From Jiangella asiatica (GTDB lineage Bacteria > Actinomycetota > Actinomycetes > Jiangellales > Jiangellaceae), in NCBI RefSeq assembly GCF_004349065.1, contig NZ_SMKZ01000028.1, forward strand, positions 1-64,000: a DNA stretch of 64,000 nt, in the 5' to 3' direction. Positions 1 to 64,000 of the stretch are shown one piece after another. The position numbers and the translations under genes are program-made. Every line of letters starts with the position of its first letter. The stretch's first letter is position 1. The notes beneath the pieces are model-generated. The model was not told the origin of the DNA. It ran no database searches and saw only the letters and a program-made list of their open reading frames with translations.

Positions 1-1
1 C

Positions 2-262
2 CCCGACGAGACCGGCCGGCGCTCCGTGCGCCGCTCCCCCGTCCCGTCCGGACCGTCGGTGACCGAGCTGGCCGTCTACGGGGCACTGGCCACGGCGATC
101 GCGGTCGCCGTGCTGATCGCGAACGGGCGCCCGTGGTGGCACGCGGCCGCGGTCGTCGTCGGCGCGGCGGTGGTCGTCGGGGTGCTCGTCATGGTGTCGT
201 CGCGGCCGGGCCCGGACCCGGACCACGGGCGCCCGAGCGCGCGACGTCGCAGGCGGCGCTAG
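2..262 (+). CDS. Small hydrophobic protein, probably cut by the left window edge
   Basis: The reading frame is already open at the window edge and ends in a run of arginines at 262. The visible part has two hydrophobic stretches, consistent with two membrane segments, followed by a short Pro/Asp/Arg-rich cytoplasmic-type tail. A GTG at 26 could start a 78-residue protein, but no clear ribosome binding site can be judged this close to the edge, so this may be the 3' end of a longer gene. No family is recognised. It ends 24 bases before oligoribonuclease on the same strand. Confidence 0.45.
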   Translation, partial: PDETGRRSVRRSPVPSGPSVTELAVYGALATAIAVAVLIANGRPWWHAAAVVVGAAVVVGVLVMVSSRPGPDPDHGRPSARRRRRR

Positions 263-286
263 GCGCGAGACCGTAGGGTTGTGGGC

Positions 287-922
287 GTGAGCAACGACCG
301 TATGGTGTGGATCGACTGCGAGATGACCGGGCTCGACCTGCAGCGCGACGCCTTGATCGAGGTGGCCGTGCTCGTCACCGACGCCGAGCTGAATGTGCTC
401 GGCGACGGCGTCGACGTGGTGATCCGACCACCCGACGACGCACTGGCGGCCATGAACGATGTCGTTCGCACGATGCACACCTCCAGTGGTCTGCTCGACG
501 AGCTCGCGCACGGCGTCACGCTCGACGAGGCCAGCGCCATGGTCATGGAGTACATCACCGCGTTCGTGCCGGAGCCGTCGAAGGCGCAGCTGGCCGGCAA
601 CACCGTCCACATGGACCGCCTCTTCCTCGCCCGCGACCTCCCCGAGGTCGAGAAATGGCTGCACTACCGCAACATCGACGTCTCCTCGATCAAGGAGCTG
701 GTGCGGCGCTGGTATCCGCGCGTCTACTTCGCCAGCCCCGCGAAGACCGGCAATCACCGGGCGCTCGGCGACATCAAGGACTCCATCGACGAGCTGCGCT
801 ACTACCGGCAGACGGTGTTCGTGCCGATGCCGGGCCCTGACAGCACCAGCTCTCGCGCCGCCGCGGTCTCGGTCATGAACGCCGCCCGCACTGCCCAGCC
901 GGCCGACGAGAACGCCGGCTGA
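287..922 (+). CDS. orn: Oligoribonuclease
   Basis: This is a 3'-5' exoribonuclease of the DEDDh superfamily that degrades short oligoribonucleotides (nanoRNA, pGpG) in the cytoplasm. The first DxE motif is seen in VWIDCEMTGLD near the N-terminus. The mid-protein segment HYRNIDVSSIKEL and the late NHRALGDIKDSI supply the remaining acidic residues and the catalytic His. The length, about 211 residues, is normal for the family, with a typical variable acidic/Ala-rich tail. GTG at 287 is preferred over GTG at 281 because it gives the conserved short leader before VWIDCEMTG. It is followed directly by tRNA-His. Confidence 0.95.
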   Translation: MSNDRMVWIDCEMTGLDLQRDALIEVAVLVTDAELNVLGDGVDVVIRPPDDALAAMNDVVRTMHTSSGLLDELAHGVTLDEASAMVMEYITAFVPEPSKAQLAGNTVHMDRLFLARDLPEVEKWLHYRNIDVSSIKELVRRWYPRVYFASPAKTGNHRALGDIKDSIDELRYYRQTVFVPMPGPDSTSSRAAAVSVMNAARTAQPADENAG

Positions 923-988
923 CGCCCGTGCACCAGCACCCGCTCGGGCACCGTATACTTGTTCAGCCGTGCCCGGTCACGGCGCCAT

Positions 989-1065
989 GGTGGGTGTAGC
1001 TCAGCTGGTAGAGCACCTGGTTGTGGTCCAGGAAGTCGCGGGTTCAAGTCCCGTCACTCACCCCA
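989..1065 (+). tRNA. tRNA-His (anticodon GTG), CCA encoded
   Basis: The cloverleaf folds cleanly. The acceptor arm 990-996 pairs with 1055-1061 (one G-T wobble), the anticodon loop TTGTGGT contains GTG, and the T arm loop TTCAAGT is at 1043-1049. The histidine-specific G-1 is at 989 opposite the C73 discriminator at 1062. CCA is encoded at 1063-1065. A TATACT -10-like hexamer lies at 954-959. Confidence 0.97.
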
Positions 1066-1068
1066 TTC

Positions 1069-1105
1069 ATCGGTGCTGGTCAGAGGATCTCTGACCAGCA
1101 CCGAT
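1069..1105 (+). terminator. Rho-independent-like hairpin after tRNA-His
   Basis: A perfect 17-bp stem (1069-1085 with 1089-1105) closes a 3-base GAT loop four bases after the tRNA CCA, followed by TGTCTT. This is the expected place and shape for the tRNA terminator, although the U-tract is poor. Confidence 0.8.
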
Positions 1106-1319
1106 TGTCTTCCGGTGCTTCCCACGCCGTCGCGGTCGCCACCTCGATTCCACCGTCGGACCGCGATGGCCTGTTCCGCGGACGCGATCGCGGTCCTTGG
1201 CACACGGAATCACCACGCGCGCGTCCGATTTGCTCCGGTTCATTGCGAGACCATTGCGAGCCAAGTCGCCAACCGTTGATGATCATGGGGAGGCGGCATC
1301 CGCGCGCACGCCATTGCAT

Positions 1320-1345
1320 GTCATTGCGGCGATCGCCGCAATGAC
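1320..1345. repeat. Perfect 26-bp palindrome
   Basis: The sequence reads identically on both strands over 26 bases with no loop, centred on GGCGATCGCC. A looplesss palindrome is a poor terminator but a good protein-binding or cruciform-prone site. It lies in the gap between tRNA-His and the end of the YceI gene. CATTGC, found in its arm, recurs several times in the preceding 80 bases. Confidence 0.6.
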
Positions 1346-1352
1346 GCGACGG

Positions 1353-1383
1353 CGCCGCGCCCGGGAATGTCCCGGACGCGGCG
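1353..1383. terminator. Bidirectional hairpin, probable yceI terminator
   Basis: The inner stem CCGGGA/TCCCGG with an ATG loop (1361-1375) continues, after one mismatch, into an outer 7-bp CGCCGCG/CGCGGCG stem. It lies about 30 bases beyond the stop codon of the minus-strand YceI gene and contains no T-tract. Confidence 0.6.
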
Positions 1384-1410
1384 TCGGTGAAGGGTCTGAC
1401 GGCGGCGGCC

Positions 1411-1968
1411 TCAGGCCGACTTGATCGCCGAGACCTCGAACTCGAGCGTGACCTTCTCGCTGACCAGGACGCCGCCGGCCTCGAGCGGGGCGTTCCACGT
1501 AACATTGAAGTCCTTGCGGTTGATGACGACGGAGCCCTCGAAGCCCACGCGGGCGTTGCCGAACGGGTCGACGGCGGCGCCCTCGTACTCGAAGTCGATG
1601 CTGATCGGCCGGGTGACGTCCTTGATGGTCAGGTCGCCGGTGACGCGGAACGTCGTCTCGCTGACCTGCTCGACCGCGGTCGAGGTGAACGTGATCTCCG
1701 GGTAGGTGTCGATCTCGAGGAAGTCGTTGGTGCGCAGGTGACCGTCGCGCTGCTCGTTGCGGGTGTCGATGCTGGCAGCCTGGATGACGACCTTCGCGGT
1801 CGACCTGCTCGGGTCGTCACCGTCGACGTAGAAGGTGCCCTCGAACTCGTTGAAGGCGCCGCGCACCTTCGTCACCATCGCGTGGCGGGCGACGAAGCCG
1901 ATCCGCGTGTGGGCGGTGTCCAGCGTGTAGTCACCGGTCAGCTGGTTGAACTCGGTCGTCGTGGTCAT
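1411..1968 (-). CDS. YceI family protein
   Basis: The YceI-like family adopts a lipocalin-type beta barrel that binds polyisoprenoids or other amphiphiles. The 185-residue protein shows the typical features YTLDTAHTRIGFVARHAMVTKVRGAF at the N-terminus (quoted here only as its family signature, residues ~12-37), then alternating strands with DFLE, TSTAVE and GDLTIKDVTRP. The start at 1968 is chosen because AAGGAG sits just upstream of that ATG; an ORF-only start at 2022 would run through the promoter. No signal peptide is seen, so it is predicted to be cytoplasmic. It is divergent from a MarR regulator and shares an operator-like region with it. Confidence 0.9.
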   Translation of the reverse strand: MTTTTEFNQLTGDYTLDTAHTRIGFVARHAMVTKVRGAFNEFEGTFYVDGDDPSRSTAKVVIQAASIDTRNEQRDGHLRTNDFLEIDTYPEITFTSTAVEQVSETTFRVTGDLTIKDVTRPISIDFEYEGAAVDPFGNARVGFEGSVVINRKDFNVTWNAPLEAGGVLVSEKVTLEFEVSAIKSA

Positions 1969-2008
1969 GGTTCCTATCTCCTTGCGGGGGGCCGTGGTCA
2001 ACTTGTTT

Positions 2009-2052
2009 AGTTGACGCGTCACAGATTATCCAACTTGGATGACGTGTCAACT
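2009..2052. promoter_or_regulatory. Inverted-repeat operator between yceI-like gene and marR
   Basis: AGTTGACGCGTCA (2009-2021) and TGACGTGTCAACT (2040-2052) are inverted copies with one mismatch, separated by 18 bases. They occupy the divergent promoter region 20 bases before the MarR ATG, so autoregulation plus control of the YceI gene is the natural inference. Confidence 0.65.
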
Positions 2053-2071
2053 ATTCCGTAGAATCGAAGAC

Positions 2072-2545
2072 ATGGCAGAGACACGGTGGCTCGACGACGC
2101 CGAGCAGCGGGCGTGGCGCGGCTACCTGCGCATGAACACGGTGCTGGGCGCGGCGCTGAGCCGGCAGCTCCAGGTTGACTCCACCCTGTCACTGCCCGAC
2201 TTCGAAGTGCTGGTCCACCTCACCGACGTCGAGGACGAGCGGCTGCGCGTCTCCGAGCTCGCCAGAGTCATGCGCTGGGAGAAGAGCCGGCTCTCGCACC
2301 AGGTCACGCGCATGGAGCGGCGCGGGCTGGTGGCCCGCGAAGAGTGCCTCAGCGACGGCCGCGGCGCGTTCGTCGTGCTCACCGGCGCGGGCCGGGACGC
2401 CATCGAGGCCGCCGCGCCCGCGCATGTCGACGCCGTCCGCCGGCTCTTCTTCGATGCCATCACCGCCGACGACGTCGACGCCCTGGCCGGCATCTCGCAG
2501 CGTGTCATCGCCAGGGTCGAGGCCAACGACGTCTGCCCGTCCTGA
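2072..2545 (+). CDS. MarR family transcriptional regulator
   Basis: The 157-residue protein is a winged-helix dimeric repressor of the MarR family. The central part LRVSELARVMRWEKSRLSHQ is the recognition helix region, followed by a wing containing ERRGLVAREECLSDGRGAFV. These are the standard family signatures. The ATG at 2072 is preferred over an upstream in-frame ATG at 2039, which lies inside the operator repeat. It is divergently transcribed from the YceI gene, which it probably controls. A phenolic or oxidant ligand would be typical for the family but is not shown by the sequence. Confidence 0.9.
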   Translation: MAETRWLDDAEQRAWRGYLRMNTVLGAALSRQLQVDSTLSLPDFEVLVHLTDVEDERLRVSELARVMRWEKSRLSHQVTRMERRGLVAREECLSDGRGAFVVLTGAGRDAIEAAAPAHVDAVRRLFFDAITADDVDALAGISQRVIARVEANDVCPS

Positions 2546-2619
2546 TCCGCCCACCCTGTGTGAGGCCACCGCGGCTGGGTACGTGATGGTCAGGACGAGC
2601 TCACGGAGGTGAAGCCGAC

Positions 2620-2793
2620 ATGGGTGCTGATGACAAGCTCGAGAACACCGCCGAGAACCTTTCCGGCAAGGCCAAGGAGGCCTACGGCAAGGTGACGGAC
2701 GACGAGGGCAAAGAGACTGAGGGCAAGGGCGAGCAAGCCAAGTCCGACCTCAAGCAGGCGGGCGACAAGGTGAAGGATGCCTTCAAGCACTGA
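2620..2793 (+). CDS. CsbD family stress protein
   Basis: This 57-residue hydrophilic, Lys/Glu/Asp-rich protein matches the CsbD family: it begins MGADDKLENTAENLSGKAKE and continues with a GKVTDDEGKETEGKGEQAKSD-type repeat. CsbD proteins are general-stress proteins of unknown mechanism, usually highly expressed under sigma-B-like control. The start has a good ribosome binding site (GGAGGTGAAG) a few bases upstream. There are no cysteines and no membrane segment. It stands alone, 70 bases before a convergent DUF3592 gene. Confidence 0.9.
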   Translation: MGADDKLENTAENLSGKAKEAYGKVTDDEGKETEGKGEQAKSDLKQAGDKVKDAFKH

Positions 2794-2862
2794 CCTTCGT
2801 CGGGCCATCCGCTCCCGCTGCGACCACCAGCGGGGGCGGGTCCGCGTCAGGGACGCGATGCG

Positions 2863-3240
2863 CTACATCAGCAGGGTGACGGCGATCGCGCCGGCCGTGG
2901 CGCCGAGGATCGCGAATGCCTCCCCGTACGAGCCGCCGCCCTTCCGCGACACCTGCTCGGTCCGGCCGGGCAGGTAGACCACCTGGACGGCGTCGCCGAC
3001 CTGGTACTTCCCCGGTAGCGACGACACCCGCTCGGCGCCGTCGTCGTCCTCATACCGGACCGTCGACACCCAGCGGCTGCTCTGCGAGCCCTGGGCGCCG
3101 GCCCGGTGCACCAGCTTCGAGTCGGTGACGACGGCGTCGACCTGCCGCCCGTCGCGCCTGGTCCGCAGCACCCGTAACGCCGACCAGCCGGCCCCGACCA
3201 GGCCGGCGATACCGACGACGATCCGCAGCACGTTGTCCAC
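2863..3240 (-). CDS. DUF3592 domain membrane protein
   Basis: This 125-residue protein has one N-terminal hydrophobic segment (NVLRIVVGIAGLVGAGW), a soluble beta-rich domain with the YEDDDGAER/LPGKYQVGDAVQVVYLPGR pattern of DUF3592, and a second C-terminal hydrophobic segment. The GTG start at 3240 directly follows the TGA of the DUF3467 gene (one base between), which suggests translational coupling. The domain's function is unknown; it is usually membrane-anchored with the beta domain facing outward. Confidence 0.75.
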   Translation of the reverse strand: MDNVLRIVVGIAGLVGAGWSALRVLRTRRDGRQVDAVVTDSKLVHRAGAQGSQSSRWVSTVRYEDDDGAERVSSLPGKYQVGDAVQVVYLPGRTEQVSRKGGGSYGEAFAILGATAGAIAVTLLM

Positions 3241-3241
3241 G

Positions 3242-3556
3242 TCAGGAGTCTTCCGGTGAGCGTCGACGCACACCGTGGCTGCGCTCCCACATGCTGAGCT
3301 GCTTCTCCAGACCCTTCATGATCTCGAACACCTGGCTCGGTGGCACCCGAACGCGCGTCACCACCCGGGTCGGCACCTTCACGACTCGGCTGCCGTCGTC
3401 GGCCACTGTCGGCTTCGGCGGCCGTTTGAGCACGGCGAAGTCAAGGACGAAGGAGTCGGCGGTGTGCCAGATGGAGGCGAAGTCGGCATACGTGCCGGGC
3501 TCGACGTCGGCGGGAATCTCGATGTCGTACTCGCGGCGTTCGGGCTGGTTGGCCAT
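3242..3556 (-). CDS. DUF3467 family protein
   Basis: A 104-residue cytoplasmic protein starting MANQPERREYDIEIP. It shows the DUF3467 pattern: VEPGTYADFASIWHT, then DFAVLKRPP, and a C-terminal PPSQVFEIMKGLEKQLSMWE helix. The family is widespread and uncharacterised. The start at 3556 is chosen over an upstream ATG at 3589 because it fits the family's usual N-terminus. It is coupled to the DUF3592 gene downstream. Confidence 0.8.
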   Translation of the reverse strand: MANQPERREYDIEIPADVEPGTYADFASIWHTADSFVLDFAVLKRPPKPTVADDGSRVVKVPTRVVTRVRVPPSQVFEIMKGLEKQLSMWERSHGVRRRSPEDS

Positions 3557-3678
3557 GCCGCCTACTCTAGGCGCCGCGATCACCGGCACCCACGCATCGA
3601 GATCGTCGGCCGGCGATCCGCAGCGACCTCCTGCGATTTCATCGCCACGGGCCGCCGATGGTACGCTCTAGCGTCGTT

Positions 3679-3805
<127 letters not shown>

Positions 3806-4009
3806 TTGGGGGCCCGAATCCCCCACCTACCCCCCGGATTGGTTATCCCGCGAGCAGTTGGCCAACGCTCGTCAGCAGCTGCGCCAGTGATCGCGCTCTA
3901 CGTTTGCGATCTGCCTGGTGTACCTGTTCGACCGATCCTCTCTTCGCGAAGATCATGTAGAAGATCGGAATGCTTCGCAGCAGCTGAGGCGTGACGGCTT
4001 TGAGGTTCA

Positions 4010-4210
4010 TTCTTGGCTGAAGCTGCTGAAAGCTGGGCCGCCCGCCGCGTCGAGCGCGAGGATTTCCCCGTCGAGGATCAACTGGTGGCCGGCGAGCGCC
4101 GTACCTAAGCGATCAAGCTCTGGATAGCTGCCCGTCACATCGCGCAACTTGCGGCTGGTCAGTCTGAATGCGCCGTCGCGCACGCGGGCCAGAGCGCGAC
4201 ATGTTGACCG
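4010..4210 (-). pseudogene. Fragment of an ATP-dependent DNA ligase (LigD/LigC-type adenylation domain)
   Basis: A stretch of about 65 codons encodes ...VRDGAFRLTSRKLRDVTGSYPELDRLG..., then HQLILDGEILALDAAGGPAF. This is the conserved substrate-strand region before and including motif III of actinobacterial ATP-dependent ligases (DGE(I/V)(V/L)ALD). The catalytic lysine motif upstream and everything downstream are absent, so it is a gene scrap. It lies beside the tRNA-Lys repeat and an IS5-like remnant. Confidence 0.7.
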
Positions 4211-4235
4211 GACTAGGCCGTGTTTGGGAATTGAG

Positions 4236-4420
4236 GAAGCCTCCAGTTGAATCTGTTGTGCTGCAACAGCAGCTGACCGGAGGCTTCGATTGTCGAGCGT
4301 GACGCAGGGATCTGACTGATAACCAGTGGGAACGGCTGCGCCGCTGGCTACCGGGGCCAAGTCGACGGGGCCGGCCCGCCATGCTCGCGATCAAGACATG
4401 GGCGGAGACCAATTGGACGA
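4236..4420 (+). mobile_element. IS5-like transposase remnant with end inverted repeat
   Basis: From 4309 the plus strand encodes DLTDNQWERLRRWLPGPSRR followed by GRPA, the N-terminal signature of IS5-group transposases. The frame has no start of its own and loses similarity after about 25 residues. Just upstream, GAAGCCTCC (4236-4244) and GGAGGCTTC (4279-4287) form an inverted repeat that may be part of the element end. No DDE domain remains. Confidence 0.6.
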
Positions 4421-4476
4421 CGTGCAGGCGGCACGGGACCGGTTCGACAATGCCCGCTGCCGCCGAAGAGCGGGGA

Positions 4477-5226
4477 TTAGGCGGCTCGGCCGAATCGGCG
4501 CGGCTCGGCGAGGAGCGCGGGCAGCTCGGCGAGCGAGGTGATCCGCATGGGGCCGTCTGGACCCGGCTCGGTTCCGCTCCGGTCGAGCCAGATGCCGGTG
4601 AGTCCGGCGGCGTCGGCCGCCCGGGCGTCATTGTCGGCCAGGTCACCGACGTAGGCGACCGCTTCGGGCGGCAGGTCGAGAGCGGCGCAGGCGGCATGGA
4701 ACGCCGCGGCCGCGGGCTTGGCGACACCGAGCTCCTCGGCGCAGGCCAGCACCTCGAAGCGGTCGCGGATACCCAGGGCGCGGAGCTTCTGATCCTGCTG
4801 GAAGGCGGCATTGTTGGAGAGCACCCCGTGCCGGTATCCGGCGGCGAGCGCGTCCAGTGCCGGGACGGCGTCGGGAAACGCCCGCCAGTGGTGCTGATAG
4901 GCGCCCAAGTAGCCGCCGAACCAGGCATCGGCCTCGTCGTCGGTGAACGCCCGGCCCGCGAGGGCGCGCGCCCGCTCCCGCCGCTGGTCCTGGAAGGTCA
5001 ACGCCCCGTCGAGATAGCGCCGCACGTACGCCTCTGACACCTCATGCCAGTGCGCGGCGGCCTCCTCCTCGGAGCCGTACCGCTCCAGCAGCCCTTCGGA
5101 CGCGAGGTGTTCGAGCGCCGCGAGCCGCTCCGCACCCGAATGGTCGAACAGCGTGTCGTCGACGTCCCACAACACCGCGGCGATCCCCCGGTCACCGCTG
5201 ATGGCGTTCGGATAGCGACCGCTCAT
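4477..5226 (-). CDS. HAD-superfamily hydrolase
   Basis: This 249-residue protein is a class I HAD phosphatase. Motif I is DVDDTLFDHSG with both catalytic aspartates, motif II is the N-rich VLSNNAAF, motif III is GVAKPAAAAF, and motif IV is VGDLADNDARAADAAG. A helical cap domain lies between motifs I and II. The substrate cannot be told from sequence. The start at 5226 (MSGRYPN) gives a short leader before motif I. It lies downstream of PhzF and the nadC pseudogene on the same strand. Confidence 0.88.
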   Translation of the reverse strand: MSGRYPNAISGDRGIAAVLWDVDDTLFDHSGAERLAALEHLASEGLLERYGSEEEAAAHWHEVSEAYVRRYLDGALTFQDQRRERARALAGRAFTDDEADAWFGGYLGAYQHHWRAFPDAVPALDALAAGYRHGVLSNNAAFQQDQKLRALGIRDRFEVLACAEELGVAKPAAAAFHAACAALDLPPEAVAYVGDLADNDARAADAAGLTGIWLDRSGTEPGPDGPMRITSLAELPALLAEPRRFGRAA

Positions 5227-5282
5227 GGGCGACAACAAGATCGGCTGAGGAGAATCACCTGCGGAATGCTACTCGGCCCCGA

Positions 5283-6116
5283 TCAGAGCGCCAACGTGTC
5301 GCGGCGGTTGACAATCGCGGTACCGCCGAGGCGGATCCCGGCGCGCGCGCCCGCCGGTGCGGCCGCGGTGATCGCGGCGGGGCTCCCGAGAGCATCGCCC
5401 ATATCCACGGTGATGGACTTGAGGCCCTGTCCGGCGAGCAGGGCGGCAAGGCAGGCGGTGCTGTTGGCATTGGCGATGTCCTCCTCGACGCCGATCGAGG
5501 GCGCGAACATGCGCGCTGCCAGACGACCGCCGCTGTCGGGGCGGCTGTACACGTAGCAACCGAGCAGCCCCAGCCGGTCGCAGACGACACGGAGCCCGGT
5601 GAAGTCCGGTTCGAGCGCCGCCAGCGCCGATCGGGACCCGAGCGGTACCAGCATTCGCTCGCGCCCGATCGAAGCGATACGCGCTCCGGCGACGGCGTCA
5701 TCCGGCGCGATGCCCAGTGCCGCCAGCACCGGTCGGCGCTCGTGAGGGCACGGTTCGCGAAACTTGACGGGCCCGGTCTCGAAGCCGGCGCGAAGCTGCG
5801 CCCCCTCATTCTGGGACCAGCCGGTGAAGACGCCGGCGGCGGTGCGCAGCACACCGCGGAAGCGCTGATTCCCGGCGAGGAAGGCGAGGGCGGCGATCGT
5901 CCCGTGCCCGCATGCCGGCAGTTCGCCCTCGGCGGTGAAGAACCGCAGTGCGGCCCGGCCTTCGCCAGCGGCAACGAAAACGGCGTGGGAAGCACCGGTC
6001 ATCAGCGGGATGCGGCGACGCTCATCGTCGCTCAAGGGCGTCTCCTCGACCACCGCGGTCGGGCTGCCGCCTCGGCCATCCCGCAGACACGCGTCGATGA
6101 CCACTACCTCGGGCAT
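5283..6116 (-). CDS. PhzF-family isomerase/epimerase-like protein
   Basis: The 277-residue protein has the duplicated PhzF fold (diaminopimelate-epimerase-like). The N-terminal half carries the family's catalytic glutamate region FFTAEGELPACGHGT, and a conserved Gly-rich HGT follows. The C-terminal half has the matching RMFAPSIGVEEDIANAN segment before ACLAALL. True PhzF isomerises dihydrohydroxyanthranilate, but no other phenazine genes are present, so the substrate is unknown. Its ATG overlaps the reconstructed end of nadC. Confidence 0.85.
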   Translation of the reverse strand: MPEVVVIDACLRDGRGGSPTAVVEETPLSDDERRRIPLMTGASHAVFVAAGEGRAALRFFTAEGELPACGHGTIAALAFLAGNQRFRGVLRTAAGVFTGWSQNEGAQLRAGFETGPVKFREPCPHERRPVLAALGIAPDDAVAGARIASIGRERMLVPLGSRSALAALEPDFTGLRVVCDRLGLLGCYVYSRPDSGGRLAARMFAPSIGVEEDIANANSTACLAALLAGQGLKSITVDMGDALGSPAAITAAAPAGARAGIRLGGTAIVNRRDTLAL

Positions 6117-6977
6117 GGCACCGTGTCGGTCGTCAGCAGCATCGTCAGGTCCAGCGCGGGCGCGCTGTGCGTCACGCGCCGACCGAGATGAGGTCGACTC
6201 CCGTCCCGGCGATGGCGCGGACGCTGTTCAGACGGACGGTGCCCGAGGCCTCCGGCAGGATCAGGGAGGCGTCGGCACGCTCGGCCCGGATTCTCACGAC
6301 CGTTTCGATGTCGGTCACCGGCATGTTGTCGAGCATGATCCAGCGGGACCCGGCATCGAGGGCCTCAACGGTCTGCACCTCGACATCGGTCTCCACCTCG
6401 TGCCCGGTGCGCGCCATCTCGCGCCGGACCGCGTCGATCGCGGTGGTCACGCCGCCTGCCGCGGCGATGTGGTTCTCCTTGAGCAGCACCATCGCCGCGA
6501 GGTTGAGCCGGTGGTTGCGGCCGCCGCCGACGGTCACCGCGTACTTGTCCAGGGCGCGCAGGCCCGGCGCCGTCTTGCGGGTGTCCAGAATGCGCGCCTC
6601 GGTCCCGCCCACGGCCTGGACGTAGCGGTCGGTGAGCGTCGCGATGCCGCACATGCGTTGCAGCAAGTTCAGCACCGTTCGCTCCCCGGTGATCAGGCTG
6701 CGCGCCAAGCCGGACAGGCGCACCAGGACATCGTCGCCGGTCAGCCGGGCGCCGTCGGGGACCAGCGCTTCCACTGTGACCTCGGAGTCGACCTGGCGAA
6801 GACCTCGGCGACCACGCGGAGACCGCCGGCGATGCCGCACTGCCGGGCGCGGATCTCGGCCACGGCCGCCAGGCCATCGGGAACGCTCCACGCGGTGGTG
6901 ACGTCCTGGCCCGACTCATCCTCGGCCAGGGCACCGGCGACGGCGGTTCGCGCCGCCTGTGAGGCGAACTCTGTCAT
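6104..6977 (-). pseudogene. nadC: Nicotinate-nucleotide pyrophosphorylase, broken by two frameshifts
   Basis: NadC converts quinolinate and PRPP to NaMN. The N-terminal part (MTEFASQAARTAV...) reads in one frame to about 6797. A one-base loss (GCCAG-GTC where GCCAGGGTC is expected) then shifts the rest, which continues VDSEVTVEAL... through the signatures LDTRKTAPGLR, VGGGRNHR and LLKENH. A second one-base loss at about 6172 turns GCGCTG into GCGTGA and stops the protein at ...LISVGA. The next frame carries the expected tail LTHSAPALDL and stops at 6104, overlapping the PhzF start. Both lesions are single-base deletions. Confidence 0.85.
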
Positions 6978-7042
6978 GGTCTGTGGTCTCCAGTCCTGTG
7001 GTTACGAGCCGAAATCTGAGGTGTCCCGCGCGCGGACCGCTG

Positions 7043-7435
7043 TCATAACCGGTGGCACTGGCCGTCGCCGGCATCTTCGGCGGCAGTGGGCGGGGCGTCG
7101 GCAAGCTCGGCAGCCCACCGCCGCGACCACTCGATGACCGGACCGAGGGCCTCGCGGGCGTCGTGGCCGAGCGGGGTGAGGGTGTAGTTGCCGTCGCGCA
7201 GCACCTCGGCGAGCCGAGCCTCTTGGAGCTCTGTGAGCCGTTGCCGCAGGACGCTTGACGACATGCCGTCGCAGCGCCGCTGCAACAGCCGGAAGCCGAG
7301 CGGCTCGTTCCCCAGCTCCCAAATGATGCGCAGAGTCCAGCGGCGCCCGAACAGGTCCAGTGCCGCCATCAACGATCGGCCCGTGGTGGAACCGCGGACC
7401 GGCCGGCCCGGCATGGGCGTCGGCAACGGGTTCAT
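7043..7435 (-). CDS. HxlR family transcriptional regulator
   Basis: This 130-residue winged-helix protein shows the HxlR hallmarks: DLFGRRWTLRIIWELG near residue 28, then RFLLQRRCDGMSSSVLRQRLTEL-type text, with GFRLLQRRCDGMSSSVLRQR as the recognition region, and NYTLTPLGHDAREALGPVIEW at the wing and C-terminus. There is no Cys in the usual redox position. It is divergent from a DUF1330 gene with two nearly identical palindromes between them, so it likely represses itself and that gene. Confidence 0.9.
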   Translation of the reverse strand: MNPLPTPMPGRPVRGSTTGRSLMAALDLFGRRWTLRIIWELGNEPLGFRLLQRRCDGMSSSVLRQRLTELQEARLAEVLRDGNYTLTPLGHDAREALGPVIEWSRRWAAELADAPPTAAEDAGDGQCHRL

Positions 7436-7454
7436 GACTCTCCGTCAACTCTTG

Positions 7455-7515
7455 TGCTTCGGATTCCGAAGCAGTAGTGTCGCACATCGCGACTGTGCTT
7501 CGGAATTCGAAGCAC
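7455..7515. promoter_or_regulatory. Twin palindromic operators for the HxlR regulator
   Basis: TGCTTCGGATTCCGAAGCA (7455-7473) and TGCTTCGGAATTCGAAGCA (7496-7514) are two near-copies of one palindrome. Their centres are 41 bases apart, about four helical turns, in the hxlR/DUF1330 intergenic region. Confidence 0.75.
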
Positions 7516-7535
7516 TCATCTCAACTGGAGGTTCC

Positions 7536-7832
7536 ATGCCCAAGGGCTACTGGGTCAGCGTCTACCCCACCATCGATGACCCCAAGAGGCTTGATGTCTA
7601 CAACGAGCTGGCAGGCCGAGCCGTCGCGGCCGCGGATGGGCGGGTGCTCGCCAGCATCGGCAGCCGGGTCGACGCACACGAGGCCGGAATCGCCGAGCGC
7701 GTCGTCCTGATCGAGTTCGACAGCTTCGAACAGGCGGTCGCCGCACGCGCGAGCGCGCCCTACCAGGAGGCGCTGACCGAACTCCCCGACGGCTTGGAGC
7801 GCGACTTCCGCATCGTCGAAGGCCTCGACTGA
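7536..7832 (+). CDS. DUF1330 family protein
   Basis: This 98-residue protein is a dimeric alpha/beta-barrel (ferredoxin-like) DUF1330 member. It shows GYWVSVYPTIDDPKRLDVYNELAG near the N-terminus (family signature YWI...V.D...Y..Y), the central DGRVLASIG, and ERVVLIEFDSFEQAVA, the usual IEFPS.EAA motif. Its function is unknown. GGAGGTTCC precedes the ATG. It is probably controlled by the divergent HxlR regulator through the twin palindromes. Confidence 0.88.
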   Translation: MPKGYWVSVYPTIDDPKRLDVYNELAGRAVAAADGRVLASIGSRVDAHEAGIAERVVLIEFDSFEQAVAARASAPYQEALTELPDGLERDFRIVEGLD

Positions 7833-8450
7833 CGATCGAGGCTGCGTCGGCGACGAACGCGGAGGTGGGCGGCGGTGCGCAGGACGCAGACCGTGGTACG
7901 CGCCGCCCAAACACCGCCGTCCACGACACCAGACGAGTCAAAGCTCACACGGCAGCACGCCGCCAGCGCGGCGAGACGCACGCGAGCGGCCTCGGCGAGC
8001 AGGGCGCGCCGACGTTCGGCAGCCAATCCTCTCAATGCTGCTCAATGCCCTTGGGCCAGGGTGACAACCGGCAAGGACGCGCGAGGTCCGATCGGCGGTG
8101 GCGCGGGCGCACGTGTCTACGGCACGCAACGGTCATGGAGACCGCCTTCCACGACGAGCTGATCGCCGCGAACCCGCGCCACACCATGGGGCGTGTTACG
8201 TTGATTTTCCTTTTGGGCCAACCGGCCACGAGCTGGAGCCGAGTGAGTGTCCTCCGTCGGGTGATGCGCGACAGTCGTCCGCCAGCTGATGCGCGACAGT
8301 GGTCGCGCCTGACCGGCGACCCGGGGCCCAGTCGATCCGCTCGACGCACGCACATCGGCGTGGATGTGCTGGTTGAAGCGCTCGGCTAGCGGGCGGAAGA
8401 GAGTGCTGGTCACTGACACACCAGGGCGTGTTGAGGCTACCTTCGGGGAC
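7833..8450. other. 618-base region without a supportable gene
   Basis: Several overlapping frames are open on both strands, but none has a recognisable domain, a good start, or consistent third-position GC preference. I see no clear IS ends. It may be decayed coding DNA. Confidence 0.5.
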
Positions 8451-8858
8451 ATGACTGGACCTGGTTCCCAGCGGCCACGTGTCGTGCTCACCACGACCGT
8501 CAGTGTGGACGGCCGCGTGACCACCAGCCGGCGCGAACGGCTGCTCGACCCGGACGTATGGGAGAGGTGGCGGGCGGTGTGGCCTCCGGACGTGGAAGGG
8601 CTCATTGAGGAGCGCCGGAGTTGGATCGAGGAGCACCACGCGCCCACGGTCACTCTGGAGGGCAGCGGCACGTTCGTAGCTGACGAGGCCGTCTCCCCGC
8701 GGGTCGACGCTCACCGCCCGGACGACACACTGTTGGTCGACTACCTGCCGCGGCGGGCGTCGCGATGGTTCGTCGTGGTGGACAGTCGTGGTCGCGTGGA
8801 CTGGCAGTTCACAGGGGACGATGAGACAGCCCTGCTCGTGCTGACCCCAGATCACTGA
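8451..8858 (+). pseudogene. RibD-C-like (dihydrofolate-reductase-fold) protein, 3' truncated
   Basis: The 135-residue product begins with RPRVVLTTTVSVDGRVTT, the N-terminal strand and loop of the RibD C-terminal/DHFR-like reductases. It continues with VTLEGSGTFV and RWFVVVDSRGRVDWQF. Family members continue for roughly another 80 residues, including the second half of the NADPH-binding site. Here the frame stops just after LLVLTPDH. The following DNA does not obviously continue the fold, so the gene looks cut short and is probably inactive. Confidence 0.6.
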
Positions 8859-9117
8859 GCCTGAAGCGTTCGGCAACACGCCAGACCGGGGTGAACGCGG
8901 TGCGCTTCGAACCTACGACCACTGGTTCGTAAGGCTGCACGACAGCACCTCATACAGCCACTACCAGCAACAACAGTCCCTAGACAGCCGCACCACACGC
9001 CTGGAGCCACCCCTGTTCACTGCCTTTCGCACCACGAACGGCACCACGGAGACGCCAGCAGTGGGTACGGGGATCTCGCGCATGATGTTCTGTCAATGGT
9101 CGAAGTGATCTTGGTGC

Positions 9118-10590
9118 TCAGGTGAGCCATGCCGAGTCTGCTAGCACGGCGTCGGGAGTCACATTGGTCTCCTCGAGAGGCAGCTCGGGCCACGAGTCCG
9201 CGTCGGGGTGTCGCTCGAGATCGTCCAGTCCGAGTTCGGCATCTGCCGCGACCAGCGCATCCTGGAGTTGAGCGACGGGGACGGAGCGAAGGTCGCGTCG
9301 CGACAGGGCCGCGAGGGCGGCGGCCGTGCCCGCCGCTTGTCCTTCGGCGATACAGATCGGAATGACACGCGTCGAGGCGATGGCCTCGTGCGTGGCCGAG
9401 ATGCACTTGCCCGCCATCATGAGGCCGTCAACGTCGCGAGCGATGAGCGCCCTCAGGGGGATGCCGTATGCCCGGACGTTCGTGGAGCTGACCCAACTTC
9501 CGCTGGGCCGGTGGATGTCGATGTGGTAGCCGCCCATGGCGACGTCGTCGTCGTGGCGCGCGCCGGTGACGAGGTCGTCCGCCGTCAGCACGTGGTCGCC
9601 CATGATCCGGCGCGATTCACGGATCCCCAGCATCGGCGCGATCTCGACGAGGTAGGCCCGCTCGCAGCCGGGCACGTAGCCCCGGAAGAAGCCTATGAGC
9701 TCGGGGACCTGCTCGTAGACCCGCGCGTACGCTTCGCTGAGTGAGTCGACGTCGGTGGGGTCGAGGCCGAGGACCCGGGTCATGACCACGCTCAGCTCGT
9801 GCGGCGTCTCCCGCGTGTGCAGCTTCACCCCGACGATCCGGGTTTGCGGCACGTTCAGATCGCCGGCGCGACGTGCCCGCTCGATGACGCTGGCGAAGCC
9901 GCCGAGGACGTATGTGTCGACCGTTTCGAGCTTCTCGGCCATCTGGGCGAACAGCCGCGGGTAGGGCGCGAGCCACTCGCGGTACTTGAACGCGGGGTCC
10001 TGACAGGCCTTGCGGAAGGCGTCGTTTTCGATGCCGCCGAGGCGGAACACCAGGGTCGGCGACTGCACCAGCCCGTCACTCGTGCGGCCCTTCTCCCAGG
10101 CCACTCCCCCGCGCGCCGCGACGTCGCCGTCGCCCGAGCAGTCGATCACGACGCGCCCGGTGATGGTCTCGCGGCCGGACTTGGACTCGATGACGACGCC
10201 GGTGATTCGGTCGTTGGACCTGACAGTGTCGACGAACACGGCGTGCATGAGGACTGTTACCCCGGCCTCGCGCAGCAGCCGCAGGGCCAGGATCTTCCAA
10301 TAGTGCGAGTGGACGGCGGCGAGCGAGCCGCACTTCGGGTCGAGCGTGATCGGGGAGGCGTGCCCGGCGCCGGCCAGCGTCTCGACGAACTCGCCGGCCA
10401 GGCCGCGGACGACCCGCCGGTAGCTCTGATCGTGGAATCCGAGCCACGGCAGCGTCGCCGACACCCCGCCGACGAAGCCGGCTCGTTCGATCAGGAGCGT
10501 CCGTGCTCCTGTTCGGCCGGCCGAGAGTGCGGCGGCGATCCCCGCCGCGCCGCCGCCGACCACGACGACGTCCCATTCATTGCTGTGCAT
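9118..10590 (-). CDS. FAD-dependent oxidoreductase (PF12831-like), first of a pair
   Basis: The 490-residue protein starts MHSNEWDVVVVGGGAAGIAA, a Rossmann GxGxxG motif for FAD, followed by LLIERAGFVGG. A second conserved segment, VVIDCSGDGDVAARGG, is typical of the FAD_oxidored family. The C-terminal part contains DGLMMAGKCISATHEA and RVIPICIAEGQAAG, which close the FAD site. No signal peptide is seen. It ends cluster A, 14 bases after a second family member of different sequence. Such enzymes occur in sugar and sugar-acid loci, but the substrate is not known. Confidence 0.88.
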   Translation of the reverse strand: MHSNEWDVVVVGGGAAGIAAALSAGRTGARTLLIERAGFVGGVSATLPWLGFHDQSYRRVVRGLAGEFVETLAGAGHASPITLDPKCGSLAAVHSHYWKILALRLLREAGVTVLMHAVFVDTVRSNDRITGVVIESKSGRETITGRVVIDCSGDGDVAARGGVAWEKGRTSDGLVQSPTLVFRLGGIENDAFRKACQDPAFKYREWLAPYPRLFAQMAEKLETVDTYVLGGFASVIERARRAGDLNVPQTRIVGVKLHTRETPHELSVVMTRVLGLDPTDVDSLSEAYARVYEQVPELIGFFRGYVPGCERAYLVEIAPMLGIRESRRIMGDHVLTADDLVTGARHDDDVAMGGYHIDIHRPSGSWVSSTNVRAYGIPLRALIARDVDGLMMAGKCISATHEAIASTRVIPICIAEGQAAGTAAALAALSRRDLRSVPVAQLQDALVAADAELGLDDLERHPDADSWPELPLEETNVTPDAVLADSAWLT

Positions 10591-10604
10591 CGACCAACCT
10601 CGCC

Positions 10605-12242
10605 TCAGTATGCGGCCACGCGAGGCCAGGCAAGTTCGACTCCGCGTGCGATGAGCGTGTTCTGGAACTCCGTGAGACGTGCCGGCGATTCTCGAACCCC
10701 GACGGGGTCCGCACCCGTCGCGACGCAGAAGGCCGCGAGTGCGCCGGCCGCCTCGCCGACGTTCCATTCCACCGGGTGGACGCGGTAACAGCCGTTCGTG
10801 ATGTGCGTCGTCCCGATGTTCTTGGCAGCGGCGACGAGGTTGTCCGCGTCCGGCGACAGCAGCGCGCCCAGCGGGATCTGGAACGGCCAGGCGGCGTCAT
10901 ACTTGCGCTCGCCGCCATGCGTCGACGGATGCAGGTCGATCTTGTAGCTTCCGACGCCGACGCTGTCCTCGTACTCCCGCGCGCCGGCCGTCCCTCGCAC
11001 CGACGCCGCGATGTCGTTCTGCGTGATGGTCTCGAGCGCGCGGAGTCGCCGGCCCTCGCGGATGTAGGGCGCCATGGCCAGGCCGTCCGAGGTGCCGGTC
11101 ACGTCACCGCGCAGGCGCAGCCCCGGAAACCCGGTGCCGCCGTCGGCGCGCGGCGCCTCGGTCTGCAGCCAGTAGAGGAAGCTGAGGCTGAGCTGCCGCG
11201 CTCCCTCCAAGTGTTCGGCCGCGGCCTCGGGCTCCACGTCGACGATCGAGCCGGCGATGTAGTCGTTCGCGGAGCAGTTGATCAGGGTGATGTCGCTGGG
11301 CGGCGCCGGGTCGAAGTTCCCGCGCGCCACGAGTCTGCGGAAGCGCCAGATGTCCTCGATCGGGCTGTAGTCGCCGTTGTCGCCGAACCGGCCCTGATGA
11401 CTGGCCGAGACGATGACCGCCGGGTCCGTGGCCGGGTCGGGGTTGGGCCGGAGTACGCGGCGCGCGCGTTCGGCCGGGTCAGCCGACGGCGCCGGCCAGC
11501 CGATCTGGGGCGCGGGACGTACGCGGGCGTCCGCCGCCGTCCACCGATCGTACTGGGCGGGCCGGTCGATCACGTGGTTCTCACCGGCGACGTGATCCAT
11601 GGCGAAGCAGACGGTGAACCCCTGCATCATCTGCGGGTCTCCCACATCGGGGGCATCGGGCTCGCCGGTTTCAGCGGCGGACTCGGTGCCGGTGACGTAC
11701 GCGACCCCGGCCAGCGCGAGCAGCTCACCCGTTTCGGTCGCGTCGAGGACGTAGCTCCCGGTGAACCACTCCTCCGACCCGTCGGCGGACTGGAACCCGA
11801 CGGCGCTGATCCGGCTCCTGTCGCGGCGGACCTGCTGTGGCATGAGCCCGGTGCGGACGGCCAGCCGACCCGACCGCTGGTGCGGCGCGAGCATCGCGTG
11901 CAGGACGGCGAGCGCGACTCTGGGCTCGTGGCACAACGCGCTCACCGCGCCGTTCCCCGGGTTCAGGTGCAACGCCGACCGGGCGGACTCGGACAACGGG
12001 TACCAGGTGCGGTAGTGCCGGCGGACCTCGTCGCGGAAGCGCCGGTAGCTCGCGGTCGCGCCGAACTGTTCGATCCACGGGTGCTCGTCCGGCGGCACCG
12101 CCTGCGAGGTGAACTGGCCGCCGATCCAGCGAGTCGCCTCGGTGAGGATGACCGTGGCCCCGGCGTCAGCGGCGGCGAGCGCGGCGGCGACGCCACCCAC
12201 ACCACCACCCACGACCAGCACGTCGGCCTCGGCCAGCGTCAT
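10605..12242 (-). CDS. FAD-dependent oxidoreductase (PF12831-like), second of a pair
   Basis: This 545-residue protein has an N-terminal ADVLVVGGGVGGVAAALAAA Rossmann motif, then RWIGGQFTSQAVPPDEH, and a later VLDATETGELLALAGV. The C-terminal half includes DNLVAAAKNIGTTHITNGCYR-type text ending the FAD site. It is only distantly similar to its neighbour, so the pair may be a heterodimer or two steps of one pathway. The start at 12242 overlaps the aldolase stop by four bases (ATGA-type coupling). No signal peptide is seen. Confidence 0.87.
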   Translation of the reverse strand: MTLAEADVLVVGGGVGGVAAALAAADAGATVILTEATRWIGGQFTSQAVPPDEHPWIEQFGATASYRRFRDEVRRHYRTWYPLSESARSALHLNPGNGAVSALCHEPRVALAVLHAMLAPHQRSGRLAVRTGLMPQQVRRDRSRISAVGFQSADGSEEWFTGSYVLDATETGELLALAGVAYVTGTESAAETGEPDAPDVGDPQMMQGFTVCFAMDHVAGENHVIDRPAQYDRWTAADARVRPAPQIGWPAPSADPAERARRVLRPNPDPATDPAVIVSASHQGRFGDNGDYSPIEDIWRFRRLVARGNFDPAPPSDITLINCSANDYIAGSIVDVEPEAAAEHLEGARQLSLSFLYWLQTEAPRADGGTGFPGLRLRGDVTGTSDGLAMAPYIREGRRLRALETITQNDIAASVRGTAGAREYEDSVGVGSYKIDLHPSTHGGERKYDAAWPFQIPLGALLSPDADNLVAAAKNIGTTHITNGCYRVHPVEWNVGEAAGALAAFCVATGADPVGVRESPARLTEFQNTLIARGVELAWPRVAAY

Positions 12243-13168
12243 GCCGGCGCCCCGAGCAGGCCGAGCGTCGTCAGGACGCGGCGGACCTCGTCCGACCCGC
12301 CGGCATCGAGCGGGGGAAGTGCTGCCCCCGCGGTGCCACCGGTGATCCCGAGCTCGGCCAGCGCCGACTTGAGCGAGGTCAGCCAGAACCCGGACCGGTA
12401 GAGCGTGCACACCTCGTCCAGCCGGGCCTGCAGGGTGCTGACCTGGGCGCCGTCACCGCTCAGGCCGGCCCGCACGAGTGCGGTGGCCAGGTCGGGGACG
12501 ACGTTGGCGATGCCGGGCACCGCGCCGTCCGCCCCGGCGAGGAGGCTGCGCCCGATGAGCGCCTCGGCGCCCTGGAACACCCGCAGCCCGGCGGCGCGGG
12601 CAGTCTGCGCCAGCGCGGAGTAGATGTCCCAGTTCCCCGACGACTCCTTCAGCGCCACGACCGCATCGATCGCGGCGAGCTCACGCAGCGCCCGGGGTGT
12701 GATCGGGTGGTGCGTCAGGTGCGGGATGTTGTAGACGACGAGCGGCAGGCTCGTGGCCGCGGCGATCGCCGTGGCGTGGCGGATCACGGCGCCGTCGGTC
12801 TCGGCGTCGAAGTACATGGGCGCCATCACGACGAGCGCGTCCACCCCGAGCTGCTCGTACTCCGCCGCCGCGCGGACGGCTCGCTCGGTGCTCGTCTCGC
12901 CGACACCTGCCAGCACCGGGACGGCCCCGGCCACCGCGTCGACGTAGGCCCGGGTGATCGCCCTGGCGACGTCCGGCTCGAGCGTCGGGCCCTCGCCGCA
13001 GGACCCGAGCACGAAGACACCGCCGGCGCCGCCGCCGATGACATGGGCCGCGAGGCGTTCCACGGCGGCGACGTCGGCCCGGTGCGCGTCGGTGAGCGGC
13101 GAGACGACCGGGGGGATCATCCCCGACAGGTGCGCGTTCATGATGCCCTTCTGAGCGTTGCCGGTCAT
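12239..13168 (-). CDS. Dihydrodipicolinate synthase/N-acetylneuraminate lyase family aldolase
   Basis: The 309-residue protein is a class I (beta/alpha)8 lyase of the DapA/NanA family. It has the GSCGEGPTL version of the GTTGE pyruvate-carboxylate loop, the VVYNIPHLTHH segment with the catalytic tyrosine, and VALKESSGN with the Schiff-base lysine. Family members cleave or form 2-keto acids with pyruvate as one partner (sialic acid, 2-keto-3-deoxy sugar acids). Being catabolic-operon encoded, it is unlikely to be lysine biosynthetic. ATG at 13168 overlaps the permease stop. Confidence 0.88.
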   Translation of the reverse strand: MTGNAQKGIMNAHLSGMIPPVVSPLTDAHRADVAAVERLAAHVIGGGAGGVFVLGSCGEGPTLEPDVARAITRAYVDAVAGAVPVLAGVGETSTERAVRAAAEYEQLGVDALVVMAPMYFDAETDGAVIRHATAIAAATSLPLVVYNIPHLTHHPITPRALRELAAIDAVVALKESSGNWDIYSALAQTARAAGLRVFQGAEALIGRSLLAGADGAVPGIANVVPDLATALVRAGLSGDGAQVSTLQARLDEVCTLYRSGFWLTSLKSALAELGITGGTAGAALPPLDAGGSDEVRRVLTTLGLLGAPA

Positions 13169-14052
13169 GCCTTCACCGCGCCGGCGGTGAGGCTTCCGAT
13201 GAACTGCCGCTGCATGACGAGCAGGCAGAGGATGAGCGGCACGATCGAGATGACCGTGCCTGCGGTGATCGCTCCCCATGGAGAGGTTTCGACGATCCCG
13301 AAGTTCAGCTGCGAGTGCAGGAAGGCCAGCCCGATCGGCATCGTGAACTGGTCGGAGTTCGTGAGCATGACCAGCGGCAGCAGGTAGGCGTTCCACGCGT
13401 TCAGGAACAGCAGCAGGCCGGCCGCGCCGAGCCCCGGGCGGACCAGGGGAACCGCGACGGTCCAGAACAACCGGAACTCGCCGCTGCCGTCCAGCCTGGC
13501 CGCGTCGAACAGCTCCTCGGGAAGCTGGGAGAAGTACTGCCGCAACAGGAAGAGCACCAGCGCGTTGGCGGCGAGTGGCAGGATGACCGCGGCCCAGGTG
13601 TTGAGCAGGCCGAACTGCCGCATGATGGTGAACTGTGGCAGCACCAGGGCGTACTCGGGAATCGCCAGGCTGGCCAGGACCATGCCGAACAGCACCGACC
13701 GCCCGCGGAACCGGTAGCGGGCAAAGCCGAACCCGGCGAGCGCGGCCACGCTCACACCAAGCAGTGTCGTCAGCAAGGCGATGCCGAACGTGTTGAGCAG
13801 CCAGCGCGGGATCTGGGTGTCGAAGGCGGCGATGTAGTTCTCGAACGTCACGCTCGACGGGATCAACGCGACCTCGCCGAGCCGCGTGCTCGGCTTGAGT
13901 GAGGAGATGAGCAGCCAGTACAGCGGGAAGGCAGCCACCACCACGATGAGCCCGACGACGGCGCCTCGCCCCAGCCGTTGCGCGATCGGTTTGTGTTTTC
14001 TCCCGCTGCGCGTGACCTCGCGGCCGGCTACCCGTTTACGCACGGTCATCAC
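13165..14052 (-). CDS. Carbohydrate ABC transporter permease, MalG type (cluster A)
   Basis: The 295-residue inner-membrane protein has six predicted hydrophobic segments. It has the cytoplasmic EAA loop FDAARLDGSGEFRLFWTVAV before PLVRPGLG, which contacts the ATPase. The family signature of sugar (CUT1) permeases is clear. It overlaps the preceding MalF-type gene by 17 bases and the aldolase by four. GTG at 14052 or ATG at 14049 could be the start. No ATPase gene is nearby, so a shared MsmX-like ATPase is expected. Confidence 0.9.
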   Translation of the reverse strand: MMTVRKRVAGREVTRSGRKHKPIAQRLGRGAVVGLIVVVAAFPLYWLLISSLKPSTRLGEVALIPSSVTFENYIAAFDTQIPRWLLNTFGIALLTTLLGVSVAALAGFGFARYRFRGRSVLFGMVLASLAIPEYALVLPQFTIMRQFGLLNTWAAVILPLAANALVLFLLRQYFSQLPEELFDAARLDGSGEFRLFWTVAVPLVRPGLGAAGLLLFLNAWNAYLLPLVMLTNSDQFTMPIGLAFLHSQLNFGIVETSPWGAITAGTVISIVPLILCLLVMQRQFIGSLTAGAVKA

Positions 14053-14929
14053 TCCTCAGCAGGCGGCTCGCGACGGCAGTGCTGACGATGATCGCGGCCG
14101 CCAGGAGCACGGAGGCGGCAGCGCCCTTGCCGAGGTCGAACTGCTCGAACGAGGCGCCGAAGATGTACATGACGGCGGTGAGCGTCGACCTGGCCGGTCC
14201 GCCGTCGGTGAGCACCTGGACCTCCGCGAACAGCTCCCACGCCGCGATGCTCGAGGCGACGAGGACGAACAGGGTGACCGGCTTCAGCAGCGGGAACGTC
14301 ACGTGCCGGAAGCGCTGCCAGGCGCCGGCGCCGTCGAGCTGGGCCGCCTCGTAGTACTCGTCCGGGATCGACTGCAGACCGGCGTAGAGAATGACCGCGT
14401 AGTAGCCCAGCACGCGCCAGATGCGCAGCGCGATGATCGACCAGGGCGCGAGGTCGGCGTCGGTGAGGAACGGGACCGGGCCGACGCCGACCAGGTCTAG
14501 TACGTTGTTCACGAACCCGACCCGTTCGTTGTAGAGCAGGTCGAAGACGAGCGCGACGGCGATCAACGACATGGTGATCGGGGCGAAGATCACCACCTGC
14601 ACGAGGTTCGCCGTGCGCCGCCGCAGCTGCTTGAGCAGCACGGCGACGAACAGGCACAACGGGAGCAGGGCCAGGAGGAACCCGACGAGCATGTAGAGCG
14701 TGTTGCCCATGGCCTTCCCGAACAGTGGGTCGTCCAGGACGGTCGCGAACTTGTCGAATCCGGCGAACTCCGGTGGCTGCCCAAGAGGCCAGTCCAGGAA
14801 CGAGATGCCGAGCGCCAGCAGCACCGACCCGGCGCCGAACGGGACGAACAGCACGAAGAACGGCGCGATGAACAGGTACGGCGCCGAGGCCGGGTACTTG
14901 CGGGCCGAGCGACGGGCGGTTGCGCTCAC
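14036..14929 (-). CDS. Carbohydrate ABC transporter permease, MalF type (cluster A)
   Basis: This 297-residue CUT1 permease has six hydrophobic segments and the EAA loop YYEAAQLDGAGAWQRFRHVT followed by FPLLKPVTL. The GTG start at 14929 overlaps the binding-protein stop by four bases (GTGA). It forms the membrane channel with the MalG-type partner just downstream. Confidence 0.9.
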   Translation of the reverse strand: MSATARRSARKYPASAPYLFIAPFFVLFVPFGAGSVLLALGISFLDWPLGQPPEFAGFDKFATVLDDPLFGKAMGNTLYMLVGFLLALLPLCLFVAVLLKQLRRRTANLVQVVIFAPITMSLIAVALVFDLLYNERVGFVNNVLDLVGVGPVPFLTDADLAPWSIIALRIWRVLGYYAVILYAGLQSIPDEYYEAAQLDGAGAWQRFRHVTFPLLKPVTLFVLVASSIAAWELFAEVQVLTDGGPARSTLTAVMYIFGASFEQFDLGKGAAASVLLAAAIIVSTAVASRLLRSDDRA

Positions 14930-16191
14930 AGCGCGCTGAGCTCCGCGACGATCTGCTCCACGGCCTCTGCGGGCGTGAGGTCGCCGGCGTAGGCCTGGTC
15001 GACGGCCGCGGTGATCGCCGCCTCGGTCTCGGGCCAGTGGAAGAAGTGGAATGCCGGGTAGGGCACGGACGCGAGGTCGTGGCGGACGTTCTGGCCGCCG
15101 AAGTACGGGTCCTCGATGTCGAGGTCGATCTCCTCCGCGGCCCGCCGGTAGGAGACGAGGCCCAGGGTGTCGGCCTGCGCCTGAAGGCCCTCGGGTGTGA
15201 GCCACCACATGATGAAGTCGCGCGCTCCCTGGGGGTTGTCGGCGCCGTCGAGGCCGGCGTAGAGGCTGCCGCCGAAGACGCCGGTGCGCTGCTCGTCGCT
15301 CTCGGCCCAGGTCGGCCAGGTCACCAGCTGCCACTGGCCGGACTGCTCGGGCACGTTCTCCTGCAGGCTGGTGCTGCCGACGCCGAAGTTCATGGTCCAG
15401 CCGACGATCTCCTGGTTGCGGATGGCGTCCCAGTAGGTCGCGTCGGTCCAGACCCCGTGGTAGACGAGGCCCTCCTGGTCGAGGCCGACCATGAACTCCA
15501 GCGTCTGCGTCGCGAGGTCCTCGTCGACGGCCAGTTCGCCGTCCTCGTCCCACCAGGTGCCGCCGCGCGAGTTGAAGAACGCGTTGAACATGTTGGCGCC
15601 GTTGGTGCCCGGCGGCTGCACGAACAGGTATTGCTTCCCGCCGGACGCCGTCTGGAGCTCGCGCGCGACGGCGACCACGTCGTCCCACGTCGGGTTGTCG
15701 GGGATGGCGAGGCCGTGCTCGGCGAGGGCTTCCTGGTTCACCCAGAGGCCCATGTTGCCCGGTCCCATGGTGAACGAGTTGATCTCGCCGTTGCCGCCGA
15801 CCAGGATGCCGTCGGCGAAGTCGTCCTCCATCGGCCCAAGCTCCTCGGACAGGTCCAGGAACTGGCCGGTGGCGAACAGCCCGCCTGATTCGCGCAGCGG
15901 GACCTGGACGACGTCGGGAAGGTCGTCGCCGCCCTGCAGGGCGACGACGAGGCGCTGGGTCACGTCGGCGATCGGGACCTCCACGATCTCGACGTCGTAC
16001 TGCGGGAACGCGGCGGTGAAGCCGTCCTCGATGACCGGGGGCGCGGAGCTGGAGAAGACCCAGATCTCCAGTTCGTCGGCGCTCTCCTCGTCACCGGTCG
16101 ACCCGGCGTCGTCGGAACCGCACGCGGTCAGGACGACGGCGACCGCGGTGACGCCGCACACGACGGCCTTACGTTTCCAGGCGCGGTTCAT
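14926..16191 (-). CDS. Extracellular sugar-binding lipoprotein (cluster A)
   Basis: The 421-residue protein has a signal peptide with lipobox LTAC near residue 24, then a Ser/Asp/Glu-rich linker (GSDDAGSTGDEESADE). The mature part starts LEIWVFSSSAPPVIEDGF, typical of family 1 solute-binding proteins. The ligand is unknown, but the neighbouring rhamnosidase-like and Asp-box proteins suggest a plant- or host-derived oligosaccharide or sugar acid. It is the first transport gene after the GntR regulator, 46 bases downstream of it. Confidence 0.92.
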   Translation of the reverse strand: MNRAWKRKAVVCGVTAVAVVLTACGSDDAGSTGDEESADELEIWVFSSSAPPVIEDGFTAAFPQYDVEIVEVPIADVTQRLVVALQGGDDLPDVVQVPLRESGGLFATGQFLDLSEELGPMEDDFADGILVGGNGEINSFTMGPGNMGLWVNQEALAEHGLAIPDNPTWDDVVAVARELQTASGGKQYLFVQPPGTNGANMFNAFFNSRGGTWWDEDGELAVDEDLATQTLEFMVGLDQEGLVYHGVWTDATYWDAIRNQEIVGWTMNFGVGSTSLQENVPEQSGQWQLVTWPTWAESDEQRTGVFGGSLYAGLDGADNPQGARDFIMWWLTPEGLQAQADTLGLVSYRRAAEEIDLDIEDPYFGGQNVRHDLASVPYPAFHFFHWPETEAAITAAVDQAYAGDLTPAEAVEQIVAELSAL

Positions 16192-16237
16192 CGCTCCTCC
16201 TTGAGCTGAGAATCAGAATCGAGTGGGCGCGGCGGTT

Positions 16238-16897
16238 CTAGAGCCGCGTGCGGATGTTCTCGAAGTGGCGGCACATCGCCTCGACCTCGCCGCTCTGCGC
16301 GGCGACCGCATCGACGATGTCCAGGTGCATCCGGGCGAGCTCCGCCGGCGTGGACGGTTGAGCGACCGTCGCGCGATGCAGCCGGTTGAACATCTCCCAG
16401 AACAGATCGATCACCTGGCTGACGAGTGGGTTGTCCAGGGGTTCGTACAGGCGGCGGTGGAACCGCCGGTCCAGGGCCGCGTGCTCGTCGGGCGTGCAGC
16501 CCTCGGCGCCCATGGCCGTCGCGATGCCCCGCAGCTCTTCGACGTCGCGACGGCGGATCCACTCTGACGCGCGGGCGATGAGCCCCTCCTCGAGGGCGGC
16601 GCGGAGCTCGAGAAGATTCAGCAGGTCGCGCCCCTCGACCTGGAAGGCGTACGGCAGGTTCTCGAGGATCGGCGCGAACGAAAAGGGTTCGACGTAGGTT
16701 CCGCCACCGTGGCGTGTGCGCACGACACCGACGGTTTCGAGGCCCTTGATCGCCTCACGCAGCGACAGCCGGCCGACGCCGAATACCTCGGCCAGTTCGG
16801 CCTCGGGAGGCAGCTGATCGCCGGCGCGCAGTCCGTGCTCGGCGATGTAGGCACGCAGCTTGAGCTGGGTTTCGCGGTACTTGGGCAGTGCGGACAT
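16238..16897 (-). CDS. GntR regulator, FadR (FCD) subfamily
   Basis: The 219-residue protein has an N-terminal winged helix (GDQLPPEAELAEVFGVGRLS then LREAIKGLETVGVVRTRHGG). An all-helical FCD domain follows with the metal-binding pattern LELRAALEEGLIARA, DRRFHRRLYEPLDNPLV and a late H in ARMHLDIVDAV. It probably senses a sugar acid or related intermediate. Start 16897 (MSALPKYRE) is preferred over 16927. It heads the cluster A operon and is divergent from a secreted Asp-box gene. Confidence 0.9.
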   Translation of the reverse strand: MSALPKYRETQLKLRAYIAEHGLRAGDQLPPEAELAEVFGVGRLSLREAIKGLETVGVVRTRHGGGTYVEPFSFAPILENLPYAFQVEGRDLLNLLELRAALEEGLIARASEWIRRRDVEELRGIATAMGAEGCTPDEHAALDRRFHRRLYEPLDNPLVSQVIDLFWEMFNRLHRATVAQPSTPAELARMHLDIVDAVAAQSGEVEAMCRHFENIRTRL

Positions 16898-16939
16898 GAC
16901 GCGCCTTCGGTCTTGTGACGGGACCACTGAAGACTAGGG

Positions 16940-16990
16940 CAAGTGCTCTGATGAATCAACCCCTTCAGCTGTATTGATCAGATGACTCTT
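16940..16990. promoter_or_regulatory. Divergent control region with TCTGATGAATC operator candidate
   Basis: TCTGATGAATC (16947-16957) occurs identically at 22164-22174 in the next divergent promoter region of the cluster. A related inverted ATCAGATGA is seen at 16977-16985. Placement between the GntR gene and the Asp-box gene makes it a candidate GntR site. Confidence 0.5.
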
Positions 16991-17097
16991 GCGTTCATAT
17001 GATGTCTGCGCCCTATGAGCGCTCGATCCAACGACGAATCGGCCCCGAGACGCGGTGAACGTCGCCGGCGTACGGCGGGGCTCAGAAGGGATTCCTC

Positions 17098-18153
17098 ATG
17101 AAGCGACGGACCTTCCTCACCGGAGCGGCGGCCGGCATCGGCGCCGCACTCCTCCCCGATGCCATGCGTCCCGTGCGTGCCCGAGCCCAGGCAGGCGGGA
17201 TGTTCGAGGACATCGGCCAGATCTCCGCGGGCCACCACCAACTGCCCACGATCATCGCGACCGGGCCCGACACACTGACGATGGTGACGCAGAGCCGGTA
17301 CCCGGTCGCGACGGGCGTGAACGTCGACAAGGGCGCCGCCGACATCGTCACGTTCCGGAGCCTCGACGGCGGCCGCACCTGGTCGCCGGGCGGGTCCCTC
17401 CACGAGGCCGGCGGGGCGAGCGGGGACTGCGGGTACGCGAGTGTCGTGACGATGATCGGCGGGCGTCTCACGGCCCTCTACACGGTCGGTCCGCAGAACT
17501 GGGAACCGGCCGACCTCGTCGTGCACCGCCGCATCAGCGACGACGGCGGCCTGACCTGGTCGGAGGTGTCGTACCCGTCCGTCACCAGCGATCACGCCAA
17601 CGGCCTGCCCACCAACGGCGGCAAGGGCTTCACTCTGCCGACCGGCCGGATCGTCCTCCCGGGCCGGATGTGCCTGCTCTACAGCGACGACCGCGGCGAG
17701 AGCTGGACCGCGACACCCGAATTCGCCGAGACCGTCGAGACGAAGGCCCAGCCCGCCAGGCAGGGCCTGACCGCCCTCGTCCCGTGGCGGACGCGCGACA
17801 AGATCGGCCGCATGGGTCGGGTGCGGCTCGGGCACAGGTACGCCTATCGCGGGACCGTGACCCATGACTTCGGCGCGGACACAAACCTCGGCTTCCTCCG
17901 TTACGACCACCGCACCCTGCTGATGTCGGTCACCCGGTCCAACCAGCTCTACATTCGCCGCAGCGTCGACGAGGGCCGCACGTGGACCGACGAGAAGATC
18001 ATCACGGCGAGCGCGCCGAGCGCCCGCTACTCCGACATCGCCGTGACCGCCGACGGCGCCATCGTCGTCGGCTACATGAGCAACCACCGTGTCGTCGCCA
18101 ATGCCGCACCGCTGCATGTCGTCCGTCTCGACCTCGACTGGCTGACGAGCTGA
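17098..18153 (+). CDS. Secreted Asp-box (sialidase-fold) protein, Tat signal
   Basis: The 351-residue protein begins MKRRTFLTGAAAGIG, a twin-arginine-type signal. The mature part shows four or more Asp-box (BNR) repeats: SLDGGRTWSPGG, SDDGGLTWSEV, SDDRGESWTA and SVDEGRTWTDE. These mark a six-bladed sialidase-type propeller. I do not see a canonical RIP motif or the full arginine triad, so exo-sialidase activity is uncertain; other hydrolases share this fold. It is divergent from the cluster A operon and convergent with the rhamnosidase-like gene. Confidence 0.82.
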   Translation: MKRRTFLTGAAAGIGAALLPDAMRPVRARAQAGGMFEDIGQISAGHHQLPTIIATGPDTLTMVTQSRYPVATGVNVDKGAADIVTFRSLDGGRTWSPGGSLHEAGGASGDCGYASVVTMIGGRLTALYTVGPQNWEPADLVVHRRISDDGGLTWSEVSYPSVTSDHANGLPTNGGKGFTLPTGRIVLPGRMCLLYSDDRGESWTATPEFAETVETKAQPARQGLTALVPWRTRDKIGRMGRVRLGHRYAYRGTVTHDFGADTNLGFLRYDHRTLLMSVTRSNQLYIRRSVDEGRTWTDEKIITASAPSARYSDIAVTADGAIVVGYMSNHRVVANAAPLHVVRLDLDWLTS

Positions 18154-18174
18154 CCCGAGCCCGCCCGCTGCACC

Positions 18175-18211
18175 CGAGGGGTGGCCCCACGCAGCGTGGA
18201 GCCACCCCTCG
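18175..18211. terminator. Bidirectional terminator between convergent genes
   Basis: An 11-bp stem (18175-18185 with 18201-18211) encloses a second CCACG/CGTGG stem with a CAG loop. It lies between the stops of the Asp-box gene and the GH106-like gene. Confidence 0.8.
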
Positions 18212-18219
18212 ACGTCAGC

Positions 18220-21200
18220 TCACCGGGCGACGGTGAGCTCGCTGATTTGCACGTTGCGCGCCGGGCGGATCGGGTCCCAGGTGTCTGTGATCCGCAGCCG
18301 CAGATACCGCGCGGTGACCGGTGCGAACGACGTGGTGCCACCGGCCGCGGGATGGTCGGGGACGGCGACGGTCCGCCAGGACACGCCGTCGTCCGACACG
18401 TCGATGGTGTAGTCGCGCGGGCCGAGGTGGGTCGCCCCGTCGGCTCGCCCGGCGACGGTCACCGAGCTGAACGTGACCGGCGCGCCGAAGTCCAGCCCGA
18501 ATGTGGACGGGTTCGCCTCGGTCGGCCCCAGTCCGGCCGTCTTCCCCCACGACGCGTAGTACGACGCCGTCGATCCGTCCACGGCCAGGTGCTCGGGGAA
18601 GCGGTCCTGGGCGGTGGTGGTCTCGGGCAGGATCCTCGGGAATCGCGTGAGCTGGGCGTTGAGCGCGAGGTTCGCCGAATGGGTGAGGGTCAGGTTCTCC
18701 GTCGCCTCCAGGCCGTTGCCGGCGCGCGCGGTCACTGCGAGCGTGCTCGTGCCCGAGGCGAGACCGGTGTTGCGCACCGCGACGGGAACCGTCACGGAGC
18801 CGCCGGCCGGAATGGAGGTGGCCGCCGCAGCCGTCGCCGCGATGCCGTCCGCGCCGGTCGCGGTCAACGTGGCGCTGACCGGACGGTCGGAGGCGTTGGT
18901 CACCAGCAGCTCGGCCTCGTTGTAGCCGCCGTCGGCGACCGGCAGCGAACGCTGCTGCGCCTCGAGGGTGAGCACCGGCGCCGTGGCGGCGTACGGCTCG
19001 ATCGTGACGGGGCCGAGCAGGCCGTAGCGCATCCGGTCCCGATCCCCGGTGTCGACGCCGGGTGCGATCCTGACGGCGTTGAGCAGGGTCGACGCGACCC
19101 GCACCGTGATGGTGTTGACGCCGGGGCGCAGCCGGTCGCCGATGTCGATGTGCCTCAGGTCCATCTGGTCGACCGGCGGCAGCTCCCGGCCGTTGACGCT
19201 CACGCGGACCGTGTCGACGACGGTGCCGAGATCGAGGCGGGCGCCGGTGACGCCGTCCCAGCCGGCGTCGAGCCGGAACTCGGCGCTGTAGGTGCCGATG
19301 CCCGAGACGTCGGCCAAATCCGGGCCGAGCTCGGACCACGCCGGCAGCGCGCCGTCAGCGGTGGCCGCGACCTCCACCGGCCCGATCGCCATGTGCGCCG
19401 TGTCGCCGGGCAGGCCGCTCGGGCCCGGTGTCCAACTGTCGACGCTGAGCGACCAGTCGGTGAGCCGCAACGGCTCCGGCGCGGGACCGGAGTACGCCGC
19501 GGACGCTTCGGGCCCCTGGTTACGCGGTGCGGCGCCGCCGAAGGTGGCGTCCTGGCGCGGCGTGACGGCGACGACCTCGGCGTCGTGGCCGGCCAGCCGC
19601 ACGGGGACCGTGACGGTGCCCGGGCCCTCGCGGTAGTCCGCGATCGGGGTGATCTCGCCGGTCCACGTGTCGAGGCGGTACGGCGTGCCCTGCCCGGCCA
19701 GCGTCACGGTCTGCGACGTCGCGGTCGAGTGCTGGTTGAACAGGTAGTAATAGTCGACGCCGTCGGCGCGGCGGCGGACGTCGAGGATCGCGTCGGACGG
19801 CGTCGCGTGTGCGGCGGCCGCCGCTACGCCCGCGCGCTCCAGCGCCCCGGGCACCTCGCTCTCGTCGTCGACGCGCGTGACGCCGGGCTGGCGGACCAGC
19901 TCGGCGATGACGGCGCGCAGCCGGACGTCCTGGTCGGGCCGGTAGCCGGGAGTCGTGGTGGGCAGGTCACCCAGGATCACCACAGGGAGTCCCCGGCGGA
20001 CGAAGCGCAGGATGCTGTGCGCGGTGTCCAGCGGCATCGTCGTCTGGTCGTTGAGCAGCAGGGCATGGTAGGCCGAGGCGTCGGGGAACAGCACGCCGTC
20101 GCGGACTCTGGCGTCGTCGTCGCGCAGCTGTGCCGGGCTGACGTACTCGTAGGTGTAGCCGGCGGCCGCGAGCGCGGACGAGCTGGGGATCAGCGTGTCC
20201 GCCGTCAGGCCGGTCAGGCCGAGGCCGAGGTCATGGCGGTAGACGGCCAGGTCGAACGCCGGCTTGCCCTGGCGCAGCACCAGCTGCATACGGGCCAGGT
20301 GGTCGTTCACCTGCCGGTAGTCGGCCCAGCTGGGGTCGCCCTTGGCGCCGAACGCCGCGGAGTAGGAGTCATTGCCGCCGTAGCTCATGCCCGGCCACAG
20401 CGTCTGCTCGCCATGGCCGGCCAGACCGCGGCTGAGATAGGGGAAGCCGTGCCAGACGATCTGGTTGACGCCGCCGGCGTAGCCCCGGTAGACCGCCTGC
20501 AGGTTGGACCGGTCGGTCGCCTCCCCCACGGTGGCCCCCCAGACGTGTCCCCGGAACGCGCAGCACTCGTCGGAGACGACGGGCGCACCGGACAGGTGCG
20601 CGCCGGAGGCGACGACCTTGTAGTTCTGCACGTTGCTGTGGGCGCTGTCGTTGCGGCCGAAGGCCAGCGACTCCCCCTCCGGGACGTCGACGTGGCCGGC
20701 CGCCTCGGAGCTGTCGATGGCTTCGCCGTAGGGCTGCACCCGGGTCTTCAGGTCGCGCTCGTGCGCCCAGTCGCGCAGCACGTCGAGCCGGTTGTCGATG
20801 TAGAGGTCGCTCAGGGTCTGCCGGTAGTCGTGACGCACCCGGTCGCCCATGCCGCCGGCGAAGTCGAAGAACGGCTCCCCCGGGAATCGTCCGGGCAGGC
20901 CGCCCTGCGCGCCGGCGCCGGCCAGCGCCGGCAGGACGTCGATCGGCGAATAGCCCCGGCGCGTGGTCCACTCGTCGACGAAGCCGGTCCTCCACTTCTG
21001 CCCGCCCAGCTCCAGCGAGTCCTCGAAGAGCTCGGCGGTGCCCATCTCGTCGAGCAACGACCGGACGGCCGGGGTCAGGATGGCGTCGTCGTAGAAGTCG
21101 GTGCTCGCCCTGGCGCCGGCCTCGCTCAACGTGTCGAGCGAGTAGTTGTCGACCGTGGCGGTGTAGCCGGACAACGTGTGTCCGTTCGGGGTCTGGTAGA

Positions 21201-21984
21201 AGGCGATCAGCGCGTAGGTGCTGTCCGCGTCGCCCGGGAGGTCGAGGCTCAGCTCGCCGCCGGCGTCCACCCGCGCCGTGACATCGACGACGGACGACCG
21301 GTCGAGCAACCGCCGCGACGGCTGACTCGCGCAGCCGGGATCCTCGCACTTCGCCACCAGCGCCGCGACGAGCGTCATCCGCGCGCCCCGCGGCGGTGCG
21401 GTGTCGTAGTTGGTAGGCAGCGGCCCGGAGCGGGTCGTGCCGCCGGGGTGGAACTCGTGCGAGAAGACCAGCTTCTGCGCCGCTCGCGGATCGTTCACGT
21501 CGGAGACCGTCGGCACGGTGGCCGGCCACCGCGGGCCGATGCTGAGGTCGAGGCTCAGGCCGTTCGCGTTCGCCGCCGAGAGCATGGTCTCGACCTTGTC
21601 CGCCCACAGCGGCGTTCCCCAGCCGTACGTGCTCAGGTGTTCGGCCTCGTAGTGGCCCGGGCCGTTCGAGCGCTGAAGGCTGACTTCGGCCCCGCCCGCG
21701 CCGACCTGCCTCAGCTGCTCCAGCTCGGCGGTCAGCTGGCGGTCGTCGGTGAACGCCAGTGGCTGCCACCAACGGTACTTCGGCCGGACCTCGTTCGGCG
21801 GATCGGCGAAGGTGTCCCGGGTGAGCGGCGGTGCGGCGGCCTGCCGTTGATCGGGCTCGGGCGTGGGTGCGGCGGCCCCGGTGTGCTCGCCCAGCACCTG
21901 ACTCGCGGCGACGACGGTGCTCAGCGCCAGCAGGCAGGCGACGGCGCGCAGTCGCCGTCTCGGGTGGGGGTGGGCGTGGGTCAT
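18220..21984 (-). CDS. Secreted GH106-like alpha-L-rhamnosidase with C-terminal F5/8 domain
   Basis: The 1254-residue protein has a signal peptide (RRRLRAVACLLALSTVVAAS). The N-terminal region DPPNEVRPKYRWWQPLAF, then ELEQLRQVGAGGAEVSLQRS, and the later FGRNDSAHSN and FPYLSRG segments are characteristic of the large GH106/rhamnosidase-type hydrolases. The middle holds beta-sandwich domains (YSAEFRLDAGWDGVTGARLD, TVRVSVNGRELPP). The last ~150 residues (LNAQLTRFPR ... DYTIDVSDDGVSWRTVAV ... RYLRLRITDTWD) form a discoidin/F5/8 carbohydrate-binding domain. Start 21984 gives a proper signal peptide. The substrate is inferred only. Confidence 0.78.
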   Translation of the reverse strand: MTHAHPHPRRRLRAVACLLALSTVVAASQVLGEHTGAAAPTPEPDQRQAAAPPLTRDTFADPPNEVRPKYRWWQPLAFTDDRQLTAELEQLRQVGAGGAEVSLQRSNGPGHYEAEHLSTYGWGTPLWADKVETMLSAANANGLSLDLSIGPRWPATVPTVSDVNDPRAAQKLVFSHEFHPGGTTRSGPLPTNYDTAPPRGARMTLVAALVAKCEDPGCASQPSRRLLDRSSVVDVTARVDAGGELSLDLPGDADSTYALIAFYQTPNGHTLSGYTATVDNYSLDTLSEAGARASTDFYDDAILTPAVRSLLDEMGTAELFEDSLELGGQKWRTGFVDEWTTRRGYSPIDVLPALAGAGAQGGLPGRFPGEPFFDFAGGMGDRVRHDYRQTLSDLYIDNRLDVLRDWAHERDLKTRVQPYGEAIDSSEAAGHVDVPEGESLAFGRNDSAHSNVQNYKVVASGAHLSGAPVVSDECCAFRGHVWGATVGEATDRSNLQAVYRGYAGGVNQIVWHGFPYLSRGLAGHGEQTLWPGMSYGGNDSYSAAFGAKGDPSWADYRQVNDHLARMQLVLRQGKPAFDLAVYRHDLGLGLTGLTADTLIPSSSALAAAGYTYEYVSPAQLRDDDARVRDGVLFPDASAYHALLLNDQTTMPLDTAHSILRFVRRGLPVVILGDLPTTTPGYRPDQDVRLRAVIAELVRQPGVTRVDDESEVPGALERAGVAAAAAHATPSDAILDVRRRADGVDYYYLFNQHSTATSQTVTLAGQGTPYRLDTWTGEITPIADYREGPGTVTVPVRLAGHDAEVVAVTPRQDATFGGAAPRNQGPEASAAYSGPAPEPLRLTDWSLSVDSWTPGPSGLPGDTAHMAIGPVEVAATADGALPAWSELGPDLADVSGIGTYSAEFRLDAGWDGVTGARLDLGTVVDTVRVSVNGRELPPVDQMDLRHIDIGDRLRPGVNTITVRVASTLLNAVRIAPGVDTGDRDRMRYGLLGPVTIEPYAATAPVLTLEAQQRSLPVADGGYNEAELLVTNASDRPVSATLTATGADGIAATAAAATSIPAGGSVTVPVAVRNTGLASGTSTLAVTARAGNGLEATENLTLTHSANLALNAQLTRFPRILPETTTAQDRFPEHLAVDGSTASYYASWGKTAGLGPTEANPSTFGLDFGAPVTFSSVTVAGRADGATHLGPRDYTIDVSDDGVSWRTVAVPDHPAAGGTTSFAPVTARYLRLRITDTWDPIRPARNVQISELTVAR

Positions 21985-22163
21985 GGGTTCACTCCGATCA
22001 CATCGCTGGGACATGAGTGCGGCATCGGACGCCTGCTCGGCGGCGGGGCGCACCGGACGAATGGTCTATGCCATTCGCCGCCGTGCCACTCACCGCCTCG
22101 TTCGTGCACCGGCGTCCTGGCAGGTATTGACCGTGGTGGTGCGAGCTCCTACCATCTCCGACA

Positions 22164-22174
22164 TCTGATGAATC
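22164..22174. promoter_or_regulatory. Second copy of TCTGATGAATC operator candidate
   Basis: An exact copy of the 11-mer found at 16947-16957, here in the region between the divergent GH106-like and GH42-like genes. A partial copy (TCTGATG) follows at 22206-22212, 42 bases on. Confidence 0.5.
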
Positions 22175-22251
22175 TTCAAGACTTCCGATGTCATTGGTCT
22201 AGAACTCTGATGTCTTGAATCCTGTCCGAAACGCGAAAGAGGACGGCCGCG

Positions 22252-24549
22252 ATGGATGCCGAGGACCTGACCAGACGAGCCTTCATGAAGTCGCTCGCGG
22301 CCTCGGCCGCCGTTGCCGGCTTCCTCGGCGGCACCGGCGCCGCGGTCGCCGGGCCGCCCGGCGCGCCCGCGGCCGGCGCCGGCCGGCGGATCGCGGTCCG
22401 CGATCACCGCGGCGCACCGGCCATCATGATCGGCGACCAGGCGCTTCCGGCCATCGCGTACATGACGTATCTCCCGCACCGTGGGCAGTACGAGGACTTC
22501 GCCGGCGCCGGGTACGGCGTGTACAGCGTGGCCTGCTACTTCGGCGACCGCGGGATCAACTCCACCAGCGGGATCAAGCCGTTCCGGCCCGGCCTCTGGG
22601 TGGGGCCGGGCAACTACGACTTCTCCGCCGTAGACGAGGACCTCGCCCGCGTGGTCGCAGCCCAGCCGAACGCGCTCGTCATCCTGAGGGTCAACCTCGA
22701 CGTCCCGCAATGGTGGGAGTCGCTGCACCCGGGTGAGCTGAGCGTGTCCGCCAACGGCGGCACCCTGCGGCAGTCGTTCAGCTCTGCCGTCTGGAGGGAC
22801 GAGGCCGGGCAGGCACTGCTGGCACTCATCAGGCACATCGCCGCCTCGCCGTACGCGAACAACCTCATCGCCTACCACCTCGGTGCGGGCCAGACCGAGG
22901 AATGGATGTACCACGGCAACCGTGACCGGCTGCCCGACTACAGCGAACCGCACCAGCGGGCGTTCCGTTCCTGGCTGCGCCGGACGTACCGGTCCGACGC
23001 GGCGCTGCGAGCCGGCTGGCACGATCCGGCCGTGTCGCTGCGCACCGCCACCGTCCCGGACGCGGCCGCACGCACCGGTGACCCGGCCCGGCTCTTCCGC
23101 GACCCGGACTCCGAGCAGCAGGTGATCGACTACTACCGGTTCCACTCGTACGCGGCCGCCGACGCCGTGGTCCACTTCTGCCGCACGGTCAAGAAGGAGG
23201 TCGGCGATTCCGCACTGGCCGGCGCGTTCTACGGGTACATCTTCGAGACCACCCACGTGGACGTCGGGCAGCACGCGCTGCACCACATCCTCACGTCGCC
23301 GTACGTCGAGTTCCTCGCCAGCCCGAGCAGCTACCTCCGCCGTCAGCCGGGCTACGACTGGTCGTACTTCAGCCTCACCGACTCGGTCAAGCTGCACGGC
23401 AAGCTCTGGATGAGCGAGGCCGACACCCGGACGCACCTGACGGTGGGCCTGTCGGTCGCCGCGCCCGAGATCAATCCCACCGGCTCCGTCCCCGGCCCCT
23501 ACGACACCGCGCTCTGGCAGGGGCCCGACGACCCGCGGATCACGATGTCGTTGTTGCGGAACAATCTCGCCCGCGCCATCACCAACGGCGCCGGGCTGTG
23601 GTGGTTCGACATGTGGGGCGGCTGGTACGACGACCCCGAGATGATGGCCTTCATGGCGAAGGCACGCGACCTGGTCGCGGAGTCGCTAACCGCCGACCGC
23701 CGCTCGACCGCCGAGGTCGCCGTGTTCGCCGACGAGGCCAGCATGGCCCACTTCGGCTACAGCCGGAACCACAACCAGCAGTTCCTCTACGGCCAGCGGC
23801 TCGAGCTCGGCTCGATGGGCACGCCGTACAACATCTTCCACTTCCAGGACCTGCTCGACGAGCGCACGCACGACTACTCGCTCTACGTGTTCCTCAACAC
23901 GGTCAAGGTCGACCGCGACCTACGCCGAGCGGTACAGCGGCTGCGCGATCGGGGCAAGAGCTTCGTGTGGGGTCACGGCGCGGGCTGGTTCGGCTACGGG
24001 GACCCCGGCGCCGGCGGCGTCACCGACCTCACGGGCGTCGAGATGACGGCGACGGAGCAGGCGGCGCGGCTGCGGGTGACCACCGTCCAGAGCACGTCCG
24101 CCGCCCTTGCCGGCATCGCACCGGGTACGACGTTCGGCACGACGAGCGCCGTCGGCGCCCCGCTGATCCATCCGACCGGTGGCAACGGCGAGGTGCTTGC
24201 CACCGTCGAGGGAACGTCGATACCCGGCGTCGTGCGGGTCGAGCACCGACGCGGTGGTCATTCGACGTACTCGGTGGCGCCGCGGATGCCACCTCAGCTC
24301 CTTCGCAACGCGGCGAAGCAGGCCGGGGCGCATGTCTACGTCGACAACGACGACGTCGTCTACGCCAGCCACCGATTCGTCGCCCTGCACGCGACCTCCG
24401 ACGGCCCGCGCACCATCCACCTGCCCAGGGTGGCCGCGGTCATCACCGACGCCTTCGGGCTTGATGACACGCCGATCGCACGGCACACCGACAGCGTCAC
24501 GATCCAGTGCCGAGAACACGAGACCTACGTCCTGCGTCTCGTGCCGTAA
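22252..24549 (+). CDS. Tat-exported GH42-like glycoside hydrolase
   Basis: The 765-residue protein starts with a twin-arginine signal (LTRRAFMKSLAASAAVAGFL). The catalytic barrel resembles clan GH-A beta-galactosidase-like enzymes: LIAYHLGAGQTEEW carries a candidate acid/base glutamate, and KLWMSEADTRTH a candidate nucleophile. A following WWFDMWGGWYDDPEMMAF segment ends the barrel. The C-terminal part (AEVAVFADEASMAHFG onward) resembles the GH42 trimerisation/amidotransferase-like domain. The exact family is uncertain. It shares the cluster A operator candidate upstream. Confidence 0.68.
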   Translation: MDAEDLTRRAFMKSLAASAAVAGFLGGTGAAVAGPPGAPAAGAGRRIAVRDHRGAPAIMIGDQALPAIAYMTYLPHRGQYEDFAGAGYGVYSVACYFGDRGINSTSGIKPFRPGLWVGPGNYDFSAVDEDLARVVAAQPNALVILRVNLDVPQWWESLHPGELSVSANGGTLRQSFSSAVWRDEAGQALLALIRHIAASPYANNLIAYHLGAGQTEEWMYHGNRDRLPDYSEPHQRAFRSWLRRTYRSDAALRAGWHDPAVSLRTATVPDAAARTGDPARLFRDPDSEQQVIDYYRFHSYAAADAVVHFCRTVKKEVGDSALAGAFYGYIFETTHVDVGQHALHHILTSPYVEFLASPSSYLRRQPGYDWSYFSLTDSVKLHGKLWMSEADTRTHLTVGLSVAAPEINPTGSVPGPYDTALWQGPDDPRITMSLLRNNLARAITNGAGLWWFDMWGGWYDDPEMMAFMAKARDLVAESLTADRRSTAEVAVFADEASMAHFGYSRNHNQQFLYGQRLELGSMGTPYNIFHFQDLLDERTHDYSLYVFLNTVKVDRDLRRAVQRLRDRGKSFVWGHGAGWFGYGDPGAGGVTDLTGVEMTATEQAARLRVTTVQSTSAALAGIAPGTTFGTTSAVGAPLIHPTGGNGEVLATVEGTSIPGVVRVEHRRGGHSTYSVAPRMPPQLLRNAAKQAGAHVYVDNDDVVYASHRFVALHATSDGPRTIHLPRVAAVITDAFGLDDTPIARHTDSVTIQCREHETYVLRLVP

Positions 24550-24677
24550 CCGGTTGAATGAGCTGCTTCGACGATCACGTCGACGTAGCTCGCACAGTTC
24601 AGGTCATGAGGTGTCCGCGGTAGCGAAGGGCGGCCATTAATGCGTGCCAACCGGTTGCGTCCACATCACGTGCATCG

Positions 24678-25538
24678 ATGAGTGGGCCGTCGCGAGAGCT
24701 GCCGATCGTGCCGCGCCGGTCGGGCGCGGTGGACGAGGGCGACCACGGGGTCCACGGCCGCGGCATCTTCGACGCCGGGCTGCTCGACCGTTGCATCTCG
24801 TGCGGCTTTTGCCTGCCGGTCTGTCCCACCTATGCGCTGGAGAAGGACGAGCAGTCCTCGCCGCGCGGGCGGATCACGCTGATGCGGGCGCTGGAGGCCG
24901 GCCGGCTGGAGCCCGACGACCCGACGCTGCAGCACGAGGCGTCGTTCTGCCTGGGCTGCCGCGCCTGCGAGACGGTGTGCCCGGCCGGCGTCGAGTACGG
25001 GCCGATGCTCGAGCAGTGGCGCGACCACCAGTGGCGGGCCGGGCACGGCCCGGCGCCGGCGCGGTGGCTGCGCTGGGCGGTGGCCCGGCGGCTGCCGCTG
25101 CGGCTGGCCGGGCTGGTGCGACGCTTCGCCCGAACCCGCGCCCGCTCGGTCGACCCCGACACCCCGCACGTCATGCTCGGCTGTGCCGAGCGGGTGCTGT
25201 TCCCCAAGGTCAGCCGGGCCGCGGTGGCACTTGTCGACGGCGCCGACGCGCCGGCCGCGCAGGGCTGCTGCGGTGCCCTGCACGCCCACAACGGCGACTC
25301 CACCGGCGGTCGCGCGATGGCCGAGCGGCTGGGACGCGACCTGCCCGGCACCATCGTCACCACCTCCGGCGGCTGCGCGGCGCACCTGGCCGACGCGCTG
25401 GGCCGCGACCGCGTCGTCGAGATCAGCGAATACCTGGCCCGGTCGGGCTGGTCGCCTGGTACGAAGCTCATGACCCACGGTTCCCACGGCCACCCGCGCC
25501 CGATCCGGGTGACCTTGCAGGACTCCTGCCACCGGATT
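24678..25538 (+). pseudogene. Iron-sulfur subunit of glycolate-oxidase type (GlcF-like), 3' truncated
   Basis: Two 4Fe-4S ferredoxin motifs are intact (CISCGFCLPVCPTYALE and CLGCRACETVCPAGVE), followed by the first CCG domain (ARG.. MLGCAER ... GCCGALHAHNGD). The second cysteine-rich domain starts (VTLQDSCHRI) but breaks at about 25538. There the sequence runs antisense into the 5' end of another gene, and the frame only ends at 25652 in unrelated codons. No FAD subunit is adjacent. Electron transfer for 2-hydroxyacid oxidation would have been its role. The start has a poor ribosome binding site. Confidence 0.75.
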
Positions 25539-25579
25539 CCGGCGGCCGCGAAGGCCGCCGCTTCGTCGCTCATGGTCAT
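25536..25579 (-). pseudogene. Decapitated gene start (MTMSDEAAAFAAAG...) fused antisense to the GlcF fragment
   Basis: On the minus strand a very strong ribosome binding site (GGAGGAGGTGACACACC) precedes ATG at 25579. About 15 codons encode MTMSDEAAAFAAAGIRW before the frame enters the antisense of the GlcF fragment. It lies downstream of the thiolase gene in the same direction, so it may be the lost last gene of the cluster B operon. The family is not recognised from so few residues. Confidence 0.5.
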
Positions 25580-25758
25580 GGTGTGTCACCTCCTCCGAGG
25601 TGGGGTCAGTCGGGTCTGGTCAGCCCGGTCAGCGACGCCAGGTAAGCGTTGAAGTCGGGTGCGCTATATGTTGAAACGGAAAGGAGTGGGTGCTCGCCTT
25701 CCTTCATCGTCCGCAGCGGACGGGCGCCAAGCGGCGCGACCGGCTCGGACGTCGTGAG

Positions 25759-26928
25759 CTAAGGCTGACGCAGCAACAGAGCCTCACCCTGGCCACCGCC
25801 GCCGCAGATCGCAGCGACTCCCCACTCGACGTCACGGCGGCGCATCTCGATGGCTAGGGTAAGGACCAGCCGGAACCCGGAAGCCCCAAGCGGATGGCCG
25901 AGTGCGATGGCGCCGCCGTTGACGTTGACGTTGTCGAGGTCGATACCCAGGTCGTCGGTCGAGGCCAGGACCACGCCGGCGAACGCCTCGTTGATTTCCC
26001 AGAGGCCCACGTCGCTGGTTGTGAGGCCACGGCGCTCCAGCAGGCGCCGGGCGGCGGCGGCGGGCATCAGGTGCAGACTCGAGTCCCGTCCGGCGACGTT
26101 CGCCCACCCTTCGATCACAGCCAGCGTCGGCAGTCCCAACGCCTTTGCCCGGTCCGCCCGCGCCAGCATGCCGGCGGCGGCGGCGTCCGACAGCTGGGAA
26201 GCGTTGCCCGCCGTGATCGTGCCGTCCGGGGTGAACGCCGGCGGCAAGGCGCGCAAGGACGCGGCGGTCGAGTGCGGGCGGATCCCGTCATCCGCCGGCG
26301 GCGCGTCCAGCCCTGACGCGTCGATCTCGTGTGCAAAACGCCCGGTCACGGTGGCGTGGTGCGCCCGGCGGTGGCTCTCGGCGGCGAAGGCGTCCTGCTC
26401 GGCCCGGCCGATACCCAGCCGCTCGTTCTCCCTGTCGCTCAGAACGCCCATCCCCACCTGGTCGAGAGAACACCACAGACCGTCGTGCTCGAGCAGGTCG
26501 ACCGGCTCGCCCCGGTCCTGGTCGGCGGTTGTGCCTCGGCGCCGCCGAACCGCCGTGGCCAGCGGCGCCCGGCTCATCGACTCGAACCCGCCGGCGAGGC
26601 CGGTCGTGACCTCGCCGGCCCCGATCATCCGCGCCACGTGAACCACGGCAGTCATGCTCGCCAGGCACACGTCGTTGACGGTCACTCCGGCGACCTCACG
26701 GCTCACACCGCCTCGCACTGCCGCCACCCGCGCGGGGTTCTGCCCGTTCCCGGCCTGGACGACGTTGCCCAGGGCGACGTACTCGGGGGCGAGCCCCGGG
26801 CACCGGCGGAGGACGGCTCGGACCACTGCGGCGCCGAGATCCGTGGCGGCATGGCGGGACAGCCGGCCACCCAGCCTGCCGATCGACGTGCGCGCGCCTG
26901 CGATGAGCACGGGGGTCGCGTCGTTCAC
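25759..26928 (-). CDS. Thiolase family acyltransferase
   Basis: The 389-residue enzyme has the complete thiolase catalytic set: the nucleophilic cysteine in VTVNDVCLASM, the NEAF loop (WEINEAFAGV), the His of GGAIALGHPLGASG, and the C-terminal CGGGGQGEALL. It should cleave 3-ketoacyl-CoA or condense acetyl-CoA. The GTG start at 26928 overlaps the MFS stop by four bases. It is the last intact gene of the cluster B operon. Together with MaoC it suggests a CoA-linked beta-oxidation-like step. Confidence 0.92.
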   Translation of the reverse strand: MNDATPVLIAGARTSIGRLGGRLSRHAATDLGAAVVRAVLRRCPGLAPEYVALGNVVQAGNGQNPARVAAVRGGVSREVAGVTVNDVCLASMTAVVHVARMIGAGEVTTGLAGGFESMSRAPLATAVRRRRGTTADQDRGEPVDLLEHDGLWCSLDQVGMGVLSDRENERLGIGRAEQDAFAAESHRRAHHATVTGRFAHEIDASGLDAPPADDGIRPHSTAASLRALPPAFTPDGTITAGNASQLSDAAAAGMLARADRAKALGLPTLAVIEGWANVAGRDSSLHLMPAAAARRLLERRGLTTSDVGLWEINEAFAGVVLASTDDLGIDLDNVNVNGGAIALGHPLGASGFRLVLTLAIEMRRRDVEWGVAAICGGGGQGEALLLRQP

Positions 26929-28154
26929 GCGAAAACCGCCTCCCGGTTTCGGTTGTCGGTCAAGGGCGCCAGCCGGCTCATGGCCACGCATCCCCAAACG
27001 GGGCCGACGGCGAGCACGGCGAGGGCGAGCCACCACCCTCCCGCCTGGACCAGCAACGGCACGGCCTGGATCGTGACGACCGTCAGGAGGAACCCGAGCG
27101 CTGTCTGGGCGGTGAGCGCTGTGCCCACGTATCGGTGATCGACGACGGTTGTCAGACACGCAGAGAACAGCCCGGAGTCCGCGATCACGGTCGCGCCCCA
27201 AACCATGGCCACGGCGATGACCATCCAGGACGGCCGACCGAACATCACCGCCGCCAGCAGACAGCAGGTCGCGCTGCCGGCCATCGCTCCCGCGGCGGTG
27301 CGCGCCCGTCCCAGACGGTCACCTGCCCATCCCGCGAACGGGCAGCCGAGCAGGCCGCCCACTCCGATGGCCAGGAACGCGACTATCGCCGGCGACAACG
27401 AGCCGCCGCCCCCGGCGGCCTGGCTGGCCGCGAGGTAGGACGGCAACCACGTCCACACCGCGTACAACTCCCACATGTGGCCGAAATAGCCGAGGTTGGC
27501 CAGCCGGGGCCCGCGCTCCCGGAACAACGCGACCACGTAGCCGGGCCGGAACGGCGCCGCTGGCAGGGCATCGGGGCCCGGTCGCACCCAGCAGCCGGCC
27601 AGGACGGCGCCGGCAACGCCGAGCCCGCCGGCGGCGTAGAGCACCGCCTCCCACGGCAGCCGGCCGAAGCTGGACAGCAAATGCGGCAGCGCGCTGCCCA
27701 AGCTGAGCGAACCGACGAGCACTCCCAAAGCCAGCCCGCGGCCGCGGTCGAACCACGAGGCCATCAGCTTCAGTCCCGGCGGATACACGCCCGCCAGGGC
27801 GAAGCCGGTCGTGAACCGCAGGACCAGCGCGGTGCCCAGGCCGCCCGCCATCGCCGCGAGCGCCACCGTCGCCGCCACGGCGAGGAGGGAGCAGCCGCAG
27901 ACCAAGACCTGAACCGGCACCCGGTCGGGCAGATTCAGCACCGCCGAGGCGACGGCCCCGCAGACGAAGCCGAGCTGGACCGAGGCGGTCAGCCAGGCCG
28001 CGCCGCCCGCCGTCAGGCCCCACTCGGCCGTGAGCGACGGGACGACGGCGGAGGCCGAGAACCAGGTGACCATCACGAGGATTTGCACCGCCGCGATCAA
28101 GATGAGCTGTCGGCGGGCCGCGGCACCGCCCGCGACCGCCACGGCCGGACTCAC
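26925..28154 (-). CDS. MFS transporter (nitrate/cyanate-type fold)
   Basis: The 409-residue membrane protein has about twelve hydrophobic segments. It has the MFS loop between segments 2 and 3 (LNLPDRVPVQ region) and a second in the C-terminal half (GWAGDRLGRARTAAG). The N-terminal half (WFSASAVVPSLTAEWGLT) resembles the CynX/NNP group. The GTG start at 28154 overlaps the MaoC stop. It may export or import a carboxylate made in this operon, but the substrate is unknown. Confidence 0.88.
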   Translation of the reverse strand: MSPAVAVAGGAAARRQLILIAAVQILVMVTWFSASAVVPSLTAEWGLTAGGAAWLTASVQLGFVCGAVASAVLNLPDRVPVQVLVCGCSLLAVAATVALAAMAGGLGTALVLRFTTGFALAGVYPPGLKLMASWFDRGRGLALGVLVGSLSLGSALPHLLSSFGRLPWEAVLYAAGGLGVAGAVLAGCWVRPGPDALPAAPFRPGYVVALFRERGPRLANLGYFGHMWELYAVWTWLPSYLAASQAAGGGGSLSPAIVAFLAIGVGGLLGCPFAGWAGDRLGRARTAAGAMAGSATCCLLAAVMFGRPSWMVIAVAMVWGATVIADSGLFSACLTTVVDHRYVGTALTAQTALGFLLTVVTIQAVPLLVQAGGWWLALAVLAVGPVWGCVAMSRLAPLTDNRNREAVFA

Positions 28155-28597
28155 GTTCGGCGGGCGCCGAGCCCGACCGTGTAGGTGAGCGCCGTTCCGT
28201 CGAGCACCAACTCGCCGTCGACTCGTGTCACGGTCGTCTTCAGGCGGGCGATGGGCTTGTCGTGACGCACCTCGAGGACCTCGACCCGGCCCGTGATCTC
28301 GTCTCCCGGCCGTACAGGGGCGAGAAAGCTCCATTCGACCTTCAGGAACACCGAACCCGGACCGGGCAGGTCCTCGGCGACGACGGCGTTCAGGATGCCC
28401 GACGTGACGCCGCCCTGGACGATGATCCCACCGAAACGGGAAGCGGCGGCTGCCGCTTCGTCGTAGTGCAACGGGTTGCGGTCTCCGGTGATAGCGGTGA
28501 AGTGCTGGATGTCCTCGGCACCAACCGTCCTGCTTCGGAAGGCTGTCGCGCCGATGCCGGGAGCGCCGTCCGGCCACGCGGAGGTCACGTCAGGCAT
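28151..28597 (-). CDS. MaoC-like (R)-hydratase/dehydratase
   Basis: The 148-residue hot-dog-fold protein carries the hydratase signature in DIQHFTAITGDRNPLHYDEA (catalytic Asp and His) and a later GGIIVQGGVTSGIL helix. It should hydrate trans-2-enoyl-CoA or an analogous substrate. It overlaps the Gfo/Idh/MocA gene by eight bases and the MFS gene by four, so it is part of the tight cluster B operon. Confidence 0.9.
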   Translation of the reverse strand: MPDVTSAWPDGAPGIGATAFRSRTVGAEDIQHFTAITGDRNPLHYDEAAAAASRFGGIIVQGGVTSGILNAVVAEDLPGPGSVFLKVEWSFLAPVRPGDEITGRVEVLEVRHDKPIARLKTTVTRVDGELVLDGTALTYTVGLGARRT

Positions 28598-29744
28598 AAG
28601 AGGGCACCTGGACGGGCTTTCCACCGGCCAGCGCCGACTCGTGGGCGCAGATGCCCGGCGCGGTCCACGCCGCGGCGGTCGCGGTGTCGACGGCCGGCGG
28701 CCGGTGTTCGACGATGCTCGATACGAACTCGTGCACCAGGTGCGGGTGCGATCCGCCGTGCGCCGCCGGCACGACGACGGGCCCGCCGCCGTCGTGCGGA
28801 ACCAGCTGGTGCGGGCGCAAGTACGGTGTGACCTCCGCCGGCAGGCGGTCATCGCGGTCCGGCGCGTACAGCTGGGTCACGGCCAGGTCGGTCCCGTGCC
28901 GGCGGCCATCCGACCCCCCGGTGGCGGTGGACGTCTCCTCGAACAGCATCACCGGGTCGCCCTCGGCCCCGGACCACTCGAAGCTGCCCCGGTCGCCGTA
29001 GACCGAGAAGCCTTCGACCGTGGGCCGAGCGGTCTGGAAGAACGAGACCGTGACCTGCGCGACCAGGTCGGAGTCGCGGAGGCGGAAAAGCCCCACCTCG
29101 GCCGGATACGGGTTGCCCTTCTCGCCCAGCCGATCGTCGGTCAGCCTGCCCGAGCCGTACGCCGTGACCTCCGCCACGGTCCGGCCCGTCAACGCGAGGG
29201 CGGGGGAGAGGGCGTGCGTGGAGTACTTCATCGGCGGGTAGCCGCGCCAGTACTCCGGATGCCCGTCCAGGTTTTGCACGTGGTAGCCCCGGTACAGGAT
29301 CAGCTCGCCGAGCCGGCCGGTCCGGCGCAGCTGGTCGGCCAGGAGATACTCGCGACCGAAAACCGCGGTCTCCATCATCATGTAGACCGTTCCGGTCCGC
29401 CGCTGGGCGGCCACGATCGCCTCGAGATCGGCCAGCTCGGTGGCCATGGGAACGGCGCAGGCGCAATGCTTGCCCGCGGCGAGGGCCGCGAGCGCATAAT
29501 CAGCATGCAACGCCACGGGCGTGAGGATGTGGACCGCCTGCCAGCGTTCGTCCGCGAGCACGTCGTCGAAGCTCCGGTAGCGGTGCCGGACGCCGTGCCG
29601 GTCGCCCACCTCGCGCAGCCGGTCGGCGGAGGTGTCGACGATGGCGACCGAGCGGACGTGGGGATGGGACAGGTAGATCGGCAGGAACTGCTCGCCGAAG
29701 CGCAGCCCCACCACGGCGACGTCGACGCCGTCTGGCCCGGTCAC
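28590..29744 (-). CDS. Gfo/Idh/MocA-family oxidoreductase lacking the EKP lysine
   Basis: The 384-residue protein has an N-terminal NAD(P)-binding domain (VDVAVVGLRFGEQFLP, degenerate GxGxxG) and a C-terminal beta-sheet domain with GYPPMKYSTHALSPALALTG. The normal EKP loop, which carries the conserved catalytic Lys, reads CACAVPMATELADLEA, so Lys is replaced by Val. A His remains in the STHALSP segment. It may use a changed mechanism or a different substrate. GTG start overlaps the EthD gene by four bases. Confidence 0.85.
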   Translation of the reverse strand: MTGPDGVDVAVVGLRFGEQFLPIYLSHPHVRSVAIVDTSADRLREVGDRHGVRHRYRSFDDVLADERWQAVHILTPVALHADYALAALAAGKHCACAVPMATELADLEAIVAAQRRTGTVYMMMETAVFGREYLLADQLRRTGRLGELILYRGYHVQNLDGHPEYWRGYPPMKYSTHALSPALALTGRTVAEVTAYGSGRLTDDRLGEKGNPYPAEVGLFRLRDSDLVAQVTVSFFQTARPTVEGFSVYGDRGSFEWSGAEGDPVMLFEETSTATGGSDGRRHGTDLAVTQLYAPDRDDRLPAEVTPYLRPHQLVPHDGGGPVVVPAAHGGSHPHLVHEFVSSIVEHRPPAVDTATAAAWTAPGICAHESALAGGKPVQVPSYA

Positions 29745-30058
29745 GCGACCGACACCTGCTCTTCGACCCCGAACAGCATTGTCGCTCCTCCGGTGGCGAA
29801 GTTCGGCACATCATTTCGCGCGGCCCGGCCGGCCGGCGAGTCCAGGACGGTCGTCATCGTCTCGATGTCGGGCGCGTAGAGCTCCACGACGAGGTAGACC
29901 GGCGGCATGACGTCGCCGTCCTGCTTGCCGACCCAGCTGAGCGTCCAGCCGGACAAGCCGCGCATCAGGCGGGCGATCGGCAGATGGACGTCGCGGTAGT
30001 ACGCGTCGAAGGCGGCTGGATCGTCGGGCCAGCCGTAGAGGACCGTCACCTTGTACAC
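29741..30058 (-). CDS. EthD-domain (dimeric alpha/beta barrel) protein
   Basis: This 105-residue protein shows the EthD pattern: VTVLYGWPDDPAAFDAYYRD near the N-terminus, HLPIARLMRGLSGWTLSW in the middle, and PAGRAARNDVPNFATGG at the end. EthD-type proteins assist ring or ether catabolism, and related folds are small isomerases or lyases. The GTG start at 30058 is ten bases after the upstream stop. Confidence 0.85.
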   Translation of the reverse strand: MYKVTVLYGWPDDPAAFDAYYRDVHLPIARLMRGLSGWTLSWVGKQDGDVMPPVYLVVELYAPDIETMTTVLDSPAGRAARNDVPNFATGGATMLFGVEEQVSVA

Positions 30059-30068
30059 CCGTACCTCC

Positions 30069-30905
30069 TCAGCCGTTCAGCTGGATGTCGAGGAACCGCC
30101 GCATGTGATCGACCATGGCCACCTCGGTCGGAAGCCGCTCCATGCTCGAGGCGCCGAGGAAGCCGTGCACACCCGGCACCTTCCGCAGCACCAGGTCGAC
30201 GTCGTCCGGCTCGGCGATCGGCCCGCCGTGGCAGATGACGATCGCGTCCGGATCTTCCCTGACGATGGCGTCGCGCATCTCGGCCAGCCGGTCGAGCACC
30301 TCGGCCATCGAGATCGCGGTCCGGGCACCCACGGTCCCGGAGGTGGTCAGTCCCATGTGCGGAACCAGGATGTCGGCGCCGGCGTCGACCATCGCCCGAG
30401 CCTCGTCCGGACTGGCAACGTACGAGAGCGTCAGCAGGTCGCGTTCGCGGGCGAGGCGCACCATGTCCACCTCACGGTCGAAGCCGAGCCCCGTCTCCTC
30501 CAAGTTGGCCCGGATGATGCCCTCGAACAAGCACACCGTCGGGTAGTTCTGCACTCCGGCGAAGCCTCTCGACCGTACGTCGTCGAGCAGCCGGGGGATG
30601 GAGCGGAACGGGTCGGTGCCGCACACCCCGGCGACGACGGGTGTGTGGCGGACGACGGGCAGGACCTCGTCGGCCATCTCCATGACGATGGCGTTGGCGT
30701 CGCCATACGGCATCAGCCCCGCCATCGAGCTGCGCCCGGCCATTCGATAGCGGCCCGAGTTGTAGATGACGATGAAGTCCAGCCCGGCAAGCTCCGCGCA
30801 CTTGGCGGACAGGCCTACCCCCGCGCCACCGCCGACGACCGGCCGGCCGGTGTTGATCTTTTTCCGGAAGCCGTCGAGGATTTCGACGCGTGTCGCCTGA
30901 GTCAC
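30069..30905 (-). CDS. Phosphoenolpyruvate-hydrolase-like TIM-barrel protein
   Basis: The 278-residue protein matches the PEP-hydrolase-like family (PF09370): GRPVVGGGAGVGLSAKCAEL, LDFIVIYNSGRYRMAGR, VCGTDPFRSIPRLL and ICHGGPIAEPDDV. The fold is a TIM barrel with a divalent-metal site related to isocitrate-lyase/PEP-mutase enzymes. Its true substrate is not established. It overlaps the Tm-1-like gene by four bases; the two families are often neighbours or fused. Confidence 0.85.
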   Translation of the reverse strand: MTQATRVEILDGFRKKINTGRPVVGGGAGVGLSAKCAELAGLDFIVIYNSGRYRMAGRSSMAGLMPYGDANAIVMEMADEVLPVVRHTPVVAGVCGTDPFRSIPRLLDDVRSRGFAGVQNYPTVCLFEGIIRANLEETGLGFDREVDMVRLARERDLLTLSYVASPDEARAMVDAGADILVPHMGLTTSGTVGARTAISMAEVLDRLAEMRDAIVREDPDAIVICHGGPIAEPDDVDLVLRKVPGVHGFLGASSMERLPTEVAMVDHMRRFLDIQLNG

Positions 30906-32149
30906 GATGCACCAGCCTTCAGCCAGTCGATGAGGATCCGGGCCGCCGCCGCCGCCAACCGGGGGTCGTTGATGTGGGTGTTGAACCTTCGTACGTACAC
31001 GTGCGGGCCCAGCGACGCGGTCAGGGCGTCGATGAGCGCCGCGTCCGCCTGCGGGTCGTGGAAGACCTGTCCGGGCGTCGAGATCTGGGAGAACCCCCGC
31101 GTTGGGATCAGGACCGCGCTCGGCCCAGTGGCCCGGTTCAGCTTGACTGCCAGCTGACGGCCCAGCTCGGCGCATTCCTCGGCACTCGTGCGCATCAGGG
31201 TGACCATCGGATTGTGCCGGTGGAGCAGCCGGCCGCCGTGCGCGGCCGGAACCGTGCTCGGCGGACCGAAGTTGACCATGTCGAGCGCGCCCAGGCTGAC
31301 GACCTGCGGCACGCCGTGCTCGGCCGCGGCCGTGAGCCGGCCCGGCCCGGCCGAGCAGACCCCGCCGAGCAAGTCGTCGGCCAACTCTGTGGTCGTCATG
31401 TCGGCAACCGCCTGCACGTGACCGCTGCGGATCAGCGCTTCCATCGAAGCTCCACCGACACCGGTGGCGTGGAACGTGAGTGCCTCCGCGCCCGCCGCCG
31501 TGATCAGCTCACGCACCGTCGTGCCGCACGCCGTCGTGACGCCGAACATCGAGATTGCCACCGTGTGACGATCTGCGGCGGTGGTCTCGCGCGGGCCGTG
31601 TGCCATGCCGGCGCAGGCGTCCGCTGCGTTTGCGAGGACCAGGCGCGAGACGCGGTTGAGACCGCCGAGGTCGACGACGGGGTACATGAGCGTGAGGTCG
31701 GACTGCCCTACGTAGGGGCGGGTGTCGCCGGCCGTGATCGTGGAGACGAGCAGTTTAGGCATGCCGACTGGGAGTTCGGCGCAGACCGCAGACATCAGGA
31801 AAGCCGCATTCGAGCCGCCTGCGGCCATCACGGCATCGACCCTTCCCGCCTGACGCAGCCGTGTGACGACGCGCGCCGCGCCGGCGGCCATCGACTCCAT
31901 CGCCGCGCCCCGGTCGCGCAGGCCTCGCAGCTCCTGCAACTCATGGCCGGCGGCACGGGCGACCTCGTCTGCTGGGACGTCGGCACGCCACCGCGGCTCG
32001 CCGAGGACGCCAGCGTCGACGGTCAGCACGTCGCATCGTCGCGCCGTCAGCAAATCGCGCAGGTAGGCATACTCCTCACCTTTCGTGTCGAGGGTGCCCA
32101 GCAGCACCACCGTCGGCGTCCTGGCCGGCCGCTCGTCTTGTCCGCTCAC
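30902..32149 (-). CDS. Tm-1-like ATP-binding-domain protein (UPF0261)
   Basis: The 415-residue protein begins VVLLGTLDTKGEEYAYLRDL, the UPF0261/Tm-1-like signature, and continues with MAAGGSNAAFLMSAV, then VSTITAGDTRPYVGQSDLTL and GVCSAGPGRLTAAAE. The plant homologue Tm-1 binds a viral replication protein, but bacterial members are enzymes or enzyme partners of unknown role. It sits 12 bases after the MalG-type permease and couples to the PEP-hydrolase-like gene. Confidence 0.88.
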   Translation of the reverse strand: MSGQDERPARTPTVVLLGTLDTKGEEYAYLRDLLTARRCDVLTVDAGVLGEPRWRADVPADEVARAAGHELQELRGLRDRGAAMESMAAGAARVVTRLRQAGRVDAVMAAGGSNAAFLMSAVCAELPVGMPKLLVSTITAGDTRPYVGQSDLTLMYPVVDLGGLNRVSRLVLANAADACAGMAHGPRETTAADRHTVAISMFGVTTACGTTVRELITAAGAEALTFHATGVGGASMEALIRSGHVQAVADMTTTELADDLLGGVCSAGPGRLTAAAEHGVPQVVSLGALDMVNFGPPSTVPAAHGGRLLHRHNPMVTLMRTSAEECAELGRQLAVKLNRATGPSAVLIPTRGFSQISTPGQVFHDPQADAALIDALTASLGPHVYVRRFNTHINDPRLAAAAARILIDWLKAGAS

Positions 32150-32161
32150 GTCATCCCCGCC

Positions 32162-32989
32162 CTACCGCACCGCTCCGAGGGACAGGCCCGCGACGAGCCG
32201 CCGCTTGGCGATGAGGAACACCACGAGAAGGGGGAGCGAGGTCAGCAGGGACAGGCCCATGAGACGGCTCCACTCCACTGAATACATGGAGGTCTGCTGG
32301 GCCAGCAAGCCGCTCACCGGCAGCCCTTGCTGGTTGGTGATCAGGGTGGTCGCGTAGACGAACTCGCCCCACGTCATGATGAAGACGATGGTCGCCACCG
32401 TGGCGATCCCGTTGGGCAGTAGCGGGATGACGATGGACCGGAAGGTCCGCCGTCCGGAGGCGCCGTCGACCTGCGCGGCCTCGTAGATCTCGCCGGGTAT
32501 GGCGAGGACGAACGGCCTCAGCAGCAGGATGGCGAAGGGCACGAGGTTCGCCGTGTCGGCGAGAATCAGTCCTGGAAGGGTGTCCACGAGACCCCAACCG
32601 GCCAAGATCTGGTAGAGCGGGATCACCGCCATCGGCTGCGGGACCATTTGCAACACCAGGAGGGCGCCCAGGAGCACGGCGACCGTCCGGCTCCACCGCG
32701 CGGACACCTTGCGTGCGAGTGCGTACGCGGCTGGGACGGCCACCGCGAGAACCAGGACGGTCACCGCCACGGCGATCTTGATCGACGTCGCCACGGACTC
32801 GCTCGCCACCTCGAGGGTGTGGCGGAAGGTCTCCAGCGTCGGCCGGAAGAAGATGGTGTTGGGTTCGGCCCGGGCCAGCTCTTCGGACTTCAGCGCGGTC
32901 AGCGCGATCCACGCGAGCGGGATGGCGTACACGACCAGGAGGCCGAGGACGAAGGCCTTGCTCGCGAGGCCGGTCCGACGGCCGATCAC
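32162..32989 (-). CDS. Carbohydrate ABC transporter permease, MalG type (cluster B)
   Basis: The 275-residue CUT1 permease has about six membrane segments and the EAA loop IYEAAQVDGASGRRTFRSIV before IPLLPNG. GTG start at 32989 overlaps its MalF-type partner by four bases. No ATPase gene is nearby. Confidence 0.9.
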   Translation of the reverse strand: MIGRRTGLASKAFVLGLLVVYAIPLAWIALTALKSEELARAEPNTIFFRPTLETFRHTLEVASESVATSIKIAVAVTVLVLAVAVPAAYALARKVSARWSRTVAVLLGALLVLQMVPQPMAVIPLYQILAGWGLVDTLPGLILADTANLVPFAILLLRPFVLAIPGEIYEAAQVDGASGRRTFRSIVIPLLPNGIATVATIVFIMTWGEFVYATTLITNQQGLPVSGLLAQQTSMYSVEWSRLMGLSLLTSLPLLVVFLIAKRRLVAGLSLGAVR

Positions 32990-33927
32990 GCTGCCTGCTC
33001 CTTGCGGACGCCGAGCACGTACGGCACGGAAAGTACGAGGACCACGACCATCGACAGGACGGCGATGGCGCTGGCGAGGTCAAACGAGTACGTGCGAAAC
33101 GCGGTTTGATATGCGAGGAAGGGCAAGATGTTCGTCGTGTCCCCAGGCCCGCCGCCAGTCAGCACGTACACGAAGTTGAAGCTCCCGAAGGCGTAGAGGA
33201 TGAGCAGGATCGTCAGCACCGCCAGCGTCGGGCGGAGCAGCGGCAAAATCACCCGGGTGGCGCGCTGCCAAGCGTTCGCACCGTCGAGAGCGGCGGCCTC
33301 GAGCACATCGGGCGGGATCGACATCAGCCCGCCGCGGATAATCAGAATGGCGAAGGGCAGGCTGGCCCACGCCGCGACCAAGCTCACCGACCACAGCGCG
33401 ACCGACGGGGAGCTGAGCCAGTCCACCGGTCCGAGTCCGACCATGCCGAGCGCGGCGTTCACCCCGCCGTCGCCGGAGAGCAGGAACTTCCACACGCTGC
33501 CACTCACCAGCGGCGGGAGCGTCCACACGAACACCAGCAGCGACAAGGTGGCGCCGATAAGCCTGCCACGTCCGGTCAGCGCGAGGGCAGCAACGAAACC
33601 GATGATCAGGTCGACCACGAGCAGGACAGCGGTCAGTAGCGCCGTCACCTTCGCGGCGTTCCAGAACGCCGCGTCGTTGAGGACCGCCCCGAAGTTTTCC
33701 AGGCCGACGAGTTCCCACGCGCTGATGAGCGTCGTGGTCCCGACGTCGCTCACCGACATCCGGGCCAGCTGGACGAGCGGATACACCAGGAGGGCGCCGG
33801 CGACGACCAGCGCGGGAAACAGGTACGGCGCCAGCCACGGCCGGGGTAGCCGGCCGTCCGAACGCTGGCGGCGGCCAGCGGCCGGGCGGGCGGCCAGCGG
33901 CGAGGTGTCGATCACGCGCCCGTTCAT
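32986..33927 (-). CDS. Carbohydrate ABC transporter permease, MalF type (cluster B)
   Basis: The 313-residue CUT1 permease has a Pro/Arg-rich cytoplasmic N-terminus and about six membrane segments. The EAA loop VLEAAALDGANAWQRATRVI precedes LPLLRPTL. It starts two bases after the binding-protein stop. Confidence 0.9.
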   Translation of the reverse strand: MNGRVIDTSPLAARPAAGRRQRSDGRLPRPWLAPYLFPALVVAGALLVYPLVQLARMSVSDVGTTTLISAWELVGLENFGAVLNDAAFWNAAKVTALLTAVLLVVDLIIGFVAALALTGRGRLIGATLSLLVFVWTLPPLVSGSVWKFLLSGDGGVNAALGMVGLGPVDWLSSPSVALWSVSLVAAWASLPFAILIIRGGLMSIPPDVLEAAALDGANAWQRATRVILPLLRPTLAVLTILLILYAFGSFNFVYVLTGGGPGDTTNILPFLAYQTAFRTYSFDLASAIAVLSMVVVLVLSVPYVLGVRKEQAA

Positions 33928-33929
33928 GC

Positions 33930-35171
33930 CTAGCAGGTGCTCCCGCCTTGCTCGCGCGCGTCCGCGACTTCCGCGATGACGTCATCGGCAGCCTGCTCGG
34001 CGCTCTTCTGGCCGGAGATGACGGCGCTGACGGCCGCGCCCATCGCCTGCTGCATGGCGGCGGTCTGCTCGTTCATCGGCCACGCCCCGGAGTCGCCGGC
34101 GGCCGCGACGAACGGCCGCACCAGCGCGTCTTCTCTCAGGTCCTGGTGTTCGGCCAGATCTGTTCGGGTCGGAATCTGCCCGGAGGTGTTGAAGTTGATG
34201 AGGCTGGCCTCGTCGGACAGCCAGGCCGTCTCGATGTACTCCCAGGCCAGGTCCTGCTGATCGCTGAAGGCGCCGATGCCGAGGCCCTCGCCGCCCAGGA
34301 AGACATGGCTGCCGTCGGGTCCGGCGGGGAATCGGGCGGTGCCGATCCACTCAGCACCGCGCGCGTCGCCGAGATTCCAGTTGCCGTTGATTCCGAACGC
34401 CACGTCACCGCCGAAGAACTGCTGCCAGGCGTCCGGCCCGATCCAGGTGGACGTGTCGCGGGGGACGAAGCCCTGTTCGGTCCACCGCTGCAGCCGCTCG
34501 AACTCCTCATGGACGATCTCGCCCTCGAGGTTGCAGTAGTCCACGCCCCGACCGAGCAGGAGCGGCATGAAATTCCACGCGCCGGCCGTGCCTGCCGCGC
34601 CGGCCATGGCCAGCGGCACGTATTTGCCGTCCGCGGCGACGGTCTGCATGGCCGCCTCGAACTCAGTGACGCTCTCCGGCGGCGCCAAATCGTACTCGTC
34701 GAGGATGTTCTGGTTGTAGTACAGGCCGAGCAGATTCGTGTACGACATGACCGTGTAGACCTTGTCGTCGGATCGCCACGCGGCGTTGTCGGGCAACTGC
34801 TCGGCGACCTCGGACTCATTCCAGTAGTCCGTCAGGTCGGCGAGAACGCCCGCTCCGGCCAGGGCGGGAAAGTCGACCGGCACGTTGTGGAGCACCACGT
34901 CCGGGCCATCTTCGGTGGACGCCGTGGCCAGCAGGCGGGACGGCAATTGTTCGAACGGGATCTGCACGTACTCGACCGGGACATCCGGATGCGCCTCCGC
35001 CCACAACTCGTGCTGCTTCTCGAGCGCCTCTGCCGGCCCACCGGAGAAGTAGTACCAGACGACCAAGCCGTCCGACGCCTCCGTAGCGTCGTCGCCGGAT
35101 CCGCAGGCCGCCATCAGCATGCCGCCAACAGCGGCGAGTGCGAGGGTTCTCGACCTCCGCCGCCTGTGCAT
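33930..35171 (-). CDS. Extracellular sugar-binding lipoprotein (cluster B)
   Basis: The 413-residue protein has an RR-type signal peptide with a lipobox before Cys (GMLMAACGSGDD) and the family 1 solute-binding fold starting GLVVWYYFSGGPAEALEKQH. ATG at 35171 is chosen because GGAGG precedes it at correct spacing; the upstream ATG at 35189 lies in that ribosome binding site. It is the first gene of the cluster B operon, divergent from the ROK regulator. The ligand is unknown. Confidence 0.92.
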   Translation of the reverse strand: MHRRRRSRTLALAAVGGMLMAACGSGDDATEASDGLVVWYYFSGGPAEALEKQHELWAEAHPDVPVEYVQIPFEQLPSRLLATASTEDGPDVVLHNVPVDFPALAGAGVLADLTDYWNESEVAEQLPDNAAWRSDDKVYTVMSYTNLLGLYYNQNILDEYDLAPPESVTEFEAAMQTVAADGKYVPLAMAGAAGTAGAWNFMPLLLGRGVDYCNLEGEIVHEEFERLQRWTEQGFVPRDTSTWIGPDAWQQFFGGDVAFGINGNWNLGDARGAEWIGTARFPAGPDGSHVFLGGEGLGIGAFSDQQDLAWEYIETAWLSDEASLINFNTSGQIPTRTDLAEHQDLREDALVRPFVAAAGDSGAWPMNEQTAAMQQAMGAAVSAVISGQKSAEQAADDVIAEVADAREQGGSTC

Positions 35172-35250
35172 CGGATCACGCTCCTCCATTGAGGCCTGGC
35201 GACCTTTGCCGGGCCATTTATGTCGTTCGTCACTGTAAACCTGTCGATGT

Positions 35251-35260
35251 TTGACGTCAA
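35251..35260. promoter_or_regulatory. Palindrome TTGACGTCAA between ROK gene and cluster B
   Basis: A perfect 10-bp palindrome, extended outward as TGT...ACA with a one-base offset, in the 131-base gap between the divergent cluster B operon and the ROK gene. It is a reasonable operator candidate. Confidence 0.45.
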
Positions 35261-35302
35261 CAACCCAGATTTAGTGCTCGTGAGCTGCTATATAGTTCGC
35301 TT

Positions 35303-36496
35303 GTGGTCACATCGATAGCAAGCAGGGGGCGCATCGCCCGCTCCGGGGAAGTCCTGGACCTCGTTCGTCGTGGCCGCGCTACCACGACGTCCGAACTCGC
35401 CGAAATCATGGGAGTCGCTCGTTCCACCGTGACGGAGCGGGTCGACCTGCTAGTCAGCCATGGCCTCCTGGTCCCGGCCAGCATCATGCCCGCGCGCCGG
35501 GGCCGACCGCCGACGGTCCTGACGTTCAACGCACGGGCGGGGCTTACCCTCGCCGCCCAACTGGGGATGAGCGGCACCCGCGTCGCGGTCACCGACTTCG
35601 ACGGCACAGTGCTGTGGAGTGAGACCGTGGTGCTCGACATCGGCCATGGGCCGGACGTGGTGCTCGAACGGATCACGTCGGAGTTCGGACGGGCGCTGGC
35701 CGAGCTCGGACAGCCCCGAGACCGCGTGCACGGCGTCGGCATCGGCCTACCCGGCAAGGTGGAGCTGGCCACGGCGCAGCGAACGGCCACCGGATCGGCG
35801 CGTTCCTGGATCGACTACCCCGTCGCAGAACGTCTGGAGGCCGCCGGTCTGGGTCCGGTGTTCGTCGACCAGGACGTCAACCTCCTGGCCCTGGGTGAGC
35901 ATCGTGCGTCCTGGCCGTCGGTGGGCGTCTTCATGTTCCTCAAGGTCGGCAGCGTCATCGGCTGCGGCATCGTGATCGACGGAAAGGTGGTGCGCGGGGT
36001 GGCGGGCTTGGCCGGGGAGATCGGCCACACCCGGGCGCCGGGCCGCGACACCGAGTGCGCGTGCGGCGGGCGTGGCTGCCTCAACGCCGTCGCCGGGGGC
36101 ACCGCCCTCGCCCGGGATCTGGCCCAGGCCGGGTTCGACGCGGCGACGGCACGCGACGTTGTCCGGCTCGCCCAGGACGGCGTCGTCGAGGCGGGCCAGG
36201 CTATCCGCGCTGCCGGGCGCGACATCGGGGACGTTCTGGCTGCGGCGATCAACCTGCTGAACCCCGGAGTCATATCGGTGTGGGGTTATCTGGCCGATGC
36301 CGGCGACCAGCTCTTCGCCGGCATCCAGGAGCAGATCTACAGTTCGGCGGTGCACGGGGCGACGCACCTGCTCCGCCTCGAGCCCTCGCGGCTGGGCGAC
36401 GACGCCGGCATCCGCGGCGCAGCAATGACCGTAGTGGAGCACGCCCTCCTTCCGGAGGCTGTCGACCGGTATCTGCTGCAGGCGCACGAAGCGTGA
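35303..36496 (+). CDS. ROK-family transcriptional regulator (NagC/XylR type)
   Basis: The 397-residue protein has an N-terminal winged helix (TTTSELAEIMGVARSTVTER) and a ROK sugar-kinase-like domain. The zinc motif ECACGGRGCLNAVAGG and the GHTRAPGRDTE segment are clear. The phosphate loop and GIGLPGKVE region suggest a ligand-binding role rather than catalysis. It is divergent from the cluster B operon and probably represses it until a sugar is bound. Confidence 0.9.
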   Translation: MVTSIASRGRIARSGEVLDLVRRGRATTTSELAEIMGVARSTVTERVDLLVSHGLLVPASIMPARRGRPPTVLTFNARAGLTLAAQLGMSGTRVAVTDFDGTVLWSETVVLDIGHGPDVVLERITSEFGRALAELGQPRDRVHGVGIGLPGKVELATAQRTATGSARSWIDYPVAERLEAAGLGPVFVDQDVNLLALGEHRASWPSVGVFMFLKVGSVIGCGIVIDGKVVRGVAGLAGEIGHTRAPGRDTECACGGRGCLNAVAGGTALARDLAQAGFDAATARDVVRLAQDGVVEAGQAIRAAGRDIGDVLAAAINLLNPGVISVWGYLADAGDQLFAGIQEQIYSSAVHGATHLLRLEPSRLGDDAGIRGAAMTVVEHALLPEAVDRYLLQAHEA

Positions 36497-36539
36497 CCGA
36501 AGGGACCGTCAGCAGCGGCTTCTCCTGCCGGCCGGATAC

Positions 36540-36816
36540 GGACGGGGAACCAGGGCAGCTGTGGGGTTACGTCAGCCTCCACCCCCGCGGCGCGGAACTG
36601 CTGTTCCAGATCATCACCGCCCGCGGGGAACGAGCATCCATCGCCTGCGCCTCCAACGCCGCGTTCTCCGAATGGGGCGCCACCTTCACCGACCTCCGCT
36701 TGGCCGCCGCCGTCGATAGGTTGACGTTCAACGCGCACATCACCCGGACCGGGACCAAGTCCTACCGACTCGGCACCAGCCGCGCCGCGAAGGCCTGGCC
36801 GTACGACATCGACTGA
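36540..36816 (+). pseudogene. istB: C-terminal fragment of an IS21 IstB-like ATPase
   Basis: The frame (no start; it runs on from the ROK stop region) encodes LWGYVSLHPRGAELLFQIIT, then ASNAAFSEWGATFTD and LAAAVDRLTFNAHITRTGTK before SYRL. This is the typical IstB C-terminus. Walker A and the N-terminal AAA+ core are missing. The IS21 terminus follows at 36911-37001. Confidence 0.8.
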
Positions 36817-36910
36817 CCGTCTACGAACCCTCCGCCCACCGCGTCCCCAACCCGGGACGCCGCGAGCCAACGGAAACCGTCGACAGGTGGGGCCACTTCA
36901 AAGCATCACA

Positions 36911-37001
36911 GTGGGGCCAAACTCGTTCCAACAACACGCGCCGACACACCCCGGGTGGGGCCAAAACTCATCCGAAACTGGGGCCAGAATTCACCGGGGA
37001 A
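36911..37001 (+). mobile_element. IS21-family right terminus (direct-repeat end)
   Basis: Repeated GTGGGGCCA(A)AACTC-type modules end the element: GTGGGGCCAAACTCG at 36911, GTGGGGCCAAAACTCATCC from 36956 and TGGGGCCAGAATTCACC from 36979. The same array occurs in reverse orientation at 57775-57869. Confidence 0.75.
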
Positions 37002-37013
37002 TCAGTGCGCCCA

Positions 37014-37035
37014 TTGACATGGAACAGTGTGCCAG
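37014..37035 (+). promoter_or_regulatory. TTGACATGGAA promoter/operator, copy 1
   Basis: TTGACATGGAACAGTGTGCC starts 13 bases after the IS21 end. The TTGACA hexamer is the -35 candidate. The first 11 bases are identical to copies at 39748 and 42512. It lies about 100 bases before the next Asp-box gene. Confidence 0.6.
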
Positions 37036-37112
37036 CTTGAGTCGCTCCATCGACGTCAGTGCAGCTCTCTCGACAGATTGTGCCGCACGACCGCGAATTG
37101 AAGGGAGCAGTC

Positions 37113-38735
37113 ATGACCAGGCCTTCCCGGAACCCCCGCAGGGCCTTGCTCGGCGCCCTGATCGCCGGCTCGGCCCTCGTCGTCAGCGGCCTCGCCGGGG
37201 CGCCCGCCAGCGCTGGCCCGGACGACCCCACGCAGCCCGACGTGCTCATCGCGACCGAGGAGGGCGAACAGAAGCCGTTCTTCCCAGAGATCGCGCACCT
37301 CGACGACGGCCGGCTCTTGACCGTCTTCTACTGGAACAACGAGCACTCCGCCGGGATCCCCGGGGGCGACCACGACGGGCAAGTGCGGTGGACGGAGAGC
37401 ACGGACGGCGGGGCGACCTGGTCGCAGCCGCGGGTCGTGATCGACACGTCGTTCGACGACCGCGACGCACAGATCACCCAACTGCGCGACGGAACCATCG
37501 TGATCACCTGGTTCCAGACTGACTGGACCGGATATCCCGACACGGCCGCCACGCTGCGCGGCACCTACGTGGTGCGCTCCGAAGACGGCGGGCAGACGTG
37601 GTCCGAGCCGGCCTTGGTGCAATCGTCGATGAGCTGCGGGTGCGGCCCGCGAAGCGGCGCGTACCACCTGGGCTGGTCCGCCGAGTCCGGTGAGGTCGTC
37701 GAACTCGACGACGGCGACCTGCTGATCCCCCTCTACGGCACGCGCCCGGACTCCACGCTCGGCCGCGCCAGCGTCGTGCGCAGCACCGACGGCGGGCGGA
37801 CCTGGCCGCTGGAGAACGAGGTCATGCTCCCCGCCGAGCCAGGCGTCGCACTCTCCGAAACCGAACTGGCGGTCCTCCCCGACGGGCACGTCACCGCGGT
37901 AATTCGCCCTGGGTACGTCAGCGACTCCTACGACGGCGGCCGCACCTGGACCGTCGCGAGCAAGGTCCCGTGGAGCATGCAGGCCCCGGATCTGATGACC
38001 CTGCCCGGCGGAATGGTGTTGCTCACCTACGGCGGGCGAGACTACGGCTCGAACGAGCCGATCGTCGGCCGGCTCCGGCACCGCGACCAGGCCTGGACCG
38101 ACACGAACCCCGTCCTGCTGTACATGTCGCAGCAGAACGTGGACCAGGGCGACCCCAGCACCGCGGTCGTGCGGGGCGGCCGGTTCCTCACGGTCAGCTA
38201 CGACACCAACATCCACGCCGTCGTCGGCACCTTCAGCTCCCTCAGCGACTACGTCGACGTCCAGCCGCCGGAGCACGAGACCGCCCCAGAATCCGAGGAC
38301 GTCCTCAACCTTCCCGCCATGGTCGCCGCGGGAAAGGCCACCTACGAGACCGATCTGACCAGCAGCCACCGGGACCACCCCACCGCTCAGCCCGGCGGAG
38401 CGGTCGACGGCGTGGCCGAATACTGGCACTGCTCCCTCGGACCCGTCGCCACACCCGAGGCGCCGCGCCACTTCACCCTCAGCTTCGCCGAACCACAGCG
38501 GATCTCGTGGATCGGACTGAACCTCAAACCCGGCTACGCCGAGACCGTCTCCGTCTACCTCTCGACCAACGGCGAGAACTGGGGCGATCCGGTCGACGTC
38601 CGCATCGCACACGTCTCCGTCGCCGGCCAGATCGCCTGGGCAAAGATCGACCGCACCACCGCCCAGCACGTCAAGATCGTCATCACCGAATCCGCCGGAG
38701 CCTCCATGCTCGCCGAACTGAGCATCGCCCGCTGA
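37113..38735 (+). CDS. Secreted sialidase-fold protein with C-terminal F5/8-like domain (second Asp-box protein)
   Basis: The 540-residue protein has a cleavable signal (RRALLGALIAGSALVVSGLA then ASAGP). The propeller carries Asp-boxes STDGGATWSQ, SEDGGQTWSE, STDGGRTWPL and SYDGGRTWTV and a conserved Cys pair (MSCGCGPRSG). From about residue 400 a discoidin-like domain follows (HFTLSFAEPQRISWIGLNLK ... VSVYLSTNGENWGDPV). AAGGGAG precedes the ATG. Activity as exo-sialidase is possible but the full arginine triad was not verified. Confidence 0.8.
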   Translation: MTRPSRNPRRALLGALIAGSALVVSGLAGAPASAGPDDPTQPDVLIATEEGEQKPFFPEIAHLDDGRLLTVFYWNNEHSAGIPGGDHDGQVRWTESTDGGATWSQPRVVIDTSFDDRDAQITQLRDGTIVITWFQTDWTGYPDTAATLRGTYVVRSEDGGQTWSEPALVQSSMSCGCGPRSGAYHLGWSAESGEVVELDDGDLLIPLYGTRPDSTLGRASVVRSTDGGRTWPLENEVMLPAEPGVALSETELAVLPDGHVTAVIRPGYVSDSYDGGRTWTVASKVPWSMQAPDLMTLPGGMVLLTYGGRDYGSNEPIVGRLRHRDQAWTDTNPVLLYMSQQNVDQGDPSTAVVRGGRFLTVSYDTNIHAVVGTFSSLSDYVDVQPPEHETAPESEDVLNLPAMVAAGKATYETDLTSSHRDHPTAQPGGAVDGVAEYWHCSLGPVATPEAPRHFTLSFAEPQRISWIGLNLKPGYAETVSVYLSTNGENWGDPVDVRIAHVSVAGQIAWAKIDRTTAQHVKIVITESAGASMLAELSIAR

Positions 38736-39747
38736 GCCAGCGAACAGCCACAGGGTGCGGCCGGCCGCCCGCCGTGCGAACGCACAATCGGCCCTGCCCT
38801 CGAACCCGCACCATCCAACCTGGAACATCCCGCCAGGTCTGTGCGCCAACGCTCTGCCGGATCGACGGGAGCAGCCGCGGCACGCGGGTGCCGATTTCGC
38901 GTCTCGCGACAGGTGGGACTCTACGGGCCCGCGCCGGCGGGACTACGTGAGTTCAACGCATGGACAGCATCGTCGCGCCACGGCGCTTCGAGGAGATTTG
39001 CCCGAGCCCAGCCGTCTACTCAACGACGAACTGATGGGTCGAGCCAGCCGACAAGATCCCGCACCGGCCTCGTCACGCGCGTCAGCTCAGCTGGACATCG
39101 ATTCTGTTTGCTGCGCCGGCGGTAACGTCCTCCGGCTCGATGATGCGGACCGGCCCCACCGCGCCGACGCGGCCGTCGCGCCGCGCGATACTTCGTGATC
39201 CTCTACGGCTACTGGGCCGCAGCGGCAGCGATCGGTTCACTGCTCGGCGCCGGGTTCGAGTCGTACCTGCGGCAGGCCATGCTGCGGGCCGACGACGCGG
39301 CGCGAGCACGCTCCGCTCCCTGCGGCACAACCGTCGTCCGGCGCCCGCATCCGGGCAGCATCGATCCGTACATCTGATCCGTCAAGATCAACCGACTTGA
39401 GGTAGCCGCGCCCGCGATCTAGCCGAGCGCGACAGGCAGACCAAAGCCGACCTGTTATACCGCGCGAGGTAGGAACGTGCCGGCACTATGCGACCCCGAT
39501 CTGAGATTCTCGCTGTGGTGCCACCGGAATGAGCTCCGGAGGCACCACGAGCCCGGGCGCTACCTGGTTCGGAATGGCCGTCTCAGGTGAGCGCTGCGCA
39601 CTGTCCGGCGCTGGGCCCGTCGACGGTGTTGTCAAGGCCGAGTCCGTCGGCGCGACGGTGTTCTCCGAGCAGGACAGCGGTCCGTGCAATCTCGCCCCGT
39701 TTGATGACTGCCGCCGTCGCACCCTTTGGAGCCAGCATTGCACGGCA
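38736..39747. other. 1-kb region with no supportable gene
   Basis: Short overlapping frames exist on both strands, including a 60-codon frame at 39195-39377 with a hydrophobic start. None has a recognised domain. The sequence looks like decayed or spacer DNA between two Asp-box genes. Confidence 0.5.
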
Positions 39748-39777
39748 TTGACATGGAACGTCGTTCTAGGAAATATG
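39748..39777 (+). promoter_or_regulatory. TTGACATGGAA promoter/operator, copy 2
   Basis: TTGACA is followed after 17 bases by AAATAT. The spacer contains the inverted pair GGAAC-GTC-GTTCT. It lies about 35-60 bases before the ATG of the third Asp-box gene. Confidence 0.65.
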
Positions 39778-39810
39778 CCCGGCATTCCAAAACCCACGTG
39801 GAGGTGCTCG

Positions 39811-42054
39811 ATGAGCCCATTTCCCAAGACCGCGGCCTGGGACAGCCAGCGGCGTTACCAGGGGACAAGGCGGCGTTGGCGCCGATTCTGTGGTATTTCC
39901 CTGTCGGGAATCGCGATCGTGGCACTCCTGGCAGGCGATCCGCGGAACTTGCCGGCCACCGCAGCCCCGCTGGTGCCGGGCGCCGCTTCCGGCGACTACC
40001 GCGTGACGCTCGGCGCGGAGTGGAGTGTGAGCAGTCCCGGCCCCGGCCACCTCAGCGCCTTCCCGCAAGCGTTCGCAACCGACCGCGTCATCGACGGCGT
40101 CGCCGAGCGCCAAATCCACCTCAGCTGGGCGGAGAACCGCGACTCCACCACCGTCGAGAGTGTCGACAAGCACGCCGTGTCCAAGGACGGTGCGATCACA
40201 TTTGAGCGATTAGGCGAGCTCCTGCCTGCCATGAACATGGTCCGTCTGGGCGACGGATCGCTGTTGTCGATCGAGTTCGTCCCAGGGCCGACCGACCCGA
40301 ACACCGGTGACATCACGCTGAAGACCGCCCGTTCCGACGACCTGGGCGAATCCTGGACCCGTGGCACCGCCATCGTCAAGGACACCGTGGGGTTCAGTTG
40401 GATCCGGGTTCATCGGGGCATCCTGCAACTGGTCGACGGCACGTTGCTGATGCCCATCTACGGCCTCGCACAGGGCGACACCCGGAATCGGTCGGCGCTG
40501 CTGCAGAGCGCGGACGGAGGGCACACTTGGACGGTGCGCAATGCCGCGATCCTGCCGCCCACGGCGTCACTCGGCTCGAACGAGTGGGCGATCAGTCGCA
40601 CCAGCGACGGCCGGCTGATCGGATTCCTGCGCGGCCACGGGCAGGATGCGATCTTCCAGACCTACTCCGGCGACGACGGTGTGACCTGGACGCCGCCGCA
40701 GGTCATCGACGCACCCGAGGGAGCGCCCACGGGTTCGGTGGATCCGGGCGTGGTGCTCCAGCCCAACGGCATGCTCCTACTCACCTACGGCCGGCCGGAC
40801 AACTCGCTGCTGGTGAGCCTCGACGGCACCGGACGCATCTGGGAGGACTACCAGCACGTCTTCGGCAACGCTCCGCGCGGCGGGCCTGCACGGACGACCG
40901 GCTCCAGTGGCAATACGGCGATCGTAAGTGTGAGCGCGAACCAGTCGGTCATGTTCGGCGACACCTGCGCCAACATCTGGGGGTGCCGGGAATACGGCCA
41001 ACTGCACCGGGTCTGGGCACGGATGATCGACGCCGTCACGCCCGGCACCGGCAAGATCGATCTCGCGACGAAGGTCGCCTCCGGCAGCGTGCAACTGTCC
41101 GGCGACGTCCTCGACGGGCCGGACGCCTTCCCCGAGACCCGCATTCAGGGCGCCACCGACGGCAGCTCCGAACGCTACGCCGCCGCCCCGATCGCCGCGG
41201 GCGGCGAGCTGATCATTGAGCTGGACCAGACATACACGCTGGACAAGATCGGTCTGATGCTGGCCTACGGCATCCCCCAGGACGCCGACGTCCAGCTCTC
41301 CACAGACGGAAATTCCTGGGGCAAGCCGATTCTGAAGACACGCGATACCGTCGACTACGCGGTGCGCTACCACCAGATCGAGCCCACCCAAGCCAAGTAC
41401 GTCAAAATCAACGCACCGAGCGACGGCGGCAGTCTCGACGCGGTCACCGAAGTGGAGCTATACGCCGCGGACACGATGACCTTCGAGAACGACGCCGTCA
41501 ACGCGCCACCACGCGGCTTCACCGACACCCGCCACGCGGTGGTCGCGGACACGATTATGCCCGGCGCGGATAGCAATCGTCGGCTGACGCTCGTCGACTG
41601 GGATGCGGACTCCCATGCCACCGCAACGCTCACGTCTTCGGCCACATCGGAGCAGCGGGTGGACTTCCAGTTCGCAGGTGGAACGTACGGCTCGACCGGC
41701 GGCGTATTCTCGATCCCCGGCCGGACCGACGACGGTCAGACGGTGACGGCGTATGAGTTTTGGGTGACGGCCAACGCTGCGGCCGGAAACTTCCGGGTCC
41801 GGGCACGTGCCGGGTCCGGATGGGTCGACATCGGAACCGTGCCCTACGCGCCGGCGGAGACGTGGATGCCAGTCTCCATCGAGACCACGGCCACCGGGGC
41901 GAAGCTCAGCATGAACGGCGGCACCCTCGAGACAACCGCCCGGGCCAACGAGGTCGCCAGCTACACCGGCATCACCGTCAGCACCTACACCGTTGCATCA
42001 GCCTGGGGATCCCAGCTCGACTTCGACGACATCCGGATCACTCCACTGAACTGA
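39811..42054 (+). CDS. Secreted sialidase-fold multidomain protein (third Asp-box protein)
   Basis: The 747-residue protein has a long, arginine-rich n-region and one hydrophobic segment (ISLSGIAIVALLAGD), giving a signal peptide or anchor. Asp-box-type repeats are SDDLGESWTR, SADGGHTWTV and SGDDGVTWTP. After the propeller comes an F5/8-like domain (DKIGLMLAYGIPQDADVQLS) and a C-terminal jelly-roll or concanavalin-like domain (FQFAGGTYGSTGGVFSIPGR ... LDFDDIRIT). GGAGG precedes the ATG at 39811, so an upstream ATG at 39529 is rejected. Confidence 0.78.
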   Translation: MSPFPKTAAWDSQRRYQGTRRRWRRFCGISLSGIAIVALLAGDPRNLPATAAPLVPGAASGDYRVTLGAEWSVSSPGPGHLSAFPQAFATDRVIDGVAERQIHLSWAENRDSTTVESVDKHAVSKDGAITFERLGELLPAMNMVRLGDGSLLSIEFVPGPTDPNTGDITLKTARSDDLGESWTRGTAIVKDTVGFSWIRVHRGILQLVDGTLLMPIYGLAQGDTRNRSALLQSADGGHTWTVRNAAILPPTASLGSNEWAISRTSDGRLIGFLRGHGQDAIFQTYSGDDGVTWTPPQVIDAPEGAPTGSVDPGVVLQPNGMLLLTYGRPDNSLLVSLDGTGRIWEDYQHVFGNAPRGGPARTTGSSGNTAIVSVSANQSVMFGDTCANIWGCREYGQLHRVWARMIDAVTPGTGKIDLATKVASGSVQLSGDVLDGPDAFPETRIQGATDGSSERYAAAPIAAGGELIIELDQTYTLDKIGLMLAYGIPQDADVQLSTDGNSWGKPILKTRDTVDYAVRYHQIEPTQAKYVKINAPSDGGSLDAVTEVELYAADTMTFENDAVNAPPRGFTDTRHAVVADTIMPGADSNRRLTLVDWDADSHATATLTSSATSEQRVDFQFAGGTYGSTGGVFSIPGRTDDGQTVTAYEFWVTANAAAGNFRVRARAGSGWVDIGTVPYAPAETWMPVSIETTATGAKLSMNGGTLETTARANEVASYTGITVSTYTVASAWGSQLDFDDIRITPLN

Positions 42055-42511
42055 CCCATCAACCATGGCGGGGGCGTGCTCGTCGGAGTCGGACTTCTCG
42101 CGAACCTGCGCCGCGAACCGCCCGCCAAGCCGCTGCTCGCAGTCGTCACTGGTGAGCTGCGGCCACGGCTGGCGTCGGCCGCCCGTCGACCAGCACGAAG
42201 TAGTCTGCGGGGCGCCGTGCCCCAGCCGCGGGCGCGGAACGGGTCGGCGCCCGACCTGGCTCGTGCGGGAGGTGAGGCGGCACCGACCTCGTTCCGTGCA
42301 AGCGCCCAAAGGGTCCGTCTGTACATGCGGGTGCGGGCGACTGTGCCGTTCGGGTCATGTGGTGGCTGACAGGTGCGCCGGAGGACGTGACGGCAGTCGC
42401 CTATCTGCCCCCGTCAGGTGCTACTCCATGCACGATGGCCTGCGAGTCGGCCTGGTACGCGCCGCGCCAGCGAGCAGGCGGCGCGCCACCGAGCCTGAGA
42501 GCCCGGAACGC

Positions 42512-42540
42512 TTGACATGGAATGCGATTCCGTATGTTGT
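42512..42540 (+). promoter_or_regulatory. TTGACATGGAA promoter/operator, copy 3 (orphan)
   Basis: TTGACATGGAATGCGATTCC contains the best inverted repeat of the three (GGAAT-GCG-ATTCC). There is no gene start within 500 bases downstream. Confidence 0.6.
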
Positions 42541-42845
42541 CGTCCCGTGCGCTAGCCCTGGCCGACGCCCTGGCCTGCCGGCTTTGCGCGTTGCGCATCG
42601 GCCATGTCGTCACGGTGACGCCGCCTGACGGGAAGTCAGTGGCAGCAGATCACCCCCGACTCGTCGTCCCACCCGTGACGCACTCGTCGTAATCGACAAC
42701 CAGCCGCGGCTGACAGCGGTGTGGGACGTGTGCAGATATGACGAAGCTGACGACTCGAGGCCCTGCCACCGGCTGTAGGTGCTCGGACCGTTGTTCAAAC
42801 GGGCTCTCGTGACGGCGAGGATCCAATTGCCTAGTGCCGGTCAAG

Positions 42846-42869
42846 CGTGAGATCGACAACGATCTCACG
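42846..42869. repeat. Perfect hairpin repeat
   Basis: CGTGAGATCG and CGATCTCACG pair perfectly around an ACAA loop. There is no T-tract, so a terminator role is unclear. Confidence 0.5.
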
Positions 42870-43060
42870 CCCGACAACGCCAACCGTTCCACAGCGCGCA
42901 CCCGTCACGGTCGACTGCTGGCGGCGTGGGAGGTCGAGCTTGGCCTTGGTGCAGCATCGGTGGTCGAGCGTCAGCCAGTCGCGGCTCGACATGTGGGAAG
43001 CAAAGCGATCGCGTAGTGGCGACCGTCGGCAGTCGGCATTGTGGGTCGGTCGGTGGTGAA

Positions 43061-43435
43061 ATGACCTTGAGAATTCAGCGATTCAACTGGAAAGCTGCGG
43101 GAGTGTCTGTTGCGGTTCCGCAGTCGGTGGTTACGAGCCTGATCGGGGCGAACATGGGCCGCGTGGTGTCGGTGCATGAGAGTCCGATTCGTGGCGGTAG
43201 TGGAGCAGCAACCGCGGGAGTGGCGCGCCTGACGTTGCAGGTTCGCGGGCAGGGCGACCGCCTAGAAGAGTTCACTGTCGTTCGAAAGAACTTCCGCCCG
43301 TTGACCTCGGGGCGTCACAAGCATGGAGCGGCGAATCCGCGTCACTGGGCTTACTGGCTCCGGGAGCCACTAGCGTACGGGTCAGGTGTCTTGCCGAACG
43401 GCCCAGGGCTCAGATCTCTGTCGGCGACGCGTGAA
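43061..43435 (+). pseudogene. N-terminal fragment of an aminoglycoside-phosphotransferase-like kinase
   Basis: About 125 codons from ATG 43061 encode an N-lobe: RLEEFTVVRKNFRPL (the conserved Lys-containing strand), GRHKHGAANPRHWAYWLREP and LAYGSGVLPNGPGL, typical of APH-family proteins. The catalytic loop is missing because the frame ends at the left end of an IS21 fragment. The IS probably interrupted the gene. Confidence 0.68.
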
Positions 43436-43722
43436 AAATGACCCCGTGTCGACGCCCGAATATTGACCCCCTCTCCGGGGACCCTGGTTCATCCGAGCCG
43501 GGGAGGACAGGGGTGTTATCCGTGGAGGACTGGGCTGAGATCCGCAGGCTTCATCGGGCGGAGGGTTTGCCGATCAAGGTGATCGCTCGGGTGTTGGGTA
43601 TTTCGAGGAACACGGTGCGCGCGGCGATCGCGTCGGATGCGCCGCCGAAGTACCAGCGCAAGGCTGCCGGTTCGATCGTGGACGGGGTCGAGCCGCGCAT
43701 CCGAGAGCCACGCTCCTGGCGC
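43436..43722 (+). mobile_element. istA: IS21-family left end with IstA N-terminal fragment
   Basis: The end carries TGACCCC-type repeats at about 43440 and 43470. From GTG 43513 the frame encodes LSVEDWAEIRRLHRAEGLPI then KVIARVLGISRNTVRAAI, the IstA N-terminal helix-turn-helix, continuing to SDAPPKYQRKAAGS. Similarity ends at about 43720 (GVEPRIRE), before the DDE domain. Confidence 0.8.
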
Positions 43723-43874
43723 TTCCCCGCGGTGGGCTCGGAACCACTGCGCGGGGCGCGCTCGCTTGGGCGCGCGCTAAGCCGGTCGCTCATCGCATCC
43801 CGTGCGTGCACGGAGACCATGCCTTCGCTCAGCGTCTCGATGCTCATACGCCGCTCCACTCCCGATCCATGCCA

Positions 43875-43890
43875 GCGCTCACGTGAGCGC
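43875..43890. repeat. Perfect palindrome GCGCTCACGTGAGCGC
   Basis: A 16-bp palindrome in the 270-base region between the IstA fragment and the end of cluster C. The region otherwise holds no clear gene. It could be a regulatory site or a relic. Confidence 0.4.
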
Positions 43891-43994
43891 CGCTCACCTC
43901 TTGGGTGGCCGCTGCCGCGCACATTCTGGGAGGGAGCGGTCCCGGCAAGATCGCGCGGGCCGTCAGGCGTTCCTCCGTTGTGCTTCTGTGCGCT

Positions 43995-45101
43995 TCACAC
44001 GGTGTCGAGCGCGTCCATGCCGGGAAACGCAGGGAAGGGTGTGTGCGGCTCGGTCTGGTACCACCACGATGTGGAGGCGATGTCGTCACGGCGCGGCAGG
44101 TAGCGCTCCTGACCCTGAGTCGGCGTCCTGAAGCCGAGCGCCTGGATCTGTACCCGCAGGGCGGACGTGAATCGTATCGGGTCGGCCACATGCCAGCGGT
44201 AGAGCCCGAAGCGTGGCTGGTTGTCGTAGAAGCCGTCGGGCCGGATCACCTGGGGCATGCCGAGATACGGAGTCGAGTAGGCGGCGTACTGGCCGGGCGG
44301 GTCCTCGAAGGCCCAGGCACCACCGAAGTAGTCCTCGGTTCCTGTCCCGCAGATCGTTGGGAACTCGTCGTCGTCAAGGAAGAACTTGATCTCACCCTCG
44401 CCCCACCACCCGGTGTGGTGCGCCTCCCATGCCAGATACGTGCCGACGTAGTGGCCCTGACCCCGTACGCCGTCGAGCAGCACATGGGGCTGCTGATACT
44501 CCAACGGATCGCTGCGGCGCCACTGCGCATGCAAGTACGCCGCGTCGTCCGGTACGTCCGTCAGCGCGTAGGTGATCTGGTAGAAGAAGCCCTCGATGGT
44601 GTCGGGGCCGACATTCTCCACCGTGATCCGGGCGTGCTGCCGGAACGGCATCTCCCAGTAGCAGTTCAGCCCGCCCGCCGGCGCGACGGTCACTGGGAGG
44701 GAGGAGACCGGCGCATAGACGGTCCAGCCCTGGCAGAAGAAGTCGCCGAGCGGGACCTCGATCGACGGGTTCTCCTCACCGTCCCAGTGACAACGCAGCA
44801 CAATCCGGCGCCAGTGCTTCGGCAGCGTCGTGATCCAGATGTGCTGGACGGCGCCGGGGCCGTCGATGTCGGCGATCGTGTACGTCTCCTTGCCGCGCAG
44901 ATCGATGCATGGCGCCTTCTTCCAGCCGCGTGGCAGCTCTCGGGAGGCGTACGCCGTCGAATGGGTGCCACGCTCGGCGCGGCCGCCGCCGCCCGGTGCG
45001 CCGCTGGGATTCTCGGCACTGATGGAGCGGGTGCGAGCGCCGGACAGCCGGGAGAGGTTTCCCAGGTGGGTGCCCAGGCCGTTGAACCATGGGGTCGACA
45101 T
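43995..45101 (-). CDS. GH172-like (DUF2961) glycoside hydrolase
   Basis: The 368-residue protein matches DUF2961/GH172: RAERGTHSTAYASRELPRGW..., GPGAVQHIWITTLPKHWRR, and the active-site segment FPTICGTGTEDYFGGAWAF with a catalytic Glu. Characterised GH172 enzymes act on fructofuranosides and related arabinofuranosides. No signal peptide is seen, so it should act in the cytoplasm on imported sugar. Start 45101 is supported by AAGGAG upstream. It is the last gene of cluster C. Confidence 0.85.
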   Translation of the reverse strand: MSTPWFNGLGTHLGNLSRLSGARTRSISAENPSGAPGGGGRAERGTHSTAYASRELPRGWKKAPCIDLRGKETYTIADIDGPGAVQHIWITTLPKHWRRIVLRCHWDGEENPSIEVPLGDFFCQGWTVYAPVSSLPVTVAPAGGLNCYWEMPFRQHARITVENVGPDTIEGFFYQITYALTDVPDDAAYLHAQWRRSDPLEYQQPHVLLDGVRGQGHYVGTYLAWEAHHTGWWGEGEIKFFLDDDEFPTICGTGTEDYFGGAWAFEDPPGQYAAYSTPYLGMPQVIRPDGFYDNQPRFGLYRWHVADPIRFTSALRVQIQALGFRTPTQGQERYLPRRDDIASTSWWYQTEPHTPFPAFPGMDALDTV

Positions 45102-45136
45102 GGACGTTGCTTCTCCTTGAGTCGCTGTGGTCGTGG

Positions 45137-47110
45137 TCAACGCATCCGGAAGTCGTAGCCGGCCGGGACCGGCTCGCCCGGATGGACCTGGAGCCAGAGG
45201 TCGCTAAGGGACGTGTCACCCTCCCGCAGGTCCGGGATCACGATGCCGCGGTCGAGTATCCGCGCCGCCCGGTCGCGACGGCCGCACGCGAGGGCTGCCC
45301 GAGCCTCGAGGAGAGCGATCCGGCCCTGTTCCCGCACGGGCGCGGGCACGGCGTCGAGCAGTCGCAGGGCGCCCGCGGCGTCTTCGGCGTCAAGGGCGGC
45401 CGCCATCGCCTCGACGACGAGGGTGGGTTCGGCCGGGGTCATCGCCGCGGCCTTGCCGAGCAGGTCGGCGGCAACGGTGCGGTCTCCCTGCTCACCGGCG
45501 ATGCGGCCGAGGCCCCGGAGGGCCCACGCGCTCGGGCGGTGGGCCAGCGAAGACCGGTAGTACGCGCCGGCCAAGGCAAGGTCGCCGGTGGCATGGGCCA
45601 GCACACCGAGATGGTAGTCGCGGGCCCACGACGGGTCGGCTCGCGTCAGCAGCGACTCCCAGACCTCGCCGACCATGTAGGAGCGGGGCGGGACCTGCGG
45701 ATCCGCGTCCAGCAGGGCGCGCCGGGCTGATGCCGGGTCTTGGACAAGATCGTGCCACAGCTGCTGCTCGGGGCCGATCGTTCCGATGGAGAAGGGGACG
45801 CCGGTCTCGTCGATCCAGGCTCGGCCGGTGCGGGCGCGGACCACCCGTTCCAGCGCCCCCCACCCGCTCCCGGTGCAGATGGTCGTGCTCGGGGCTACGT
45901 CGGCATCGGCCTCGGCCTGTTCCAGCATCTCGGCCAGTGCCTCGGCGGAGGCGACCCGGTCCATTCTGCTGTCCACGTGCTCGATGGCGGCGTGCCAGTC
46001 GTCGCCGTGCACGACAGCCGGGTCGGCAGCGACGTCTCCGTAGGCTTCGACCCACGACCAGGTCGCGCCCGCCGGCATCGCGAGATGCTCGAACTGGGTG
46101 GCGGCGAGGCCGGCCTGGATCTCCAGGTAGTTCCCGCCCTCAGGCGACAGCCAGCGCTGCCAGCGGCGTCCTCCCGCCTCGGTGCCCCAGCAGAACATCT
46201 TGCGTCCGGGCAGCCTTCTGGTCGACACCTGCGCCAGACCGTGACCGGAAGCGTCCACGGCGGCGATCCACGGCCGGGGTCGGTCCAGCACGAAGAAGTG
46301 GTCGGCGGCGTGCGCGCTCTGCGACGGCCGGGTGCGGTCGGCCGGGGAGTGCCCGGGCACCGGAACCTCCCGGACAGTGCCGTCGTAGGAGGTGGCGTAG
46401 GCGTGGGTCGCGGGAACGATGACCCGCACGTCCGGCCGCTCCGGTACTGCGGCGTTGGACCACCAGTACATGGGAACGGCTTCGTCGTTCGGGTTCTGGA
46501 TCCTGACGTGGACGACCAGCGCCCTCGAGCCGGGGGCAAGCCGGGCGTCGACCTGGTACACCACCCGGCGCAACCGTTCGAACTCCCACATCCGCAGGCT
46601 GGGCACACCGTCCGCGCCGGCCACCGAAGCGGCGTGCATGGGCGACACGGTGTGTGGGCTGTGGCCCCTGGTGCCGATGTTCCACTCCACGCCGCCGGCG
46701 AACCAGGCATTGCGCAGGGCGAGGTTGGCCGGTTGCACGACCGGGTTGCGGTAGAGAAGCTCGCGCCCGGTGCCGACGTCGGTCAACGACCAGAGCCTGC
46801 CACCCAGCTGGGGCAGGAACGTCGCGCGCAGGTGCTCGTTCTCCAGGACCACACACGTGAGATCGGTGTCCACCCGATCGCGGCCGTACCAGTTCTGCAT
46901 CAGGTACGGGTGCATCGACCTGGGCCAGCCGAACGAGGCACCCTCACGGATCCGGTCCGGCAGGTCGTCGGTGAGTTCGAACGGCGCCTCGAGCGTCCGG
47001 TCGACCAGCGGGACCGGATCGTCCGGGGGGACCGGTGCGCACGGCAGCCGCATCGTGGTGACGCGGAGCACGCTGGCGCCGCGCTCGGCCACCAGATGCC
47101 GGCGCGTCAC
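45137..47110 (-). CDS. DUF5107/TPR-repeat protein (aldose-epimerase-like fold)
   Basis: The 657-residue cytoplasmic protein has an N-terminal beta-sandwich (LENEHLRATFLPQLGGRLWS, GGVEWNIGTRGHSPHT and MYWWSNAAVPERPDVRVIVP) typical of DUF5107 and galactose-mutarotase-like domains. The C-terminal third has TPR-like helical repeats (DYHLGVLAHATGDLALAGAY). The GTG start at 47110 overlaps the permease stop by four bases. It probably handles an imported oligosaccharide. Confidence 0.82.
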   Translation of the reverse strand: MTRRHLVAERGASVLRVTTMRLPCAPVPPDDPVPLVDRTLEAPFELTDDLPDRIREGASFGWPRSMHPYLMQNWYGRDRVDTDLTCVVLENEHLRATFLPQLGGRLWSLTDVGTGRELLYRNPVVQPANLALRNAWFAGGVEWNIGTRGHSPHTVSPMHAASVAGADGVPSLRMWEFERLRRVVYQVDARLAPGSRALVVHVRIQNPNDEAVPMYWWSNAAVPERPDVRVIVPATHAYATSYDGTVREVPVPGHSPADRTRPSQSAHAADHFFVLDRPRPWIAAVDASGHGLAQVSTRRLPGRKMFCWGTEAGGRRWQRWLSPEGGNYLEIQAGLAATQFEHLAMPAGATWSWVEAYGDVAADPAVVHGDDWHAAIEHVDSRMDRVASAEALAEMLEQAEADADVAPSTTICTGSGWGALERVVRARTGRAWIDETGVPFSIGTIGPEQQLWHDLVQDPASARRALLDADPQVPPRSYMVGEVWESLLTRADPSWARDYHLGVLAHATGDLALAGAYYRSSLAHRPSAWALRGLGRIAGEQGDRTVAADLLGKAAAMTPAEPTLVVEAMAAALDAEDAAGALRLLDAVPAPVREQGRIALLEARAALACGRRDRAARILDRGIVIPDLREGDTSLSDLWLQVHPGEPVPAGYDFRMR

Positions 47111-48024
47111 TTGTTGGCTCCGACCGTCATGCCCTCGATGATCCGGCGACCCAGCCAGATGTAGGCGGCGAGCACCGGGAGCAGGATGATGCACACCCCG
47201 GCCATCAGCTGGCCGTAGTCGGCGCCGGCATACTGCTGTTTCGCCATGAAGTTCAGCAGCGCCAGCGGCAGCGTCTCATGGTCCGTGCTCTGGATCAGTA
47301 CCAGCGCGATGAAGGTTTCGGCCCAGAGCCAGACGAGGTTGAGGATCAGCGCGGTGACCATTCCCGAACGTGCCAGCGGCAGGACGATCCGGAAGAAGGC
47401 CGCGAACGTGCCGGCGCCGTCGAGGGACGCGGCTTCCTCGAGTTCGTCCGGAATCGACCGGAAGAAGCCGGCGAGCAGGAAAATGGTGAACGGCAGGTTC
47501 AGGCCGACGTAGACCACGATCAGACCCTGTAAGGAATTCAGCAGGTTCAGGTTCTCCACGACGACGAACAGCGGAATCACGATGACCTGGACGGGCACAC
47601 CGATGCCGACAGCGATGTAGAGCAGCATCGTCTCCGACATCCGGGTATTGGTCTTCGCCAGGATGTAGGCGGCCGGAGCCGACAGCGCGATGATGGCGAC
47701 GGCCGATGTCGCACAGACGATCACCGAGTTCAGGATGGCGTTGCCGAAGCCGGACGTCACCCAGGCGTTGGCGTAGTTCTCGAGGTGCAGCGCGGCCGGC
47801 AGGCTCCACGGATTGGCGAAGATCTCCGAGTGCGTCCGCACGGAGTTGACGAACATCCAGGCGAAGATGGCCAGGTTGAACGCGACCAGGAGCCACACCA
47901 GCAGATTGGCGACCTTGCGGCCCGGAGAGGTCCTCATGCGAGCCGAGCGGCTGTGCCGGAACACACCCATCTTCCGTGGGTTCGGCTTCTCGGGAGCAAC
48001 GACGCCGCTGAGGGACATCGACAT
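47107..48024 (-). CDS. Carbohydrate ABC transporter permease, MalG type (cluster C)
   Basis: The 305-residue CUT1 permease has six membrane segments and the EAA loop LEEAASLDGAGTFAAFFRIV before LPLARSGM. It lies 46 bases after its MalF-type partner. Confidence 0.9.
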   Translation of the reverse strand: MSMSLSGVVAPEKPNPRKMGVFRHSRSARMRTSPGRKVANLLVWLLVAFNLAIFAWMFVNSVRTHSEIFANPWSLPAALHLENYANAWVTSGFGNAILNSVIVCATSAVAIIALSAPAAYILAKTNTRMSETMLLYIAVGIGVPVQVIVIPLFVVVENLNLLNSLQGLIVVYVGLNLPFTIFLLAGFFRSIPDELEEAASLDGAGTFAAFFRIVLPLARSGMVTALILNLVWLWAETFIALVLIQSTDHETLPLALLNFMAKQQYAGADYGQLMAGVCIILLPVLAAYIWLGRRIIEGMTVGANK

Positions 48025-48070
48025 CCTCTCAAGATCGTAGGGGGTTCATCATGGGGCCGAGCCGTCGCGG

Positions 48071-49036
48071 CTAGAGCTGGACGGCATCGCGTGAGTTGAG
48101 TCTGCGGAGTAGGGCGACCAGCACGATGATGGCGATCAACGTGACGGCGGCCGATGCCGAGGCGTATCCCAGCTGATATGTCGGTGCCCGGCCGCCGAAG
48201 GTCTTGCCGTACACGAACAGCGCCGTGTTCCAGACCCCGACCGGTGGGAGATCGTTCGTCGTTCCGCCGAAGGCGAGGATGAAGTCGAAGATCTTCAGTG
48301 AACTCACCGTCCACAGCACCATGGCGGTGGAGATCACGTCCCAGGTGAGAGGGAAGGTGACGTACCGGAAGCGCTGCCAGGCCGACGCCCCGGCAAGTTC
48401 ACACTCCTCGTACAGGTACGGCGGGATCTGGTCGACGCCGGCCATGATGATCGTGACGTAGAGCCCGGTGCTCATCCAGATCATGCCCATGCACACGATC
48501 AGCCACAGATGCTCGCCCAGCAGGTTCGGGGTGGAGCTGAATCCCACGCCGTGCAAGAAGCTGTCGAGCAGGCCGCGCTGCTGGAACAGGAAGCCCCAGA
48601 AGATCGCCAGCACGATCGGCGAGACGATCGATGGAAAGAACAGAACCGCGCGGGCGAACCGCTTTCCGGCCATGTCCCGCAGCACCATCGTCAGGGCGAA
48701 GCTGAACGCGAACACCGCCAGCCCGACCCCCACCAGGATGACGAAGGTGTTCCACAGTGCCGAGTGGAACACCTCGTCGCGCCACAGGAGTTCGAAGTTC
48801 CCCAGGCCGCGCCACTTCATCTCGCCGATGCCGTCCCAGGAGTACAGCGACACCCAGAACGACGCCACCGTCGGCGCGATCATGAAGATGGTGTAGACGA
48901 CCAGCGCGGGCAGCAGGAACGGCCAGAACATGCGCCGACGCCGCCGCTCCAGAGGTGTACTGGCCCGTTTGCGGGGCGCCGGCAGCGGCCGACTTGCCTC
49001 AGCCGGTGCCGGCGCCCCGGTGGCGAACACGGTCAC
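48071..49036 (-). CDS. Carbohydrate ABC transporter permease, MalF type (cluster C)
   Basis: The 321-residue CUT1 permease has six membrane segments. Its EAA loop is divergent, LYEECELAGASAWQRFRYVT (ECE in place of EAA). GTG start at 49036 overlaps the binding-protein stop by four bases. Confidence 0.9.
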   Translation of the reverse strand: MTVFATGAPAPAEASRPLPAPRKRASTPLERRRRRMFWPFLLPALVVYTIFMIAPTVASFWVSLYSWDGIGEMKWRGLGNFELLWRDEVFHSALWNTFVILVGVGLAVFAFSFALTMVLRDMAGKRFARAVLFFPSIVSPIVLAIFWGFLFQQRGLLDSFLHGVGFSSTPNLLGEHLWLIVCMGMIWMSTGLYVTIIMAGVDQIPPYLYEECELAGASAWQRFRYVTFPLTWDVISTAMVLWTVSSLKIFDFILAFGGTTNDLPPVGVWNTALFVYGKTFGGRAPTYQLGYASASAAVTLIAIIVLVALLRRLNSRDAVQL

Positions 49037-50325
49037 TGGCCCTGCCGCGCCCAGTAGTCGGCCTGTGCGCTGACGAGCTGGTCCACCATCGTCTCCGGGG
49101 TGATCTCACCCGTCATCAGCTGCTTGTTGATCGGCTCGAACACCTCGGTGACGTAACCCGGGTAGTCACCGTCGACGCCGTCGTACACCCGGACGACGCT
49201 GGTCTCCTCCATGATCCGCTTGGTGTCGGCGATGTCCGGCGGGGCCTCGAGGTCCATCCGGGTCACCAGCTGCAGGGCATCCTGCGTCAGCGCCGTCATC
49301 ACGTCTTTACGCGTCAGCCAGGCGAGGAACTGCTCGGCCTGCTCCGGATGCTCCGCGTCCGTGGGGATGGCGAACCCGGTGACGTCGGACTGGGTGAACT
49401 GGCCGGCCGAACCCTCGGGGAAGGCGAACTGCCGGTACTCGAAGTTCCCGGTGGTCGAGTTCTTCGTCTCCTGCGGCGCCCAGGAACCCATCAGCAGAAT
49501 GTCGGACTCACCGGCCGCCCACCGCTCCTGAATCTGCGGGAACTTGGACCCGAACGAACCCTCCGCCCAGACGTCGTCGGCCGGCAGCTGGGCGATCTGC
49601 TCCAACGCGGCGGCTACCTGGGGCGAGCGCCATGCCTCCCCGGTCTCGTCGGCGATCAGCTCGCTGAACCCGCCCTCGCCGAGCTCGTTGATCAGCGCGT
49701 TCGAGGTCCACACCCCGAGGTAGGCGCCGATGTCGCCGTCGACGGCGACCGGGCCGGAGCCGCGCGCGACCTTCAGGCCCTGGAGCATCGCCATGAAGTC
49801 CGGCCACGTCTGTGGCGGCGACTCGGCGAGTTCTGGATGCGACGCGCCGTCGTAGAAGAAGCTGTACGCCAGGGTGATGGTCGGCAGCATGAAAGGCCCG
49901 TCGAGCGAATCGGCAGTGATGAGCGACCCGTAGTCGCCCAGCACCTCGCCCACGGTCGCGTTCTCGCCGGGTACCTCAGCCTCGAACACGGCACTGAGGT
50001 CTCTGGCCGCGTCGGCGGAGACCAGCGTGGCGCGGATGGCGCTGCTCGACGAGTCCACCAGATCCGGCACGTCACCACTGCGCAGCAGCGGCCGGACCTT
50101 CTGCAGCACCTGCCTGCCCTGCCACTCGACCTCGACCTCGATGCCGGTCTCGGCGGTGAAGGACTCGATCGCGTCCTCGAGGACGGCGGCCTGTGGCTCG
50201 TCCTTCTCCCACTGCGACCAGTAGGTGATCGTGTCGTCACCGCCATCCCCGCCCTCGGCCGAGGAACACGCCCCCGTCAGTAGCAGGCAGACGCCTACCA
50301 GCGTGGTCAGGTACTTCCTGGTCAT
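49033..50325 (-). CDS. Extracellular sugar-binding lipoprotein (cluster C)
   Basis: The 430-residue protein has a signal peptide with lipobox LTGAC, then a Gly/Asp linker and the mature start ITYWSQWEKDEPQAAVLED. GGAGA precedes ATG 50325. The nearby GH20 and GH172 enzymes suggest an amino-sugar-containing or furanose oligosaccharide ligand. Confidence 0.92.
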   Translation of the reverse strand: MTRKYLTTLVGVCLLLTGACSSAEGGDGGDDTITYWSQWEKDEPQAAVLEDAIESFTAETGIEVEVEWQGRQVLQKVRPLLRSGDVPDLVDSSSSAIRATLVSADAARDLSAVFEAEVPGENATVGEVLGDYGSLITADSLDGPFMLPTITLAYSFFYDGASHPELAESPPQTWPDFMAMLQGLKVARGSGPVAVDGDIGAYLGVWTSNALINELGEGGFSELIADETGEAWRSPQVAAALEQIAQLPADDVWAEGSFGSKFPQIQERWAAGESDILLMGSWAPQETKNSTTGNFEYRQFAFPEGSAGQFTQSDVTGFAIPTDAEHPEQAEQFLAWLTRKDVMTALTQDALQLVTRMDLEAPPDIADTKRIMEETSVVRVYDGVDGDYPGYVTEVFEPINKQLMTGEITPETMVDQLVSAQADYWARQGQ

Positions 50326-50372
50326 GGTTGTCTCCGAACTGATCTTCCTCTGGGTCATTGCTCAGTTGCCGA

Positions 50373-54230
<3,858 letters not shown>

Positions 54231-54278
54231 TTAAAGCGGTCGCGAGAGCAGTGTCAAGGGTGAGCTAAGCTCCGGTTC

Positions 54279-55313
54279 GTGAGCAGCCCACCCGGCCGGG
54301 GCAAGCGGCCCAGCATCAAAGATGTCGCCGCCCGCGCTGGCGTGTCGACCAAGACCGTGTCCAACGTCCTGCACGGGCACCCTTACCTCAGCGACAATGT
54401 CCGCGAGCGCGTGGAAGCGGCGATCACCGAGCTGAACTACCGACCGAACCCGGTCGCGCGGAACCTGCGGGGGGGACGCCTCGGTTTCATCGCGCTGTCA
54501 GTTCCAGCGATCTCCATCCCCTACTACGCTGAGCTGGCAAGCTGCATCGTGGCCGCGGCACGTGCGCGAGGATTCACCGTCCTGATCGACGAAACAGCAG
54601 GCGAGCCGGAACGCGAACGCGAACTCCTCACCGCGATCGGACCGCGGCTGGCCGACGGCGTGATCCACACCCCGGTCGCCATCACCGGAGCGAACATGGA
54701 GGAGCTCGCCGAGCACGTCGATACGCCGATCGTGCTACTCGGCGAAGCCGCGTTCGGAACCCAGCTCGACCATGTCGTCGTCGACAACACCAGCGCGGCA
54801 CGAGAAGCCACGGACCACCTTCTCGGCCTGGGCCGGCGCCGCATAGCTCTTCTCGGTGCCCATCAGGATCTCGCCGAAGACGAACGGCTGAACGGGTATC
54901 GGGCAGCCCTGGCCGCGGCGGACATCGAACCCGATCCACGCTTCGTGGTTCCGATCGGCGGCGCCCGGCTTTCCGAGGACGGCGCTGAGGCGATGCGCGT
55001 GCTCCTGGCACTCCCCGAACCGCCGGACGCCGTCTTCTGCTACACAGATCTGCTCGCCTACGGCGCGATGCGCGTACTTCTCGCAGCCGACCATCGCATC
55101 CCCCGGGACGTCGCCGTCATCGGATTCGACGACCTCGATGTGTCGGCACAGATCACACCCGCGCTGTCCAGCATCGCACCGGACAAGCAAGCGATCGCAC
55201 ATGCCGCTGTCGACCGCATCGTCGCCCGTCTCTCCAATAGGAACCAGCAGCCGCAAACCACCACGATCCCACACCGCCTCGTGATCCGAGCGTCCACCGC
55301 CACCGACCAGTGA
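54279..55313 (+). CDS. LacI family transcriptional regulator
   Basis: The 344-residue protein has an N-terminal LacI HTH (SIKDVAARAGVSTKTVSNVL ... LNYRPNPVARNLRGGR) and a periplasmic-binding-protein-like core (FIALSVPAISIPYYAELASC, VIGFDDLDVSAQITPALSSI). The GTG start at 54279 gives the correct short leader. It is divergent from GH20 and probably represses it. Confidence 0.92.
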   Translation: MSSPPGRGKRPSIKDVAARAGVSTKTVSNVLHGHPYLSDNVRERVEAAITELNYRPNPVARNLRGGRLGFIALSVPAISIPYYAELASCIVAAARARGFTVLIDETAGEPERERELLTAIGPRLADGVIHTPVAITGANMEELAEHVDTPIVLLGEAAFGTQLDHVVVDNTSAAREATDHLLGLGRRRIALLGAHQDLAEDERLNGYRAALAAADIEPDPRFVVPIGGARLSEDGAEAMRVLLALPEPPDAVFCYTDLLAYGAMRVLLAADHRIPRDVAVIGFDDLDVSAQITPALSSIAPDKQAIAHAAVDRIVARLSNRNQQPQTTTIPHRLVIRASTATDQ

Positions 55314-55825
55314 GCGCGGGCTGAGGATCACCCGTTTCGCTCACACCACCGGCCGGTGTTCGTCGGCTCCACCAGCCGTCCGGTTCCGGGCGACGGCCTG
55401 GCTGGCCGCCGGCGAGCCGACGCCACCACTTTCTCGTTCGGCGCGCTGCCCGGCATCAGCCGCTCCAGTGATGCCCGGAAGGCGGCGTCGTCGGCGATGA
55501 TGACGGTGAGCGAACGCTCGGTGTCGTTGAGCTCGGCCAGCGGTGAATCCGGTGCTTGCCAGGACCTGCTCAGGTGCGACGGTGAACAGGTCGAACCGCT
55601 GGTTGCCCGGCAAACGCCATGACTGGAGCCCCGACGACCCCGCCGGCCAGGACCTCACCGCAGTCCGGCCCATCCGCGACGAGATCGAACTCGGCGTGCT
55701 GACCCTCGGCCGTGTTCCCAGACACCCAGCCCGGCGTGGCATGGTGCAGGCATGACGCGATCCGGTGACGACAGAGACACGCTGGACGTGCTCGGGTCTG
55801 CCGCACGGATAGGTGACAGCGGGTC
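55314..55825. other. 512-base region before the IS3 element, possibly a decayed gene
   Basis: Fragments of coding-like text appear in different minus-strand frames (LTVIIADDAAFRASLERLMP in one; FDLVADGPDCGEVLAGGVVG in another), as if one gene had suffered frameshifts. No family can be named. Confidence 0.4.
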
Positions 55826-56715
55826 TCAGGCGGCGAGTGCGACCTGAGTGGTGTTGATGGTCTCGTACTCGATCGGGGTGAGGCGTCCGAGGCGGGCTTG
55901 GCGGCGGCGTCGGTGGTAGGTGCGTTCGATCCAGGTGATGATCGCGATGCGTAGTTCGTGGCGGGTGGCCCAGCGTCGCGTGTCCAGGACGTTCTTCTGC
56001 AGCAGCGAGAAGAACGACTCCATGGCGGCGTTGTCGCCGGCGGAGGCGACCTGGCCCATCGATCCGATCAGGTCGTGGCGGGCCAGCTCGCGCAGGAACC
56101 GCCGGGACCGGAACTGCGACCCGCGATCGGAGTGCACGATGCAGCCGGCCACGTCACCGCCGCGGCGCGTCACGGCGCTGGCCCGGGCGTCGACGGCCAA
56201 GTCCGACTTCATCCGGTTGCTGATCGAGTAGCCCACGATCGGGTTCGAGTACACGTCCTTGACCGCGCACAGGTAGAGCTTGCCCTCACCGGTGGGGTGT
56301 TCGGTGATGTCGGTCAGCCATAGCTCGTTCGGCCGGTCCGCGGTGAAGTCCCGGCGCACGAGGTCGTCGTGCGAGGGCGGTCCGGGGCGTTTGCCGTTCG
56401 TGCCGCGCTTCTTGCCGAACACGCTCCACCAGCCGCCGGCGGCGCAGATCCGCCACATCGTCCGGTCGCACGCGACGTGATCGGCGTCGCGGCCTCGTCA
56501 CGCAGCAGCCGGTAACCGAACTCCGGGTCGTCGCGGTGGGCGTCGAACAACGCGTTGGCCAGATACGCCTGCGCCAGTTCACGGGCCGTGACCGGCTGGG
56601 TGAGCCACCGGTAGTGGGGCTGGCGGGCGAGTTTCAGGACCCGGCAGGTCACCGCGACCGGCACCCGGACAGCGGCGTCGGCGGCGGCAAGATCACGGAC
56701 CAGCGGATAGATCAT
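55826..56715 (-). pseudogene. IS3 transposase OrfB, frameshifted
   Basis: The N-terminal part (MIYPLVRDLAAADAAVRVPV) reads to about 56494, where one base is missing (GCGACG for GCGGACG). The remainder continues MWRICAAGGWWSVFGKKRG with the DDE motifs DITEHPTG, VHSDRGSQFRS and NAAMESFF intact. The OrfB ATG overlaps the OrfA stop. Confidence 0.85.
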
Positions 56716-57008
56716 TTTCCCGGCAGGTGTGCCTGGGCGAAATAGGCGGCGGCGCGGCGCAGGACCTCATTCTCCTGCTCCAGCAGCCGGTTACGGCGCC
56801 TCAACTCGCGCAACTCTGCCGACTCCGACGCGGTCGTCCCGGGCCGGTGCCCGTCCTCCACATCGGCAGCATGCAACCAGTTACGCAGACACGACTCGCT
56901 GATCCCGAAGTCCTTCGCGATCTGCGCGATCGGAGCCGCACCACGACGGGCCACGGCCACGACGTCGTCGCGGAACTCCTTGGGATGGGGTCTGGGCACG
57001 TTCGACAT
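56712..57008 (-). CDS. IS3 transposase OrfA
   Basis: The 98-residue protein has an HTH (HPKEFRDDVVAVARRG ... DFGISESCLRNWL) and a C-terminal leucine-zipper-like helix (ELRELRRRNRLLEQENEVLR), typical of IS3 OrfA. It overlaps OrfB by four bases. Confidence 0.9.
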   Translation of the reverse strand: MSNVPRPHPKEFRDDVVAVARRGAAPIAQIAKDFGISESCLRNWLHAADVEDGHRPGTTASESAELRELRRRNRLLEQENEVLRRAAAYFAQAHLPGK

Positions 57009-57077
57009 CCTCTCAGCGGCACCACGCGGCACCACAGATCAGGTGTCACCCACTCGTGCAGCAGACCCCTTCTATCG

Positions 57078-57581
57078 TCAAGGTTTGTCGTGCCGGTCGA
57101 TGGAGCGATCCAGCCATCGGCCGTCTCTCATGACCGTACGGCCGACGAATTCGTGGACACCGTTCCAAACCTGGATGCGGCTGGGTTGCAGACGCAGGAA
57201 GACGAACATGCCAGCCGGGCGGGTACGCGGGTCCGTGGACACCTTGGCGTATCGCTCGGCGATGTCAACGCTAATGTCGGGGACATCGATCAGCGAAGCG
57301 CCGGTGTCGACCATGACGACGTCCGTGGTGTCACCGACAGCGACCCTGGCTTGCGTATTGGATTTGATGTTGGCAACAGTCCTGCTCTTGGTAAACGTCG
57401 CGGTGTACAGGGCCGAACCATCCCAGACGTAGGCGACTGGGATCATGTGCGCGCCCCGACCGTCGCTGGCGGTGGCCAGCCACATCTGGAAGCCAGACTC
57501 CAGCCGCCGGCGAGCATAGGTCCGCCGCTCGGCCAAACCGCGCGGCACGGGTATCGAGGTGATTTCTGCGTCAGGGAGCAC
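57078..57581 (-). CDS. Pyridoxamine-5'-phosphate-oxidase-fold (PNPOx-like) protein
   Basis: The 167-residue protein has the split-barrel pattern WLATASDGRGAHMIPVAYVW, LYTATFTKSRTVANIKSNTQ and ARVAVGDTTDVVMVDT seen in F420/FMN-binding oxidoreductase-like proteins. The cofactor is not determined. It lies between the IS3 and IS21 debris, and whether it is still expressed is unclear. Confidence 0.75.
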   Translation of the reverse strand: MLPDAEITSIPVPRGLAERRTYARRRLESGFQMWLATASDGRGAHMIPVAYVWDGSALYTATFTKSRTVANIKSNTQARVAVGDTTDVVMVDTGASLIDVPDISVDIAERYAKVSTDPRTRPAGMFVFLRLQPSRIQVWNGVHEFVGRTVMRDGRWLDRSIDRHDKP

Positions 57582-57774
57582 AGCGTTTCCTCACATATAC
57601 GTAGGTTGGTTCCCCCTGCGGAGGACTTCTACCTCTGAGACGAACGACGTACCGCTCGACTCGACATATCACTGGCAATCCTGAACGGGGCCCGCCGCCG
57701 CAGGTCGACATCTTGACTCCTACGAGTGCCGCCCACGTCGTGACGTGACCACGCTTTAGGCGGCGCTGGTTGAT

Positions 57775-57869
57775 TTCTCCGGTGAGTTCTGGCCCCACCC
57801 TTGGATGAGTTTTGGCCCCCTACTCTGGGCGGGTCGACAGGTGTTGTTGGAACGAGTTTTGGCCCCACT
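57775..57869 (-). mobile_element. IS21-family right terminus, inverted copy
   Basis: The reverse complement of this stretch aligns with 36911-37001, including the GTGGGGCCAAAACTCG, GGGGCCAAAACTCATCC and TGGGGCCAGAACTCACC modules, with small indels. No istB gene follows on the inner side. Confidence 0.75.
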
Positions 57870-57888
57870 TGTTGATCTTTCTCAGGGG

Positions 57889-58355
57889 TCAGGGGTCGGC
57901 TGGCCGGGCCAGGACTTCGCCGTGTCGGTGGCCGGCTGCGGTGAACTGCAGGGCGTCGAGGAACGCGCCGAGGCAGGCGGTGTGGTGGTGGCCGCGGCCA
58001 GCGCCTGCCGGGGATGGGCGCCGTTGTTCTGTGCTGGCTGGTCGAGCATCAGGGTAGTTCAGTGCGTCCGAAAGGTTGCCCGCCACGTTGGCGGCGGTGA
58101 TGACCTGGTGTTCCCCGTCAACGACGGCCTGCGCGTTGCATGCCTGGATATAGGCGCCGTCACTGTTCTTCATGATCCGCCAGTCGGATCGGTGAAGTTG
58201 GCCTGCGCTCTGGGCTTGGGCCGCGCTGCCGCAGCAGCCTTCCGGCCGGCGTCGGTGACGGCCTGCTCATCGCTGGTGCCGGTGCGATCCCACGGCGGCG
58301 TTCCTTGTCGGGGGCATGCTTGCGAGCCTTGTCGGCGGCCTTGGCTCGATCTGCG
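57889..58355 (-). mobile_element. IS1182-like transposase remnant
   Basis: A minus-strand frame encodes SDGAYIQACNAQAVVDGEHQ then VITAANVAGNLSDALNY, an IS1182 transposase segment (usually DGFIQGYNAQAVVD). It then shifts frame at about 58030. Another fragment (KAADKARKHAPDKERRRG) lies near 58300. The catalytic core is incomplete. Confidence 0.7.
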
Positions 58356-58360
58356 CGCCG

Positions 58361-58442
58361 GCGGGTTCGGGGTTGGAGTCCCTGATGGCGCACCACCAGT
58401 GACCAGCGGCGGAGTCCCTTGCGGGCCTGCCGCTTCGTCGTT
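58361..58442 (+). repeat. Right direct repeat (attR candidate): tRNA-Lys 3' end plus terminator copy
   Basis: The 32-base tRNA-Lys 3' end is repeated with one mismatch at 58361-58392 and is followed by a copy of the tRNA terminator (AGCGGCGGAGTCCC...GCCGCT). No tRNA 5' half precedes it. Confidence 0.7.
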
Positions 58443-58480
58443 CTCGAGGCCGATCCGATTCGCCCCTGATGAACCGGTGA

Positions 58481-60217
58481 CTACTCGACGAGCTTTCCCT
58501 CGGTGGAGACCTCCTGGATGAGGCCGGCTATCACGGTGGGCACCGGTGGGATCTCCTCGCGGACGACCCCCGCGGTGGGTGACCACACGAGGTTGACGCG
58601 GAGCGCGGGGTCGAGCTCGGGATAGTCGCTGCGGTTGTGGCATCCGCGTGTCTCGCGGCGCTCGAGCGCTGCTTCGAGCGTCGCCCGGGCGGCCAACGCG
58701 GAGGCCTTTAGGTCGAAGGCGTGGGCGAGGTCCTGGAATCCGGCGATGTCGGGATGGATGCCGACGTCGCTCATCCGCGCCTCGATCCGCTCGAGCTCGG
58801 CGATCCCCGCACGGAGGCCGGTCTCGTCGCGGACGACGCCGGCGTGCTCGGTCATGGTGTTGCGGATCGATCGCTGCAGGGCGCGCACGTTCTCGCGTCC
58901 GTCGGCGGCCAGGAGATCGTCGATCTCGGCGCGGGCCTCGCTCACCGCCTCGGGCGAGCGGCGCTGGGCATCGAGGCCCGCAGAGTGCGCGACGGCAGCC
59001 TGGCCCACGATCCGTCCGAAGACGAGCAGCTCGATCAACGAGTTGCCGCCGAGCCGGTTGGCGCCGTGCAGCCCGCTGGAAGCCTCGCCGATCGCGTAGA
59101 GGCCGTCGACGTCGGTGCCGTGGTCCTCGGGCCGGACCCAGACGCCGCCCATCGAGTAGTGCGCGGTCGGCGCGACCTCGATCGGGTCGGTCGTGATGTC
59201 GAGCATCTGGTACTCGAGCATCGTCTGATAGACGCGCGGCAGCCGGGTCATGATCGTCTCCCGCGGCAGGTGCGACACGTCCAGCCAGACGCCTCCCTTC
59301 TCGGTGCCGCGTCCCTCCTTGATCTCGCTGTACGCGGCGAGCGCGACCCGGTCACGGGTCGACAGCTCCATGCGCTCGGAGTCGTACCGCTGCATGAACC
59401 GCTCCCCGAGGGCGTTGCGGAGGATGCCGCCCTCGCCGCGGGCGGCCTCGGAGATGAGCGTGCCCGCCGCGTTCTCGGGTTCGATGATGCCGGAGGGGTG
59501 GAACTGCACGAGCTCGGGATCGCGCAACCGCGCGCCCGCCTCGACGGCGAGCCGGAACGAGTCGCCGGTGTTCTCGTCGCGGCGGGAGGAGGTGCGGCGC
59601 CAGATCCGGGTGTGGCCGCCGGCCGCGAGGATCACGGCGTCGGCATGGATGAGGTACCGCGTGCCGTCGCGAAGGTCGAAGCCGTACGCGCCGAAGACGA
59701 CGTTGTCGCGGACGAGGATGCGGGTGACGTACACGGTGTCGAGGATCGGGATGCCCAGCTGCTCGGTGCGGCTCACCAGCGTGCGCTGGAGTTCCAGCCC
59801 CGTGTAGTCCCCGGCGAACGCGGTGCGCCGGTAGGTGTGCGCCCCGAAGAAGCGCTGCGAGATGCGGCCGTCCGCCTCGCGAGCGAAGGCCATCCCATAG
59901 CGTTCGAGGTCGCGGATCCCGCGCTCGGCGCCCCGCGCGACGATCTCGACCGTGTGCGGGTTGGCGAGGAAGTAGCTCTCCTTGATCGTGTCGGCGGCGT
60001 GCTGCTGCCAGCTGTCCTCGGCGTCCATCGTGGCGAGCGCCGCGTTGATCCCGCCTGCCGCGAGCGCGGTGTGGGCGTCATGGCTTGGCCGTTTGCCGAC
60101 AGCGAGCACGTCGACGCCCTGCTCGGCGACCTCGATGGCCGCCCGCAGTCCCGACCCTCCCGTGCCGATCACGAGCACCGTGGTGGACAGCTGCCGTTCG
60201 CTGGTCGATCCGCTCAT
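58481..60217 (-). CDS. SdhA/FrdA-like FAD-binding flavoprotein
   Basis: The 578-residue protein has the FAD-binding start TTVLVIGTGGSGLRAAIEVA, the HTALAAGGINAALATMD segment (SdhA-type His-FAD motif position), FAGDYTGLELQRTL and the fumarate-reductase-type signatures HYSMGGVWVR and GLHGANRLGGNSLIE. Its C-terminal helical domain is present. It lacks a neighbouring iron-sulfur subunit, so it may be a soluble dehydrogenase or aspartate-oxidase-like enzyme. It is divergent from a LysR regulator. Confidence 0.85.
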   Translation of the reverse strand: MSGSTSERQLSTTVLVIGTGGSGLRAAIEVAEQGVDVLAVGKRPSHDAHTALAAGGINAALATMDAEDSWQQHAADTIKESYFLANPHTVEIVARGAERGIRDLERYGMAFAREADGRISQRFFGAHTYRRTAFAGDYTGLELQRTLVSRTEQLGIPILDTVYVTRILVRDNVVFGAYGFDLRDGTRYLIHADAVILAAGGHTRIWRRTSSRRDENTGDSFRLAVEAGARLRDPELVQFHPSGIIEPENAAGTLISEAARGEGGILRNALGERFMQRYDSERMELSTRDRVALAAYSEIKEGRGTEKGGVWLDVSHLPRETIMTRLPRVYQTMLEYQMLDITTDPIEVAPTAHYSMGGVWVRPEDHGTDVDGLYAIGEASSGLHGANRLGGNSLIELLVFGRIVGQAAVAHSAGLDAQRRSPEAVSEARAEIDDLLAADGRENVRALQRSIRNTMTEHAGVVRDETGLRAGIAELERIEARMSDVGIHPDIAGFQDLAHAFDLKASALAARATLEAALERRETRGCHNRSDYPELDPALRVNLVWSPTAGVVREEIPPVPTVIAGLIQEVSTEGKLVE

Positions 60218-60294
60218 GCCTTCCACGCTAGGTGCGCTCGGCTGATTACTCCAATGCATTGTGCGTCTCATGTTCATGCCGTTACGCTATGGAC

Positions 60295-61257
60295 ATGACT
60301 CTCGAGCAGCTGCGCGGCTTCGTCGAGGTCGCCCGGCTCGGCCACTTCACGCGTGCCGCGGAGCACCTGCACCTGGCCCAGCCCTCGCTCAGTCGGCAGA
60401 TCTCGACGTTGGAGCACGAGCTCGGCGCGGAGCTGTTCCACCGCGCCCGCGGCCACATCGCGCTCACCGCGGCCGGCGAGGCGCTGCTGCCGCTGGCCCG
60501 GCGCATGCTCGCCGACGCCGATTCCGTGCGCCGCGAGATGGCCGAGCTCGCCGGGCTGCGGCGCGGGCGGGTCCGGCTGGGCGCCACGCCCACCCTGTGC
60601 ATCAGCCTGGTCGCCGAGGCGGTCAGCGCCTTCCACGGCGCGCATCCGGGCATCGACCTGCACCTGACGGAGGGCGGCTCGCGCGCGCTGATAGACGAGC
60701 TGGCCGGCGGTGCGCTCGACCTCGCGCTCATCACCGCGTCGGAGGGACCGCCGGTAGCCGGCGCGAGCCTCACCCGCACTCCCCTGCTGACCGAGGAGCT
60801 GGTGGTCATCTCCTCCGCCACCCGCCCGCCGGTCACCACGCGGTCGACCATCGGCCTGCCGGAGCTGGCCCGGCTCCCCCAGATCGCCTTCCACGAGAGC
60901 TACGACCTGCGCGCGGCGACGGAGACGGCGTTCCGGGCCGCCGGGCTCACGCCGTCGGTCGTGCTCGAAGGGGCCGAGATGGACGCGGTGCTGCGCTTCG
61001 TCGAGCGCGGCTTGGGCGTCGCCGTCGTCCCCGCGATGGTCCTGCTCGACCGACCGGGACTGCGTTCGGTGCGCCTCACGAGCCCGAGGCTGACCCGCAC
61101 CGTCAGCCTGGCCCACCGATCCGACGTCACCCCCACCCGGGCGGCCAAGGCGATGCGGCAGGTGATCGTCGCCACGGCCGAAGCGCTTGCGTCACGCGGC
61201 CCGGCGACCACACGCCTCATGACCCGGGCCCTCGAGGTGCCGCCCATCGCCCCCTGA
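60295..61257 (+). CDS. LysR family transcriptional regulator
   Basis: The 320-residue protein starts MTLEQLRGFVEVARLGHFTR with the classic LysR HTH (AAEHLHLAQPSLSRQISTLE) and an effector-binding domain (GLGVAVVPAMVLL). An in-frame ATG at 60289 is equally possible. It is divergent from the SdhA-like gene, which it likely controls. Confidence 0.92.
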   Translation: MTLEQLRGFVEVARLGHFTRAAEHLHLAQPSLSRQISTLEHELGAELFHRARGHIALTAAGEALLPLARRMLADADSVRREMAELAGLRRGRVRLGATPTLCISLVAEAVSAFHGAHPGIDLHLTEGGSRALIDELAGGALDLALITASEGPPVAGASLTRTPLLTEELVVISSATRPPVTTRSTIGLPELARLPQIAFHESYDLRAATETAFRAAGLTPSVVLEGAEMDAVLRFVERGLGVAVVPAMVLLDRPGLRSVRLTSPRLTRTVSLAHRSDVTPTRAAKAMRQVIVATAEALASRGPATTRLMTRALEVPPIAP

Positions 61258-61297
61258 CTGACGCCGGTCAGCGCCTTGCCACAATCCAGGGGAGCCC

Positions 61298-61315
61298 GTA
61301 TACCTGTGCATACAA
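61298..61315. promoter_or_regulatory. GTATACCTGTGCATACAA operator candidate, dehydrogenase side
   Basis: GTAT and ATAC form an inverted pair. TGCATACAA at 61307-61315 recurs at 63109-63117 upstream of the NicX-like gene. Confidence 0.55.
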
Positions 61316-61343
61316 AGCCTCCGCGCAAGAAAGGGGTGGCTTC

Positions 61344-61382
61344 ATGAATGGTCAGGTCACGGACTGGCCGGATGGCTCGTGA
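61344..61382 (+). CDS. Possible 12-residue leader peptide (MNGQVTDWPDGS)
   Basis: An AAAGGGGTG ribosome binding site precedes ATG 61344. The 12-codon frame ends with TGA overlapping the dehydrogenase ATG (TGATG). This may be a coupled leader or chance; the dehydrogenase itself lacks a separate good ribosome binding site. Confidence 0.4.
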   Translation: MNGQVTDWPDGS

Positions 61383-62338
61383 TGGGTGAGCACGTCGCGA
61401 TCCTCAACGACTACCAGCATGTCGCCCTGGAGTCGGCGGACTGGAGCGGTGTCCAGAACCGGGCCGAGCTGACGGTGCATCATGATCCGTTCACGTCCGG
61501 GGACCAGCTCGCCGGTCGACTGGCCGGTGCCAGCGTCGTCGTTGCGATGCGGGAGCGAACCGCCTTTCGTCGCGAGGTCCTCGAGCGTCTGCCGGCGCTC
61601 AGACTCCTTGTGACCACTGGCATGCGAAACGCGTCGATCGACATGGAGGCGGCCCGAGAGCTGGGCATAACGGTGTGTGGGACCGGTAGTGGAGGCTACG
61701 CGACCGCCGAGCTGACGTGGGGCCTCATCCTCGGGCTGTTGCGCCACATCCCCGCGGAGCATCAGGCGATCACGGAGGGCCGGTGGCAGACGCGCATCGG
61801 GGACACCGTGCGGGGCAAGACCCTCGGCATCGTCGGCCTCGGGCGCCTCGGGTCCAGCGTGGCCCAAGTCGGTCTGGCGATGGGCATGCGGGTGATCGCA
61901 TGGAGCCACAACCTGACCGAGGAGCGGGCGCAGGAGTGCGGCGCGCGGCGCGCGGGGAGCCTGACCGAACTGTTCGAGCACTCGCACGTCATCAGCATCC
62001 ACACGGTCTCGTCGAAGCGGACGCGCGGGATGATCGACGCGGACGTGCTCGCGCGAATGCGACCGGACGCGATTCTTGTCAACACCTCGCGCGCACAGAT
62101 CGTCGATCAGCAGGCGCTGCTGATGATGCTGGAGTCGCGCGCCATCCGCGGGGCCGCACTCGACGTCTTCGAAACCGAGCCGCTGCCGGCGAACAGCAGG
62201 TTCACGAGGCTCGACAACGTCATCCTGACGCCCCACATCGGCCATGTCACCCGCGACAACTACGCAGTGTTCTACGGCGATGCCGTCGAAGACATCTTCG
62301 CGTTCTGGGCTGGTGCTCCGGTGCGTGTGCTCAACTGA
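61382..62338 (+). CDS. D-2-hydroxyacid dehydrogenase family protein
   Basis: The 318-residue NAD(P)-dependent enzyme has GIVGLGRLGSSVAQVGLAMG (GxGxxG) and the catalytic Arg (NTSRAQIVD), Glu (DVFETEPLP) and His (LTPHIGHVT). It should reduce 2-keto acids or oxidise D-2-hydroxyacids. ATG 61382 is coupled to a short leader; in-frame GTG at 61379 is an alternative. It is convergent with the GntR gene. Confidence 0.9.
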   Translation: MGEHVAILNDYQHVALESADWSGVQNRAELTVHHDPFTSGDQLAGRLAGASVVVAMRERTAFRREVLERLPALRLLVTTGMRNASIDMEAARELGITVCGTGSGGYATAELTWGLILGLLRHIPAEHQAITEGRWQTRIGDTVRGKTLGIVGLGRLGSSVAQVGLAMGMRVIAWSHNLTEERAQECGARRAGSLTELFEHSHVISIHTVSSKRTRGMIDADVLARMRPDAILVNTSRAQIVDQQALLMMLESRAIRGAALDVFETEPLPANSRFTRLDNVILTPHIGHVTRDNYAVFYGDAVEDIFAFWAGAPVRVLN

Positions 62339-62357
62339 CACTCGCCCGTCTCCAGGC

Positions 62358-63005
62358 TCACGGAATGTCCTGCTGCCAGAGCTTCAGACGGATGTCGCGA
62401 GCGCGTTCGAAGTGCGCGCGGGCGAGCTGCGCCGCCGACTCCGCGTCCCGGGCGACCACCGCCTCCACCAGCTCGCGATGCTCGACCTGGGTCTGCTCCC
62501 AGCGGCGTTCGTAGCTGAGGGTGGTTGCCGGGAAGCGCGTCAGGTGCATGTGGAGCCTGGAGAGCACGTCGATGAGCGCATCGTTGTGGCTCGCGGCCCA
62601 CATGGTGCGGTGGAACCTGTGGTTGCGCCGAGCGAGCTGGTCGCCGGGCTTCGGGTCAGACGATGCACGGATGAGGCTTTCGAGCCGGATCCGGTCGATC
62701 TGCGTGTGACGTTCCGCGGCGAAGCGCGCGACGGACTCCTCGAGCACGATTCGCACGTCGTAGGTGTCGAGAATCTGCTCAGGCGTGCGGTTGGTGACGA
62801 TCAGACCGCGGGCCGTGCGCTCGACCAGCCCGTCCTGCTCGAGCCCTCGCAGCGCCTCGCGGACCGGGGTGCGACTGACACCACACCACTCGGCGAGACT
62901 CTGTTCCCCGAGGGCGCTTCCTGGCGGGAAGGTGCCCTCGATGATGGCGTCGCGAATACGCAGATACGGCGACCTGGCCTCGCGCTGAAGGACATTTTTC
63001 TCCAT
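62358..63005 (-). CDS. GntR regulator, FCD subfamily
   Basis: The 215-residue protein has a winged helix (ALGEQSLAEWCGVSRTPVRE, ALRGLEQDGLVERTARG) and an FCD domain with metal-site pattern (DVRIVLEESVARFAA, NHRFHRTMWAAS, EHRELVEAVVA). It is divergent from the NicX-like gene and convergent with the dehydrogenase gene. Both carry a TGCATACAA operator candidate. Confidence 0.9.
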   Translation of the reverse strand: MEKNVLQREARSPYLRIRDAIIEGTFPPGSALGEQSLAEWCGVSRTPVREALRGLEQDGLVERTARGLIVTNRTPEQILDTYDVRIVLEESVARFAAERHTQIDRIRLESLIRASSDPKPGDQLARRNHRFHRTMWAASHNDALIDVLSRLHMHLTRFPATTLSYERRWEQTQVEHRELVEAVVARDAESAAQLARAHFERARDIRLKLWQQDIP

Positions 63006-63100
63006 GCGCACGATCCCTCATCCCTGCGCCGTAACCGACTCCGCTGAATCAGCGTATCGCATGCAAGGACATTCGTCGTTGTACAGCTGTGTGCAGGACG

Positions 63101-63128
63101 TTGACAATTGCATACAACGGTCTACACT
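63101..63128 (+). promoter_or_regulatory. Promoter with TTGCATACAA operator in the spacer
   Basis: TTGACA (63101-63106) and TACACT (63123-63128) are 16 bases apart. TTGCATACAA (63108-63117) fills the spacer, so repressor binding would block the promoter. It lies just before ATG 63136. Confidence 0.65.
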
Positions 63129-63135
63129 CCCATAC

Positions 63136-64000
63136 ATGCATCCATCGTCGGGGCTCATCACCGGTCCGCTGCGGTATCTGCGCCGTCCGTTCGAGGCGAA
63201 CGTCAAGGCCGGCGACCGTGTGCTGGTGGTCACCGACACGGCACAGGACGCCCGGGTGTGGCAGGCCATCATGACGGTGCTCGCCGACCTCGAAGCCGAG
63301 CCGACGCTGGCGTTGTTCGAACCCCGACCGGCCGACTACTACGATCCGCCCGATGTCGTTGCGGTGGCGATGTTGAAGTCGGACGTCAACGTGCTCGTCG
63401 CGTCGACGGCGATGGGGCACTCGCCATCGGCCATCGCCGCGATGCGAGCCGGCGCGATGATGATCCAGATGGACGGGCACCTCACGCTGGAGATGTTCCA
63501 GCGGGGGGCCGCGACCGCCGACTACCTCGAGATCGCGCGGATGAAGCACTACGTCGCCTGCAACGTCTACGGCCCGTCCGCGTCCGAGGTGCGCGTGGTT
63601 TCCACTCATGGCACGGACATCACGTACGGCATCGCGGGCCGGGTTCGCGTCCCGCCCCTGCGCTCGGACGACTGGAACCCTTACAGGGCCTATCGGCGCA
63701 CCGAGGAGGGGATGAAGAACAGTCCGCGCCATCTGTGCCTGTTCCCGGGCGGGGAGTACAACGTCGCCCCCGTCGAGGCCACTGCGAACGGGATCCTGGT
63801 TATCGACCTCACCATGCATCACCTCGGGCGGCTGTCCACGGCGGTTGAACTGCGCGTGGAGAGCGGCCGAATCGTCGACATCCAGGGCGGCGCCGACGCA
63901 TGGCGGCTGCGCCGGCATCTGCGGGACCACGGCGACGACAGCGCTTACATGTTCCCGACCGAGGCGTCGGTCGGATTGAACAAGAACGCGCGCATCGTCG
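63136..64000 (+). CDS. NicX-like (2,5-dihydroxypyridine dioxygenase/aminopeptidase T-fold) protein, cut by window end
   Basis: The visible 288 codons start MHPSSGLITGPLRYLRRPFE and include VLVVTDTAQDARVWQAIMTV, VNVLVASTAMGHSPSAIAAM and LFPGGEYNVAPVEATANGIL, with EYNVAP resembling the metal-binding Glu segment of the family. Homologues bind a divalent metal and act on 2,5-dihydroxypyridine or peptides. The 3' end lies outside the window. Confidence 0.72.
   Translation, partial: MHPSSGLITGPLRYLRRPFEANVKAGDRVLVVTDTAQDARVWQAIMTVLADLEAEPTLALFEPRPADYYDPPDVVAVAMLKSDVNVLVASTAMGHSPSAIAAMRAGAMMIQMDGHLTLEMFQRGAATADYLEIARMKHYVACNVYGPSASEVRVVSTHGTDITYGIAGRVRVPPLRSDDWNPYRAYRRTEEGMKNSPRHLCLFPGGEYNVAPVEATANGILVIDLTMHHLGRLSTAVELRVESGRIVDIQGGADAWRLRRHLRDHGDDSAYMFPTEASVGLNKNARIV

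Follow-up and report, generated by a model that had tools for sequence, protein, structure and literature searches.

A set of ten tightly packed genes in Jiangella asiatica is probably a real catabolic operon and looks like two modules joined end to end. Module A comprises a sugar ABC importer, a Tm-1-like protein, a PEP-hydrolase-like (PEPh) barrel and an EthD protein; module B comprises an oxidoreductase, a MaoC protein, an MFS transporter and a thiolase. The Tm-1-like and PEPh proteins form a pair that recurs across bacteria and archaea, and both are strongly diverged here. We analysed the operon within a 64,000-nucleotide stretch of DNA (the window).

Operon layout and gene content

The ten genes are co-directional on the minus strand, running from 35171 to 25759. 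They are listed in gene order, followed by the flanking features:

33930–35171, minus strand: sugar-type ABC substrate-binding lipoprotein (SBP_bac_8; Pfam)
32986–33927, minus strand: ABC permease 1 (BPD_transp_1; Pfam)
32162–32989, minus strand: ABC permease 2 (BPD_transp_1; Pfam)
30902–32149, minus strand: Tm-1-like protein, probable small-molecule kinase (both UPF0261 domains, N and C, by Pfam; structure matches)
30069–30905, minus strand: PEP_hydrolase (PF09370) TIM barrel (Pfam; ~54% identity to the solved Mll9387, 2p10)
29741–30058, minus strand: EthD-family small protein (TIGR02118)
28590–29744, minus strand: GFO/IDH/MocA-like protein, AVPMA replacing the EKP motif
28151–28597, minus strand: MaoC (R)-specific enoyl-CoA hydratase-like protein, DRNPLH motif
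26925–28154, minus strand: MFS transporter (Pfam)
25759–26928, minus strand: thiolase, usual Cys/His/Cys residues present
35303–36496, plus strand: ROK-family regulator, divergent from the operon
35249–35261, plus strand: palindrome GTTTGACGTCAAC, candidate operator, lying between the ROK gene and the first operon gene
24678–25652: iron-sulfur (GlcF-like) gene, converging on the operon

With start codons chosen by ribosome-binding site for the first gene and by domain fit and packing for the other nine, the successive junctions are +2, −4, +12, −4, +10, −4, −8, −4 and −4 bases. At six of the nine the genes overlap, by 4 or 8 bases, and the remaining gaps are 2–12 bases (maximum 12). Nine such tight junctions in succession are operon-like, which upholds the single operon proposed in the first-pass annotation; co-transcription of all ten genes is predicted from this packing and is probable. 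The protein families named there also held, each scoring over its Pfam cut-off: SBP_bac_8, two BPD_transp_1, UPF0261 N and C, PEP_hydrolase, EthD, GFO_IDH_MocA (N-terminal domain), MaoC, MFS_1, and Thiolase N and C. Glycosidase genes are present in the surroundings of the operon.

The closest solved structures to the substrate-binding lipoprotein are those of the acarbose/maltose-binding GacH. The ten genes include no transporter ATPase. Neither the binding protein nor the oxidoreductase comes near the curated cut-off of any sugar-specific equivalog, and therefore no substrate can be named. The earlier suggestion of a carbohydrate-like substrate draws on three things: the importer, the regulator and the glycosidase surroundings.

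The 13-base palindrome GTTTGACGTCAAC may serve as an operator. It is the sole site in the genome at ≤1 mismatch, a result of little weight because a reversed control pattern gives 2 matches. At 2 mismatches the window holds 3 sites, against a shuffle mean of 0.99, and 5 of 100 shuffles reach 3.

The Tm-1-like/PEPh pair is widespread and diverged in the window

Both genes are present in 107 of 122 other loci from bacteria and archaea, the 122 being search returns and not a full census (a scan of named genomes contributed the best 80 of 85). They include four contigs that, judged by length, are represented twice (L027/L115, L083/L164, L086/L165 and L092/L170) and identical Tm-1-like rows (L033/L172), and many of the stretches end at contig ends. 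This confirms the pair as recurrent. The accessible text of published reports records the pair in bacteria, archaea, fungi and plants, its coupling in fungi by phylogenetic profiling, and its coevolution and fusion in plants; within that text, we found no reaction for it.

In each family few members are as diverged as the window protein, and both window proteins retain nearly all invariant residues (invariant columns were defined on the other rows, with the window sequence excluded). The Tm-1-like protein keeps 27 of 27 columns invariant across 36 other diverse rows and 39 of 40 invariant columns of 95 other PEPh-partnered rows, L216 being lost. It departs from 11 of the 100 columns that are conserved at 90%, as counted on 96 PEPh-partnered rows only, without L157_8 and L031_8. 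The window PEPh keeps 34/34 columns invariant in 15 other diverse rows and 25/25 in 91 other rows; its 90% column count used rows of 255–345 residues (92 out of a cluster of 106). Divergence combined with near-complete retention of invariant residues suggests that the two partners share a change of substrate. In Allokutzneria (L095) an EthD relative, 58% identical, occupies the same place behind the pair.

A broader reading is that the pair is a general two-step kinase-lyase, that the window partners jointly switched substrate, and that a recently added MaoC-MFS-thiolase module channels the resulting cleavage product into CoA chemistry. We regard this as rather unlikely. If true, the same two-step chemistry would be conserved across bacteria, archaea and fungi and carried by one fused enzyme in plants, and tomato Tm-1 would be a metabolic kinase-lyase doubling as an antiviral factor.

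The Tm-1-like protein is probably a kinase

The UPF0261 domains of the window protein score 193 and 281 bits against a cut-off of 27. A family member, Saro_1862, ~33% identical to the window protein, has been solved with bound acetovanillone (PDB 9mpy), and the accessible text on acetovanillone catabolism in its species has the route begin with a single-component kinase, MarK. We infer that MarK is Saro_1862. Because a UPF0261 member binds acetovanillone and its species uses a single-component acetovanillone kinase, an ATP-dependent kinase is the best reading of the Tm-1-like protein and a probable one. The first-pass annotation had called the chemistry of the pair unknown; this lead revises that part of its description.

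In L206, L207 and L208 a Saro_1862-like gene directly precedes three carboxylase- or biotin-annotated genes and a HAD hydrolase-like gene. L206 and L207 carry identical proteins, so the independent cases number two. As far as the accessible accounts describe them, the known acetovanillone routes need a kinase at the position that Saro_1862-like genes fill. None of these three operons contains a PEPh gene, and acetovanillone chemistry is therefore not directly transferable to the window.

The loop that reads GNADFIIGG in Saro_1862 is GALDMVNFG in the window protein, which is the PEPh-partnered type (PEPh-partnered meaning a PEPh match of >45% identity within 3 kb; L099 counts as unpartnered because its neighbouring PEPh is distant). 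Tm-1-like rows of <340 residues were left out before the motif comparison, as were three contig-edge rows from the motif test. The Tm-1-like tree was built by a quick method, and both trees leave the position of the window row uncertain.

These observations bear on the idea that the substrate is a hydroxyaryl ketone or aryl glycoside, broken down by an Acv/Hpe/MarK-like route, with a phenol kinase and with thiolase and MaoC acting on the side chain. The bound acetovanillone speaks for it, as does the Tm-1-like/PEPh pair of T. roseum, which adjoins genes annotated as PEP/pyruvate-binding, PEP-utilizing enzyme and xanthine-dehydrogenase-family hydroxylase. However, the window operon has no biotin-dependent carboxylase or phosphatase, its loop is of the PEPh-partnered and not the Saro_1862 type, and the importer, ROK regulator and nearby glycosidases indicate a carbohydrate. 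We consider a phenol route improbable.

Outside their own family, the leading VIA-align matches of the Tm-1-like protein are UDP-GlcNAc 2-epimerases. These were set aside as a functional guide, the alignment covering the N-terminal part only with Z ≤12.5.

The PEPh barrel

The window PEPh scores 389.5 bits against the PF09370 cut-off of 33.8 and superimposes on Mll9387 (2p10) with Z 41.9 and an rmsd of 1.5 over 270 (VIA-align). Its predicted strands 7 and 8 end in the glycine-rich sequences HGGP and GASS. The nearest VIA-align match outside the family is 4ml9, whose title describes a TIM barrel with a conserved phosphate-binding site (Z 21.6, rmsd 2.9 over 233 residues). The best Foldseek matches outside the family are isocitrate-lyase/PEP-mutase-type barrels, which in VIA-align tie with indole-3-glycerol phosphate synthases, so that no reaction is singled out and the name "PEP-hydrolase", used at first, is nominal. 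We infer that the barrel acts on the phosphorylated product of the Tm-1-like kinase.

The barrel might instead be a regulator or carrier of a phosphorylated compound. An older name, "TIM-barrel signal transduction" (in the accessible part of the source), and a PEPh-like domain inside an annotated sigma-54-dependent regulator of Mesorhizobium (match at L039:8577) point that way. The number of invariant residues is high (34 columns across 15 diverse rows and 25 across 91 rows, the window uncounted), which argues for an enzyme, as does the common placement of stand-alone copies next to a Tm-1-like gene in the same directon, and we judge a regulator or carrier very unlikely.

Module B and its relation to module A

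The GFO/IDH/MocA N-terminal domain scores 68.9 bits against a cut-off of 24, and the C3 C-terminal model is narrowly missed (25.5 against 27). The EKP motif of GFO/IDH/MocA dehydrogenases holds the catalytic Lys. At this position the window protein has AVP; among nine relatives compared, the subfamily has T-V-P, with A-V-T in L203, and by sequence the protein belongs to an EKP-less subfamily. Solved oxidoreductase relatives are too distant for a reaction to be assigned from them. The D..N..H dyad of (R)-specific enoyl-CoA hydratases is intact in the MaoC protein (DRNPLH at residue 39), relatives of which, 58–71% identical, occur in 12 other genomes. Thiolases use a nucleophile Cys, a His and a second Cys, and the corresponding motifs (NDVCLAS, GHPLGA, CGGGGQG) are intact. 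The operon has no acyl-CoA ligase, CoA transferase or hydroxyacyl-CoA dehydrogenase, which leaves the CoA branch incomplete.

The full ten-gene set is present in none of the 122 other Tm-1-like/PEPh loci, and neither are relatives of the window MaoC, MFS or thiolase (E up to 1e-4). Conservation of the whole set, proposed earlier as a check, therefore fails in everything searched, but parts of each half recur separately. For module B, an MFS relative adjoins MaoC in L234, L235 and L240, with a thiolase in L235, and an oxidoreductase adjoins a thiolase in L217; the fetched stretches of the four genomes with such parts contain no module A genes. The G016 thiolase that adjoins an oxidoreductase is, at 53% identity, little closer to that of the window than are ordinary thiolases of the family (47–50%). 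The earlier statement that no described pathway has this gene set holds for the literature searched.

Because MaoC, MFS and thiolase are missing from all 122 loci, packing is the one argument for a single pathway through both modules. Two unrelated functions may share one transcript, module B having come to lie behind module A by chance or through shared regulation. That absence, together with the recurrence of module B parts apart from Tm-1-like or PEPh genes in the fetched stretches, favours such a view; however, every junction from EthD onward to the thiolase, four in all, is a 4- or 8-base overlap, arguing for joint translation, and the pair is diverged in the single locus that combines it with module B. 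We consider unrelated functions a minority possibility, though a substantial one.

A tentative pathway

We prefer a single two-module catabolic operon (import, kinase, barrel cleavage, CoA side-chain chemistry), at slightly under an even chance. The ABC importer would take up a small, probably carbohydrate-linked compound, and the Tm-1-like protein would use ATP to phosphorylate a hydroxyl on it or on an early derivative. The PEPh barrel would then cleave the phosphorylated product, most likely at a C-C or C-O bond, with the EthD protein possibly aiding isomerisation or ring-opening. Module B would deal with the side chain: if an acyl-CoA is formed, MaoC would hydrate the enoyl-CoA and the thiolase would release acetyl-CoA. 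The ROK protein would act as repressor until an inducer arrives. The window offers a diverged version of the pair with its own importer, and hence a possible direct route to the name of a substrate.

Comparison with known systems

The window PEPh has the barrel fold in common with the isocitrate lyase/PEP mutase group (Z about 17–19). In the catalytic group of these enzymes, acidic residues that follow strands 3 and 4 form a metal-binding motif; the window protein, judged from its sequence and predicted strands, appears to lack a D-x-D after strand 3 and to have Asn instead of Glu after strand 4.

The best solved match of the window MaoC is the PhaJ-type (R)-specific enoyl-CoA hydratase 1iq6, and both carry the D..N..H motif. 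Unlike the PhaJ-type setting, the partners here are an MFS transporter and a thiolase, and the operon has no PHA synthase genes.

Saro_1862 and the window Tm-1-like protein share the DTK, GGS, VST, HNP and H-ND motifs. The MarK, AcvABCDEF and HpeHICBADEF routes likewise resemble the window in having a UPF0261 protein in a catabolic operon where a kinase is expected. Unlike them, the window operon has no carboxylase, phosphatase or ligase and carries PEPh instead; the Saro_1862-type combination of a GNADFII-type loop with carboxylase and phosphatase neighbours is not found in it.

Plant Tm-1 is known for virus resistance, and the literature searched, in its accessible text, gives it no metabolic role. 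Plant Tm-1 and Tm-1L fuse a UPF0261 protein to a TIM barrel, the same two domains that are separate genes in the window. Plant Tm-1 also has the same GALDMVNFG motif and groups with the PEPh-partnered rows in the tree, and the relative with bound substrate makes a kinase followed by a barrel enzyme testable, plant Tm-1 included.

The ten-gene operon

Gene calls and Pfam matches confirmed all ten genes of the operon (35171-25759) on the minus strand, with a divergent ROK regulator. The nine junctions measure, in order, +2, −4, +12, −4, +10, −4, −8, −4 and −4 bases, so that the tightly packed operon proposed in the first-pass annotation was borne out (range −8 to +12). The operon is real, tight and composite. 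Module A comprises an ABC importer, a Tm-1-like UPF0261 protein (Tm1; 30902..32149), a PEP_hydrolase-like TIM barrel (PEPh; 30069..30905) and an EthD protein; module B comprises a GFO/IDH/MocA oxidoreductase, MaoC, MFS and thiolase proteins. Glycan genes are abundant in the window, sialidase-like repeats among them, and it also holds a second importer operon:

18220-24549, 37059-42054 and 50373-54215: glycan-degradation genes (GH106 rhamnosidase-like, GH42-like, two BNR/sialidase-like proteins with F5/8-C domains, GH20)
9118-16191, minus strand: second importer operon (sugar-type binding protein, two permeases, DHDPS-family protein, two FAD_oxidored proteins)
16238-16927: GntR/FCD regulator accompanying the second importer operon

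This setting lends support, short of proof, to a carbohydrate-linked substrate. The gene set at 9118-16191 is a probable second catabolic operon.

Recurrence of the Tm1/PEPh pair

Tm1 and PEPh matched together in 107 of the 122 other loci fetched for either gene (search returns, the scan of named genomes giving the best 80 of 85), upholding the earlier description of a recurrent pair; this core is already known. Relatives of the window Tm1 occur in 9 of 22 family genomes (own included) and 33 of 396 phylum genomes, and within the genus in only 2 of 12 (own included); self excepted, identity reaches at most 58% across the family, phylum and wider searches. The Tm1 proteins of L115 and L027 are identical. 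Of UPF0261 and PEP_hydrolase genes, the own assembly (7.0 Mb, 134 contigs) carries three complete copies each, as well as a single partial match to each family. A short UPF0261 fragment (C72:8718-8834), interrupted by a stop codon and near sugar-type permeases, is possibly the remnant of a fourth copy. On contig C33, another Tm1 copy lies behind an enolase-superfamily gene, a DUF6807 gene and a cupin-like-cluster gene.

A cluster with a cupin representative shares the directon in 22/123 loci, window included. EthD occurs in 2 of the 122 other loci: in Allokutzneria 3 bases behind PEPh (58% identity to the window EthD), and in Streptomyces abyssalis nearby on the opposite strand (47%). With an E-value limit of 1e-8, the window EthD was found in 2/31 relatives, own included. 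Other repeated companions are GFO/IDH/MocA proteins of other subfamilies, xylose-isomerase-like barrels, GlcD/GlcF-type proteins and ABC importers.

Several further neighbors were observed. A short GlcF-like iron-sulfur gene (24678-25652) converges on the operon, and GlcF-like genes immediately precede Tm1 or PEPh in loci L025, L026 and L029. Molybdenum-hydroxylase-type subunits lie near Tm1 or PEPh in L154, L155 and L156 (named by eye from sequence) and in T. roseum (L032/L212), where PEP-synthase-like pieces reminiscent of the two-part acetovanillone kinase also lie beside the pair. A second, distant PEPh-like protein (~400-600 residues) adjoins the pair in L038, L039, L100, L106, L136, L139 and L143, spanning several phyla; that of L039 is annotated as a sigma-54-dependent regulator.

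Parts of module B recur separately

None of the 122 other Tm1/PEPh loci contains the window MaoC, MFS or thiolase, nor the window oxidoreductase subfamily (best score 62 bits vs 275-311 in subfamily members). Together with nine relatives the window protein forms this subfamily, where E-K-P is replaced by A/T-V-P-M (by A-V-T in one member) and a YMMMET stretch is conserved; all five oxidoreductases taken from other Tm1/PEPh loci for comparison keep EKP. At the two subfamily loci examined, L200 and L202, branched-chain-type permeases lie beside the oxidoreductase relatives, with a XylR-like regulator also at L200.

MaoC relatives (58-71% identity) occur in 13/396 phylum genomes, own included. 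MFS adjoins MaoC in 3 of the 13 loci fetched (L234, L235, L240), one of which also has the thiolase, and is not beside MaoC in the other 10, several of them short or ended by a contig edge. In one family member (G016), the oxidoreductase lies next to the thiolase, the two being 52% and 53% identical to their window counterparts; this is the weakest case of recurrence because ordinary family thiolases already reach 47-50%.

The full ten-gene set, whose conservation the first-pass annotation had proposed as a check, was found nowhere else in the genomes and loci searched. We interpret the operon as two gene sets, each recurring on its own, that have been joined. A single pathway through both modules seems to us slightly less likely than not.

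Divergence of the window pair

The window proteins have long end branches, 1.21 for Tm1 (median 0.25; tree of 120 rows) and 1.62 for PEPh (median 0.15; 92 rows), in part because no close relative was sampled. Less prone to this sampling bias is the count of changed columns among those 90% conserved in the other rows: the window changes 11/100 in Tm1 and 9/93 in PEPh, the median row one in each. Tm1 is third most changed of 96 rows, behind L125 and tomato Tm-1, and PEPh fourth of 92, behind L134, L099 and L125. Of the columns that never vary in the other rows, the window keeps 27/27 (small diverse set) and 39/40 (large set) in Tm1, and 34/34 and 25/25 in PEPh; where the large sets are 98% conserved, it loses 2/54 and 3/54, respectively. 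Intact reading frames and motifs speak against decay. Among the nine changes in PEPh, six (59, 121, 125, 128, 164, 192) follow predicted strands 2, 4, 5 and 6, on the face that bears the active site of such barrels. We infer that Tm1 and PEPh may have changed substrate jointly.

Comparison with known structures and pathways

The predicted PEPh model (pLDDT 91.5) best matches 2p10 (Mll9387, a solved family member; Z 41.9), followed by 4ml9 (Z 21.6), a barrel whose title names a phosphate-binding site. Next comes a tie at Z ~17-19 among phosphonopyruvate hydrolase, PEP mutase, oxaloacetate acetylhydrolase, methylisocitrate lyase and indole-3-glycerol phosphate synthase, which proves no function; methylisocitrate lyases rank top outside the family in Foldseek. 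That the barrel acts on a phosphorylated product seems to us evenly balanced.

The Tm1 model (mean pLDDT 94.6) matches tomato Tm-1 at Z 45 (Foldseek and VIA-align) and 9mpy, Novosphingobium aromaticivorans Saro_1862 with acetovanillone bound, at Z 35.5; the large rmsd to 9mpy (7.4 over 391) may reflect a different domain arrangement. A loop motif, G[ACG][LVI]DM[VA]NFG, is present in 86/98 PEPh-partnered rows vs 3/19 unpartnered (three edge rows excluded; relatedness among the rows means that the p value of the test cannot be read literally), and the 12 partnered rows lacking it are mostly near-variants. In these alignments the loop separates the partnered from the unpartnered type. Tomato Tm-1 and the window Tm1 both carry the partnered-type loop, whereas that of Saro_1862 is GNADFIIGG.

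Tm1 is probably a kinase. Other relatives, in Ruegeria and Variovorax, lie beside class III aminotransferases and a HAD or phosphotransferase gene; the substrate therefore probably differs by clade. According to the introduction of PMC13101465, acetovanillone catabolism in N. aromaticivorans begins with MarK, a single-component kinase credited there to Hall et al. 2025. On Sphingobium, Sphingomonas and Pseudomonas putida plasmids, a Saro_1862-like gene is immediately followed by three carboxylase/biotin-carrier-annotated genes and a HAD hydrolase-like gene (the Sphingobium and Sphingomonas proteins are the same; a fourth, unannotated match was left out of the neighbor comparison). This context supports the kinase reading independently of the MarK paper, and the plasmid genes correspond to the Acv/Hpe route's carboxylase and phosphatase as described in PMC13101465.
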